Positions 1-64,000 of a DNA stretch of 64,000 nt are shown here, piece after piece. Position 1 is the stretch's first letter. Each line of letters begins with the position of its first letter. The position numbers were made by a program, and so were the translations under genes. This stretch comes from Siphonodentalium dalli (lineage: Eukaryota > Mollusca > Scaphopoda > Gadilida > Siphonodentaliidae): contig CP136069.1 of assembly GCA_032622095.1 (NCBI GenBank), positions 71,075,319 to 71,139,318 on the forward strand, written 5' to 3'. The notes under the pieces were generated by a model. It did not search any database. It was not told the origin of the DNA and saw nothing but the letters and a program-made list of their open reading frames with translations.

Positions 1-90
1 TATGGGAAAGTTGTTCAATAACGGATGTCTGAATTGTACCACCAAACGCTGTCTATGCAAATGGGAAGGAGGGATCATATAGGTCGTTAA

Positions 91-298
91 CCCTTCCATG
101 ACTGAAGCTTCCTGAATGTTTGCGAAAACCATGTGCCAAGCATTATCTTATATATGCGAGTCTCCCATAGGGAACCTAACATATATAAGAGATTACATTG
201 GACTCACAATATTTACCTTGACCTTGACCTTACATATGTAAGATAATGTACTAGCACGTGATATTTAATGATACACAAGCGCTGCCCCCGTCATCCCA
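91..298. mobile_element. TTAA-flanked MITE, family 1 (degraded copy)
   Basis: It starts CCCTTCCATGACTGAAGC right after TTAA and matches the copies at 43564 and 49440. The internal hairpin (about 134-201) is imperfect. The right end (CCCCCGTCATCCC) is eroded and lacks a second TTAA. Confidence 0.6.
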
Positions 299-496
299 AA
301 ATATCGACATACAGGCTTTGTATACACTTGTACAGACTCGAAGAGAACTCGTCAGAGCACAGCAATGAGACAAACACTCATTATATTATAATAAGGAACG
401 CTCTCTGTTGTTCCATTATGAAGATGATTCTAAATCGTATCACACGAGTAATTTGTTCTGTGGCATATACAGTCCGCATACTAGTATTTGTCTTAA

Positions 497-1493
497 AGGG
501 ACTCAATGCCTTCGAAGTGGGTTCATGCGAAATAACATACACATCTGTAAAACAAATATCAACCAACAAATACATGAAAATAATTATTTACTTCGTTCTT
601 ATTTTCATTATTAAAGGTACTCAATCCGATCAAACGGTCCCATATCATCAAGTTACAACAACAACATTTCTTCAAAATACGCTTTTATTATCAGAATCGA
701 TTAATTACAACAAAATAATACTAACCGCTGTCAAATATTGTATAAAATTTCCCAAAACGTGTTATTTATCAACATGTTAGTCAACGAAATATGGCCGTAT
801 TATCACTTGAGTATCACGAAATATGGCCCTATTACCACTTGATTTTATAGTTATCCATCTTCATCCGCAATTTTGTCCGAGACAGTCGATTTGACGGCTT
901 TTTCTAGGGCACAAATAATTACAAATTTCGAGAAATACCAAATTTAAAAAATCGATATCTGATCACGCTGAGTTTTGATTGGTGTGTTCCTCGACTCGAA
1001 TCAAATATTTTGAACCCCCGAAGCAAAAAAAAAGAAGTTATTTAGGAGCGTTATTTCGGATTATGCATCTTTAATAACTCTCCAATTGTGATATTTTGCA
1101 TGTCAAAACCATTGTTATGTAAACATTACTGTTACAGTGGTAATTGCCTATAAAATTCCAATTAGTCTAACAAGATACCAAAGTGTAACAAACACTTGAC
1201 CAGTAAACATTGGAAAATGTCAAAAGCATTAAAAACTATTCGGAATGTCATATTCAGACTAAAATATTTAAACTAACCACACGATTAGCAATGTTTGGTG
1301 ATACATAGCTGTAACAGTTTTGTTTACATAACACTGATATCAACACGCGAAAACTCGTTATTGTAGAACTATCATTAATGCATATAAGAACAAAGTGTAT
1401 CTATTTATCCATGTTCTTCTTAGTCTTATTAATGTTTTTACAGACTTTAATATTTGTTTTCTCATTTACCCACTGCAAATGCATTGAGTCCCT
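497..1493. mobile_element. TTAA-flanked MITE, family 2, carrying a nested insertion
   Basis: TTAA|AGGGACTCAATGC at the left and GCATTGAGTCCCT|TTAA at the right form terminal inverted repeats with TTAA target duplications, the hallmark of piggyBac-like elements. The inner part shares ATATAAGAACAAAGT and TCCATGTTCTTCTTAG with relatives at 25175, 54910 and 61700. A family 3 element is inserted inside. Confidence 0.75.
615..1070. mobile_element. TTAA-flanked MITE, family 3, nested in family 2
   Basis: TTAA|AGGTACTCAATCCGA at the left, and TCGGATT then ATCT|TTAA at the right. Internal sequences (AAAAATCGATATCTGATCAC and TCCTCGACTCGAATCAAAT) recur in the copies at 5455 and 60596. Confidence 0.75.
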
Positions 1494-1772
1494 TTAAAGG
1501 TCGACCTCTTTTTATCCTTGCTTTTATCTTTGCGCTTCAAAGTACACCGAACTATGTCGATAAATACCTGAGCTACATTTCTATGGACATTATATGTCCA
1601 AGGAATTCATAAAAAAAAGAATTTGTTTGCTCATTTACCCACTGAAAAGTGCATTGGGTCCCTTTAACTGTAGACCTCTTTTTATCCTTGTTTTTATCGT
1701 TGCGCTTCAAAGTACACCGAACTATGTCGATAAATACCTGAGCTACCTTCCTATGGACATTATATGTCCCAA
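1453..1772. repeat. Tandem duplication of about 155 bp
   Basis: The stretch 1453-1607 (TTTACCCACTG, CGACCTCTTTTTATCCTTG, CACCGAACTATGTCGATAAA, ATGGACATTATATGTCC) is repeated with a few differences at 1618-1772. The first copy includes the right end of the family 2 MITE, so duplication followed that insertion. Confidence 0.85.
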
Positions 1773-2150
1773 AAAATGCACTGAAGTCATAAAAAATAAC
1801 AAATATTGCGGCAATTGTATTAATTGCAATACTGGAATCGAAATAGCGCGCGACTTCCGGAAAAGGTCTATTGCGTTATCTTAACATTATTTAAAAATTC
1901 AACAAGTGCTTTTTCTTTGTTTAATCATCACAATTTGTAGTAAAATAAAACGTTTAAAATCGAGACAGCTCTAAATATTACTCCGTGCCATATACGTGTG
2001 CAATTTTTAAGCGACCGCTGCATGATTAAATAATCGAATCGGCACAAAATATATAAGAAACAAGACACTTATTTTCAGCGCTATATATCGACTAATTTGA
2101 TCGAACGAGCCATGCCCATTTAACAAAAACGATCATACGTTCAAGCTGGG
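1773..2150. other. Gene-free spacer
   Basis: AT-rich sequence between the duplicated block and the foldback element. No exon, RNA gene or repeat was recognised. Confidence 0.5.
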
Positions 2151-2439
2151 TTTCGTCAAATCCGACGTGTAGATTGCGTACACACAGAAAATTTGGTTAC
2201 CAGGAGAACCAGTTTCCCCATGGAACCAAAACTGGTTCCAATGGTTGTCCTAGAAGGGGAACAAAACGAATAACTAAACATACATGTTTGGTTCTTCGCG
2301 AAGAGCCAAAATAAAAAACAAAACGAAAAACCAAACCATAAAAGTACACAACATACATTCTGGTTCCACATGGAACCAAACTGGTTTCTAAGTTTTGTCC
2401 CAAGGGGAGAACCAATGTGACATGCTATGGTTTTCTGTA

Positions 2440-3001
2440 TGGTTCCTTGTATATAATAGTGTGGGGGCAAATGTAGATCTTGTATACTTTTTTAGTAGAA
2501 GCAAGCCACTATGATTTTCTTAACTTATTCAGTTTGGAGGGATTATTAAGACTCTATTCCAATTTTTTATCGAGCCGGAAGTAGAACAAGATGAGAGGGT
2601 ACCGATATGGTGAAAAACGGCATGTCAATCACCCCTAGCCTTCAAAACGAAAATCGCTAAACAGCCCATACTGTTAACCCTTACCTTCCTGAGCACATCT
2701 GCTGTTTCGACTGAACAAGTAAACTATAAAGGCAAGTGGATGGGGTGGTTTGGGGACATATCGCGGCTATTTGGGACAGATTTGGTTCAAAAAATGGGCA
2801 AAAATCCTCGAAAATATCCTGATTTTTGCTCATGATGGCAGCCATCTTGGATTTGGAGGTCACGTGACATTAAAAAATTGGAATAGAGTCCAATTATTTA
2901 GCACAACCCATCCCGATGTTGAAAATATACATGCCATGCTTCTACTAAAAAAGTATACAAGGAACCACTTTTTGAACAGTTGCCCCCACACTATAACCAG
3001 A
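2440..3001. mobile_element. Foldback (long inverted repeat) element
   Basis: The left arm (about 2440-2572) and right arm (about 2868-3001) are inverted copies. Shared blocks are GTATACTTTTTTAGTAGAAG / CTTCTACTAAAAAAGTATAC, the GTGTGGGGGCAA block, and ATTCCAATTTTT / AAAAATTGGAAT. Flanking sequence (2190-2420 and 3000-3030) is rich in GGTTCC/GGAACC iterations. The open frames across it are by-products. Confidence 0.7.
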
Positions 3002-3469
3002 GCATGGAACCATATGGTTTGTGGTTCCGAACCTGGACGCATTGCGGCATCCGATTTGTTGGCACTTGGTTATTTTCGGACCAAAGAAAATAAATTGTAT
3101 CAGTGATGACTAGAAACTATTTACATTCTTTATTTAGATAGAAATGCGATAACACGTGTAAAATGTGGATATTATGCGCATGCAGCAATACAGAGCGTTT
3201 CCTTTAAGTCGAAAATTCCTGATAATTGAGAACAAAAAGAGGGTGTGCCTCAATTTTGTTGCTATTATACTGATATTATTTGTGAGCTTTCTCCTGTTAA
3301 ACACACAGTCTGCGCATTAGTATATATATATATAGGATATATAGCACAGTATATAGCAATGTTATATTTTATGCCTCCGAAACATGCCTAGCATTGCTCT
3401 TTGAACATGCCAGGCGCCTGTTTTTAGAAGCAAATTTAATTTTTGAGACAGTTTTGTTTTGTTTTTGTT

Positions 3470-3540
3470 TTTGGGATTGGGTGGGATTCGAACCCCGGCC
3501 CATGACGTTGAGCGCGCCTTGCCACCGAAGCTACCCCAAA
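3470..3540 (-). tRNA. Degenerate tRNA-like sequence (tRNA pseudogene or SINE head)
   Basis: On the minus strand there is an A box (TAGCTTCGGTGG), a perfect B box (GGTTCGAATCC), and 7-nt ends TTTGGGG/TCCCAAA that can pair as an acceptor stem. A D arm can be drawn, but the anticodon arm has a 6-nt loop and the T stem is broken, so no anticodon is assigned. A tRNA-derived SINE head or dead tRNA copy is more likely than a working tRNA. Confidence 0.4.
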
Positions 3541-3851
3541 AAAGGAAGTATATATTTTCTTTTCTGTATGGATATATCTATATACGTTGTTTCTTAAATT
3601 ACCAGATCAATTCTTCAAGACATGAATCCATGAAACGACATTTGAAAATGTTTACCGATTTTAATAAAATTCAAGATTAAGTGTCGAAACGTCCAAGTGC
3701 TTGGGCCGAAACAACCAAGTGCCGAAAATTCAGGCGCCGAAACGTCTTGCACCCACCATTACGTGGCTGATTTGTTATGCCCACGTTGACATCTTGCAAT
3801 GAGACGTGTAGCAATTACACGTTACTCCATTTGATCTATTCATTCAAGCTC

Positions 3852-4121
3852 TATGGAGAGTTCAGTCCCCTACGCAGGACTTACCGCTGCCCGCACCTAC
3901 ACGTAATGTGAAGAAATGTCGCATTTATTTATTTGAGATTTTTGTAGGTTGCAATTCATTCTGCATTATTATGAGAAACTGCACTGTCAATATTCAACTG
4001 AAAATGGTCTAGATCAAGCCAGATTGAATTGTAACTGGAAAAAAAATTGTTAGATTTAGTTACGAAAATACACGTGCTGGCAGAGTTCAGACAGCACGTA
4101 GCGAGGGGACTGAACTCTGTT
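3852..4121. repeat. Inverted repeat around AGAGTTCAGTCCCCT
   Basis: Arms at 3852-3872 and 4097-4121 (AGAGTTCAGTCCCCT and its complement) enclose about 225 bp without coding signs. Confidence 0.5.
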
Positions 4122-4359
4122 TTGCAGCTTGCTATTCATTATGTGTGTGTAAGAATGCACTCACTGTTGTTTATCTATCTGACAGCAAGTAGTTTAACGC
4201 TGCTTTCGTAAATGTAGAAATACTCAACTAGCCACCACTTTATGTTGTATACACCAGTATGTAATTAGATCAGACCCATTATGCCATTACTATGGTGTTG
4301 TTGGTGTCATATATCGTTTTTCAGAAGAGGAGGTTTTGATTTGTTTGTCATGAGAAAAA

Positions 4360-4690
4360 CACTTCCTGCCTGGGACTTTCTCATATGAAGGCCATATACA
4401 AAGTTTCATACAATCTCTCAAAATCAAGTTACCATCCGGACATCACAAATAATAAGTCAAATCTAAATCGAAATGGGGCATAAATCCGTCAGAAATTGTC
4501 GAATTGAACTCAAATTCGAACTTGACCGGATCTGTATCACATGAAGACCACATACCGAGTTTCATTATATTCTCTCAAATGCTACTCGTGTTATCATCCG
4601 GACAACAAAATAATCATCAAATTCTAAGTCGAAAAAGGACATAACTCATAAAATTCTGCTAAATAATATTCAAGTTATTTTTCGGACAAC
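4360..4690. repeat. Two diverged tandem units
   Basis: Two copies of a roughly 165-bp unit share TCATATGAAG / TCACATGAAG, GAGTTTCAT, TCTCTCAAA, ATCCGGACA and AAGTCAAAT-like blocks in the same order. The rest of 3541-5450 shows nothing recognisable beyond the entries given, apart from GCCGAAACGTC iterations at 3680-3760. Confidence 0.5.
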
Positions 4691-5454
4691 AAACGCACCG
4701 ACGTTGAAAGTTTGTTTTCGGGGAACCTTGAGCCACGTGTCTTTTCAGTTACACGTGTATCCTGTCCCCGGTGTATGTGTTTTGAAATATCTTGTATGTT
4801 GTGGTTGAAACGCATTCTAGAATATATTGTAATTATTATCCCCACATTTGTGGATATTTTCGGATAACTAGCACTGTTTACGTGACTGATTCAATATTCA
4901 CCAATTGGGTGGATGCACGGTGTTTACTGGGATATAATTAGCCCCGCTGCAAGTACCTGCTAATTAGTACCTGGTATTGGAAATCTTTTGATTATTGTGG
5001 TCAAACACAAATTATACGAACATCGATAAGAATGCGCACCTGTACCAAATAATTATCTAGCACATTTCTTTGTCTTCGTTTTTCTGTATAGAAAAGTCAG
5101 ACAATGTGGCCGTTCGGTACATACAGGTATGCATATATAGCGATGCCTATTAAGAGAGGTTTTTATTCATCCTATATTATCAGCTATTTTCTGTATGTGT
5201 GTTTAATGGGAAATTATGGCGATTAGAACTGTGGGACTCCGTAAACCTGGAGTGAAGATAATTAACGCAGTGATTGAATGTTACCTGGAGAATGTCGGCT
5301 GTTAGATACTATGAGTGCTTATTCCGGTTATACCAGTTCATGGTCATGCACCCAGAAGAAGACAACTATACTAAAGACTAGAACAAGTCATTTGGCATTT
5401 AGTACTGTACACTAAATCGAGTGCATGTTCGAGCGTTCAGCTCTACCGCGCGTA

Positions 5455-5800
5455 AAGGTACTCAATCCGATTCAATGGTACCCATATAAGAAGATTCGAA
5501 CAGCAACATTTTTAGAAATGCCGCTTCAGTTATCAGAATTGATTAATTGCTCAAAAATGATGCTGCCACTGTCAACTATAGTAAAAACATGCCCGAAACG
5601 TGTTATTTATCAACACGTTTGACGAAATTTGGCCTTATTATCAACACAAACCCTCTTGATTTTAGTGTTATCCATCTTCATCCACAATTTTGTCAGAGAC
5701 CGTCGGCTCGTCGACCTTTTACTGGGCCACATATAAGTCTCGATGGTGAAAAATAATATATTTCAAAAATCGATATCTAATAACTGTGAGCTTTGATATA
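5455..5800. mobile_element. TTAA-type MITE, family 3 (truncated copy)
   Basis: It begins AGGTACTCAATCCGATTC and follows the same internal order as the copy at 615, including GTGTTATTTATCAACACG and AAAATCGATATCTAATAAC. The right terminal repeat is missing. Confidence 0.65.
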
Positions 5801-5920
5801 TTCGGCACCATACTACTACACAATACGATTGGTACGGTTTCTATACCATAAACTAATTAGATGGTGCAATTGGGCCCAAAATGAACAAATGATAATGTGT
5901 AGAATGGGTTATCAATGCAT

Positions 5921-6190
5921 ATTTTAATCATTTGGTCTGTTTCCATTTCGTTTTGGTGTAATGTTGGTTGTTAGACTTCGCATAACTCCCAGAGATATGC
6001 TAATTTACAGATGAATATGAGATGATGTTTTTATGATGTCCCCGGAAATTAGCTCGTCACACTCACCCGGAGGATCTCCATACTGACGTCTTGCGTGATC
6101 GGAAATAACTTGGCGAAGACACCACATTAATCCCCAAAATGCCATGAACTTCAGGATTTATGATCACCACCATGGACACGGCGATATGGG
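5921..6190. repeat. Dispersed repeat family B, copy 1
   Basis: Blocks AATGCATATTTTAATCA, CCCCGGAAATTAGCT, CCGGAAATAACTTGG and ACCACATTAAT...GCCATGAAC recur in the same order near 16005 and 17918-18145. No coding capacity. Confidence 0.65.
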
Positions 6191-6320
6191 GAGGGGTTGG
6201 GCTGTATCAACCCCCAACTTTGGCCATTATTTTCAACAGTCGGAGATGTTATACCTGATAGAACATTAGTTGGAAATTTCAGTCCAACAATAGTTGTCCA
6301 AGTAATATATAGTCTGTTTA

Positions 6321-6540
6321 TGCAATTTATTGACCTCCAACACGAAGAGCATATACATTTAGTTTGTTGTGTGATACAAGGAATTCAAATATATGAAACT
6401 TGTGATTCATTATCAAACTTGTGATTGTTCACGCATCTTTCTGTATGTATTATTTATATATTATTTATATATAATTTATTGACCTCCAACATGAAGAGCA
6501 TACATTTAATTTGTTGTGAGACACAACGAATTCATGTATG
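6321..6540. repeat. Direct repeat of about 70 bp, two copies
   Basis: AATTTATTGACCTCCAACA, GAAGAGCATA and TTTGTTGTG occur at about 6324 and again 150 bp later, just upstream of the 122-bp array. Confidence 0.7.
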
Positions 6541-7095
6541 CATTGCACGCAGATCATAGTGACCATATACACATAATGTGTAGTGTATATCTCATATATA
6601 TTTTGAAGACCTCTGTCTGTATGTCTGTCTGTCTGTCTGTCTGTCATTAATACAAATCTACGATTCTCGACCGATCGGGACGAAACTTGGTACGTGTGTG
6701 TAGATTGACCAGGCGGTGAACGTTGTCGTATTGGCGAGCCCGTGTAGCGCCCGCTTCGCGCATGCGCAGACCAGATCTCGGAAACGGGTGGAGCTATCGA
6801 CTTGAAATTTGCTATGTGAATGTATCTTGCCCCTGATACGAATTTTATCGGGTCGCCGAGCCCGTGCGACACCAGCTTCGCGCATGCGCAGACGAGATCT
6901 CGGAAACGGGTGGAGCTATCGACTTGAAATTTGCTATGTGAATGTATCTTGCCCCGGATACGAATTTTATCGGGTCGCCGAGCCCGTGCGACGCCAGCTT
7001 CGCGCATGCGCAGACCAGATCTCGGAAACGGGTAGAGCTATCGACTTGAAATTTGGTTTTTGAATAGCCCGGACAACGTCGGGCTCATCGGCTAG

Positions 7096-7610
7096 TCTCA
7101 TATATATTTTGAAGACCTCTGTCTGTTTGTCTGTCTGTTTGTCTGTTTGTTTGTTTGTCATTTATACAAATCTACGATTCTCGACCGATCGGGACGAAAC
7201 TTGGTGCGTGTGTGTAGTTTGACCAGGCGGTGGACGTTGTCGTATTGGCGAGCCCGTGCGAATCCAGCTTCGCGCATGCGCAGACGAGATCTCGGAAACG
7301 GGTGGAGCTAACGACTTGAAATTTGCTATGTGAATGTATCTTGCCCCGGATACGAATTTTATCGGGTCGCCGAGCCCGTGCGACGCCAGCTTCGCGCATG
7401 CGCAGACGAGATATCGGAAACGGGTGGAGCTATCGACTTGAAATTTGCTATGTGAATGTATCTTGCCCCGGATACGAATTTTATCGGGTCGCCGAGCCCG
7501 TGCGAATCCAGCTTCGCGCATGCGCAGACCAGATCTCGGAAACGGGTAGATCTATCGACTTGAAATTTGGTTTTAGAATAGCCCGGACAACGTAGGGCTC
7601 ATCGGCTAGT
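7096..7610. repeat. Segment duplicated at 10382-10896
   Basis: This part of the array matches the sequence 3,286 bp downstream, including unit-specific variants (ATATCGG in place of ATCTCGG, GAATCCAGC, GTAGGGCTC) and the same TCTG/TTTG pattern. The match ends inside the next header, where the microsatellite pattern switches. Confidence 0.85.
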
Positions 7611-8162
7611 CTCATATATATTTTGAAGACCTCTGTCTGTATGTCTGTCTGTCTGTCTGTCTGTCATTAATACAAATCTACGATTCTCGACCGATCGAGA
7701 CGAAACTTGGTACGTGTGTGTAGTTTGACCAGGCGGTCGTCGTTGTCGTATTGGCGAGCCCGTGCGGCGCCCGCTTCGCGCATGCGCAGACGAGATCTCG
7801 GAAACGGGTGGAGCTATCGACTTGAAATTTGGTATGTGAATGTATCTTGCCCCGGATACGAATTTTATCGGGTCGCCGAGCCCGTGCGACGTCAGCTTCG
7901 CGCATGCGCAGACGAGATCTCGGAAACGGGTGGAGCTATCGACTTGAAATTTGGTATGTCAATGTATCTTGCCCCGGATACGAATTTTATCGGGTCACCG
8001 AGCCCGTGCGACGCCAGCTTCGCGCATGTGCAGACCAGATCTCGGAAACGGGTAGAGCTATCGACTTGAAATTTGGTTTTTGAATAGCCCGGACAACGTC
8101 GGGCTCATCGACTTGAAATTTGGTTTTTGAATAGCCCGGACAACGTCGGGCTCATCGGCTAG

Positions 8163-10175
8163 TCTCATATATATTTTGAAGACCTCTGTCTGTTTGTCTG
8201 TCTGTTTGTCTGTTTGTTTGTCATTTATACAAATCTACGATTCTCGACCGAACGGGACGAAACTGGGTAAGTGTGTGTAGTTTGACCAGGCGGTGGACGT
8301 TGTCGTATTGGCGAGCCCGTGCGGTGCCAACTTCGCGCATGCGCAGACGAGATCTCGGAAACGAGTGGAGCTATCGACTTGAAATTTGCTATGTGAATGT
8401 ATCTTGCCCCGGATACGAATTTTATCGGGTCGCCGAGCCCGTGCGACACCAGCTTCGCGCATGCGCAGACCAGATCTTGGAACCGGGTGCAGCTATCGAC
8501 TTGAAATTTGGTATTTGAATGTATCTTGCCCCGGATACGAATTTTATCGGGTCGCCGGGCCCGTGCGACGCCAGCTTCGCGCATGCGCAGACGAGATCTC
8601 GGAAACGGGTGGAGCTATCGACTTGAAATTTGCTATGTGAATGTATCTTGCCCCGGATACGAATTTTATCGGGTCGCCGAGCCCGTGCGACGCCAGATTT
8701 GCGCATGCGCAGACCAGATCTCGGAAACGGGTGGAGCTATCGACTTGAAATTTGGTTTTTGAATAGCCCGGACAACGTCGGGCTCATCGGCTGGTCTCAT
8801 ATATATTTTGAAGACCTCTGTCTGTTTGTTTGTCTGTCTGTATGTCATTTATACAAATCTACGATTCTCGACCGATCGGGACGACACTTGGTACGTGTGT
8901 GTAGTTTGACCAGGCGGTCGACGTTGTCGTATTGGCGAGCCCGTGCGGTGCCCGCTTCGCGCATGCGCATACGAGATCTCGGAAACGGGTGGAGCTATCG
9001 ACTTGAAATTTGCTATGTGAATGTATCTTGCCCCGGATACGAATTTGATCGGGTCGCCGAGCCCGTGCGACGCCAGCTTCGCGCATGTGCAGACCAGATC
9101 TCGGAAACGGGTGGAGCTATCGACTTGAAATTTGGTTTTTGAATAGCCCGGACAACGTCGGGCTCATCGGCTAGTCTCATATATATTTTGAAGACCTCTG
9201 TTTGTCTGTTTGTCTGTATGTTTGTTTGTCATTTATACAAATCTACGATTCTCGACCGATCGGCATGCGCAGACGAGATCTCGGAAACTGGTGGAGCTAT
9301 CGACTTGAAATTTGCTTTGTGAATGTATCTTGCCCCGGATATGAATTATACCGGGTCGCCGAGCCCGTGCGACGCCAGCTTCGCGCATGCGCAGACGATA
9401 TCTCGGAAACGGGTGGAGCTATCGACTTTGAAATTTGGTTTTTGAATAGCCCGGACAACGTCGGGCTCATCGTGCGACGCCAGCTTCGCGCATGCGCAGA
9501 CCAGATCTCAGAAACGGGTATAGCTATTGACTTGAAATTTGGTTTTTGAATAGCCCGGACAACGTCGGGCTGGGTAGAGCTATCGACTTGAAATTTGGTT
9601 TTTGAATAGCCCGGACAACGTCGGGCTCATCGGCGGAGCTATCGACTTGAAATTTGGTTTTTGAATAGCCCGGACAACGCGACGCCAGCTTCGCGCATGC
9701 GCAGACCAGATCTCGGAAACGGGTGGAGCTATCGACTTGAAATTTGCTATGTGAATGTACCTTGCCCCGGATACGAATTTTATCTGGTCGCCGAGCCCGT
9801 GTGACGCCAGCTTCGCGCATGCGCAGACCAGATCTCGGAAACGGGTAGAGCTATCGACTTGAAATTTGCTTTGTGAATAGCCCGGACAACGTCGGGCTCA
9901 TCGGCTAGTCTCATATATATTTTGAAGACCTCTGTCTGTCTGTTTGTCTGTTTGTTTGTCTGTCTGTCATTTATACAAATCTACGATTCTCGACCGATCG
10001 GGACGAAACTTGGTTCGTGTGTGTAGTTTGACCAGGCGGTCGACGTTGTCGTTGACTTGAAATTTGCTATGTGAATGTACCTTGCCCCGGATACGAATTT
10101 TATCGGGTCGCTGAGCCCGTACGACGCCAGCTTCGCGCATGCGCAGACGAGATCTCGGAAACGGGTGGAGCTATC
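8163..10175. repeat. 2.0-kb segment duplicated at 10896-12908
   Basis: Line-by-line comparison shows the same sequence 2,733 bp downstream, including one-off variants such as the truncated header at 9241-9265, the ATGAATTATACCGGG variant and the collapsed footers at 9560-9680. No mismatch was seen on inspection. The match ends near 12908, where the second copy diverges (TATCAACTCG). Confidence 0.88.
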
Positions 10176-13099
10176 GACTTGAAATTTGGTATGTGAATGT
10201 ATCTTGCCCCGGATACGAATTTTATCGGGTCGCCGAGCCCGTGCGACGCCAGCTTCGCGCATGCGCAGACCAGATCTCGGAAACGGGTAGAGCTATCGAC
10301 TTGAAATTTCGGGCTGGGTAGAGCTATCGACTTGAAATTTGGTTTTTGAATAGCCCGGACAACGTCGGGCTCATCGGCTAGTCTCATATATATTTTGAAG
10401 ACCTCTGTCTGTTTGTCTGTCTGTTTGTCTGTTTGTTTGTTTGTCATTTATACAAATCTACGATTCTCGACCGATCGGGACGAAACTTGGTGCGTGTGTG
10501 TAGTTTGACCAGGCGGTGGACGTTGTCGTATTGGCGAGCCCGTGCGAATCCAGCTTCGCGCATGCGCAGACGAGATCTCGGAAACGGGTGGAGCTAACGA
10601 CTTGAAATTTGCTATGTGAATGTATCTTGCCCCGGATACGAATTTTATCGGGTCGCCGAGCCCGTGCGACGCCAGCTTCGCGCATGCGCAGACGAGATAT
10701 CGGAAACGGGTGGAGCTATCGACTTGAAATTTGCTATGTGAATGTATCTTGCCCCGGATACGAATTTTATCGGGTCGCCGAGCCCGTGCGAATCCAGCTT
10801 CGCGCATGCGCAGACCAGATCTCGGAAACGGGTAGATCTATCGACTTGAAATTTGGTTTTAGAATAGCCCGGACAACGTAGGGCTCATCGGCTAGTCTCA
10901 TATATATTTTGAAGACCTCTGTCTGTTTGTCTGTCTGTTTGTCTGTTTGTTTGTCATTTATACAAATCTACGATTCTCGACCGAACGGGACGAAACTGGG
11001 TAAGTGTGTGTAGTTTGACCAGGCGGTGGACGTTGTCGTATTGGCGAGCCCGTGCGGTGCCAACTTCGCGCATGCGCAGACGAGATCTCGGAAACGAGTG
11101 GAGCTATCGACTTGAAATTTGCTATGTGAATGTATCTTGCCCCGGATACGAATTTTATCGGGTCGCCGAGCCCGTGCGACACCAGCTTCGCGCATGCGCA
11201 GACCAGATCTTGGAACCGGGTGCAGCTATCGACTTGAAATTTGGTATTTGAATGTATCTTGCCCCGGATACGAATTTTATCGGGTCGCCGGGCCCGTGCG
11301 ACGCCAGCTTCGCGCATGCGCAGACGAGATCTCGGAAACGGGTGGAGCTATCGACTTGAAATTTGCTATGTGAATGTATCTTGCCCCGGATACGAATTTT
11401 ATCGGGTCGCCGAGCCCGTGCGACGCCAGATTTGCGCATGCGCAGACCAGATCTCGGAAACGGGTGGAGCTATCGACTTGAAATTTGGTTTTTGAATAGC
11501 CCGGACAACGTCGGGCTCATCGGCTGGTCTCATATATATTTTGAAGACCTCTGTCTGTTTGTTTGTCTGTCTGTATGTCATTTATACAAATCTACGATTC
11601 TCGACCGATCGGGACGACACTTGGTACGTGTGTGTAGTTTGACCAGGCGGTCGACGTTGTCGTATTGGCGAGCCCGTGCGGTGCCCGCTTCGCGCATGCG
11701 CATACGAGATCTCGGAAACGGGTGGAGCTATCGACTTGAAATTTGCTATGTGAATGTATCTTGCCCCGGATACGAATTTGATCGGGTCGCCGAGCCCGTG
11801 CGACGCCAGCTTCGCGCATGTGCAGACCAGATCTCGGAAACGGGTGGAGCTATCGACTTGAAATTTGGTTTTTGAATAGCCCGGACAACGTCGGGCTCAT
11901 CGGCTAGTCTCATATATATTTTGAAGACCTCTGTTTGTCTGTTTGTCTGTATGTTTGTTTGTCATTTATACAAATCTACGATTCTCGACCGATCGGCATG
12001 CGCAGACGAGATCTCGGAAACTGGTGGAGCTATCGACTTGAAATTTGCTTTGTGAATGTATCTTGCCCCGGATATGAATTATACCGGGTCGCCGAGCCCG
12101 TGCGACGCCAGCTTCGCGCATGCGCAGACGATATCTCGGAAACGGGTGGAGCTATCGACTTTGAAATTTGGTTTTTGAATAGCCCGGACAACGTCGGGCT
12201 CATCGTGCGACGCCAGCTTCGCGCATGCGCAGACCAGATCTCAGAAACGGGTATAGCTATTGACTTGAAATTTGGTTTTTGAATAGCCCGGACAACGTCG
12301 GGCTGGGTAGAGCTATCGACTTGAAATTTGGTTTTTGAATAGCCCGGACAACGTCGGGCTCATCGGCGGAGCTATCGACTTGAAATTTGGTTTTTGAATA
12401 GCCCGGACAACGCGACGCCAGCTTCGCGCATGCGCAGACCAGATCTCGGAAACGGGTGGAGCTATCGACTTGAAATTTGCTATGTGAATGTACCTTGCCC
12501 CGGATACGAATTTTATCTGGTCGCCGAGCCCGTGTGACGCCAGCTTCGCGCATGCGCAGACCAGATCTCGGAAACGGGTAGAGCTATCGACTTGAAATTT
12601 GCTTTGTGAATAGCCCGGACAACGTCGGGCTCATCGGCTAGTCTCATATATATTTTGAAGACCTCTGTCTGTCTGTTTGTCTGTTTGTTTGTCTGTCTGT
12701 CATTTATACAAATCTACGATTCTCGACCGATCGGGACGAAACTTGGTTCGTGTGTGTAGTTTGACCAGGCGGTCGACGTTGTCGTTGACTTGAAATTTGC
12801 TATGTGAATGTACCTTGCCCCGGATACGAATTTTATCGGGTCGCTGAGCCCGTACGACGCCAGCTTCGCGCATGCGCAGACGAGATCTCGGAAACGGGTG
12901 GAGCTATCAACTCGAAATTTGCTATGTGAATGTATCTTGCCCCGGATACGAATTTTATCGGGTCGCCAACTTCGCGCATGCGCAGACGAGATCTCGGAAA
13001 CGGGTGGAGCTATCGACTTGAAATTTGGTTTTTGAATAGCCCGGACAACGTCGGGCTCATCGGCTAGTCTATTATATATTTTGGAAGATCTGTCTTTTC

Positions 13100-13700
13100 G
13101 GCCGGGAAGTGGCGTAGGCCTATTTATTTGCCCGAGCGACGTGTCCTTGAAATCGGGTCATTTCAAGGTCAAACGCCCGAATATCACGGGATGTCGATGA
13201 AACTTGGTATGTGGGGATACCTTCGGCCGGGGAGTGGCATAAACCTATTAATTTGCCCGTGCGACGTGACCTTGACCTTGAAATCGGGTCATTTCAAGGT
13301 CAAACGCCCGAATATCACGGGATTTCGATGAAACTTGGTATGCGGGGCTACCTTCGTATGGGGAGTCTCATAAGCATATTCATTTGCCCGTGCGACGTTA
13401 CCTTGACCTTGAAATCGGGTCAATTCAATGTCAAATCGCCAATTTTGATGGGATTTCGACGAAATTTTATACATAGGGTTACTTTTGTCCACTGAGTGTT
13501 TTGGACGGGTCAAATCGTGACCCCGACCTGACCTTGACCTTCAAAATGATCAATTCAATGTCAAATCGGGTAAAACCGGATGGATTTCGACGGGCCCGTT
13601 TGTCGGGTACTTTTGTCCGGGCAGTGTTTTGGACCCCTCTTGACCTTGACCTTCAAAATGGACAATTCAAGGTCAAAGCCCGGAAGAAGTCGGGTCACCT
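13100..13700. repeat. Second tandem array, about 130-bp diverged units
   Basis: About five diverged units are built on GTGACCTTGACCTTGAAATC, GGGTCATTTCAAGGTCAAA and GGATTTCGATGAAACTTGG. The first three are spaced by about 131 bp (AAATCGGG at 13150, 13281, 13412); later ones are shorter and more diverged. The array directly follows the 122-bp array and shares with its header a GA(A)ACTTGGTA-like core, hinting at a common origin. Confidence 0.8.
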
Positions 13701-16004
13701 TCTAGTATATATATATAAGATTTATAAAAAGTCAGATTGTCTATATATAATGTGACGTCCGGATCAGCTCCCTCACATACGCGTGTGTATGTTGACCGTG
13801 CCACACGGATATGTTATGATGTGTATTTCATATCAACTCTGACGATGTTTGGACTGAAACTTTCCAACCATAGCAGATGATAGGTTGGGAATGTCTTACA
13901 GTTGGAAAGACTGCGGTACCATACAATTGAAAACTTCCAACCTGGTGCACTTAGAATTTACGGACTTTTGGCCTGATTCAACGGGTTGGATAGATGGAAA
14001 TTCAAAGTTGAACACCACTCCAACGAAAATCCTCAGGCAACGTCCCTACACGATCATCGCATTTAGAATCATTGTTCTGTTGTGAACAGAATGCGAGATA
14101 ACATTGTTTAGGTTGCACAAACAAGGAAAGCACGTATCTATGATTTTGAATCTTTCCTTCACCATTTTGTATGAATATTATTATTGTAAACAGGGAGAGG
14201 GACAAAGTAAGTTTTGTAACTTGTCCCCAATCCCTTTTGTATTATTCGATATACAAATAAAATATGTTTAAAGTAAGGAAAGCACGAACATCTGGCTATC
14301 AACATGTATATACAGGGAAATCGGCCTTTTATATGAAGAAGGCCGTCGCATAATTAATCAAGTCTTGACGGGTTTCAAGTTGATTGCGATTAACTGCACA
14401 TATTTAAATTGATGTGGAACACCCGGGAAGTGTAACTCGGGATCAAGAATAACGTTTGTATTTGTACATCTAAGTTGGCAGCACGCTGCCTTTCCTGTAC
14501 CAGTTTATTCGTTTATTAGATGCAGTGACTCTGTTTGTCAGTATTAATGATGGATAATGCAGAACATATCGTATATTATAAAGCACGATTGTTTGGAATT
14601 GAAAAAATATCTTTCCATGCTGAGTTATAGAAATGTGAGATTGCTGAACAATTTAGGTGCAATAACCATCATCGTCCCATATAAACTGGGTCGTGGTCTA
14701 AGTATAAGAAACCTATTGAAGAGGGAATGTGCACATATTGTACTCGCTGTTCAATAGGTGTACGAATACCATTTTATCATAGCATGCCCCAGAGTTAGAT
14801 CATTAAGAAATAGATTTATACCCGCCACCTTACAGCGCAATTAAATATTTATAACTTCTGTTCCAGTATAAACACAAGCGATGCTGTAAACATGAATAAG
14901 TTATTATGTATTTTAAGATACGCCCAAAATGTGTCATAGTTCACTCCACTTTGAGGTTATATTCCTCGCGGGGATGGACTGTGCAACAATTGGCATGCTA
15001 TACCATTTCCATTCGGATCACCTCTGTGCCACTTCCCTTTATTACACCCTTGTTCCAATAAGTACAGTGCTATTGCTGTTCCATATTTACAAAGACGTAT
15101 GGAACGTACGTTCCATGCGCATCTCGTTGGCGTAAAATGACGTACATGACGTTCGCCTCAACCATGAAACCGGAACTATAAAATAAAAGCATCATCACAC
15201 ATGACAAAACACGCCCTATATGTGCCTAAATAACCCTTCTAAATCTGTATTTTTAATGCACATATTCTAGGACGCGAAGCGTGTAATAAACACAGAACGA
15301 CACGACGTGTAAATGGGTTTGTCAATCGCCTCTCGTTCTATCCTTCCGCGACAGCACTCGTGTCGTATCGACAAACTCATTTACAGATCGTGTCGTTCTT
15401 TGTATTTACCCGTCCATCATTACAAGAGTGACGACGGAACAATTGTACGATTATTTTATTGAAATACCAAGCTATATTACCATTTTTATTTTTCTGCACC
15501 ATTGTGGTATTGATTATATATTGTTTTGTTCGTATCTTACAAAAGAATTTTCAATCTTCAACATATCCTCGTGCAAATGGTTTCACGTTGGACCTAAATA
15601 TTCACATAGTTGCACGAGGAGTTGTTGATCAGTTTGGTTAACTGAAATAAGCCAACATCTCCTCGTGAAAATATGTTCATATTGTTTTATTCTGAAATAA
15701 GCCCAGAGTGTTATGCATGGCGCGAACCACAGTTAAAACACGTTATAAACAGCGTAATCTGGAAGTCGATTTAGGTTCATTAAATGCCACGGAGAGTAGA
15801 ATAAGTGGATCAAATAAGGCCGATGTGAATTTGTTTTAAATGAAAGTCCATATTTATGGAACTTTTATCTCGGTTAAATCCATATAGGGCTTATTTCCCT
15901 TCTAAATGATGCAAATTTGAGCTTATTTCAGTCCCATGAAATAAGTTCACTATTATGTCTATGAGAACATGCTGAATAAGTAAATACTATTTCGTAAATA
16001 GGTG
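13701..16004. other. Gene-free, repeat-bearing region
   Basis: Holds AAGGAAAGCACG/ACTTGTCCCCAATCCCTT stretches related to family B (about 14090-14370), an 18-bp perfect palindrome (15099-15116), a foldback at 15288-15406, and an inverted family C fragment (15560-15665). No exon recognised. Confidence 0.5.
15288..15406. repeat. Foldback palindrome
   Basis: Arms with AGAACGACACGA, GTAAATGGGTTTGTC and their complements GACAAACTCATTTAC and TCGTGTCGTTCT enclose about 50 bp. Confidence 0.65.
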
Positions 16005-16446
16005 TCCAATGCATATTTGAATCAATTGGACTCTTCTGACATAACTCCGAGAGCGGTACTAAATTACATCAACATACAAGTACACGTACATGTTTTTGTT
16101 TTACCCCCGGAAATTAGCTTGACACACACATCCTGGTGATGTCTACAGTTGCTATGCGTAACCGGAAATATCTTACCGACGACAGAGAGAGAGACATAGA
16201 GATTGTTTATTCCTCCCTATAAATGCAGGCGACTATACATAATTGTGGAATTATTTACAGAGCAAGATAGATAATCCACAATACACACATGGATATGTGC
16301 ACATTGCTGTTGTTTTCATGTACGGGATAGAGTATCGTCATGTATGTAGATTTGTGTTATCGACCAATCAGTGTGGGGTATACAAATCTAGCATTTAGGT
16401 TTGGGGTGTCACAATTGAAATTAATAGGTTTTCAATGCCTATTTTA

Positions 16447-17912
16447 CAGTGGCTGATATAAACAAAAATATTTTTATCTCGAAATTTCGAGATCTTATCC
16501 CGAAATTTCGACATAACATCTCGAAATTTCGAATTATCATCTCGAAATTTCGACATACATCGAGATACCTTTACATGTATACGTTCGTTTGAGTAATATA
16601 TTAGATTTTCCATTGGAGTTCTTGGTAGACGGCATTGGTATATAGGCCCGATTTTTTGGCTTAATTTTTCACGAAGATGACTTCCATTCATTATTCGAAA
16701 ATGCTTATATTAAGGTAAAACAAATGGTGTTGTAGGATTGTTCCCAATGCACTCTTTCCACACACCACCCGGGCCACCCCGATCCCAAATGGCGCCGTCC
16801 AGAGGGGTCCAAATAGGGCACACATGCCATTTCGCGGCCCCCTGGCCGACTTAGGTCAAACACAGGGTGTTGTATGGTGGGCCCAATACAACTGATAACT
16901 AGGATCAAATTAGGTGGGTATTGCTTGTTAATATATTTGGATGGTATATGGTGCGTATGTAACCATTTCATAAACGTGCCCTCGAGCTGTGGACAAACTT
17001 ACCCCAATCCCAAAAGCACATACCATTGTATGGGACGTGTCTGTGTATGTTATATAGGCGTACTACTTTAAATTCAGGCTGGAATTAGCTCTGATAATTG
17101 CGTATATACATCAAAAGTTATGCATTTTCCTGAAGGGTGTCATGGTCTCATTGGAGTTTGTACCCATACTCTGGATTCGCCATCGCTTGCCTTGATATGA
17201 ATTCCGGGAGGGCGAAGTGAGCCCTTGACTCCCTTCCGGAAAATGCACACTCCCATGTGCCCTTGGTACAATACTGCTCGAGGACACGCTTATGAAATGG
17301 ATCCATGCAAACCTTATAAGATCTACTCATATTCAGGCAGCACCCACCCCAATCTGTCCTAGTTATCTGACTCCCTTCCGGGAAATGCACACTCCCAGGT
17401 GCCCGTGGTACAATACTGCTCGAGCGCACGCTTATGAAATGGCTCCATGCACACCTTATAAGATCTACTCATATTAGCAGGCAGCACCCACCCCAATCTG
17501 TCCTAGTTATCTTCACTGGTTGGAAATTGGCAACATCCACTTGGAAATTATGGAAAGTTGTCGAATATTTATATTCTGAATACATGCCAAGCACTTAGAG
17601 CCCAAATTTACAGGTTTCGTCACACTAAACTTACAGTACATAAACCTACAAATCTGACCTTCATACAGATGCCGTCTACAGATAGCTCCAGTGTAAATTC
17701 TACCCCACTCTAGCCCGGGTGGGACTAATTTCCAACTGTAGTTGTGCCGCAATCGAAATAATGGTAAGGTGAGGTTGTTTCTCTGCATTTGAGTGGCATG
17801 TATTGTGGACGTATTACCACAACGAACGTATATCTGTAAAGATATCTCGACATTTCGAGTTAGTATGTCGAAATTTCGAGAGAGTTTTTGTTATGTCTTT
17901 AATCAGCCACCG
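16447..17912. mobile_element. TA-flanked mariner-like non-autonomous element
   Basis: The ends TA|CAGTGGCTGAT and ATCAGCCACCG|TA are inverted repeats with a TA target duplication, the Tc1/mariner pattern. The inner ends carry CGAAATTTCG palindromes on both sides. It splits a family B copy: the empty-site sequence (CAATGCATATTTTAATCATTTGG) is seen at 5923. No transposase is present. Confidence 0.65.
17227..17512. repeat. 142-bp tandem duplication
   Basis: Two adjacent copies (17227-17368 and 17369-17512) begin GACTCCCTTCCGG, include TGGTACAATACTGCTCGAG and end TCTGTCCTAGTTATCT. A few substitutions and a 2-base insertion separate them. They lie within the mariner-like element. Confidence 0.92.
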
Positions 17913-18418
17913 TACTGTTTGAATCATCTGGATTCTTCTCTCATTTGATTTAGACTTCGTAGACCAGTTGACTTCAGACACTCTGGTCGCGATGCTAAAT
18001 TACATCAGCATATGAGCACATGCGTTTTTGTTTTACCCCCGGAAATTAGATTGTCACACACATCCTCGATATCTCCACTGTTGCATTGCGTGACCGGAAA
18101 TAACTTGGTAATGACTACCACATTAGTGCCCAACGCCATGAACTTAGCGAATTAAGATCACACCATTCCGACGTGACTTTCTGCTATGAACCAACTGTAT
18201 TAAAACGAGCAACATTGTTTGGATAACACAACAAGAAAAGCTAGAAAATCGTTCTGTCGTGTGAACATGTGTATAGATTGTCGGGAGATGGTCCACATTA
18301 AGTTGACATAACTTGTGGCCAACCCCTTGTAACTTTTGTTACAATAAATGATTAAAGCAACATATGCCTTTATGAAGACGGCCCTATAATATCCACGCCA
18401 TCCTAGGACTCAAGCTGC
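17913..18418. repeat. Dispersed repeat family B, copy 3
   Basis: Continues the family B copy interrupted by the mariner-like element: CCCCCGGAAATTAGATTG, GTGACCGGAAATAACTTGG, ACCACATTAGTGCCC. Its last part (AAAATCGTTCTGTCGTGTG to CATCCTAGGACTCAAG) is repeated directly at 18775-18937. Confidence 0.65.
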
Positions 18419-18420
18419 AG

Positions 18421-18774
18421 CCTGTTCTCCCGAAAGCCTCACATCATCTGCTTATAACATATAGCTTGTTATAGGTAAACAATCTGCTTAGAATCGCCTC
18501 TTTTTGAGTAATAATGTGCTGAAAATGATAGATTTTTAGTCACATTATCGACTCATAATTAGGCTATTCTGAGCAGATTATGTGCGGATAATTACACAAA
18601 TAAGCCAACTGACGACATTTCAGGTGTACGCCTTTTAACAGGTTTTGGTCCGCGCCATAACACGAAATAGCGGTTAAGAGTCGATTATCTGCTTATATCA
18701 GAATCAAATAATCACATTATATACATAATTCACATTATATGTCGATTATGTGTGTATTTCTGCAAGGACATGTT
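18421..18774. repeat. Dispersed repeat family C, copy 1
   Basis: Shares with 28071-28435 the ordered blocks ATCTGCTTAGAAT, ATCGACTCATAAT, GCAGATTATGTGCGGA, TCTGCTTATATCAGAATCAA and GTCGATTATGTG. It sits between two direct copies of one flanking sequence (18237-18418 and 18775-18937). Confidence 0.75.
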
Positions 18775-18937
18775 GAGAAAATCGTTCTGTCGTGTGAACA
18801 AGTGTGCGTATATTGTCGGGAGATACTCCACATTATGTTGACATAACTTGTGCCCAATCCCTTGTAACTTATGTTACAATAAATATGCCTTTATGAAGCC
18901 GTCCCTATAATATCCGTGTCATCCTGGGACTCAAGTT

Positions 18938-21900
18938 GATTATAAGGCTGATTACCAAATACCTAGTCAATGGGTCGAACAAGGCTTTTGAGTTTAATAA
19001 ATACAGCAATAAGTGAAGGTGACTTTGTGGACATAGTGCCCAGTTGGTGGGTGGGTATAGTACATGAATAATTGACGCAAGAATGTCTTGAAATCTAGTT
19101 CAATAAATCGAAACGCGTAGTATTTAATTTTTAATTTGAATGCACGAAAATCAAAAATTGTATACCACAATGTTAATTCAATCTAATGTTGCCACTTCCG
19201 CAAGTTGGCGACGCTCTAGTGAAAACAAATATTCACAGTAACGTTTTAATTTCATTTTAGAGACGCCTTAGTAAATTGTTGGATACATTTATGTATACAG
19301 TTTCTCGAGACTGTTGTTGTTCGATGCATTTTGTATGCGAGTTTGGTATATATAGTATTGTGATACATTTAGCACGATACTACATGCAAGTTTAACAGTG
19401 TGCAGAATTTAGCACCACACTCAGTCTGGAGTAAACTACATACCCACATATAAAAAATAGTGGGTCTGACGACCTTTCGTTCAGTTTTCATTTCCCAAAC
19501 CCGGGATTCCTTGTAATTACCGCCAATCAAAACTTAGCTCCAAGAAATGTGTGCCCCAATAAAAAGCTAGTAACATGTCACGTGCTCTCGGTGTGGAAAT
19601 TCCGAAGGTGTGGCTAAATGTTGTTAATGTAGTATCCATGACGTCATGTTATATCGGAAGCGAAATTCACAAATCGACAAATAAAGTATATTGCTGACGA
19701 GCGGTCGAAAGTTTAAAATCAAGAATCACTGGAATTTGGATTGCAGGCAACTGTAATTAGGGTACAACTAACCAATCTTTGGAGCTAATAATACGGCTGT
19801 GTAAGGTCGGGAGGGTTTGGTGGGGTTGGTGGTAGAATTGTGTTGCTTTTCGCTCGTTTTGGCTGCGGTGGTACTACTGCCGGTAGTGGGGAACTGATAG
19901 ATCGTTTTGTTATGTCATTTAACTTTTTTTTTAGTTCTGTAGTTGTTTTAGCAGATAGTCCCAACATTCATGTATTTTTGATTCGTGGCCGTTGATTTGT
20001 GTTATTTTTTGACAACATGGGCGACAAATCGCCTGGCCAATCTAAAAAATAATTCGTTCTGAGTCCAAGAGATCCACATAAATTGACATTTTTTATAATT
20101 TCAAGAAGATCTGTCTTAGTTATTGTACATATTATTTTGGATACCGGAAGCTAGCTGTTTCCCTTTATTGTCAGTAAAACAACCGCCGAACGAAAAGTCA
20201 CAAACCCTGCAACTATTAATTCCGATTCTTAGAATCGGCTTCACATGGTTGAAGCGGCCATGACGGCACTGGCACGTGACCATATTTACGCCTGTCAATC
20301 ACAACTAATTTCAGATTTATATTTAGTGCGGTGTGACGTAATTTGGGGGAAGCCCACAACCGTTCAGAAATGAAAAGTTGATGGGAATGCAATTGACTCA
20401 GTATCAGTATGAATCTGAATGTATATTTACATAGACTGCACCACACTATACCATAAATGACACAGCTCTCGTCCAATCAGAATGCGTCAATTATGGGTGA
20501 GGTGAAACATACACACCTAGTTCCCCATGCATGGGATGTGATTATATGTCCGAGTAGTAAACAAGGCATTTTCTTGTAACCTTCAACCCACCAACAGTTG
20601 TTTTGGTTGTGCAAATAAATGTCACACAAAAAGGCAATGTAAACGCTTCGCAAACCGATGCCGTTTACATATCACATGTTGAAAGAAATGTTGGGTCTGA
20701 CTGGATATATATCAAATGATGCCTTAATTCCAGTCTATACATGTTTATTGTGATATATTTTTTCATGTTTTGCATCCGAGTTATGTTTACTACCGTGTTA
20801 TATTTAGCGCAAAACTTAAACGACACTATAAACGAGTAGTCTCATGCCAACTTTTTTGCAAAACAACTTTACTTTCTTATTTTAGATGTCCGATTGCATG
20901 CATAGCATAACATATTCCCATTATTTAGACGACAATACTAATTAGCTTGTTGAATTTGCAATAATAAAATTACATTCTGCTTCACTTATAGGTCTAATAA
21001 ATTACATTCTGCTTCACTTATAAGTCTAATATATTACATTCTGCTTAACTTATAAGTCTAATTGGAAACTGGAAACAACATTTCAAAACGTCTCAATTAA
21101 GGAACTCATATTTTGAAAACTGGCAACATCAAATGATGTCGCTGAAATACAATAGTCTATGATGAATTGGCATGCACCTGTGTTATATATGTGTCCAATC
21201 ATGCACATAAAGTAATAACAAATTCAGTTGACAATATTCACTGTAAATATAAAGTGTGTTTGATCGATGTGTTATTCATCTACAAAAACACATTTTCGTG
21301 AACCCGAAGAAATCTAATAATGATATATACTTTGACAAGTACATAATTAAACTACGCCAAATCTCTAAATCTTAGCGGCATATTCCACACAAAGGAGCAA
21401 TACGTTAAGTTGAATTATTCCCAAGTCACACAGTGAGATATTATGTAATTGAAAGCATTATGAATACTATCCGAAGACATGCGTTCTGTCATTCGTGACT
21501 AATTTGTTGAGGGCCACTGGATACACTCACATCACGAAGTCTACCATATGTACCAATGATTTGGCGCGAAATTCGCACCATGGGCTTTAAAATCATCACT
21601 CAATATATCTCGATTCGCACATATATAGCTTGCGTACCAGGCACTGTCGTAAAAAAACAGGTCATGCCATTCTAGACTGCATACACTATGCAAAACTAAA
21701 ATGAATTCCGCATCTATAATGACTAAAGTGGCATATATTATGCCAAATTGTCTAACATCGTCTTCCCTGACGAAGATTCCATGCTCAGCATGATAAAATT
21801 TTATAGTGAGACAGTGAATCGAAACATTAACAATATGGCTATCTGAGCAGTTCATGGGGATACACTCACACCGACCATTCGAAAACGCGCATCTGTGTTG

Positions 21901-22980
21901 CCAACCGCGCTTCTACGACGATACAACCGCGCATCTCTAGTTTTATGTTGCAATTTCTGGTCACGAAAAACAGAAAAATACGGTTATCAATTAATTTTGA
22001 CAGAATGGAACGGTTGGTATAGTAGAAGTTACATTCGCTCAAAACCTCGATATTTGCCGTATTGAATTCGATACAATTGTATATATTTCGTTAAAGCATT
22101 GAGGTAGAAATAGGCTGCAGAAACAGCCCGGGGTCCTAATTTTGGCACATATTTGTTCACAATGTATCGGCATTTAGCAACACGATTGAGTATTTTCTCG
22201 TCGATTTTTTCGGCCCACCACGTGGAGTTTTGGGTCTATTCCCACAACCAAAAAACTACTAAAAATTATGTAAAATTATAAATTCTACGTTGTTGTAGCT
22301 TGAAATCAGTGTTTATATTGCAAAGCGTATCACCGATGGTTGATATAGCCAGTCCGGAGAAATTAATTTCATGTATAGTTAATCTCTATAAGCTTTTGTT
22401 TGAAGATAACATTTGGTGTAAACATTATTTAATCCATATAATTCATAAAGTAATTACAACATAATAAAAAGTTATGGTATGGAGAGGATTCGACAGCAAG
22501 CTGATAGCTTATATGTGACGTCTCCGATTACGATGTGACCGATCCCACGTCGTGAATATGCTTGAATTAAGTGCGATGTATTTCAGACAATTTGGTGCTC
22601 ACAGTTGACGTTTATTTAGTTTTTGTCTCGCATCAACTCACGCAGTGGGCTCGTTCGATATAGGTGTGTCGAAATTGAGTTTTATGGAATAAACGATTTA
22701 AGTGAGACTAAGAGTTGGTATTGATAATAGTTGGTGTTAGACAAATTAATATCAGGTCAGTGGGAGAAAAGGGCAGAATAGTATTGTTTCAGATAGAGGA
22801 GAATTTAAAGATATGTGGAAAATCTGATGTAGACAGAATTATTTTGAGGAGCTGACTTTTAGCATCTGAGCCGACGACGCACCACGGTAACAGTTCACAA
22901 TGAATTCGAACGCGGAATGTTTTCTTATGTGGTCAGGTTATAAACTAAACTAGCTCATTATTACATATCTTCCGATTTTA
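18938..22980. other. Gene-free region
   Basis: AT-rich. Contains a CATGACGTCATG palindrome with a CRE core (19637-19648), a 3 x 32-bp tandem repeat (20967-21062) and two unrecognised minus-strand open frames (19785-19967, 21541-21855). The last part probably includes the LINE 3' end. Nothing else was recognised. Confidence 0.45.
20967..21062. repeat. Three 32-bp tandem repeats
   Basis: ATTACATTCTGCTTCACTTA followed by TAAGTCTAAT is present three times at a 32-bp period (TACATT at 20971, 21003 and 21035). Confidence 0.9.
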
Positions 22981-23029
22981 TTTGGCTATTGTGCGTGTGT
23001 GTGGTTTAACGAACGAGTCCTCGGGGTCA

Positions 23030-24950
23030 TTACTGATTGAATATGAATCGTTTGGTTCTTAGGATATACTTTTGTACTTCTCTGAAAGTGGTTATATTAT
23101 CGTCATGTAACAGTTCAGTGGAACCACGGAGTAGCACCTCGGTTGTAATGTTGCAAAGGCCAGACACTGTGGTTAGTAATGAAGATCTTTGTGAGTCGTA
23201 TCTTTCGCATTCGAGTAAATAATGTTCGGTATCCTCTAGCTCACCGCAAGCGCACATGGGTTGGTCAGAAACAAAATTTGAATAGGTGTGGTAATTTAAG
23301 TGGCTACAGTGCAGTCTAAGTCGAGAGTGCAAAACCTGCGCATCGCGTGTATAGGCATAATAAAACCATTTAGGGATACTGTTCATGTTAGAATTCAATG
23401 ACTTTGAGAATGTCACTATTGAATCCATGGCAATCCTGCTTGTGTCAAGGTTATTCCACAAAGTGGTTGTCGATGGAAGGCAGGATCTTCTGTGATATTC
23501 ATTATCGAAAACTGGAACCATGAAACAATTGCCTTGTCTGGTGACACGTCCCGATATCTGACTGTGAGTTGGAGGTACTAAAGTTCTTAGATATATTGGT
23601 GCATGGCCATACACCATCTTGTAGAATAGCTTCAGTTTGTATTTTTCACGTCGTGATTTTAAAGTTTCCCAACCAGTTTCTGCTAGGAGTGTCGACTTAC
23701 TGACATACCTAGTGGCACCCGTTACGATGCGATCTGCTTCATACTGTATATTTTCAATAGCATCAGATTCCTGTTGCACACAACCATCCCACACTACACA
23801 ATAATATTCAAGAACTGATCGAATCAGAGTGAAGTAACATTTTTCAAGACTAGCTCTGTCAAGATAAAATCGATATTTTCTTAGTAGGGAAATACGTTTC
23901 CTGGCAGTATTCGTCATTTCATTGATGTGGGGACCCCAGCAACCATCTTTACTCAAAATAACACCGAGGTGCTTGTGTGAATTGACTACCTTAATGGGCT
24001 GTTGATTCATAGTCAGAGTTGGGTGGCTTAGAGTATTGCGTTTTCGAGTACACGTTAATGCCTCTGTCTTAAGTTCATTGAATTTAACGAGCCATGTGGA
24101 GGACCATTCTTCGAGTCGTATAATATCATGTTGCATCATAATTGCCCCAGTGTTAGGGTCATCGGTTGACAGCGCAATCGAAGTGTCGTCGGCAAAAAGA
24201 CGAATATTACATGTCATGTTGTCAACAATGTCGTTAATAAACATAAGAAATAGGATAGGACCCTATATCTACCCTTGGGGCACTCCTGCAGTTATTTACC
24301 CCCACGTTGATTGGCCAGAGCGTAGTATTACACACTGTTGGCGATCGGAAAGGTATGATTTGAACCAACACAACATATTATCGCGAATTCCTATTGCATG
24401 AAGGTTAAAAAGTAGACCCTCGTGCCAGACTTTATCAAACGCTTTACTTATGTCAAAGAATACTAATCGAATGTCGCGCCCTTCGTCCAAAGATTTACTA
24501 ATTTTGTCAAATATGTCACATAGTTGATAGGCAGTTGAGTCGGCGGGAACAAACCCGGACTGACGTTTAGTTAGAATATTATTCGATTGGAGATATGCCA
24601 TAAGGTGTTTAGCGATGCATTTTTCAAATAACTTGCTTATACAGCTTAAAAGTGAGATTGGCCGGTAATTCGCCGGATTGGTTCGGTCTCCTTTTTATGT
24701 ATTGGTACAACGTTTGCGCGTTTCCATTGCGGAGGAAAGTATGATTCTTGGATAAAACGGTTGAAGATTTTGGAAAGAGGCTTACTTAAGCTTGTGCAGT
24801 TCTTTAACAGACGTGGGCTAATAAGATCAGGTCCAGATGCCTTATCAGGTTGGAGTTCTTTTATAGCATTATAAACTTCCAGCTCGGTTATATTTATATC
24901 ACTCAGTGTGCACGTGGTCAGATTAGGGCCATCCGGTATATTTTATACAA
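23030..24950 (-). pseudogene. 5'-truncated Jockey/CR1-type LINE reverse transcriptase
   Basis: Read on the minus strand, this is the reverse-transcriptase part of a non-LTR retrotransposon. Blocks in order are LQPDKASGPD, VVPIHKK, the NYRPISLLS block, LVFFDISKAFDKVWH, GVPQG, and the catalytic FADDT, followed by a C-terminal region ending in a CACGELEDTEHYLLEC zinc-knuckle-like motif. A one-base deletion in an A-run (24692-24696) shifts the frame after HKK. Three in-frame stops (24296-24298, 24269-24271, 24263-24265) flank GVPQG. The remaining 404 codons to the terminal stop are open. The endonuclease domain and any first ORF are absent, so the copy is 5'-truncated and dead. Confidence 0.88.
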
Positions 24951-25174
24951 ACCACATTTAACGCTCACCCGTTCTGAGTGTCGAGACTGAGATATTTTGG
25001 AACAGACGGATCGAACATACGTACGGTACATGTATGTAAAATTGTCAGCGCATCGACGAAGCTTCCCACATATATTCGGGAGTATCGCTATCTTCCAGAT
25101 CGACGATGCTTCCCGAATATATGCGGGAATATCGCTATCTTCCAGATAATTAAGTTTCTCTTAAATTGACTTAA

Positions 25175-25990
25175 TGCAGGCGAAGTGGGTTCATGCGAAA
25201 TAATATGTAAATCAACTATCAACAACAACTACATGTACATGATAACATAGATCGACTTTGTTTTCATTCTCGTTTATAAAATCTCTCATATAATGAACAT
25301 TAATGTTGCAGTAACTGTAGCCAAACGTTGTTACAGTGGAATTGGCTGATAATATTCCAATAAGATACCAAAATTTAATAAAAACTTCACGGTAAACAAT
25401 GGAAATGGCCAAAGCACTGAAAAATATTCTAGAATTCATATTCAGACTAAAATATATATAGTTTAACTTACTGTACGATTGGCGGTGTTTGTTGACAAAT
25501 AGATTTTGTTTAGATAGCAATGGTTTCAACACGCATCATTGTGGGAGAATAGTATATAATGAATATAAGAACAAAGTTTATGTTCTTATTAGTGGTGATG
25601 TTTAACCCTTTACCCAACAGAAGGGCCCTGTGCCAATGCATTCTCTTATATATGCGAGTCGACCATAGGTCGCCTCGCATATATAAGAGAATGCATTGGC
25701 TTAACACATTAAAAATTATAAAATTGTTAAAGAATGTAAGAAAAAATGGCCAATGCATTCTCTTATATATGCGAGGCGACCTCGACTCGCATATATAAGA
25801 GAATGCATTGGCACAGGGCATAACTGTAACCATCACAATGTGGTCAATGAGCCGGTTCCAATGATATCCATATTTGCATGGTTTTATTGAGACAGACCGA
25901 AGATATTTTAGGCTGTTGAAGCTTTATTTGGCCGGTTTTGGCCGGTTTGTTGGGTAAAGGGTTAACCCATTGCGAGTGCATTCGGTCCCT
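25175..25990. mobile_element. TTAA-type MITE, family 2, carrying a nested MITE
   Basis: The left part (GGCGAAGTGGGTTCATGCG) and right part (ACCCATTGCGAGTGCATTC then GGTCCCT) match the family 2 copy at 497. Internal ATATAAGAACAAAGT is interrupted at GTGATGTTTAA by the element at 25606. Confidence 0.65.
25606..25961. mobile_element. TTAA-flanked MITE with two long hairpins
   Basis: TTAA|CCCTTTACCCAACA at the left and TTGTTGGGTAAAGGG|TTAA at the right give intact terminal repeats and target duplication. Inside are two hairpins (25632-25700 and 25749-25812) whose stems start GCCAATGCATTCTCTTATAT; the second has a 27-bp perfect stem. Confidence 0.85.
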
Positions 25991-26122
25991 TTTAGAAAGG
26001 GTGATATTATTCAATGCGACCAATATTTTTATTTCCGATATTTCAAATAGAAGAGACGGAACAGTAATGATAGAGCCATTATATTAAATACATTATCGAA
26101 CTAATATTCTTTATATTTGCAG

Positions 26123-26308
26123 TAAAGTGCGATTCACCTCCGAGAGTTGAACATGCATCGACAGATTCTCCGAAAGGAAAGAAAACGTATCACGCGGGAG
26201 ACCAGCTGCTGTACACTTGTAACTTCGGCTACCAGCGCCATGGGAAGCAACCACGGGCCATGTGTCAGAGTGATGGGAGTTGGGTCAGTCCGGACATCTC
26301 GTGTCGAG
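26123..26308 (+). CDS. CCP domain exon 1 (first recognised)
   Basis: This 186-nt phase 1-1 exon codes for one complete CCP module. It follows a TTTGCAG acceptor and ends at CGAG|GTTAGT. The module begins KCDSPPRVEHA, has Cys2 in YTCNFGYQ, Cys3 in MCQSDGSW and Cys4 in SCR, so all four cysteines and the signature Trp are present. The phase-1 entry (two bases completing a codon begun upstream) shows that at least one earlier exon exists. None was recognised in the preceding 26 kb, which is dominated by repeats. The region between Cys1 and Cys2 is Lys/His rich. Confidence 0.88.
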
Positions 26309-28773
26309 GTTAGTGATTGATTGAAATGTTGATGTTTGGAGTATCTGAGTGAACGTTTGAGGGCAAGACCCAGCCTAGTTTGAGGACACCAAGCAACCAG
26401 CTTTTTATGCAATGTAAACACAACTAAGCGCTAAAACCTGTAATGAAGAAAAAAGTTAGTCAATATCACTAACATAGCCACAGGATGACTAACTTAGCTT
26501 AGTCATAATGACTAAGGCCTAACAATAGTCACAATGACTAGGGTGATGTTAGTCATAACATAAGGAACGGTTAGTCAACACGACGAATTAGGCGAATGGA
26601 CTACAATTGTGTTAGTCAAAATGACCAGGAGTGAATCACAAAGACTAACTTTTCTGAGTCACTGAGATGGTGAACATGTAATTTGGTTGATATTGTGTGC
26701 AAATAATTTCTATAGTCAACCAGATGATATATTATCCAGAATCAGAGACCGAATTGAAAGTAGGACACACTTTCAATCCATTCTCTAAAACACAGCTTTC
26801 AGTACTGGTCTATTGAGAAGTATAACAATCGTCTGTTTAACTTGTTCGTTTTTTCGAAATGTCTTTGGTGTCATGGAATAAGAACAGTTTTATAGCCTTT
26901 GGTGGGAGGGAAGTTTTCATATATATGCCATTATATCCTCCCATCGCATTCGTTCAATTATAGATCCAATAGAGATGCGATAAAATTCAAATTGAATATG
27001 AGCAATGAATATTGAGCATCATTCAATACAGTGTTGCAATTAGTTATTGTTGATATAACTTAGTCACTATGACTAACACTAGAGTTTAGTCATAGTAACT
27101 CGCTGAAATGTGTTGGATAGCCAAAATGATCCCAAACGCTTGTGACTAACCATAAATTAGTCATATTAATATTGACCCGAATTTGTTCTCAGGGTTGAGT
27201 CAATACTATATAAAACTTCTACGGGTGTAATTTAAATGGCAGTAAAATGTATACTACTATAATCGGAAATGTAAATATATACTACTGCTTTGTTGATGTT
27301 GCAACAAATCAGTGGTATGGGAAAGAAGAAGGTGTCTTATTCTATATAAGCGAAATCATTTATTGTTATGGGTGAACACATGTAATTGTCATACTTGTTA
27401 AGTGTATCGCCTATTAGTGTATAATCTAATTTAATTACTGCTGTATATATAACACGCATGTGTATATGAAATGAACAATGATTAATGTGATACCCAAAGT
27501 TGTGTACATAGAGTATATACGTTTTGCTTGTTTCACTGTTATGTGACTTGTGCAATAAATCAATCAATAAAAAAAAAATCAATTAATATTATTGCACATG
27601 AGCAGCATGACCTACTGGCCATCTTCCTGCTGCCCCTGAATAAATAGTACAATACGAAAATATGATGGCATATGTAAATTCAGGTTTGCTGGTTAGTGTT
27701 AATTATAAATACTATATATTGACATTTTAAATGAAAGTGGTATGAATTATGATATTAAGAGTAGATATCCTATATAATTTTATGATTGATGAACAAGTTA
27801 GAAAAAATATTCGAAACAATATTGGGATATCTGCTACAGCCCTGTCATATATATTTTGAAGCAAAATAGACTGGTCATGGGAAATCAGTAAATGGTGTAT
27901 TCTGGTGACAATATATTGTCGTTCATAATTTGCTTCATCATACATAATATTTCCATGTTGACAATTCACGAACGCGCCGAGCATGACACATGTGGATTTT
28001 CCCTATAGTCTGAAACGAGTTTATATCCAAACAATGGCGGGAGATCAAGGCGGGGTATTAAGCCTGTTCTCAATGAAAGCCCGCATATTATCTGCTTAGA
28101 ATATTACTTCTTTTAGGTAGATAATCTGCTCAGAATTGCATCCTTTTGAGTGGATAATGTGTTGATAATGAAAGCATTTAGTCACAATATCGACTCATAA
28201 TGAGGCCTGTACTAGCAGATTATGTGCGGACAATGGCACAAGTTGGCCAACTCACGACTGTTTAGGCATACGCTCATTAACATGTGGTTACACTGTAGCC
28301 CGCACCATAAAGCGAAATAACGGGTATGAGTCCATTGTCTGCTTATATCAGAATCAAATAATCGCATTATGTACCTATTTCACATTATAGGTCGATTATG
28401 TGCGTATTTGCGCGAGGATATGTTGGGTTATTGGCTTTCGTCAGCCGTTCACATTTTGTGCAAAAAGTGGTGTAGACTGTAAAACGTGTGTTGAAAAGTT
28501 GAAAAAAGGCACGGCTCGGATAGTACTTCTACATGACAAAAGATGCAAGGAGGTTGGTTTTCACGATCTTAAGATTTAGTGCAATTATTATGTAGCAAAT
28601 TTAGTGGGCGTGGCCAAAAGTTAACACCGAGGCCTATGTTCCTTCTAACAATGCGTACACTGTGGGGGAGGCGCTCGCAATAGACTACTGTAACTGTATA
28701 ATAGCCAGTGTATATTAACTGAGAATAAATTAATAATTAATTTGAAAATTTATATTTTTCACTTATTTTTCAG
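26309..28773 (+). other. CCP gene intron after exon 1
   Basis: Contains many TTAGTCA/TGACTAA motifs (26448-26665 and 27056-27165) and a family C repeat copy (28071-28435). No exon recognised. Confidence 0.7.
28071..28435. repeat. Dispersed repeat family C, copy 2
   Basis: Same ordered blocks as the copy at 18421. A shorter fragment is at 41795-41930 and an inverted one at 15560-15665. Its ends carry GAGGATATGTTGG-like sequence. Confidence 0.75.
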
Positions 28774-28947
28774 CTAGGAACTGTGGATATCCCGGAGAGG
28801 TAGATAACGGGTGGATGGACGGGTACGAATATAACTACCCTCACCGCGTGACCTACCACTGTAACGAGGGGTACGAGCTGCAGGGTAAACCATATCGGGA
28901 ATGCCAAGCGAACGGGGAGTGGTCGGGAACGCTCCCGAGGTGCGAAG
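28774..28947 (+). CDS. CCP domain exon 2
   Basis: This 174-nt phase 1-1 exon follows a pyrimidine-rich acceptor (TTATTTTTCAG) and ends at GAAG|GTAAGT, a consensus donor. It encodes a canonical CCP module: Cys1 in NCGYPGEVDNG, Cys2 in YHCNEGYEL, Cys3 in ECQANGEWSG and Cys4 in PRCE. The GY after Cys2 and the NG..W before Cys4 are textbook CCP residues. Together with the previous exon it gives an open linker of three residues (G-A-R) between the modules. Confidence 0.92.
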
Positions 28948-29953
28948 GTAAGTCCTCATGCAATTGATAATCTGGAACGTGGCTGGAGGGCCTACGTTTG
29001 GGAGTTGTCCAACTTTGAATTTCCAAATGCACTCCCTGAACGACACCAAAGGTATTAGAAATTGACTTTGCTCCCCACCTGTTGGGATGTAACTTTTTCC
29101 ACCCAACAACCCTATATATATTTGGAAATTTGCAACTGGCTGGTATTTCAGTTCGCAAATTAACCGCAAATATGACAAAATTCTAGTTTTGGTCAAAACA
29201 CAACGTATTTCACACTACATATTTCCAATACATGCCCGAAGTATCAGGCTATCATATTAATTCCAACCTAGTTCTTGTCGGTAATTTTAAACAGGTGCGT
29301 TTTTAGATTTGAAATTATCGAAATCGTAAGGGGGAGTGAGACACTTTCGAATCCCATGTCGCCACATTCCTGCAGAGAGTCAGCATTTCAGTTTAGCCCT
29401 TTCTTTACTAAATACTCTTTGGCGAGTACTTCCTGAGAAAATAAGTTCAACAATATCGCAACATATCCCACAAATGAATAGGAATCTTTCCGCCCTTGTA
29501 ATAATTATCTTCTCGTCCATCTGCTTATATTACCCGAGCATCACCCCAGAAGCATAATAGACCGTTCTAATGTATACTTGTATAACTGATTGAGAGAATC
29601 CATTTAGTAAAAAAAGGGATAAAATATACTTATTTGTCAATTATTACGAGAATTAGTAATTTGAAACTGTCAAATCGAAAAGTCGAAATTACTCTGATCA
29701 TTTGATTTTCTAACCAATATTTGGTGTAAATTAAGTTATTTTAGGGTCAAACATTTCCTAAATGTACTTTTCGTCAAATCTTAGACTCATCTGATATCAT
29801 AGGGGCGTTATGTCAGAATTGTCCAGCAGTTGTAGAGGCTATGCTACAATCAAGAGGGAAGCAAATTTAAATGTTGGAAAGCTGGTCATGTTGGGGGAGG
29901 TGCAGTTGACACAATTCGAAGTCTAACAAGTTAGTACAAGGATATTCACTTCA

Positions 29954-30382
29954 AGGAACCGAAGGCCTTCGCAGTGGGTAAATGCGCGACAAATACACAA
30001 GTCTGTAAAATACCACCGATAAGATGAACAGGCATGGATAAATAGATCAACTTTGTTCTTATATGCATTAATGATTGTTCTCCAATAACGAAATGATGCG
30101 TGTTTATACCATTGTTATGTGAACAAAACTGTTACAGTGATTCGTCAATAAACAACGCTAATCGTGCGGTGAGTTCAAGTTCTTATTAAACTTTGGTATT
30201 TGATTGGACTAATTGGGATTTTATCGTTAATTCCACTGATTATATTAAAATTATTTTGACATGCGAAATGGAATTATTGGAGAGTAATTCTTAACAATGA
30301 AAATAATCTATGTTTTCATGTAATCGTTGATGATAGTTGTTTTACATATGTTTATGTTAATTCGCATTTTAATTGAGTGTCT
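29954..30382. mobile_element. TTAA-type MITE, family 2 (diverged copy)
   Basis: The left end AGGAACCGAAGGCCTTCGC with GTGGGTAAATGCGCG matches family 2. The right end is AATTGAGTGTCT|TTAA. The left TTAA has mutated to TTCA. Confidence 0.5.
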
Positions 30383-33234
30383 TTAATTACCCAAATGGGT
30401 CGATGAGTTCCATTATCTGTTAGTTTAGAGGTCTTTGGATGCACATAATACGCACACGATTATATAGCGAAATATACTTAATCGGGTTCAAAGATTAGAT
30501 AGCGATTGATATTCAAACGGATTAACAGGTGCCACGCGATGTTAGTATTGCACTTCGAAATTAATATTCTGATCTAATCGGAAGGGTGATAACTCTGTAT
30601 AGAAGGTACTTTGACGAAATAACGGAGATCTGTATGAAAGAATTTACAACACAACAATCGATGAATTTTCGTTAAACATCAATAATCCTAGCGTCAATCT
30701 AAAGCTCGCGTGTTATTGCGATTTATTATCAATTGCTATCTAATCGCGAACCCCCATTAAGTATCGTTCGTTGTCATATCGTGTGCGTATTACCTGTTGC
30801 GTGATGTGAACGATTTAAAAAAAACTGTTATCTCTATAAAACATTCAAGAACATAAATATTTAAAAATATTTTAATAAATTTCGTGTTGTTTATTCGAGA
30901 GCAACCATAATCAAGATTGCTATTTCGATTGTTTTGCAAGAACCAGGAACATGTTAATTTTAGAAAAAAAGCGCTAAGTTTTATCAACTGAACCACTTTC
31001 CCCAATCGTCACCCTCGTCGAATCGACTTACCTATTGCAGACTCGTCTGTACACAGTCACCATATTGCCGACGGACTACTTTAAATTTAAATATCCCGAG
31101 GGTTGTCGGAGTAGAACGAACTATTTTTTAGTTCCGTAAACTGGGAATTCCCAAATCTATTTCTGCCTTCATGCCGGCGGTGTTTGTATTTCTCCTATTC
31201 GTGTAACAATTTTTAGCGAATATAATTGATAATAGCTCCGATACCGGTTTGATTTGTTGTGAAATTGTGTGAATATGTTCCCATTGCCATCGTGTTTCTT
31301 TTACGAAAATTTCACAACAACACTCTATAATACAAAATCCTATAAACACGGGATCGTCAATAAATTCAATGACAATAAATTATTGACATTGCTGGTAAGG
31401 TATTGATATTTCAAGTCATGGTATTTTAAATTACAAAATATGCCTAACGTGTTGAAAAATTCCACATAATCCAGACTAGATTAAAATATGTATGCCAAAT
31501 TCAATCAGAAAATGTTCTGAATAAGAGGGAAGCTGCCAACACTCAAAGCTTGGGATCAAGAATGGCTGAGAAAAAATTATGCAGTACCAGTTGTTGTTGT
31601 TGTTGTTGATGATGATGATGTTCCCCCGTTGATTTGTCGAGGCACCTCTGGTAGAGTAGAATTAGTTGTCGTCCTGAAGAATACTCCTCCACGAATATTT
31701 TGAATATTGCGACACTCGTTGATCCTCAAAACAAGCTGCACATCCGTAGCATTATATATATGAGTATTTACAACGATACACCTTACGGTCTGGAAGTATA
31801 CTGTATATTAGTAAGTGGCAGCCTATGGATTACACTGTGACCGTTGTCGGTGGATTTTATAGAGATGTTCTCAGCTGCAAAGTTCTATGTGGTTGGTTGT
31901 AGGTTCGTCAAATTTGTACTCCAACTAGAGCGATCGACTGTAGTGTCGACCAGATAGTGTCATGTGTTGAGAAGATGAGACTAGTACAGTCGGATTCCAG
32001 CAATAGTATTGTTCGCCAGTGCCAGAAGAGTGACACAAAGAGAAACACATTATATCGTCAGTCAAGAAGTTGAAACTAACGCAAAAACAAAATCCCCCAA
32101 TAATATTTTGGCAAAGCTGAAAGCATAACCCCTATGTCAGTCGAGAACTGCAAACAAAATTGACCAAATGCCCTCTGTGTCAAGTTTTTTAATAATTGAC
32201 GGAACAATGTAGGATACAAGTTCAGATAAAGTTTTGCATGTTGCGAAAAAAGTCGTGAGGGAGATAATTCCACAAAAAAGTAAGACGGACCTCATAATTG
32301 CAAGTGCATGGGTTACATTGGTACTAAATATACTATATAAACTATATAAAACTATATAAACAAATTTGACAAACAAATGTAGGAATAAAATCTCTTACAA
32401 AATTATGCACGTGACGGTCATGACCACAATTTAGAAGAAAACTAGTTTTCACCCTTATTTGAACTGATTGTAAATATTTTGCCCCTCAATTATGTGTATT
32501 ACCTAAATTCAGAAAATACGCAATGTGGAACATATTGAGAACCTGGTGTGGATTGAACAGCGGTGGGATCTCAAACCTATCTACCCCTTCACATTAGAAA
32601 ATGCCATTAAATGGCATACATTGTTAAGTATAATGTACATGTAGCTTGGGGTGGAAGTGATCCATCATACTGCCATTCAACTCAACTTGGCCCGGACCTC
32701 TCGTTTCATGTATCTTTCCATCTCCGACTGAATGTCCTCGGAATAAACTGTTTTTTGCAGTCTCATAAACTTGACTCATGTAAAAGACTAAAACTCTAGC
32801 GAGTAATATACAATGACAGAAAACCTGGACTTGACAATCAATGACATGAGGTCAGCAATATCATGGTACTACATGTATTACCCAGTATATACTTGAGAAG
32901 AAAGTCCCAATATTTGTCTCCAAGTTTATCATCAACATTAATTACTTTAGCCAGCAACAGCAAGGTTATCACATTGCATGCAGGTAATGGTCACAGGATA
33001 ATTGGATAGTTGGGTTTTTAGCCCTTCAAGAATTGGTTCAAGAATATCATCTATCTTTTCATATTTATGAATGTTTGGTAACCTTTCGCACAATTCCAAA
33101 TATATATTTGGCCTATCTGGATTTTTCCAGGACTAATTGACTATTTCTGAACTGCAGGCATTGCTGTAGTTGCTTGATGGCGGCAGGAGTACATGTTGAA
33201 TTTTTCTTACATTAAAACATGTAGGGGCCCATTC

Positions 33235-33995
33235 ATATCATTTATCATTCAATATGACTATGTTATGCGGCTAAGAAAAAGTATCGTTGGTGACAATGAG
33301 GCATGTATTTTCTGTGAAAGAGGAAATAATTAAAGTTCTGAGAATTTTCATTGGATATTACCTTGGATATCTCCCCTCCCCACCTGAATTGTTTTTACCT
33401 CAACATCAGTTAATCTTATTTTATCATTCAATACATGATGACTATGCGAATAAGAAAAACTATCATTGGTGACAAGCAAGCATGTCTTTTCTTCGGCCGA
33501 GGCGTTAATAGTTTGGAAATTTGTGTAGACTATTGAAAAATTTAGGCGGTGGTAGGGCAGGCGGGGTTTTCGGAGGGGGGGGGGGGGTGAGATAAACTGG
33601 GTAATTTGAACTAATTTCCAATCTGTAATGACTCTGCTGATGAAAAAACATACCGGTACTTACTTGTCACCATGGATATATTTTCTTAGTCGAATTGTCA
33701 TATTGAATGATAAAATTAGACTAACTGTCAAGGTAAGATAAATTCAGAGGGGGGGGGTAAACTAGCTAAATTTTAAGTAAAATTCTTCAAACTTTAATTA
33801 TTGCCTCTTTCACAGAAATCACATGCCTCTTTGACACCGATGATGGGGTGGGGGAATAATCTGGGTAATTTAATTTTCAACAAAAATAAATTCCGCACTG
33901 TATTAAATGGCTCTGCTGAAGATAAAACATACTTTGTTGTCACCAATGATAGTTTTTCCGAGTCACATACATTTAGTCATATTGAATGATAAAAT
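33235..33995. repeat. Large foldback with four copies of one motif and a central G-run
   Basis: TATCATTCAATATGACTA followed by a TAAGAAAAA...ATCATTGGTGACAA block occurs twice on the plus strand (33238, 33417) and twice inverted (33663-33719, 33932-33990). A run of about 14 G at 33576 lies near the centre. Open frames here are by-products. Confidence 0.7.
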
Positions 33996-34021
33996 GAGAG
34001 TATCTGGCTACTACATGTTAA

Positions 34022-34205
34022 CTCTTCTATGACGGGAGCTAGCTTCCTGAAATTTTGCGAAAACCATGTGCCAATGCATTTTCGTATGGTGCGAGTCTCC
34101 CATAAGGAGCCTCCCATTTATAAGAGAATACATTGGCCTAACAATATTTATACCTTGTAATTTTAAGCCACTGCATTCTCTTATATATATACAAGTCTCC
34201 CTTGT
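34022..34205. mobile_element. TTAA-type MITE, family 1 (right end lost)
   Basis: GTTAA|CTCTTCTATGACGGGAGC at the left, then GCGAAAACCATGTGCCAAT and the shared hairpin (34070-34137). The right terminal repeat is not recognisable. Confidence 0.6.
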
Positions 34206-35323
34206 ATTAAAGGATTACTATCCTCATGAAACAACAAAACTCTATCGGAAAGCCACCCCTATTGTGATCACAATGATCCAAGTCCCATAAAAATCGCGTA
34301 ATAAATAAGCCGAGAAATAAATAAATAATACCACCACCGGTTTTCGGCTATCTCCGTCGCAAAACCTCGCATGACGTCAAGCGAGGTAAACTAATTAAAA
34401 ACAGGGAATCGGAGTCGGAGTTAATTATGTCTACCTATATGGCGATGGAAAATCCGGAATCGAAATAAGCGCGTGAGTGTAATGGAATTACTGCGGGGCA
34501 TATCAATAGCATTGTGTACACATGGTGAATTGTCATCGCGCGGTGAGTTATCTTCACTTGTGATTTGTCTTAAGTGCTGTTTGGAAAGTTACGGTATTGT
34601 TTTGACAACAAATATAGAGGGGACGATTGAGCGGGGTAGATAACACTTTCGTATAAAGCTTATAAAACACGAGCCGGCATGTGAACTTTATTCGGGTGCA
34701 TGTTCGCGATGTTGTTTTAATTTTCCGTATATATGCCCCGAGTGTCCCGTATTTACAATCATTCATTCATTCTAGTGACTCTCAGTTAGGCATATGCTGT
34801 ATTCATTTCCAAACGATGTTCGTTTACGTGACATTTGGCAGGATTTATGTGGGAAACCCGTTGTGCAAAATCAGAAACCGATTACATATACCAAATACAG
34901 AGCGTTTAATTTGACGAGTCAGTCATGGTTACGAATACATACAATTGCAGTTAAAGTGGGGAGTATGTTGATGAATAATTCACGATGACAACTATTCTAA
35001 GTCGAGTCCCCATTTCCTTCACCATGGCTCAATAAAGAGCGTTCCATGTTAAGAGTTTTCCTAATATGGTACGAATAAAAAGAGTTTAATAAAGCGGAAA
35101 TTGCTATGACAATGATGGAAGGATATATAAAGCATGCATATCGGAAGTTCATGTACATGTATTGACCTGTATTGTTGTAATCAGTAAACAATCACTAGAA
35201 CAAATGTTCTAAGTCGAGTCCCTTTACCTTGACGTTCACTATTACGATATATTGCGAATAAAGAGCACTTGAATATGTGATTCCATATTAAACCGGATTA
35301 TTATCCCTCCTTCAAAAAGTGTT

Positions 35324-35434
35324 ATATAAGGATTAACTGTCATGTGGACTGTTTTTATGGAGATGTAACGGTGAGGTAAGTGGACATAACTTGTGTAAAA
35401 CCCGAAGGGTCCACATGACATTTAATCCTTATAT
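35324..35434. repeat. Hairpin with 26-bp arms
   Basis: ATATAAGGATTAACTGTCAT then GTGGAC at the left, and GTCCACATGACATTTAATCC then TTATAT at the right, pair with few mismatches around a loop of about 60 bases. Confidence 0.75.
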
Positions 35435-36592
35435 TTATATACATTTAGCGAAAAAGCCACGTTTGTAAATATATTTAAATCGAAAAGTGTATCGTGACAA
35501 GATCAGCCCAAAATACCCAATAGCACCCTTGGCAAAAGTTAATAGGAACAATTTCTCTTCATGTTGAAACCCGATGATGTATTAAGTCAATCCTGCGCGA
35601 GTCAAAATGCGCCCAAAGCATTACGCGTTCGTCTTTCCAAACCTAATGACGTATCGATGGTGTTATTAGCTTGGTGTCATGAGGCGTTGCGCATTCATCG
35701 AGAAATAACTGCAGCTAGCCACGTGGGCGCCGACCAATCAGAATGCTGGATTTAGTGATGACAACACTTAGTGTGTAAATATATATGATTGGATGTTTAA
35801 ACGAACCACGGCGAACATTTATATATTTTATAACCCTATTGTTATGCGTAATTGACACATAGAGGTCGATTTATGACCTGGATATTCAATAGACCGCATC
35901 GCTAGAGTGCTAATTTTATAGGCCAATAACCATGCATAGATGCAGTGAATTTCCATCAGTGACAGTCGGCTAGATTGTTTTGGGGTGGGGGAAGCAATAT
36001 TCCGAAATATATATAAACACCATATTGCCCAAATATATACATGATTCATAACCAAGGAAAAATGAACTTATCATATCATATTGGTAATGAATGACTTGAT
36101 TATAATTGATTAAATCCGACAGCAATAAACCAATTTTGTGTTGTTTTACCGCGTTACGATAAATTAAAACGAAACGCTCTTTATTGACACACGACTAATG
36201 GCATCTGGAAATTGGAATGTTTACGAGATGATAATTGCCTAATAACTGTGCAAGTCTTCGCGTATATATGCAATCTTGATATGCATATATAATATAACTT
36301 GGACTATTCCGGTAACGAAAAAATATATATAAACACGAGCACGCGTTTATATAGATAAATGCGCGCAAAACTGAATAATATACGGGCATGGCTTTATGGT
36401 AACAACACATCGCGATACATATAATAATAGTAATAATAACACGATAAAGACATTTAATTACGAGAAAGGCGATGTTTTCGGCGAAGTTTTGCATTCGCAG
36501 TGTGATAACGCGACAATCTTCAAAGGCCGCGATCGACTACATGCAAACTTAAAATACTGCCGTCGCGTATCTATGCGTTGTCACTGAGTTAC

Positions 36593-36662
36593 CACGTGAT
36601 CGATCACGTGCTATGCTTCTGTTTACATGTGACAATCACGTGATCGGGCTGATGATCACGTG
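36593..36662. promoter_or_regulatory. Cluster of four CACGTG E-boxes
   Basis: CACGTG occurs at 36593, 36605, 36637 and 36657. The first two form the 18-bp perfect palindrome CACGTGATCGATCACGTG. Such sites bind bHLH factors (USF, MITF/TFE, Myc/Max families). Regulatory function is only suggested by the clustering. Confidence 0.35.
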
Positions 36663-37339
36663 ACTTCGTCTACAACAAAATCTTCAGCTAACTTCGGAAT
36701 TTTTTTTAATCGTTATAAAAATAACGATTGGCGGCCGAATATTAGATTATATGCGCCCAATGGACATTTTATATATATGTTATCGGTATATTGAAAGAAA
36801 ATAATATTGTTTTTTCAGGACCGTATTCCTTTAAGCCATCTCCCTATTGGAGACTCGCAAGCTGAAGCGCAAATACCTATTTAATAACACCAATTGACTT
36901 CCCTCAGCCACCACTGAATAAGTCAGTCCATTTCATACTAGTAGTATGGTGGAATCTGATTCTAACCATTCATTCTTGACACCCATCAGTAGGAAAGTGC
37001 TTGAGTGATGTCTCCATGTCCTGAGTCAATTTTAGATTGTAAAGGGGGAATCTCTGCATATTAATTGAATTACGCATCGCCTTCGGTGTAAGTGTGTTGT
37101 ATTTATGATTTGAACTTCAGTGTAAAGGATGCTCTAACGCAAATATCGTATACATTTGCGCTTAAATAGGCTTATCTCAAATAATGAATGTGACTCGAAA
37201 AAGGCCTCCCATAAATTATTATACAATAGATTGTTGACAACTACATGTATACATGTACTAGTACAATAACCAATATCAATAAGCAGCACAATCAATAATT
37301 AATGTATGTATGTACTTCTCCAGTACAGTACGTGGTACT

Positions 37340-38060
37340 CACCGTTTTTCATATTCGGCATAACTCAACAGAGTGTGACCTCCAATATTCACAAAGCAAG
37401 CCGGCAATCCCCTCTGAGCCTGACACATATATGTACTGACATATATGTAACTTGGTCCTGCATCAGCGAAGTGAGTGGGCATTGGGCAAGCAATGATAAC
37501 AATCATCGGTGTTTTCCTTTGGTAAAGCTTCATCTATAGCCAAGATGACAGCTGGAAAATCACACTTTTCCCGATAAATTCATAACCAGTTGGAAGTATT
37601 ATTGATTTAACTTTTAACTTAAGCGCACCTATGATCTAATTGTTTGGGTTTTAATTCATATGGACTTTTTTATTCACATTTGGCATAACTCAGATGTCTG
37701 TCGAACTGTTTGACATAATTATGATAATAACCGTGATTTTTTGTTGTTGAATGTTGTTGTGTTCTTTAATCACTTGGCCTACTTTAGCTTTGTTGATTCA
37801 AGATCCTTGGGCTTGGTGCTAAAAATATGCTTTACTCTTACTACCGGTACCAGTACATCAATCTGACACCAGTTGCTGACCGTGCTTCATAGAAAGTTAA
37901 AACTGAAACTTCTTCCAAGTTCTTGTCCAGTTGTAGCCAAGTAAAATAACAGCGATGAATTTGGCTTGCATGAATTTGTCGTCCGATTTCATAGGTCACA
38001 TGTCGCTGCATGTCTTGATATATAATTTGCATTTTCTTTAAATTTCTGTCCACACCTGAC
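37340..38060 (-). pseudogene. Possible PIF/Harbinger-type transposase relic
   Basis: With frame changes and stops, minus-strand translation gives LLFYLATTGQELGRSF followed soon by STVSN, like the helix-turn-helix region of DDE_Tnp_4 transposases (FLATG...STIS). Further along comes FPAVILAID, like the FP..IGAIDG active-site block. Spacing between the two is longer than in intact enzymes, so an insertion or coincidence is possible. No terminal repeats were identified. Confidence 0.3.
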
Positions 38061-38713
38061 CTATATTTGAAGATGTACGTTCATAACAACAATTTGTGTT
38101 CAAATGCAGTTGTTTGTAGCACAAGATGTGAATATGGGCAAGCAGACTTATTGTTGAACGGCCATCACACAATCGAAGAAGAGTGCTCGGTAATATATGA
38201 ATATTCAGAAGGGCAAGGTAGTTTTCCAATATCACACCACTGTGTGCTTCCGAGCTTACATTCCGAGGAATCGACGGAAAGTACCGAGGTTTCCGATTGC
38301 ACTTTCCCCACTGACATCACAACCAAATCAACATGCAGGAACCACCAACATCACAGCAACTTAGCAGCACCAATTAGACGGGGGTTGTTTCATTCGCCGA
38401 GAAGTTAAAAGGGATTGTGGTTGTATCTTCAGACACGTCGTAGCACAGTAGAATTTCCGAACATCGGAGTTCAATAAACGAAATTATAAGAAGAGTCGGA
38501 TGTAATTGACTTTCAATCGATTGTCGCAACAGAATATGAATTGTCAAAGGAACACACTGTATCACATCTACATAATGCATACGATATACTCCCTTTGTCG
38601 ATGTTAATATCAGATATACGCGTCTTAGTGGTGTATATATATATACATACATACGGAGGCTGGTATATTACCAAGACGAAGTAAATAGAGAGGTTTCGTA
38701 AAATCGAACTTAA

Positions 38714-39148
38714 CACTAAAGCTGCTTTCTCAGACCTGCGGCTGACGCATTCGGCCAATGCCCGCGGCTATACATCGCGTTAGGCCCAACGTTTCAAACC
38801 ATATACATCTATCACTGGGGTTGCGGTGACGCAGTTAAACGCAACCGATTGAAAACACTTGTTGAAATCGGATGCGTTCAACTGCGTTAGCCGCAACCCC
38901 AGTAGTATACGTTAATGCTCTAATTAGTCGACTCCTTAAACACAGCAGAATTATGGGTAACTTTTCAGGATTTAGTCGGAAATATGGCTTGTTGCCATTC
39001 ATCGGAAAGCTCCCCGAGAGTTACCCATAATTCTGCTGTGTTTAAGGAGTCGATTAATTAGAGCATTATTATATGTATGCGCCTATAAACCGATAGCCGC
39101 ATAAATACGGTGGCCACGTGCGTCAGCCGCATGTCTGTGAAAGCAGTT
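38714..39148. mobile_element. Nested foldback MITE
   Basis: Outer arms GCTGCTTTCTCAGACCTGC and, inverted, GCATGTCTGTGAAAGCAG, both continuing with GCGGCTGACGCA, are flanked by TTAA. Inside lie two further inverted repeats: GGGGTTGCGGTGACGCAGTT with its complement, and ACTCCTTAAACACAGCAGAA with its complement. Confidence 0.7.
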
Positions 39149-39152
39149 TTAA

Positions 39153-40036
39153 AGGAACCCAGACACTCGCTGTGGGTAACTGCGCAACAAATATATAGAG
39201 AATACATACAGTTTTGTTTGAATATATACTGAGAAATATATCATGAGAGGGTGGAATGAAATATCTTGTTTTCACGAGCGACTGCAAACCGCGAGCGAAA
39301 ATGCGATGTTTCTTTCCAGAAACGAATGAGATGTTTCAGGTATTCAAACGAAAAAACTGTAGGTAATCTTGTTATTATATGCACCTTATTAATCTCAAAG
39401 TTACTAGATTATGCGGCAATTCCACATTTAGTAGTATAACAAATTGAACAATACAAGAGTTTTCTGGCTGACCGGCATTCACGCTCGTGTGAACCGTCGG
39501 TGAGCTATACAGTGAAATAACAAAAGATATACAGTTAAATAACGAAATTGTAAACTGTTTCGGTAATTTTCCACTGAAACATTACCACTAATAAATAAAT
39601 AAACGTTGTTCTTATATTCAGTGTCGATCTAACTAATAACCAATAACTAACATTTCGCGTGTCGAAGCCATTGATATGTAAACACAACTGTTACAGTGAT
39701 TTGTCAACAAACATCGCTGAACGTGTAGTAAGTTCAAATATTTTAGTCTGAATATGATAGAATATCTTCCAATGCTTTGATCTTTTCCAATGTTTACCGT
39801 CAAGTTTTGGTTAAACATTGGCATCTTATTGGACTAACTGTAAATGTATCGGTCATTATACTGTAACACTAATGTTTACATAATAATGATTTATACATGT
39901 GAAATCTCATTATAAGACATTTATTAATAATGACAATAAAAACAAGTCAATTTATTTTTCATGTACTTGTTGATGAAAGTTTTTCAGATTTGTATGTTGT
40001 TTCGCAAAAACCCACATCGAATCCATCGAGAACCCT
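39153..40036. mobile_element. TTAA-flanked MITE, family 2
   Basis: TTAA|AGGAACCCAGACACTCGC at the left, and GAATCCATCGAGAACCCT|TTAA at the right. It abuts the foldback element and shares its left TTAA. Confidence 0.6.
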
Positions 40037-40441
40037 TTAACGTGCAAATGAAATAAGGATTCCATACAAACATTCAACAAGAGTAGTTATCTATTTGACG
40101 CGTGTTGATTCGAACCGCTAATACCAAAGTATGAGACTATGAGTATCCAATAGCCATCCATATGGATATTTTGGTAAAAGTAATCAAAAAGTAATCAAAA
40201 TGTAATCATGATTACAGGTACATTTGAAAGTAATCGATTACGATTACGATTACTTGTAATCAAGAAATGTTATGATTACTGATTACAGATGCTTACTCCA
40301 AATTTTGTAATCGATTACTTTGATTACAATTACTGATTACGATTACCCCAACCCTGACCGCTATCCACGAGTGCCTTCGAACGGGTATATATGTTTCGCC
40401 ATAAAACTATATTTAATACCAAATAAACTGATTGATTTCAG

Positions 40442-40615
40442 CTGTGGAATGTCAGGAACTGAGTCCTCCTTTGCACGGCACGATGGTTGGGAACGGCCGT
40501 GACTACGGAACCGTGGTGAGATTCTTCTGTAACGATGGTTACAAGGTGGTTGGGTCAAAAGACAGGAAGTGTTTGGCGGACCGAACTTGGAGCGGACGGG
40601 AGGCCATATGTGAAG
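40442..40615 (+). CDS. CCP domain exon 3
   Basis: This 174-nt phase 1-1 exon follows the acceptor TTGATTTCAG and ends at GAAG|GTACGC. The CCP module has Cys1 in VECQELSPP, Cys2 in FFCNDGYKV, Cys3 in KCLADRTWSG and Cys4 in AICE. It is separated from exon 2 by the longest intron in the window (11.5 kb), in which no further CCP exon was recognised. It ends in phase 1, which matters for the alternative exons that follow: it can join directly to either intact half-exon but not to the second-half exon at 48463. Confidence 0.92.
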
Positions 40616-41235
40616 GTACGCTTGACGATCATTCTATAGTCTGTTTTTATTTTCTCAACGCGAATAAACATATTCAACCCGTGCTGAATATTTCTATTGC
40701 AACAAGTCGTAATCAGCATTCATAATCATTCATTCGTATAACGTTTCAGTGGGATTCCTCACAAGATAATTCGGTTGTGACTCCTTCGCAGATGCTATTT
40801 CTCAGCCCTTCGCACCATTTCGCGTATGTCGTTTTAAGAAATTAACACTGAATGCACTATCTGGACACTTAAGTCCAACATGTAATCAAAGTCATACTCA
40901 ATCATTGTTGGGCGACTCTCAAAATGCGTTTGTTGAATTTTCTCACAATTCCTACACGTCACTTCATCAGGCACTGTATTCCCCACATTCCGTGTGCCTT
41001 CTTTCCTCTCTCTCTCTGCACTTATACACGCTTTCCTTATTTCTACCACATCTACCCCATCTACCAATGCACACTTGCCTCATCGAGGATCATTCTACCC
41101 TCCACCTACCCCATGCATATTTGTCTCATTAAGCTGTCCTCCATCTACCCCATATACATTTATATCATTAAGGTACCCCACCCTCTACTTCCTTGCCAAG
41201 TTGACTCATTCTAACACAGGAATTGTTCACACCAG

Positions 41236-41292
41236 AAAAAATTGCGGACACCAGAGCCAATAGCGAATTGATATATGGACGAATACAGGAAC
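41236..41292 (+). pseudogene. Decayed copy 1 of the first-half CCP exon
   Basis: This matches the intact half-exons downstream, including the upstream intron context TTCTAACA and an acceptor-like ACACCAG, then the coding start AATTGCGGACACC. It has lost one base before the first Cys codon and further bases in the Pro/Gly stretch. Similarity stops before the GTGGG/GTCGG segment, so the 3' half and the donor are missing. The following sequence is CT-rich low-complexity repeat. It cannot serve as an exon as it stands. Confidence 0.6.
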
Positions 41293-41426
41293 ATCTACCC
41301 CCATGTCTCATTCTATCTCCACTGATGTACCCTCAGACTACCACATACACGTGTGTCTCATTAAGCTGGCTTCCATTTACCCCATGCCCATATGCCTCAT
41401 TCTAACATAGCAACGTTTCACATCAG

Positions 41427-41490
41427 ATATAAATTGCGGACACCAGCTAATTGATATATGGACGAACATATAGGACCATCTATACCCCAT
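41427..41490 (+). pseudogene. Decayed copy 2 of the first-half CCP exon
   Basis: The intron side (TCTAACATAG, then TTTCACATCAG) and the beginning ATAAATTGCGGACACC match the intact copies. About a dozen bases are missing from the Pro-Gly-Pro-Asn region, an in-frame TAG appears about 16 codons in, and no donor follows. Together with copy 1 it shows that this half-exon has been duplicated at least three times and that some copies died. Confidence 0.6.
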
Positions 41491-42016
41491 GCAAATATGT
41501 CTCATTCTATTCCTTCTATAATCCAACTACCCCCACTCACGTTTGTCTCATTACGCTACTCTCTCTACCCCATACATACTTGATCACCCTACCCCGATCG
41601 ATTTACCGGAATGCACGTTTGTCTCATTAAGATACCCTACGCATACCCCTTCAGCCTGTTCTGCTTTAAATTTGCTTATATTGAACTTATTTAGAAAAAA
41701 CACACAAATATGCCCATATTGGCATTATTTTGAATTATTTGCGCTCTATATGAACCCAAATCGACTTACCAGATGTACGATATTTATAATGTGTTTCACT
41801 GTGGCCCGCTCCATAAAACGGAATAACGGCTATAGGTCCACTATGGGATTATTTCAGAATCAAAAATTTCAATATGAACTTCTGTGAATATTTAGGTCCA
41901 ATGTGAACCTATTTGCACGAGGATGTGTTTACCTCATACATATTTGTCTCAGTAAGCGACCCCGTATACCACCATACACGTCTGTCGCATTCTAACATAG
42001 GAATTTTTCACACCAG

Positions 42017-42101
42017 AGATAAATTGCGGAAGCCCAGGGCCATTAGTGAATGGACGTCTGCTCGGACACGGATCAATGGTGGGAGACATATTCTACTTCA
42101 G
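42017..42101 (+). CDS. Alternative first-half CCP exon, copy A
   Basis: This 85-nt exon enters in phase 1 and leaves in phase 2. It lies between TTTTTCACACCAG and the donor CAG|GTACTTAC. It encodes the N-terminal half of a CCP module: INCGSPGP, then NG, a Gly/His-rich loop, and the beta strand GDIFYF just before Cys2. The Cys2 codon itself lies in the exon at 48463. At protein level it matches copy B at about 16 of 27 residues, with the structural positions (C, G, P-G-P, N-G, V-G, F-Y) kept. Preserved frame and splice sites despite this divergence suggest both copies are functional. Use of both copies, or of neither, would shift the reading frame. Confidence 0.82.
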
Positions 42102-42467
42102 GTACTTACGGTCAGGGGGCGTGGCTACAGGGTCCCAATGCATTGAAGGGTGTACACTGCGCGATCCACATTAAAATTTCCATCTCCACCCCCTTGAAAA
42201 GTCTCCATGAATTACCGACAAGAAAACCATAAACATTGAGAACAATTTAAACATAAGTTTGGTGTGCATTTCCAACTCTTGAAAATTTTGACAAAACTTG
42301 GAGAGTTAAACAATGACACATGCCCCCCTTGTCGCTACGCTCCTGGCCCCACCTTTAGTGTGTATTCGTCCTTCCCTCTAATCCTTTCCCACTAGTCTCA
42401 GTAAACTACCCTCCTTCTACCCCCTTGCACATTTGTCTCATTCTAACAGCGGAATTTTTCACATCAG

Positions 42468-42552
42468 AGATAAATTGCGGACACCCGGGACCGATAGCGA
42501 ATGGCTATCTGGACGGACACAGGACCACAGTCGGAGCAGTATTCTATTACAG
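42468..42552 (+). CDS. Alternative first-half CCP exon, copy B
   Basis: This exon has the same length (85 nt), phases (1 in, 2 out), acceptor context (TTTTTCACATCAG) and donor (GTACTTAC) as copy A, 366 bp upstream. It encodes INCGHPGPIANG and ends VGAVFYY before the Cys2 codon. Differences from copy A fall mostly in the loops between Cys1 and Cys2, which are surface positions in the CCP fold. It splices in frame to the second-half exon at 48463. Which copy is the default, and whether choice is tissue-specific, cannot be read from the sequence. Confidence 0.82.
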
Positions 42553-43563
42553 GTACTTACACAAACAGCAATTCAGAGTATAATCTTAAATACATAACAA
42601 AAACAATTCGATTTAAATACATTCTGTGTACGTGATGGCATGGATCAGACATGCGTAGCAATGGGACTGAATCCTACTTTGCAGTTTGGTACTTACTTAG
42701 ATCATGGCATGAATCTACTGTGGCTACCTCATTGAGATCATATTCCACCAGATCAAATATGGGAACTTTTTCTCTGACTGAAAATTGTATAGCGTCGAAA
42801 ACAGTGTTCTTACATGAAGGAAATACAAAACATGATATAGGTAATATATCTCTTAGTTGGCACATGCATGTTCCTTAATAATGTATGTCATAGTATTTGG
42901 AGGACCCTGTTCGAGATTATATAAATTAGTCCAATTTTGGGAGCCGATTTCTTGGTAATATGAATTGAAAATTTGTGATAATTAACATACTGTGCAATAC
43001 ATTATTAAGGAACATGTACTATGGCTAAGAAATATGTCATCTACATTATTTTTCCGATGTTATAATGTTCCCAGAACATACGCAGCCAGAGTAAATAATC
43101 ATGCCATGATCTAGTACTTACAATCTGGCGACAAAATATGCCGATAAATACACATCCTGCTACATGTAATATAGACTTCATATGTCGGATATGCCGTGAA
43201 ATGCCTACCTATATACCAAATCAATATATCAGCTCTTTTCAACGTTGAAATATATCTGCTCTTTTTAACGTTTCACACATATATGAAACAGCCGCTCTCT
43301 ATGTTTACCATATCATGAAGAGTCTATAACACGGAACGCTCTTCAATGTATAACGCCGAAGAAAAAGCGCGATCTCTATCTGGGCGTACATTTCGCAGAA
43401 CTTCGATACGGTTTCCGAGGAATAGATATATTGCGTATTTTTATGTAATTCGTTCATATATTTATCGACATAATCATTTTGATCATCGAGCCGAAACAAG
43501 AGCAATATACCTGTAAATGTGTATAGGTCTGATTTGAGATCTGAAGATCACCACTCACTTTAA

Positions 43564-43792
43564 CCCTTCCATAACTAGAGCTTCCTGAAATTTTGCGAAA
43601 ACCCTAGCTTGTATACCAATGCATTCTGTGAGAATACATTGGCGTACCAATATTAATATTTACATTGACCTTGTAAGCCAGTGCTTTCTCTTATTTATGC
43701 GAGGGTCCCTATATGGGAGACTCTCATACACAAGATGATACACTGGAAAATGTTATTTAATGCTGCACCAGCGCAACTCCGTCGTGGAAGTG
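43564..43792. mobile_element. TTAA-flanked MITE, family 1 (complete)
   Basis: TTAA|CCCTTCCATAACTAGAGC at the left, and AACTCCGTCGTGGAAGTG|TTAA at the right. The hairpin core is shortened compared with other copies. Confidence 0.75.
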
Positions 43793-45479
43793 TTAAAAGG
43801 CACAATCCGTTTTTGTAAGTGGCATAGCATTCGCCAAATTGTGCAGTCAAGCCAGCGTCAATACTGTGAAGCACATCGTCAAATCAATTGAGATAGTTGA
43901 AGTCCATGGATTCTGCATCAAGTCCAACAATTTATTATATGCTTCCCCATTAGATAGTGGGTAATTGCCGTGGCGTAGAACTTTCTATCAATTCAATCAC
44001 CTGGACCGAGGGCTTAATAACACTGACCATAAATAACACCATATATAGTATTACCCTCTTGGAGATCAATTCCGAGTTATTAGCGGATGCAAACATTGCC
44101 CTTTCCGACATAAATGTCAAAGGCACGGGCGGCGTTCGTTGCAGAAATATTTATGTTTCTTCAAATCGCCATCAACAGAAGAAACACCAAAATATATACA
44201 GTTCCGCTCATATGCCAAACATAATCAGCGCGTAAATAGTATATTGTCGCCAAGACCTACGATAGTGTACGTAAACAAGAGACTGTTCGTGTTACAGAAG
44301 TTGTGCTTCTGTTTACATAACACAGCGCTATTCTATTGGTTAATCACACAAAAATGATATAAACGCTCTTTATTATTTCCATATCAGGAAGATAGTAACA
44401 AAAACGCTCTTTATGTTTACCATATCCGGATCTAAACAAAGGCCAGGAAACGTAACGTTTTTTGCTTTTGTTTACATAACAAAGGGGGGGGGGTGACAAT
44501 AACATAATGTTTATGCCATATTTCTGATTGGCATAAGAACAAAGTCTGTCTATATTTTACTATTCCTGCTGTTTATGGCGGTTTTTGACGGAGGTGAATA
44601 TTTTAACAGCATACCCACCGCCAACACCGCCAGTATCTTTAACATAAGATCGATAGCTCTATAAACATTTCACTCTGAACAGCAATCGATGCAACTTGCG
44701 CGATAGCGCCATCCAGGGTGGGGTGACTACGTCATTATTTGCTCAAATTGGCGACACAAAGTCACACATCGAAGTGAGTATTCACCGTTTTTTTCATCTA
44801 TAAAATAATTCAACCAAAAAAGGTCGCGAAAGAGCTATGTATCATCAGCTTTTGCCCTAACCACTATGAATCCATCGAAATAAATATCACTGTTGATAAT
44901 ATAAACGTCTCATTATTCTAATAGCTTGCTGATATCTTTTGAAGAACAAAACGAATAATGAAATTGGCAAGCGTGATATCATGCCGCCATTTACGAGCTA
45001 ATGATGATGGATGTTCCCGGCACCATCTACTAACGCTGATTAACTTGTAGACCAACCCCGTACATGACAGCTTATTTCCATCAATTACTGCATGTTAACA
45101 ACATATATTGGACCTGGCATACAGAGAGCTGAATATATGACATATAGACACCCAGGTTAAGTAATTGGACCTGCTAATTTGGTATGGTGCTGGTGAGTCC
45201 TGTTGACTTGCTATGATGTTGGCGGGGAAAACCGATATACAAAGTACCGTTATCTTTTCATTTGTTTTCATTTTCGCCACGGTTGACCAATCAGAGCGAT
45301 TTGAGGAAAAGCCAGTGTCTGCATATGAAACATTCAAGAACATATACAATTCAAAATATTTCAATTATGGCTGCGCTGGTGTTTATCACAAAGAACAAGG
45401 CCATTGGTATACTATTTTATAGTATACATGTCCTTCAATGTTGTATTCTAGTAAATTGATTTGGACTAATTTGGTGTCA

Positions 45480-45732
45480 AGCCTTGAAATAGTGAGCCTG
45501 TCATTTGAAGAATGAGGTCCCCAGAGGGATAATTTTGTGATGCTACACCGCATAGCGGACTGGCATCACCAAATTTACCCTCTGTGAACCCCATTCTGCT
45601 GAGGTGTAAGCAGAATGAGGTCCACAGAGGGTGAATTTGGTGATGCTAGCCCGCTATGCGGGGTAGCATCACTAAATTCACCATCTGGGGACCTCATTCT
45701 GCAAATGACAGACACACTATTTCAAGGCTTGT
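45480..45732. mobile_element. Inverted-repeat MITE with 9-bp target duplication
   Basis: The terminal arms AGCCTTGAAATAGTG and CACTATTTCAAGGCT are inverted, and TTGGTGTCA is duplicated at 45471-45479 and 45733-45741. The interior is a second palindrome (CAGAATGAGGTCC, GGGTGAATTTGGTGATGC and complements). A 9-bp duplication fits Mutator-like elements. Confidence 0.75.
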
Positions 45733-46812
45733 TTGGTGTCACATCGGACGTGGCATCTTTAAATAAGTTCTCTTGAATAGTATACTCTTAGAATAAATGT
45801 GCATACATTCTACACCATATTTGTTACATTGTATCTTAAACACAATTGTGTAGAAATGACACAATCATGACATATATGTGACGTGTGTAATTTCCTCAAA
45901 TGTGAATATGATTAATTATGTGATTGCATCATAGTTATCAGATGAGATTTGTTCTACAAAACTTGTAAAGGCTACCACAGAACAAAATAGTGGCAGCAGC
46001 TTTAAAATGTGTTTGTTGTGTTTGTGTCAAAAATTAACAGCACAATTGTGTAGCACACAGTTTTAAGGCTGCTGTCAGAGTTGTAATGTGTAACTCAAAT
46101 AAACAATAATATCTTATCTACTAACTATAATATACTCACATATTCACTCATATTCAATGTTGAGAAAATTCCTCCGACACAGTCGTCAATTGCCTCATCC
46201 GGATGTTGTTGCAATTATCAGCTAATTACCTGTTCAAGCAAATGCATGGACGGAATCGATATCGTGTTCGTTGAATGTGTACATGTATACTTACCTAACA
46301 TCATGCCAGCAATTACCGTATTGATAATTACAATGATATTACATACACAAGTATAACAATACACCTTTCGCTTTCTCCTGCGTACATGTGATTGGTCAAG
46401 GGGCTTGGACACGCTTCGTAGTGACAATCTTTCTTACCTGATAGATGGGGTCCATCCCTGCACTACAACACGCAGTGATATTCTGACCGTGGCAGTACGC
46501 ATGTCATATACATTACGTATCTGTATAAACAATTCCACAGTTACCATACCACGGAAATAAATTAATGGATAATAACTGATAAGCGAAACGGTCAAATACG
46601 ATAATCTAGTTGGGGATAAAGGAGTGTGTTGCATGACTATACTCCCTTACTAACATTTTGTTTCAGATCCATACAAATACTAATATGACTCTACATTGTT
46701 CACGGGGGAGCATAACATGTGACAATTACAGCGTGTGTTTCCATTTTGAGTTAGCCATCGAACACCGATAATTCGGACAGTAATACTGCTTCGGAATGTC
46801 TATCGACTCAAA

Positions 46813-47037
46813 GGCCGGATTCGTCATCTCCAATTTAAAACACCGAGTTTAAACCTGGTTTAAATCTCCATTGATGGTCCAGCTAAACCGGGTCTAAGGG
46901 GGCGTTTGTGATCGTTCAGTGCCTCGCTGATTCGGCGAGATGAGCATGCAATCAAACTATCGAGTTACCAGACAACGGTTTAAGCCACAGGTTTCCGTGC
47001 GTAAACCAGGTTTAACCAAGAGATGACAATTCCCGCC
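46813..47037. mobile_element. Inverted-repeat MITE
   Basis: Ends GGCCGGATTCGTCATCTC and GAGATGACAATTCCCGCC are inverted copies, with AAACCTGGTTTA / TAAACCAGGTTTA just inside. Target duplication unclear. Confidence 0.55.
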
Positions 47038-47135
47038 TGAGTGTGTTGATAGCAATAGATGTTCTAGTATAAATAAATCTTTGAATTGTTCACCCACAAT
47101 AATAGCTTTATATGCAATCTAAGTATTTAGTGTTA

Positions 47136-47200
47136 GTGGCCGAACAACATACTGTATCAATTCCCAAAGCGAAATTATACCAAATATGTTGTTCGGCCAC
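47136..47200. repeat. Perfect hairpin
   Basis: GTGGCCGAACAACATA and its exact complement pair around a 33-base loop. Confidence 0.8.
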
Positions 47201-48462
47201 TTACAATTTTATAAGGCCATGCATAAATGCAACAAAAATACGTTGATTGCTTATAATTACGCCAAGGTACTTTGATTTCAACATATTAGAAACAATTGCC
47301 GTACATGTACCTCAAATGTGTTTGTTGTCAAAATTCACAATTTCCGTTAGTCGAGTATCCAGTTGAAACGAATGGATGAAATTTTATTGGCCGATTTTGC
47401 CTATACGATGAAAATGCGCGATACAAGACGTTCAAGGCCGCTCAAGTCCCAAAATGAAATGGACGCAGATGAACAACTAACAATTGTGTCATTAAACATC
47501 ACTTTGCGAATTGGAAAATACAAATTAGATACTATCTGAAGTTGACGTGAATCCGCCTAATGCATTGGCATTCTGTAATTATATCTTCAATTTTAAATTA
47601 CGCCTTCGAAAATTGAATTTGAAGTTTGCCGATTCGCAGTATGCTGTTATCCATCTGAGTGTTACGGTGAAGCCAGTTATCACCACAACTGTTTGGAGAT
47701 AAATTATTGTTTGATATCTTTTCTTATCACACAATGCAACAAAGTGATAAGTTTTTGCTTTGAAGCGAACACATTCAATTCACTGAGAAAGGATTATTAG
47801 CCAAGGACACATCGTAAACACACTAGGGAAATTCGCCCCCTACCCCTGGACTATCGATTCGCGCGAATGTTAACCATTCCCAAATTACTATACACCTGTA
47901 ACTCGGCCACTTACATCTTTATCGATAAATACAAGCAACAAGTGAGGCGTTGTCAGGACTTGTCCAATCAAATCGAGGAAAATGAGAGAGAAATAGAGGT
48001 GTAATTCTAGTTCACGGGCGTAGTTTTTTTTACCTCTGTGTAGTTTATCGTCGGAATTAGAGATCGTAGACACGTTTGTTTGTTTTATAAACGTCTAATC
48101 GGTCGTTCATCAATTTCGACCAATAAAGTTTCCGCCCAAAATTAATATTCTGTGATCTCTCGAATTATACTTGGTACTTCGCGACATTGTACCGTACAAG
48201 TAAATGTATAGTATATATCACACTAAAGTTGAACATTCAGGACAGTCTTAATAAATACTGACATATTTGTAAACAGTCTTGTGAATTCGGTAGTTGAAAA
48301 TAGCGACTATAGACTTTATAAGTGTTAGGTCTCTGATAGTAGCAGGGTATCATATATTTTAATCTGCGTTTGTTAACTTCCCTACATTTCATGTGGTATG
48401 TGTGATTATCTTACGCATTATAACCTGGTAAAATGTGTACTTGATTTCGATATTGTTGACAG

Positions 48463-48554
48463 ATGTAACGTGTACACGACATTTGAGGGCGGATCTTTCA
48501 ACACGCAGTGCATGGAGAACGGACATTGGTCGGAACCGCCTCCGAAATGCTGGG
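48463..48554 (+). CDS. Second-half CCP exon shared by copies A and B
   Basis: This 92-nt exon enters in phase 2 and leaves in phase 1. It lies between TGTTGACAG and the consensus donor G|GTAAGT. Its first base completes an Arg codon, and it then runs C-N-V-Y...GGSFNTQC, ENGHW, PPPKCW, giving Cys2, Cys3, the signature Trp and Cys4. The segment after Cys2 lacks the usual GY/GF pair and reads YTTFEGG instead. The phases fit only the half-exons at 42017 and 42468; joining it directly to the exon at 40442 breaks the frame. The intron before it is about 5.9 kb. Confidence 0.85.
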
Positions 48555-48984
48555 GTAAGTTAACATCATAGAACACATATATGTACACCCCCTCCAAAAA
48601 CATTGTGGTTATACTTGAATATTTGCATAGCCCGTCTGTGTTACACTAAATCATGTTCAGTGATTGGTGAACTGTCAATTTGGTCAATCGTTTCATAGCC
48701 CAATAGCACATACCGTAACACGAAGACGATGCCACCAAATGTTGACATGATCACTAAAAGCTGTCAGCAGAATAATTGGGCGTGCTTTTAAAAGTTCATC
48801 CGAATTGCATCTGAAGCCAGTTATTTATATTGATCATGTAATCGTTATGTGATTGTTAATCTTATATTCAGCTGACTTAATGTTCAGCGTGGGTTAGTCT
48901 GAAATTCTCGTCACATTGCGTGAAATAAATGAGAATATATTCAGCTTTTTATGGGAATAAATAATCATAAAGGTACATAAATAT

Positions 48985-49136
48985 AAGAAATTAATGCCGT
49001 GAATGTGTGTGTTGTTGTGGATATACGACACTGTGGTCATTGGTGGCACATTTAGTGAGAACAGCTTCGCGGTTCACACAATATACCACAACGACCTCTG
49101 CGCCGTATCCCCATATAACATACACACACACTAATT
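48985..49136. mobile_element. Palindromic element, family F copy 1
   Basis: GTGTGTGTTGTTGTGGATAT, CGACACTGTGGTC and inverted counterparts (CCGTATCCCC, ACACACACAC) form a foldback. A relative lies at 56085-56227. Confidence 0.6.
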
Positions 49137-49439
49137 TATTGCTTAATTAGTTACGTCTGTATGTCTGTCCGTCCGAATATATATCTCAGCCACTGGTTGT
49201 CAGATCCCATTTTAATGTGGTGTGGATGTTCACACGGGTTTCCAAAGGAGTGTTAATTGGTGTTGTTGGCATTTTTCATTGAAGCATTATTCTTCTTTGT
49301 GTATATCTGGAAATGTTTATCTTTTTGTCTGTCAGCATACAATATCGGTCATGGGTTATCTAATCTCAATGTGTATGCATGTTCGACATCATTAAGTCTT
49401 AGCCTTTCGGAAGAGTGTTGTTCACATTTTCCATTTTAA

Positions 49440-49668
49440 AGCAACATGGCTGGAGCTTCCTGAAAGTTTTGCGAAAACCGTGTGCCAATGCATTTTCTTA
49501 TATATGCGAGTCACCCATTGGGCGCCTCGCATATATAAGAGAATGCGTTGGCCTAACAATATTTACATTGACCGTGTAAGCCAGTGCATTCTCTTACATA
49601 TGCGAGTCCCCCATACACTGGCACGTGGCATTTAATGCTGTACCAGCGCAGCTCCCGTCACGAAAGGG
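49440..49668. mobile_element. TTAA-type MITE, family 1
   Basis: Follows TTAA and carries TGGAGCTTCCTGAAAG, the hairpin 49484-49552, TTGACCGTGTAAGCCAGTGC and the right end GCTCCCGTCACGAAAGGG followed by TTAG. Confidence 0.7.
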
Positions 49669-51331
49669 TTAGAGATACATGTGTTCTCCTTTAAATATTT
49701 GTAAATGATTATTTTTTTTAAATGGGGTTCGTCCTGGCCATGTTTCACTTTTGCAAAGTTGGGTATGTCAGCTCCTGTGGCGCAGCCTTTTGGCGCGTAA
49801 GACAAGGTCTCTGTAAACAAAAAAACAAAGCACACATCACAGATGAACATCTTTAGAAGTCTCATTCAGATTTGATTTATATTGCAGAAAAAACATCCAC
49901 TGATTGATTTAAACATATTTTAATTGACGGAGAGATGGCAGTTACATGATTTTGGTATTGGAGGACAAGTTCTCAACAAATGAGATATACCTCCCTAAGT
50001 TATACGTGGTTATACTTAAGTCACTTTAAATTCTGGTACTTGTGCTGGTTGTTGTGGGTCATATGCCAATCTGGGATATTCAGATGTGTGATTTTTTACA
50101 TTATGCTTCTTCTGTTCACCCAGGGACGTTGTGACAGTGGATTTGGGGTGTCTACCCTCAACTTAGGTCAAATGTTCAACAGTTTGAGATTTCATGACTG
50201 ACACATTAGTTGGGACATTTCACTCCATATATAGGTTGAATTTTTTTCGCAATGTTTGAAAAGTAACATATATTTCTACTTTTAGTCAAACTTTTTTTTT
50301 TTTTTTTTTTGCATGATCTAGAGAAATTAAGTATGTTTACACCATGAAATGGTCATCAGTTGGAAATTTTACAACCTTATGGGGTGTCAGGTTGAAAATA
50401 TTTCCAACAGTTAGCAAGTTCCAACCCAAGGGGGCGCGAATTATATTTCGCGAACATGGGAGTTTGGTCTCGTTCAAGATTCAAGGGGTGCAGTTGGGCA
50501 TTTCAAGGTGGACGGGCACCCACTAGACACGTCCCTGTTCACCTCATGAGATTCTTAGTGGGGCGTCTATTATGACTGGCATAGTTATTGCTTATGTAGA
50601 GGCTAGGTTCAGGCCACTAGGAGCGTATTTTCGAGCAAATGCACTTCTAAAGTAGCAATACCCGATTTATTGTGTTGTAGGGGGTCTGCAAACTAGAAAA
50701 ATAAGTATCTAGGCGGCATACTGTGACAGGTATGTGTGACATTACTGGTCTAATGATTAAATATTTTACAAAACTGGCAAGTTCACAAAAAAATTTAAAA
50801 ACATTTATACGTAACATGATTTTCGTATTCAGTGCAGGCCAACACCGTGTGTTTTGTTGTAGGAAAATAGCCCGATTTATCTCCCCTGAATTCTGTCATC
50901 CGCTTTTTGTGAGATTCTCACCATAGCTTGTTTTCTATTTCAAATATTTCTAAGGTCTAACATAGCTCTGTCAGGTGGAAGAAGCCTATTTACTGACATT
51001 TGCTCTGTCAGGTCTGCCTTTGGGTTGAAAATGTTCAATTTGAGTCAAAAATTGTTAAAATTGTGAATTTTGTATAACTCAGGCATAACTCAGTGACAAG
51101 TTGTACGAAGTAACTAAAATACAGTTATTTGTTTACAACTACCATTTCTGTCGACAATAACAAATGCTTGATGGGACCATGCTTAATGGCTCAGAATAAA
51201 TTTGAAGTACAGTACCCCCTCCCATGTTGGCCAAAATTGCTGCAAATTGTGTATTGCAACCTAAGTTATGGCCCTTTAGTTTCCCAAATAATTATTGAGA
51301 CCTATTCGATCAACAATGTTTTCACTTTCAG

Positions 51332-51508
51332 GTCAATGTCAGATTCCGAGCATTAACGAGGGGAAGGTTGCCATGGGAGCGGAAGGCCTGTACGTGGATC
51401 ACAGAACGGTTATCGAGTTTAACTGTGAGAACGGACTTCATATCAACGACACACGTGATGTGATGTGTATCAACGGTTCATGGACGTACATACCCAGATG
51501 CGTACCGG
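51332..51508 (+). CDS. CCP domain exon after the split module
   Basis: This 177-nt phase 1-1 exon follows the acceptor TTCACTTTCAG and ends at CCGG|GTGAGT. The CCP module has Cys1 in QCQIPSINEG, Cys2 in FNCENGLHI, Cys3 in MCINGSWTY and Cys4 in PRCVP. The loop before Cys2 carries GAEGLYVDH, longer than in exons 2 and 3. The linker from the previous exon is W-G-Q. Confidence 0.92.
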
Positions 51509-51884
51509 GTGAGTGCTCATACAGTGCGACATGTTGTTAGGCCTTGATCAAACGCACGCGCTGTTTTTAGATTAGCTAACACTGTTTATTACATGATCCT
51601 ACTCTTATTCCATTCAATAAACTCATTCTAAAGAGTGTGATATTAAACGTTCGTTTAATAACAGGAAATTGTACCAGGTGACCTTTGACTTCCGGTTTCT
51701 TGCATGTTTACATTCCGTACGCTACGTTTTAAAATACTATGGCTTCCAATATTTTTCCAACAAACTGTAATGAATGAAGAGTTTGAAAAGTTATGTCATT
51801 AAATAATATACGCTATTAAATACGCCAAAGATTCTTTATTTATCTGGGACTATTTCTTTACGCGGACAAACAAAGCATAGTTCA

Positions 51885-52150
51885 GTGAAACGTCATCGCA
51901 TGCCTTATAGAAGCCGATCTTAGTTTCGCGTCCTATTTGTTGATTTAATTATGTTTTGTCGAAGTTTTGGACCATGTAATAAATAGAATCTACAACGAGT
52001 CCCCAGTTTATAGCGGAATTTACCAAACTCGTCCAGTAAATTAGGTCTGAACCTCGCCAAAGGGTCGGTCCAGACCAAATTTACTGGACTCGTTTTGTAA
52101 ATTCCGCTATAAACTGGGGACTCGTTGTAGATCCTCTATTTATTGTTGTG
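51885..52150. mobile_element. Foldback element, family E, plus orientation
   Basis: ACGAGTCCCCAGTTTATAGC and its complement form arms around CCAGTAAATTAGGTCTG. The left flank GTCATCGCATGCCTTATAGA is shared, inverted, with the copy at 61430-61650. Confidence 0.7.
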
Positions 52151-53428
52151 TGGGGGACAAGCTTGTATTTGATCCAACAAGACGAAACGGTACGTTACCC
52201 GTCCTATTATGTTTTACACACTATTGTCCCACTTGAGTATATATTTACTCGATTAACATATTGTTATATCAGCGACTTTCGTTGTTGAAACAGAATCGTC
52301 TGACGGACTTCGTGTTCGGTACATCATAGCATACGACAACGAATAACCAACTAACCGTAACTGCTAGCTGTGAATCGTCTCTACAGTGGACCTTTCCACA
52401 GCTGCCAATCAAATAATTATTAGAGGAAATTTTCGACCAATCAGTGACTGAGCCGGCCAATGGCTGCATTGGAAATTCTGCTGCCATCTTTCTTCGCCCT
52501 AATTTTGATATCCATGCATACATTTAGTGTTAAATTGGCTATAATCAAATAACTTTTTTGTTGTCAAATCATAATATACTGAGATTCATATTTGCGCCAT
52601 GATGTTATAAATTTATCCGTGATTATAAAAGTGTTTTTCATTTAGCATGACACTTGTCATAATTTTCAGATTTAACGGCAAAACGAATGTATGTTCTATG
52701 GTTTAGATATATTAAAGAGTTCAGGGATCTGTCTATCTGTTCTGGTCTGTTCACGATTTTCTTCCAGACCACTTGACCGATTTCAACCAAATTAGGGGTG
52801 GTACCAGTGGGCAGTACCACCCATGTGGGTGTGGCCTCTGTGGAAAGCTCCATTATATCCGGTAGCTAAAGTACTGACATGTGGCGTATACGTGTGATCA
52901 AGCCCTTCATCCTGGTGCGTAATTTTGTTTAGGGAATATCTGCTGGTGTCGTAAATTCTGACACACCGCGTACATGTGTATCTACATGTACATAGTGTCT
53001 GCGTCTTCTTTTGTCGACATATTAATCAAAATGTTGCTACTATAATTTCAATACGTCCTATGTTGGTTAGAGTAGCACTGACAAATTCGTCTGAATTAAT
53101 TTGAAATTGAAACTACGACTTACCATCTACCATGGATTCAGACGAAGGTTTTAATTAAATGCCCCATTCATCACTATACATTGATAATTTCCGAAAGATG
53201 TGTGTGTCGAATCACAGTCGTAAAGTCATTGGTAAAGCCGCGACGACATCGGCGCAAGCGAATTTTAAAAATTCTTATATCGGCAGTCATAGCAATAGGG
53301 ATTCTACGCCACTAAAGCCCCCCGCAGACTTTAATAATCGAGATGAGCAATCAGACTCGCGAGCGCGTTGCTCGCGTGTCGTGTTCCCCGCAAACTTGAA
53401 CAATTCGGCTCAGCACTCCAAGAATTTA

Positions 53429-53928
53429 CAGTACCAGTCAGAAGAAGTGGTATATGTGGCGCGCCTTTATTGCGATATTGAGCGCGCTTAATTTCTAAAA
53501 AAAGCGCGATTATAGCGCAATACCAACAATCTGCCGCGCTTATTATTGCGATATTGAACGCAAAATATTGCGATAGTAAGCGCGCTAAATTTCATACAGA
53601 CCCGATAGTGTTATATTTATATTATATAGATACTGTGTGTATATAGGTACATAAGTGTACATATAGCATTTACAACTAATATATACAAATCTAAAACCTT
53701 GTTTCTAGTTATGCAATAAACAATATAGAAGCAATAATTTGATTTAAATATCACAATTTTGAGCGCAAGATGTCGCAATATTAAGCGCGAAATATTGCGA
53801 TATTAAGCCCAAAATATTGTAATAATATCGCAAGCGGCGCGCTTACAAGCATTTCCACTTGCAATGCTATTGCGATATTTGGCGCGAATATAGCGCGCTT
53901 AAAATACCACTTCTGTTGACTGGTACTG
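53429..53928. mobile_element. TA-flanked 500-bp MITE rich in GCGCGCTTA/TTGCGATATT
   Basis: TA|CAGTACCAGTCAGAAGAAG and CTTCTGTTGACTGGTACTG|TA form 25-bp terminal inverted repeats with a TA duplication (Tc1/mariner pattern). The interior repeats TTGCGATATT and GCGCGCTTA on both strands many times. Confidence 0.8.
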
Positions 53929-55132
53929 TAATTGATTCCAGACCGATATCGCGTGACTTCCATCATCAAAAACTTAGAAAGTGATACCCCCGTATCTACC
54001 CACAGTGCCAGGTTTATTTTCAATAACGGGGAGGGTCCAATTTATCCATGCCTTCATTAACTGCTTCGGTGACCAAAAAATACAGATATCAAAACAATGA
54101 CCTAAATATCAGTCACATTCCGAACCGAATTATATAGTCTTGGTTTATTCCAGATTTAGTTGAACAGACATCACCATTTGGACGAGAACAATTTTGTTAA
54201 CACAAACGGGTTGTAGGGATGAGCTGTATCATGCATTGTTGCAGAAATTATTGTACTTTCGAGTTAAATAGGGATTTAACGATAACTGATTTTTTGAATG
54301 TGCATCGTGAATTTGAATGAATGCATGAATGAATGCTTTATTTTCTCAGCCTACAACTATTTACACTATTTACACATAGAACAAACATTAGCGGTTCACA
54401 GAAACATTACGAAACAGATATTCTCAGCTGTAACATCGCACAGCTAGCTACGTGTACTACAGTGGACTAAACAGAAATGCAACTTTAAATAGCATACACC
54501 CCGGACATATACTATACAATCACACGAGAACAGCTAAAAATACAAATACCTTATTTTCGTTGAAAAAATGGTCATGTTCTACTCGGAAGCCTACTAGTTT
54601 ATTATGTCAGAAACTCGTTTATATATGTATATATGTTTTAAGGGCATCATTAACATGGCATAAGACGATTGGTAAAAGTATAGCCACACAACAGCCATAT
54701 ATACATAAGCTGCTGCATGACTTCAGAAAGGTCAGCAAGTATATAGTTTAAGTTGAGTAATATGTATATGTATATACAACTCATTACCCATAAACTATCT
54801 TATTTTTTCCGAAGATTCTTTTTGAATCGTACATGTACTATTTTTCGCTCTGTTTTAAATTCGCGCGCACACGGGTGCCCGAAAAACAGTACAGCGAGAA
54901 TTTAACTATAAGGTAATGAATATAAGAACAAAATATTTCTCCATGTTCTTCTTGGTGGTTATGTTTTAGACTTTAAAACTGTGTGCACATTTACCCACTG
55001 TGAGAGCCTTGGTTCCCTGCGATGCTCGAATACACGTGACCTATGTTTCTACTATCCATTATTAGGCTGACCGGATGGCACTTGATGGAGACCACCTACC
55101 GTGATATCATAACGTCGATTTTCCTTTTTCAG

Positions 55133-55306
55133 CACCGTGCGAGAAGCCCCCACCGACCATCGAACACGGATGGAGGGTGTTCATGGGACAGAGTCACGGG
55201 GACAAGTCACGATACTTCTGCCGCGATGGATATAAAATCGATGGTGATGAATATATGCAATGTCAGTATGGTATCTGGGTGGACAACACCCCCACGTGCA
55301 TAGAAG
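55133..55306 (+). CDS. CCP domain exon, penultimate
   Basis: This 174-nt phase 1-1 exon follows the strong acceptor TTCCTTTTTCAG and ends at GAAG|GTGGGT. The CCP module has Cys1 in PCEKPPPTIEHG, Cys2 in YFCRDGYKI, Cys3 in QCQYGIWVDN and Cys4 in PTCIE. It is complete and canonical, with an acidic strand (IDGDEY) between Cys2 and Cys3. Confidence 0.93.
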
Positions 55307-56421
55307 GTGGGTATACGGATAACCAGGGACGTGGCTACAGGGTCTTCGTTGGGGGTCCACGTCTTGGAATAACCTTTATCTTAATCCGTGCTATACTAAA
55401 TACTCATTGATAAGCAGTCATCACTCATGTAATAAATTCAAACGACCATATATGAACATTCCTCCAATAAATAGGATTCATTGTACTATCTGTCATCTGC
55501 TTAATTTTCCTGAAAAGCATCCAACTGATATACATTTATATGTTATAACGTTCCATGCCGTGTATACCTGCATAACTGAGTGGGAGAATTCATTTAGTAT
55601 ATAAAGGGTTACAGGACCACATAAAAGAAATAAGGTAGGTCTTCATCGCCAGTCCAGGTTCGGGATGTGGGGGGGGGGGCTTTGCTTCTTGTTACGGTGG
55701 CATGCACCCCATACATAGTAGGCAACACCTACTGTGTGTGTGGGCTTATAGTAAGCTACTCACAAACTCAAACCCTACATATGCTCTTCAGTGGAATTAT
55801 AGCATACAAAAGTGGGCTGTAGGAGAGGGCTGACAGCCCTTTCAAATCTTTCCGGGGATCATCCCAAACTCTAAACTTATAGTGTTCGAGCCCCCTATAG
55901 AGATTCATGTACATATTATACAGTTTATATCCAACATCGGGGAGCAAATATATGTGTATTCCATCAAGGCAAGGAATGTTTATCATCAAGAGAATATCCA
56001 CAAGCGGTTAGCAAATAACTCTAACATATTATTGCACAAAAAGAAAGTGTGATATGTAATAATTTTACATTAAGTATAATATAAGAAATGAATATAGTGG
56101 GTGTGTGTGTGTTATTGGGGGATACGGCACCGTGGTCGGTAGGTACATTGTGTAAACCGCGAACCTATTTACACTAAATGTTCCACAACGACCACAGCGC
56201 AATATCCCCCAATAACACACACACCCATTGTTTTGTTAATAGGTCATATGGGGGGGGGGGGCAAATAAGCGTCAATGATACGGGCGCGCATGTTCCAGAT
56301 TACCATGCATACAGACATTGCGCGTGTGGACATCTGACCTACTCTCATATGGCAAAATATATTAGATAGAGTTACCTCGCTTCATTCGCCCGACTAAGTG
56401 TTCAACAATCTTGTTTTGCAG
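55307..56421 (+). other. Last CCP gene intron
   Basis: Contains poly-G runs (near 55671 and 56250) and the second family F palindrome. No exon recognised. Confidence 0.65.
56085..56227. mobile_element. Palindromic element, family F copy 2
   Basis: GGGTGTGTGTGTGTTATTGG, GGATACGGCACCGTGGTCG and inverted counterparts CGACCACAGCGC and CCAATAACACACACACCC form a foldback related to 48985-49136. Confidence 0.7.
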
Positions 56422-56714
56422 TCCACTGCAAAAATCCTGGAACACTGGAGCACGGACAGATATATAAAACAGGCAAGGAGGGGAAGTTTAAGTTCCAGAA
56501 GTATATCGTGACCATCCGACACGGAGCAAGGCTTGAGTACGAATGCGATCGCAACTTCATGCTCGATGGACCCCCATCTGGGGCGACGTGCATCAACGGG
56601 GTATGGAGCCCGAATGAGAAACCGCGGTGCGTGCGCGGAACACACCCGCTGTTCCGGAAGATATGGCGGCCAATCCAGGAAAAGGCGAACCCTTACGCAA
56701 ATCCGTTCAAATAA
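56422..56714 (+). CDS. Last CCP domain exon with C-terminal tail and stop
   Basis: This terminal exon follows TTGTTTTGCAG, enters in phase 1 and runs 97 codons to TAA. It encodes the last CCP module: Cys1 in HCKNPGTLEHG, a Lys-rich insertion of about ten residues (KTGKEGKFKFQ) before the strand GARLEYEC, Cys3 in TCINGVWSP and Cys4 in PRCVRG. A tail of about 25 residues follows, rich in aromatic, basic and proline residues (PLFRKIWRP near its start, NPYANPFK at the very end). There is no hydrophobic anchor, which supports a secreted product. The tail has no domain I recognise. Confidence 0.92.
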
Positions 56715-56836
56715 ATGACGAGTGACTTTGCGAAATCAATACAACGAACTAACATTCACCTTTCCATGAAAACAGAAGCGATTGACAATCAGAATGCTAA
56801 GATTTACAAATTCACACTCTCCCGACGATGAAACAC

Positions 56837-56904
56837 GGTCACGAATCACGTGGTCACGAATCACGTTGTCACGAATCACGTGGTCTCGAATAACGTCGTC
56901 ACGA
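56837..56904. repeat. 15-bp tandem repeat in the probable 3' UTR
   Basis: Four copies of a 15-bp unit (GGTCACGAATCACGT and variants) plus a partial fifth lie between the stop codon and the polyadenylation hexamer. Two unit junctions create CACGTG E-box palindromes. Confidence 0.8.
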
Positions 56905-56913
56905 TCAAGATGA

Positions 56914-56919
56914 AATAAA
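56914..56919 (+). other. Candidate polyadenylation signal of the CCP gene
   Basis: AATAAA about 200 nt after the stop codon, on the coding strand, is the first canonical hexamer downstream of the last exon. The 3' UTR up to here would contain the short tandem repeat at 56837-56904. Confidence 0.5.
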
Positions 56920-59105
56920 ATAGCGGATTTTGAAAACTATATGGAGGACGAGCATATCACTAATTATATTTCGAACACTTGCTACCCAAAATACTCAGTA
57001 GTTTTCTTCTACCAGAATTTACAATAGCAACACAATTCGCTTGAATACAATGATAAGAATGTTAGACGGCCGCTGTATGAAATTAAGAAACTGTCGCGTT
57101 TTTTGTTGGTATAGTTTTCAAATTCCGATATCAATATTTCATCTTGGGATCACGTGATTCCTGACCGTGACTGTGAAACAGATTCACCCAATAACATTGA
57201 TTGAGTGTGACATTACATTCAGTGGAAATAGACGACGAAGCGTGACGGTGGCATATAAATCTTCGCCGCGTGTGGAGCGAAGAATGGAAATTTTGCGGCA
57301 TGATGATTCGGGATGAGTTGCAGAACGTATATATGCGAAATCAGTGTATATACCCCCCTCATGAATGTGAAAAACACAACATGACTTTGTGCGATATGGT
57401 GTAACATGGGTGGAATTTCGTCGGAAACCGACAACATTAAAACGGTACAGGGAAATGGTTGGCTGGAATGTCGACCAGAATTATGGATCTCATTCTGAAT
57501 TTACATGAACATGCAAATGACAATTTTTGAACTTGACGATGTTGGCAATATTAATATGTAACATTTAGTTGACGGTGATTTCTCACTGTTTGTATTCATG
57601 TCATGTTTTGTTGTTTCGAGGCAGTAGACACATTTCGCACAATGAACGATAACCGATCATGATTACGAATAGGGTAATACGTCACTAGAATATTGTGTTC
57701 TTTCTATTCGTTGTCGTTTTCCCAGTCCATTGTTACGATTATGGTTTTGGATTTTCAACAAAACTCACAAATACATCATATAGTAATAAATTCGCGATCG
57801 TTTAGCACCACCTCAAGATGACTCTGAGTTTATGTTCTTAATTTGTAATCGCCATGTGGCCGTAATGTGTATATATTAGTGGTAATCAAATCATTCGTCG
57901 TCGTGACAGCACGAGAATGTTGCGAAACAAAAAGCGCTAAGCTATGACCTGATAACAACATAATTTTTGTACAAAATAATCACGAAACGCAGAACCATAG
58001 TCCCCTTAATGCGAGTGGCAAGCACGATTGTTTCACAAACTCGTAGTCGTCAATTCTGCGAAAAGGTCCGAAAACATTACGACTACAAATACCTGTTCGT
58101 AATAATTATTTGTCGTTCAATATTCGAAAGCTGTCTATTCGCCCATCATTGTTTTGTGTATCATTTTTGAATAATATGAAAATCACACATTCCCAAAGGT
58201 TGTAGATCATAGATTGCAACAGATAACAGACGTAGACGTGGTCGATGGACTTTGTTTTGGGAGGGGGTGGCATCTAACTTCAACTCTCTAGCTGCGGACA
58301 TTCTGGGTTAGACTTGAACATAGGATCAAATCTCAAGCATATGGAAATTCTGTTGAAACTTGCGGCTTCATTGTTCTAACTATTGAAAAATTACCAACCA
58401 AATTACTGCTGTGTGGTAGGAAAATTTCCTGCCTGGAGTCCTGAAAGTGTTAATTGGTCGAAATAATATACATAATTGATAATAATGTTTAATAAATGAC
58501 ATAATTATTACTTTACAAGGCATACATTTTACACTAAATAGCGGCTGAAAAATTAACATAACGAAATAATAAAAACAAATTAACCAAATAATTTTATATA
58601 TGAAAATATACATATTACAAGCTATTTTCCACACAGCTATTTCCAGCTGTTTTTTATAGACATGGACATCTAACTGTCGATAATTCTGTTCAGGATTGGT
58701 CACTAAAATTATATAATACCAGTTTAACGCCGGCATCTAAAGATATAATATTTTACAAGCAAAGACTTCGTTTAAATAATGTGCTCTCCAACATGCTTTA
58801 TTCGAGAACGCCTCGTCAGATTCTCAAAACTCAGAAGGCGATCGGCCAAGGTTAATTTATATTTCAAAAGCTTTCTATACCATTCTCGTTTAAACTGGAG
58901 ATGCATACCACCTATATTTGAATAATATAATATCTGGTTAAACAATACATACATGTATTTAATCCAAACCTTTTTATCAACATTGTTATTATATCATGAA
59001 ATAACCGTTTTCACATTGTGCATACAATGTGGGAAATTTAGTAGATTTCTTAACTTAATATGTTAAGATGGAAAGCTTTTACCTGTATTATATCTGCCAT
59101 CTCCG

Positions 59106-59677
59106 AGCCTTGAAATAGTGTGTCTGTCATTTGCAGACTTAGGTCCCCCAGAACATATTTTAATAGCATATTAATATACAGAGACTAAGGGATTGGAGGA
59201 CACATTCTTATATGGACCTCCGCTACCCAGAATACAGAATAAGTATAACAACAAATATAAACAGTATTTTAAACAGGATAGTTTTGACATGACGGGTGCA
59301 TGTATACACTAATAATTGAATATGAATAACTATAGGTATTACTGGTCAGTGATATATATAGTGTGGTTGTGGGGGGGGGGGGGGGGGGGGTAAGAGTGTG
59401 ATGCAAGTTAAATATATCGGTCATGTTTTTCGTTAAGGGGTGATAAATCTGATAAGATGCATAATTGAGGTGACTAATGAGTGGACATCACCACGTTCAA
59501 CTGAATGGGGAACTTCAATCTTATCCTAGGTCTCCCATAGAAATTGATGCCTCAGCAGAATGTGGTCCCCAGAGGGTGAATTTGGTTACGCTAGCACGCC
59601 GTGCGAGATAGCGTCACTAAATTCACCCTTTAGGAAACTCATTCTGCAAATGAAAGACACACTATTGCAAGGCTTTT
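59106..59677. mobile_element. Second copy of the 9-bp-TSD MITE, with an insert
   Basis: The left end AGCCTTGAAATAGTGTGTC and right end GACACACTATTGCAAGGC match the copy at 45480. Flanks CCATCTCCG and CCATCTCGC agree at 7 of 9. About 400 bp with an 18-G run interrupts it. Confidence 0.65.
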
Positions 59678-60595
59678 CCATCTCGCTTACCAACGATCCA
59701 AGGGCGATGGTTGCAAAATATTCAATGAAATTTGTGTATATTATGAAAGAAAATTATTGTTATTCACGGGTTATTATTGCGAATGAAGAAATACCATACT
59801 TGTGTAGTATTATAAATAGAATAAATATTTACAACCCACATTCATCTCCCAATTGCGTTAATCCTTTCTTTTCTAAATACTCATTGACTAGTAGCTCCCT
59901 TAGGAAATGTTCAGATAATAAGTTCAACAAACGACCGTTGTTGAACAAATTATCTGAACATTTCGCACTAATGCATATGAATCCTCCTGCACATAATTAT
60001 ATTATCATTTCGTCTGCTCATTTTCATGAACGTACCTCCAAATGAATAATGGATCATTTAGATATATATTTTGTTTAGAGAGGGTTATTATTAATCATCG
60101 CAACAGGTTACATTGTTACTTGGGTTCTCTTTGTTATGTATCTGGTTCCGTGCAGGATCCTAGCGGATAAATTGGAACAGACTGGGTCCAGTTACGTGAA
60201 AGCAACGTATGACATAGTTGGGACTTAATATTGTCTTAAGTTCAAAGTTCACTAATATGTGCGTTTAACGAACAAGATCTTAACTTAATAATTATAATAC
60301 ATAACACGCGTACGGAGTATATTAATATAAATCCACCCACATGCATCTCAGATCATACTTAAATGCATTAAATTTTACATGGCATAATGTGGAATTAAGA
60401 AAATAGCATGGTACAGGACCCGCTGTCATCGGATGCCATGAGAGCATATAGCAATATGAACTATCTCCTCACTTTTTGTTAATTATAAACGCTCTGTATT
60501 ACATTCATCGCTTTGGTGTAATCAAAGCACTCATGTAAACTTGTTATGCAACGTAGCCCTGTTGTATCAAAGTTCATACACATTGTATTAGTTAA

Positions 60596-61079
60596 AAGTA
60601 CTCAATCCGAACAGAGGGTCCCCATCTCAACAGATTCCAACAACAACAATCCGATCAGAGGGTCCTATATTACTATTTCTTTGGCTTTGGGGGTAAAAAA
60701 TATTTTATTCGAGTTGAGGAACCCATCAAACAAAGCTCAGAGTTATTAGATATTGATTTTTGAAAATTGTTATTTACTCGAGATGAGTACTAATAATTGC
60801 CTTTAACTGCCGTAATCTGCTCGGGATGTGTACATCAAAATCTATTCAAACAGACAAGGATGGATAACTCTAAAATCAAGTGGTAATAATAACGCAATTT
60901 TGACTGAGTTCTGGGCCAGAAAGTATTCCCGATGATGAAAAATAATAGTTTTCTAAAATCGATATCTAACAAATCTGAGCTTTGATGGGTGACTTCTTCC
61001 TCGACTCGAATCAAATATGTTTGACCCCCCGAAGCCATTGAAATAGTAATTGAGAGGAGTTTTATCGGATTGAGTACCT
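60596..61079. mobile_element. TTAA-flanked MITE, family 3
   Basis: TTAA|AAGTACTCAATCCGA at the left and TCGGATTGAGTACCT|TTAA at the right. Internal TCCTCGACTCGAATCAAAT matches the copy at 615. Confidence 0.8.
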
Positions 61080-61429
61080 TTAACAGGATAGTATCATATA
61101 TGTCTACAGAAACAGAGGCGATGACATGAACAGCATTTATATGGCTTCCATGTCTCGGGTTGAAAATACAGCACGAATATATTTTCAATTCAAATTATGT
61201 CCGAGGATTGGTTCCTCCAGAATTGAAGAGAAAATTGTACCAAATTGGAACATAAAGTTAACACTACAGTCTGTGGGAAATAATTAGTTCACTGTAACCT
61301 ATAATTGTTGCATTAGTTATTGTACTTAGGAGTGAAATGGGTTATGTAAATGAATTTTACGAAAGTCTATGTTATGGTTGACGTGTGTTTGGTATTCAAA
61401 ATCTGGACACAATAGATAGAGGATTTACA

Positions 61430-61650
61430 AGTCGTCCCCAGTTTATAGAGAAATTTACAAAAACTAGTCTAGTAAATTAGGTTTGGACCGAACGTTTCGT
61501 GAGTTTTGAAAATTTCCCCTATATAAACTGGGGACGAGTTGTAGATTATATCTAATACGTGATCCAAAACCTTCTATAAAACATACTTAAACAATATAAG
61601 GGACGTGAAACTAATAGTGGCTTCTATAAGGCATGCGATGACGTTTCGCA
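61430..61650. mobile_element. Foldback element, family E, inverted orientation
   Basis: GTCCCCAGTTTATAGAGAAA and its inverted partner, then GGCTTCTATAAGGCATGCG, match the complement of the copy at 51885. Confidence 0.7.
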
Positions 61651-62286
61651 TAGCTATGCACTGTACACAATCGAAATTGTTTTATTGAGAAACTATCAAG
61701 AATGAGTATAAGAACACAGTTTAATTATTTCTCCATGTTCTTCTTAGAGGTGATGTTTTTTGCAGACTTTTATTTTTATTTGTTTTTTTTTGCACATTCA
61801 GTGCCCCTTTAAACACCTTTGGGTAATTATGTGCAATATGAGATGATTCACTTCTATATGTTGTTGTTGGCAGTGCTTTCGAGAAGAGACAGAGCATTAA
61901 CCGTTATTAAAGATGTCATGTCCGACTTTACATCATAAACGTACCAGTTCTACAAAATTTACCACATAAAATAACTAGATTGGATGCATGAGTCCATTAG
62001 TAAGAAATTTTGGTGGCCAATTATCTGCTGACCAAAGATAATGTTTCCCTGTCTGGCAACAAATTTAACGAATGTCTCTTATAAAGAGCGTTTATGCTCC
62101 CGTCACCAAAAAGCGGAAGATAATAAAGCGCCTTCTCAACTATGATCATTTGTACTCGATTTCAATGTAAATTGATGGATTGTTTTATGTTGATTGGTTG
62201 TGATTGAATGTATGTTTTAGTTCTATCTGCCCCGATAATATGAATATTTTCGTAGGTTAGTGTCAAATAGGACAGAACATCGTTAA

Positions 62287-62743
62287 CCCTCTCAGTGCCA
62301 GGTCCGATTTTTGTATCAACCCATATATCCTGTGCCAATGCATTATCTTATATATGCGAGTCGACCTTAGGTCGCCTCGCATATATAAGAGAATGCATTT
62401 GCCTAACAATTTTTCATAATTTGTTATTATTTTTTACAATTTTTTACAATTTTAATAATTTTTTCTTGTATTCTTTAACAGACTAATTTGTAGGTTTAGG
62501 GCCAGGGAATCTTACGTTTTTCATGGGCATCAAAATTATTACTATGAATACTTGGTGATAGTTTTGAGTTATAACATGCCCCTAAGGTTTTATCCAGTTT
62601 GTTTTTAAATTCGCTATAGCATGCTTAAGCATACCCAAAAAATATTCAACCCAAAAAAAATTCAAAAAAAAAAACAATTATTGGGGCCGATTTTACAGAC
62701 CGTAAATTAGGACCGATGAGATCGGCCCCTGGCACTGAAAGGG
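62287..62743. mobile_element. TTAA-flanked MITE with the shared hairpin core
   Basis: TTAA|CCCTCTCAGTGCCAGG and CCTGGCACTGAAAGGG|TTAA are near-perfect terminal repeats. The hairpin at 62334-62402 is almost the same as that at 25632-25700 although the ends differ. Confidence 0.8.
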
Positions 62744-62906
62744 TTAATATCGGCATGAGTAACCTTCCTAGTTGGATCTTACCCTTATGGATTTTAGGAT
62801 GCATGTAAATGGTCAAAACATCTGTATCGGTAATGTTCATCGTGTTGATATGTCATTGTACTGAGCTGTATTGCAATATGCTCTCCATAACAATTTCCGA
62901 TGAAAC

Positions 62907-63632
62907 TCAAAAGTCCCACTCGCAGATGAATGAGTTGCTTTGGTCGCAACTGGTATAGTTTGTTACATACAATGTGAGAAGAACACACTTTTGTTGCGTA
63001 AACTCACTTCCGATGATAGCGCTTGGTACATGCATACTATCTGCGCCGACCCAGAAACCCTGTAGTTTTTCTTGAGGGTCCTGAAATTTTATTCTTTTGG
63101 TGACAGATTCCAATTGAGCATCGCTTCGGATTATGATCAAACGGCCTGCTTTCTTTGCACATATCGTCGCAGCATCAAACGATCTGACCATATTTGTGTA
63201 GATGAAGAACGCGAAGCGAGACATGTGTAGCCTTGTGGAATCTATATGTTCATTCCTACAGACAGATGCACCAGGGATGTTGTTAGATATTCCAATTATC
63301 ACGCAGTTGATGTCATGCCTCTGACGACAAGCAGACCCCAGAGCACAACTCCGAAGATGGGATATCCTTTCGTCAACAGAAAAACCAAGCTTGGAACTGG
63401 AGTTTGTGGTCATCATGCACAGATTGTCATCGAAACGGAATTGCTTACAGTCCATATAACATCGGCAAATATTCCGACAACGGAGAATATTTTGTGTACG
63501 TAAAATATAAGTAATTGCACTTACGTGTAAAGTCCAAGAACTCTTAAATACCACAACCCCGTTTAATGTAGATGAGCCACAGATATGATAACATAGATAG
63601 ACAATCAAAACCAATACGCCAGCACATGCCAT
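62907..63632 (-). CDS. Secreted PAN/apple plus C-type-lectin-like protein
   Basis: This is one uninterrupted reading frame of 241 codons ending in TGA. The start ATG (context AACATGG) is chosen because it opens a clear signal peptide, MACAGVLVLIVYLCYHI; the frame stays open upstream, so a longer start is possible but would bury the signal. Residues about 25-75 look like a PAN/apple module (RCRNICRCYMDC then FRFDDNLC). Residues about 140-241 are a C-type-lectin-like domain: Cys in TICAKKAGR, the WIGL-like FWVGADSM, Cys in QKCVLL, and the closing pair in SCDQSNSFICEWDF. The EPN/QPD and WND calcium-sugar motifs are not apparent, so carbohydrate binding is doubtful. Predicted to be secreted. It is convergent to the CCP gene and appears intronless. 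Confidence 0.75.
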   Translation of the reverse strand: MACAGVLVLIVYLCYHICGSSTLNGVVVFKSSWTLHVSAITYILRTQNILRCRNICRCYMDCKQFRFDDNLCMMTTNSSSKLGFSVDERISHLRSCALGSACRQRHDINCVIIGISNNIPGASVCRNEHIDSTRLHMSRFAFFIYTNMVRSFDAATICAKKAGRLIIIRSDAQLESVTKRIKFQDPQEKLQGFWVGADSMHVPSAIIGSEFTQQKCVLLTLYVTNYTSCDQSNSFICEWDF

Positions 63633-64000
63633 GTTGTTTAATTCCCAGGCGCTGTGATCGCGATATACAAATGTACAATGTACGTGTTTTCTGAGTTGAC
63701 TGTGATGATGGTATGGCGCCGTCGCCAAAATAGCAACTCATTTTAGTCCTTACCCACTCAACATTCGTTGACTGTTCTTGTGTTCGCAGCTCCAGTCGTT
63801 GTGAACTGTTGATGTAACTTGAAATATCGAAGTGAGTGTACAAGTGCCATCAGAGGGTCGAATGGAGCACCACTGAATTATCGACGACCCACTATACAGA
63901 TTAAAACTTACAAACGAATCAATAAAGCTCCAATCGTATTTATCCCACCAGTGGTCAACAATATGAATAATTTTATACCAGTAAATTGATAAGAATACAT
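63633..64000. other. Upstream flank of the PAN/C-type-lectin gene
   Basis: The frame of the lectin gene stays open for 32 codons upstream of the chosen start (another ATG at 63728). No TATA box or other promoter element could be assigned. Confidence 0.4.

Follow-up and report, generated by a model that had tools for sequence, protein, structure and literature searches.

The hand-built model placed the recognised exons of a gene of seven CCP modules on the + strand at positions 26123-56714 of the 64,000-nt stretch of Siphonodentalium dalli DNA that was analysed, hereafter the window. Its exons and two branch-point-like motifs are listed below with their Pfam Sushi (PF00084) scores, for which the cut-off was 20.7 bits.

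26123-26308, + strand: n26, CCP exon, phase 1-1, the first CCP in the window, with AG/GT borders; 44.7 bits for the surrounding open stretch
28774-28947, + strand: n28, CCP exon, phase 1-1; 50.8 bits for the surrounding open stretch
40442-40615, + strand: E1, CCP exon, phase 1-1, preceding the putative alternative pair; 41.1 bits
41990-41996, + strand: branch-point-like TTCTAAC, 20 nt before exon A
42017-42101, + strand: exon A, 85 nt, putative alternative first half of the fourth CCP, phase 1 to 2
42441-42447, + strand: branch-point-like TTCTAAC, 20 nt before exon B
42468-42552, + strand: exon B, 85 nt, putative alternative first half of the fourth CCP, phase 1 to 2
48463-48554, + strand: exon C, 92 nt, common second half of the fourth CCP, phase 2 to 1
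51332-51508, + strand: n51, CCP exon, phase 1-1; 27.3 bits for the exon
55133-55306, + strand: n55, CCP exon, phase 1-1; 28.6 bits for the surrounding open stretch
56422-56714, + strand: last coding exon found, with a CCP, a short basic tail, and the stop codon; 34.7 bits for the surrounding open stretch

The AlphaFold2 model of E1 had a mean pLDDT of 96.4, and CCP structures were matched in the Foldseek search. A longer open stretch around n51 (51292-51537) was without a Pfam match. The protein showed general CCP similarity only, to CR1, CR2, factor H, and DAF chains. A search for relatives of the 450-residue isoform containing A gave four pattern matches in genome contigs and one in viral contigs, none of which was confirmed, and Rfam returned no matches at gathering thresholds. 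Neither the N-terminus nor a promoter of the gene was found within the window. Inspection by eye and with motif patterns revealed no N-terminal domain or further exon in + strand stretches of at least 38 residues at 13.5-26.1 kb or in stretches of at least 40 residues after 56.7 kb, and the open stretches of the window, scanned with motif patterns, gave neither a WAP nor an Ig domain. The protein would carry at least seven CCPs, and the gene could be incomplete, since the model lacks the N-terminus.

The fourth CCP is divided between two exons; in vertebrate complement receptors, too, CCP modules are split over two exons. The sequence-only reading had described A and B as two intact 85-nt alternative first halves of one CCP, preceded by an exon ending in phase 1 and followed by a second half entered in phase 2, and the recomputed lengths, borders, frames, and phases agreed with this description. 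Joined to C, either copy gave 177 nt, with Sushi scores of 23.8 bits for A+C and 29.8 bits for B+C, both above the cut-off, while C alone stayed below it at 17.5 bits. The module contains four cysteines and one tryptophan, the latter between the third and fourth cysteines; one cysteine lies in the A/B half and three in the C half. A and B were identical at 61 of 85 nt (24 differing) and at 16 of 27 residues, with no indel relative to each other, and the exact count of differing residues, 11 of 27, confirmed the approximate one given earlier. These differences had been placed mostly in loops, which holds as a count (7 of 11) and fails as an enrichment (7 of 19 loop versus 4 of 8 strand positions, Fisher p 0.68). 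The claimed likeness of the acceptor contexts and identity of the donors were also recovered, with upstream flanks identical at 42 of 52 nt and both donors reading GTACTTAC. The intron flank of the two copies (42/52) was more alike than the exon (61/85). Both donors had the same U1 pairing energy (-7.1); the idea that they are unusually weak was dropped, as this value falls between those of E1 (-5.6) and n26 (-7.6).

The window holds 95 stretches with an AG, 85 open nt in the A/B phase, and a GT (52 on the + strand and 43 on the - strand), among which A and B formed the sole mutually similar pair; the runner-up pair shared only 6 of 27 residues, compared with 16 of 27 for A and B. All three sequence features published as marks of mutually exclusive exons, namely similar length, conserved splice sites and frame, and homology (PMC3228551, in the sections used here), were present in A and B. 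In the Drosophila X-chromosome test reported there, such features occurred in 6 of 1705 genes among exons whose annotation was constitutive or differentially included (PMC3228551). A and B are probably a tandem duplicate pair, used in a mutually exclusive way to encode the first half of the fourth CCP. On this reading, both copies would really be spliced, E1 and C would be linked in every transcript by a single copy, and the 11 residue differences (of 27) would set the two resulting isoforms apart within one CCP module. An arrangement in which A and B belong to separate transcripts, one of them joining an unrecognised second half or terminal exon, seems highly improbable: the 5.9-kb intron before C could hide further exons, but profile searches of open stretches of at least 15 residues in six frames found one unpaired CCP second half in the window, and the exit phase of both copies fits C.

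In the model, either single copy gave 450 open codons followed by the terminal stop, which bore out the earlier statement that exactly one copy leaves the protein open. When both were included, the frame ended at nt 4 of C, 439 nt upstream of the model's last junction. The companion statement, that including both or neither shifts the frame, was correct in that both routes run into stops, with the qualification that skipping both leaves C itself open and brings the first stop only in n51, 221 nt before that junction. With premature stops in C and in n51, the pair carries the mark of the frameshift type of cluster, in which the wrong combinations would be cleared by nonsense-mediated decay. Mutually exclusive use is retained as the best reading of the sequence, while its enforcement by intron phase is not, because phase merely makes wrong products unreadable and is no splicing mechanism. 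Among the 377 human clusters with exon lengths not divisible by three, 83 nevertheless showed reads that join the copies (PMC5740500, in part).

Only 366 nt of intron separate A from B, with 345 nt from the donor of A to the TTCTAAC motif of B, compared with 6,361 nt from A to C. A can in principle join B across this intron, so some active choice would be needed if the gene is productive. Since joining is mechanically open and the stops of both wrong products lie well upstream of the last junction, the pair might instead act mainly as a dose switch, in which frequent joint inclusion or skipping lowers the amount of protein through nonsense-mediated decay and isoform choice is secondary. A decay switch requires just one frame-shifting exon, and this account leaves the retention of two diverged intact copies unexplained; we consider it very unlikely.

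Two truncated, decayed copies of the half-CCP exon were also detected:

41184-41292, + strand: R1, relic half-CCP exon copy with its upstream flank; nhmmer E 4.9e-19
41380-41469, + strand: R2, relic half-CCP exon copy; nhmmer E 1e-14

In R1, a deletion shifts the frame, and the 3' half and the donor are gone; its entry frame is open yet no longer CCP-like, and the CCP-like frame has a stop. R2 has lost an internal segment, and its entry frame is interrupted by a stop. The TTCTAAC motif is also found upstream of R1 and R2, and neither relic appeared in the sequence-only reading. The G+C contents of A (0.494) and B (0.518) were at the lower edge of those of the other seven model exons (0.497-0.569), and those of R1 and R2 were 0.415 and 0.356, respectively, with a mean of 0.386 for the surrounding introns. 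B is nearer than A to the relics; their use for polarising the A/B changes was dropped because they may descend from B after the A/B split. Further copies of GTACTTAC at 42689 and 43114 were tested as lost exon ends and gained no support.

With two of the four copies already decayed, copies arise and vanish at this locus, and one of the two intact exons could be a silent duplicate heading for the same relic state while the other works. The dN/dS between A and B was 0.41, not significantly below 1 (Fisher p 0.085), and this, together with the lower Sushi score of A and the closeness of B to the relics, speaks for such a history. It fits poorly with the near-coding G+C of both copies, the lack of an indel between them, and the fact that each still has its two splice sites and the CCP residues that were tested. 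Judged by open frame and splice sites alone, both copies would survive intact under neutrality with a probability of 0.11. For one freely drifting copy, survival with an open frame, splice sites, and five CCP residues had a probability of 0.062 when half of the divergence was assigned to it or 0.005 when all of it was, values that derive from substitutions alone, would be lower with indels, and concern five residues picked after the alignment was seen; with frame and splice sites alone, they rose to 0.33 or 0.13. We therefore regard a silent duplicate as unlikely and hold with moderate confidence that both copies may be under selection.

If A and B are mutually exclusive, a trans-acting regulator or an RNA structure would have to pick between two nearly equal splice-site pairs. 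Steric hindrance, which involves less than about 50 nt between a donor and the branch point of the next copy (PMC5740500, in part), was excluded by the 345 nt found here, and U2/U12 incompatibility was rejected by eye, as all sites in the model are GT-AG and the donors pair with U1. The upstream flanks of A and B shared a best pairing partner at 45553, which none of 40 independent shuffles and 1 of 80 joint shuffles equalled, and flank duplication is a published route to switches based on competing docking and selector structures (PMC6071210, in part). Such structures would be a mechanism within mutually exclusive splicing and not an exclusive alternative to it, and we give them a very small chance. 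Taken singly, the upstream flanks were equalled by 3 of 40 and 10 of 40 shuffles, they pair with the partner in different registers, and a common partner of the downstream flanks was no better than chance (25 of 40 shuffles). In addition, the partner site is enclosed by a hairpin of 254 nt (45478-45731), which is near-perfect, folds on itself at -194 kcal/mol, and would sequester the site. A docking-selector switch at 45553 was not accepted because the site lies within this hairpin element, and the pairing and shuffle tests established no credible RNA switch or regulatory element for the choice between A and B.

The frame logic of A and B is that of the human non-triplet clusters, which make up 377 (60%) of 629 clusters (PMC5740500, in part); those are backed by splice-junction reads, whereas the present pair is known from sequence. 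The insect Dscam exon 4 and exon 6 clusters have 12 and 48 copies, respectively (PMC3228551, in part), and encode parts of an Ig fold, in contrast to two intact copies and a CCP fold here, and docking-selector pairing is reported for exon 6 (PMC6071210, in part), whereas no control element was established for A and B. Among CCP proteins, CD55 (DAF) is reported to contain four exons used in a mutually exclusive way, together with a potential docker site (PMC5740500); what they share with A and B is their place in a CCP protein, and the section of that paper drawn on here names no part of CD55 as their product and describes no half-CCP relation. A literature search found no paper on half-CCP mutually exclusive exons among the top matches in the open-licence literature. 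The principle of tandem exon duplication, non-triplet length, and exclusive use is well known, and the novelty lies in an example from the CCP family, not in the mechanism. Should both isoforms be made, a single gene would present one CCP surface in two forms, and the locus would show the gain and loss of such exons together, with two intact copies beside two relics. A broader reading, which is possible but which we would not call probable, is that of a secreted multi-CCP protein in which the binding face of one CCP is switched by the first-half swap and the exon array is repeatedly copied and lost through a local repeat in the intron, as a small CCP counterpart of the half-Ig exons of Dscam. 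Secreted CCP chains of invertebrates include LEV-9, Hig, and Hasp (PMC9083331, in part), from which the present protein differs in that neither a WAP nor an Ig domain came up in the motif scan of the window's open stretches and the N-terminus was not found. In the TGM family of Heligmosomoides polygyrus, one CCP extends over two exons, as here (PMC10516467, in part). The portions of that paper used here describe no alternative first halves, unlike the situation of A and B, and give a cysteine pair for each TGM1 exon, with one exon excepted, compared with the division into one and three cysteines in the fourth CCP of S. dalli.

Seven CCP (sushi) modules were included in a hand-built gene model on the + strand of the window, where a gene start was sought and not found.

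Exons of the hand-built gene model
26123-26308, + strand, CCP exon
28774-28947, + strand, CCP exon
40442-40615, + strand, CCP exon E1
42017-42101, + strand, exon A, alternative CCP first half
42468-42552, + strand, exon B, alternative CCP first half
48463-48554, + strand, exon C, joined to A or B
51332-51508, + strand, CCP exon
55133-55306, + strand, CCP exon
56422-56714, + strand, CCP exon with stop codon, last of the model

Each of the six unsplit modules occupies one exon starting in phase 1, and five of the six also end in phase 1, the last one ending with the stop codon. All six exceeded the Pfam Sushi cut-off of 20.7 bits, five as open stretches and 51332-51508 as the exon; unlike this exon, the longer open stretch around it gave no Pfam match. 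The joined halves A+C and B+C also exceeded the cut-off (23.8 and 29.8 bits, respectively), and C alone fell below it (17.5 bits).

Exons A and B are both 85 nt and C is 92 nt, so that one copy plus C amounts to 177 nt and keeps the frame, yielding an open frame of 450 codons closed by a terminal stop; the claim of the sequence-only reading that exactly one copy gives an open protein thus holds, as does its claim that including or skipping both breaks the frame. Including both A and B puts the first stop at nucleotide 4 of C, 439 nt upstream of the last junction. When both are left out, C stays open in the wrong frame, and the first stop comes in 51332-51508, 221 nt short of that junction. Under the established rule for nonsense-mediated decay, both products would be expected to be targets.

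The resemblance between A and B was compared with that of all stretches in the window consisting of AG, 85 nt open in the A/B phase, and GT (+ strand, 52; - strand, 43). B matched A at 16 of 27 residues, in agreement with the approximately 11 differences noted previously, and the next best stretch matched at 6 of 27. A DNA profile built from A and B plus flanks had ten matches in the window, four of them being A and B themselves and the truncated relic copies R1 (41184-41292, E 4.9e-19) and R2 (41380-41469, E 1e-14). The other six were weak: one fell at the CCP exon near 28.8 kb (E 0.028), and five were fragments of a short intron repeat (E 0.44 to 2.3).

Both relics keep the branch-point-like motif and acceptor AG, but their 3' half and donor are gone. 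In R1, a deletion near the start leaves the entry frame open but no longer CCP-like, and the frame that is still CCP-like stops; in R2, the entry frame contains a stop, and a deletion lies within the copy. The exon parts of the two relics agree at 40 of 44 aligned positions, with 12 further gapped columns, and each aligns more closely with B than with A. The upstream flanks of the exon copies are part of the short intron repeat (about TGCACATTTGTCTCATT). Since a 20-base pattern from the B flank, allowing up to 3 mismatches, recurred seven times near the exon copies (41114-42445) vs 0.02 matches expected by chance, the copies sit within an array of this repeat, which we infer drove the exon duplications.

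A and B are both open and ungapped, with splice sites kept. Their G+C contents (0.494 and 0.518) lie at the low end of the range for the seven remaining model exons (0.497-0.569), the relics having 0.415 (R1) and 0.356 (R2) and intron windows a mean of 0.386; G+C as high as in A and B occurs in approximately 6% and 2% of intron windows, respectively. In substitution-only simulations of drift in one copy, open frame, splice sites, and five CCP residues all survived in 6.2% of runs when half of the divergence was placed on that copy and in 0.5% when all of it was (33 and 13% without the residue criterion). When both copies drifted, 11% of runs kept frame and splice sites, and 0.7% kept four CCP residues as well; the simulation figures flatter the case for maintenance, because the residues were chosen after the window's CCP alignment had been seen. 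Counting against maintenance are the dN/dS between A and B (0.41, Fisher p 0.085) and the greater likeness of the upstream flanks (42 of 52 nt) than of the exons (61 of 85 nt), which may reflect acceptor selection or exchange between repeats.

The splice signals of A and B are closely matched, with a branch-point-like TTCTAAC 20 nt upstream of each, equal donor-U1 pairing (-7.1), and, as noted previously, the same donor octamer GTACTTAC (42102 and 42553). The octamer also occurs at 42689 and 43114, less than 600 nt downstream of B and without homologous surroundings, and a fifth time at 33656. Steric hindrance was ruled out, the 345 nt from the donor of A to the branch-point motif of B far exceeding the 50-nt limit given in PMC5740500. 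U2/U12 incompatibility was rejected, all model splice sites being GT-AG and, as judged by eye, U2-type; therefore, neither classical physical block holds. When competing RNA pairing was sought, the upstream flanks of A and B proved to share a partner at 45553, equalled by none of 40 independent and 1 of 80 joint shuffles. This switch was not accepted, as the partner lies inside a 254-nt hairpin, its registers of pairing with A and B differ, single upstream flanks pair weakly (3 and 10 of 40 shuffles), and the downstream flanks had no common partner beyond chance (25 of 40 shuffles). The hairpin, at 45478-45731, is an almost perfect inverted repeat whose 123-nt arms are 89% complementary and separated by an 8-nt spacer; it resembles a small transposable element. 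The proposal that intron phase enforces the choice was not upheld: the reading frame filters products rather than switching splicing. In a human survey, 377 of 629 mutually exclusive clusters had non-triplet lengths, and joining reads occurred in 83 of these 377 (PMC5740500).

The E1 module, directly preceding the pair, had a predicted fold with a mean pLDDT of 96.4 that matches CCP structures, such as factor B, CD46, and C2b entries; the structure search returned 3 matches at E ≤0.001, the first labelled a zinc-finger construct of an F-box protein. The likeness to complement receptors reflects the domain family. The 11 A/B differences were placed on E1 by gapless alignment: the first 11 residues hold 3 of them, the first strand has 2 in 4 positions, the loop joining the strands 4 in 8, and the exon-encoded stretch of the second strand 2 in 4. 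That the differences fall mostly in loops is correct as a count (7 of 11) but not as an enrichment (7 of 19 loop vs 4 of 8 strand positions). The choice could plausibly affect one face of the module.

Judged by sequence features, the pair groups with predicted mutually exclusive exons as described in PMC3228551. The nearest precedent is Dscam exons 4 and 6, where swapping is confined to the first part of an extracellular domain (PMC1397879); CCPs divided between two exons were already known (PMC10516467), and a mutually exclusive cluster has been reported for the CCP protein CD55 (PMC5740500). None of the papers listed in literature searches of a partial collection dealt with alternative half-CCP exons. 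The observation is sound, and the pair is probably a further example of an already known exon type.

Elsewhere in the window, arrays of a 122-bp tandem repeat (6735-11996), with a 380-bp pattern in places, lie under many open frames recorded in that interval. A 404-aa open frame on the - strand (23030-24244) is perhaps a transposon remnant; it matched reverse transcriptase weakly, at 14 bits against a cut-off of 29.6. Also on the - strand, a 273-aa open frame (62907-63728) had no match in NCBIfam or, at E 0.01, in PDB; it showed weak matches to C-type lectin (20.7 bits, below the cut-off of 22.6) and PAN (14 bits, below 21.4), and is possibly an exon of an adjoining lectin gene.
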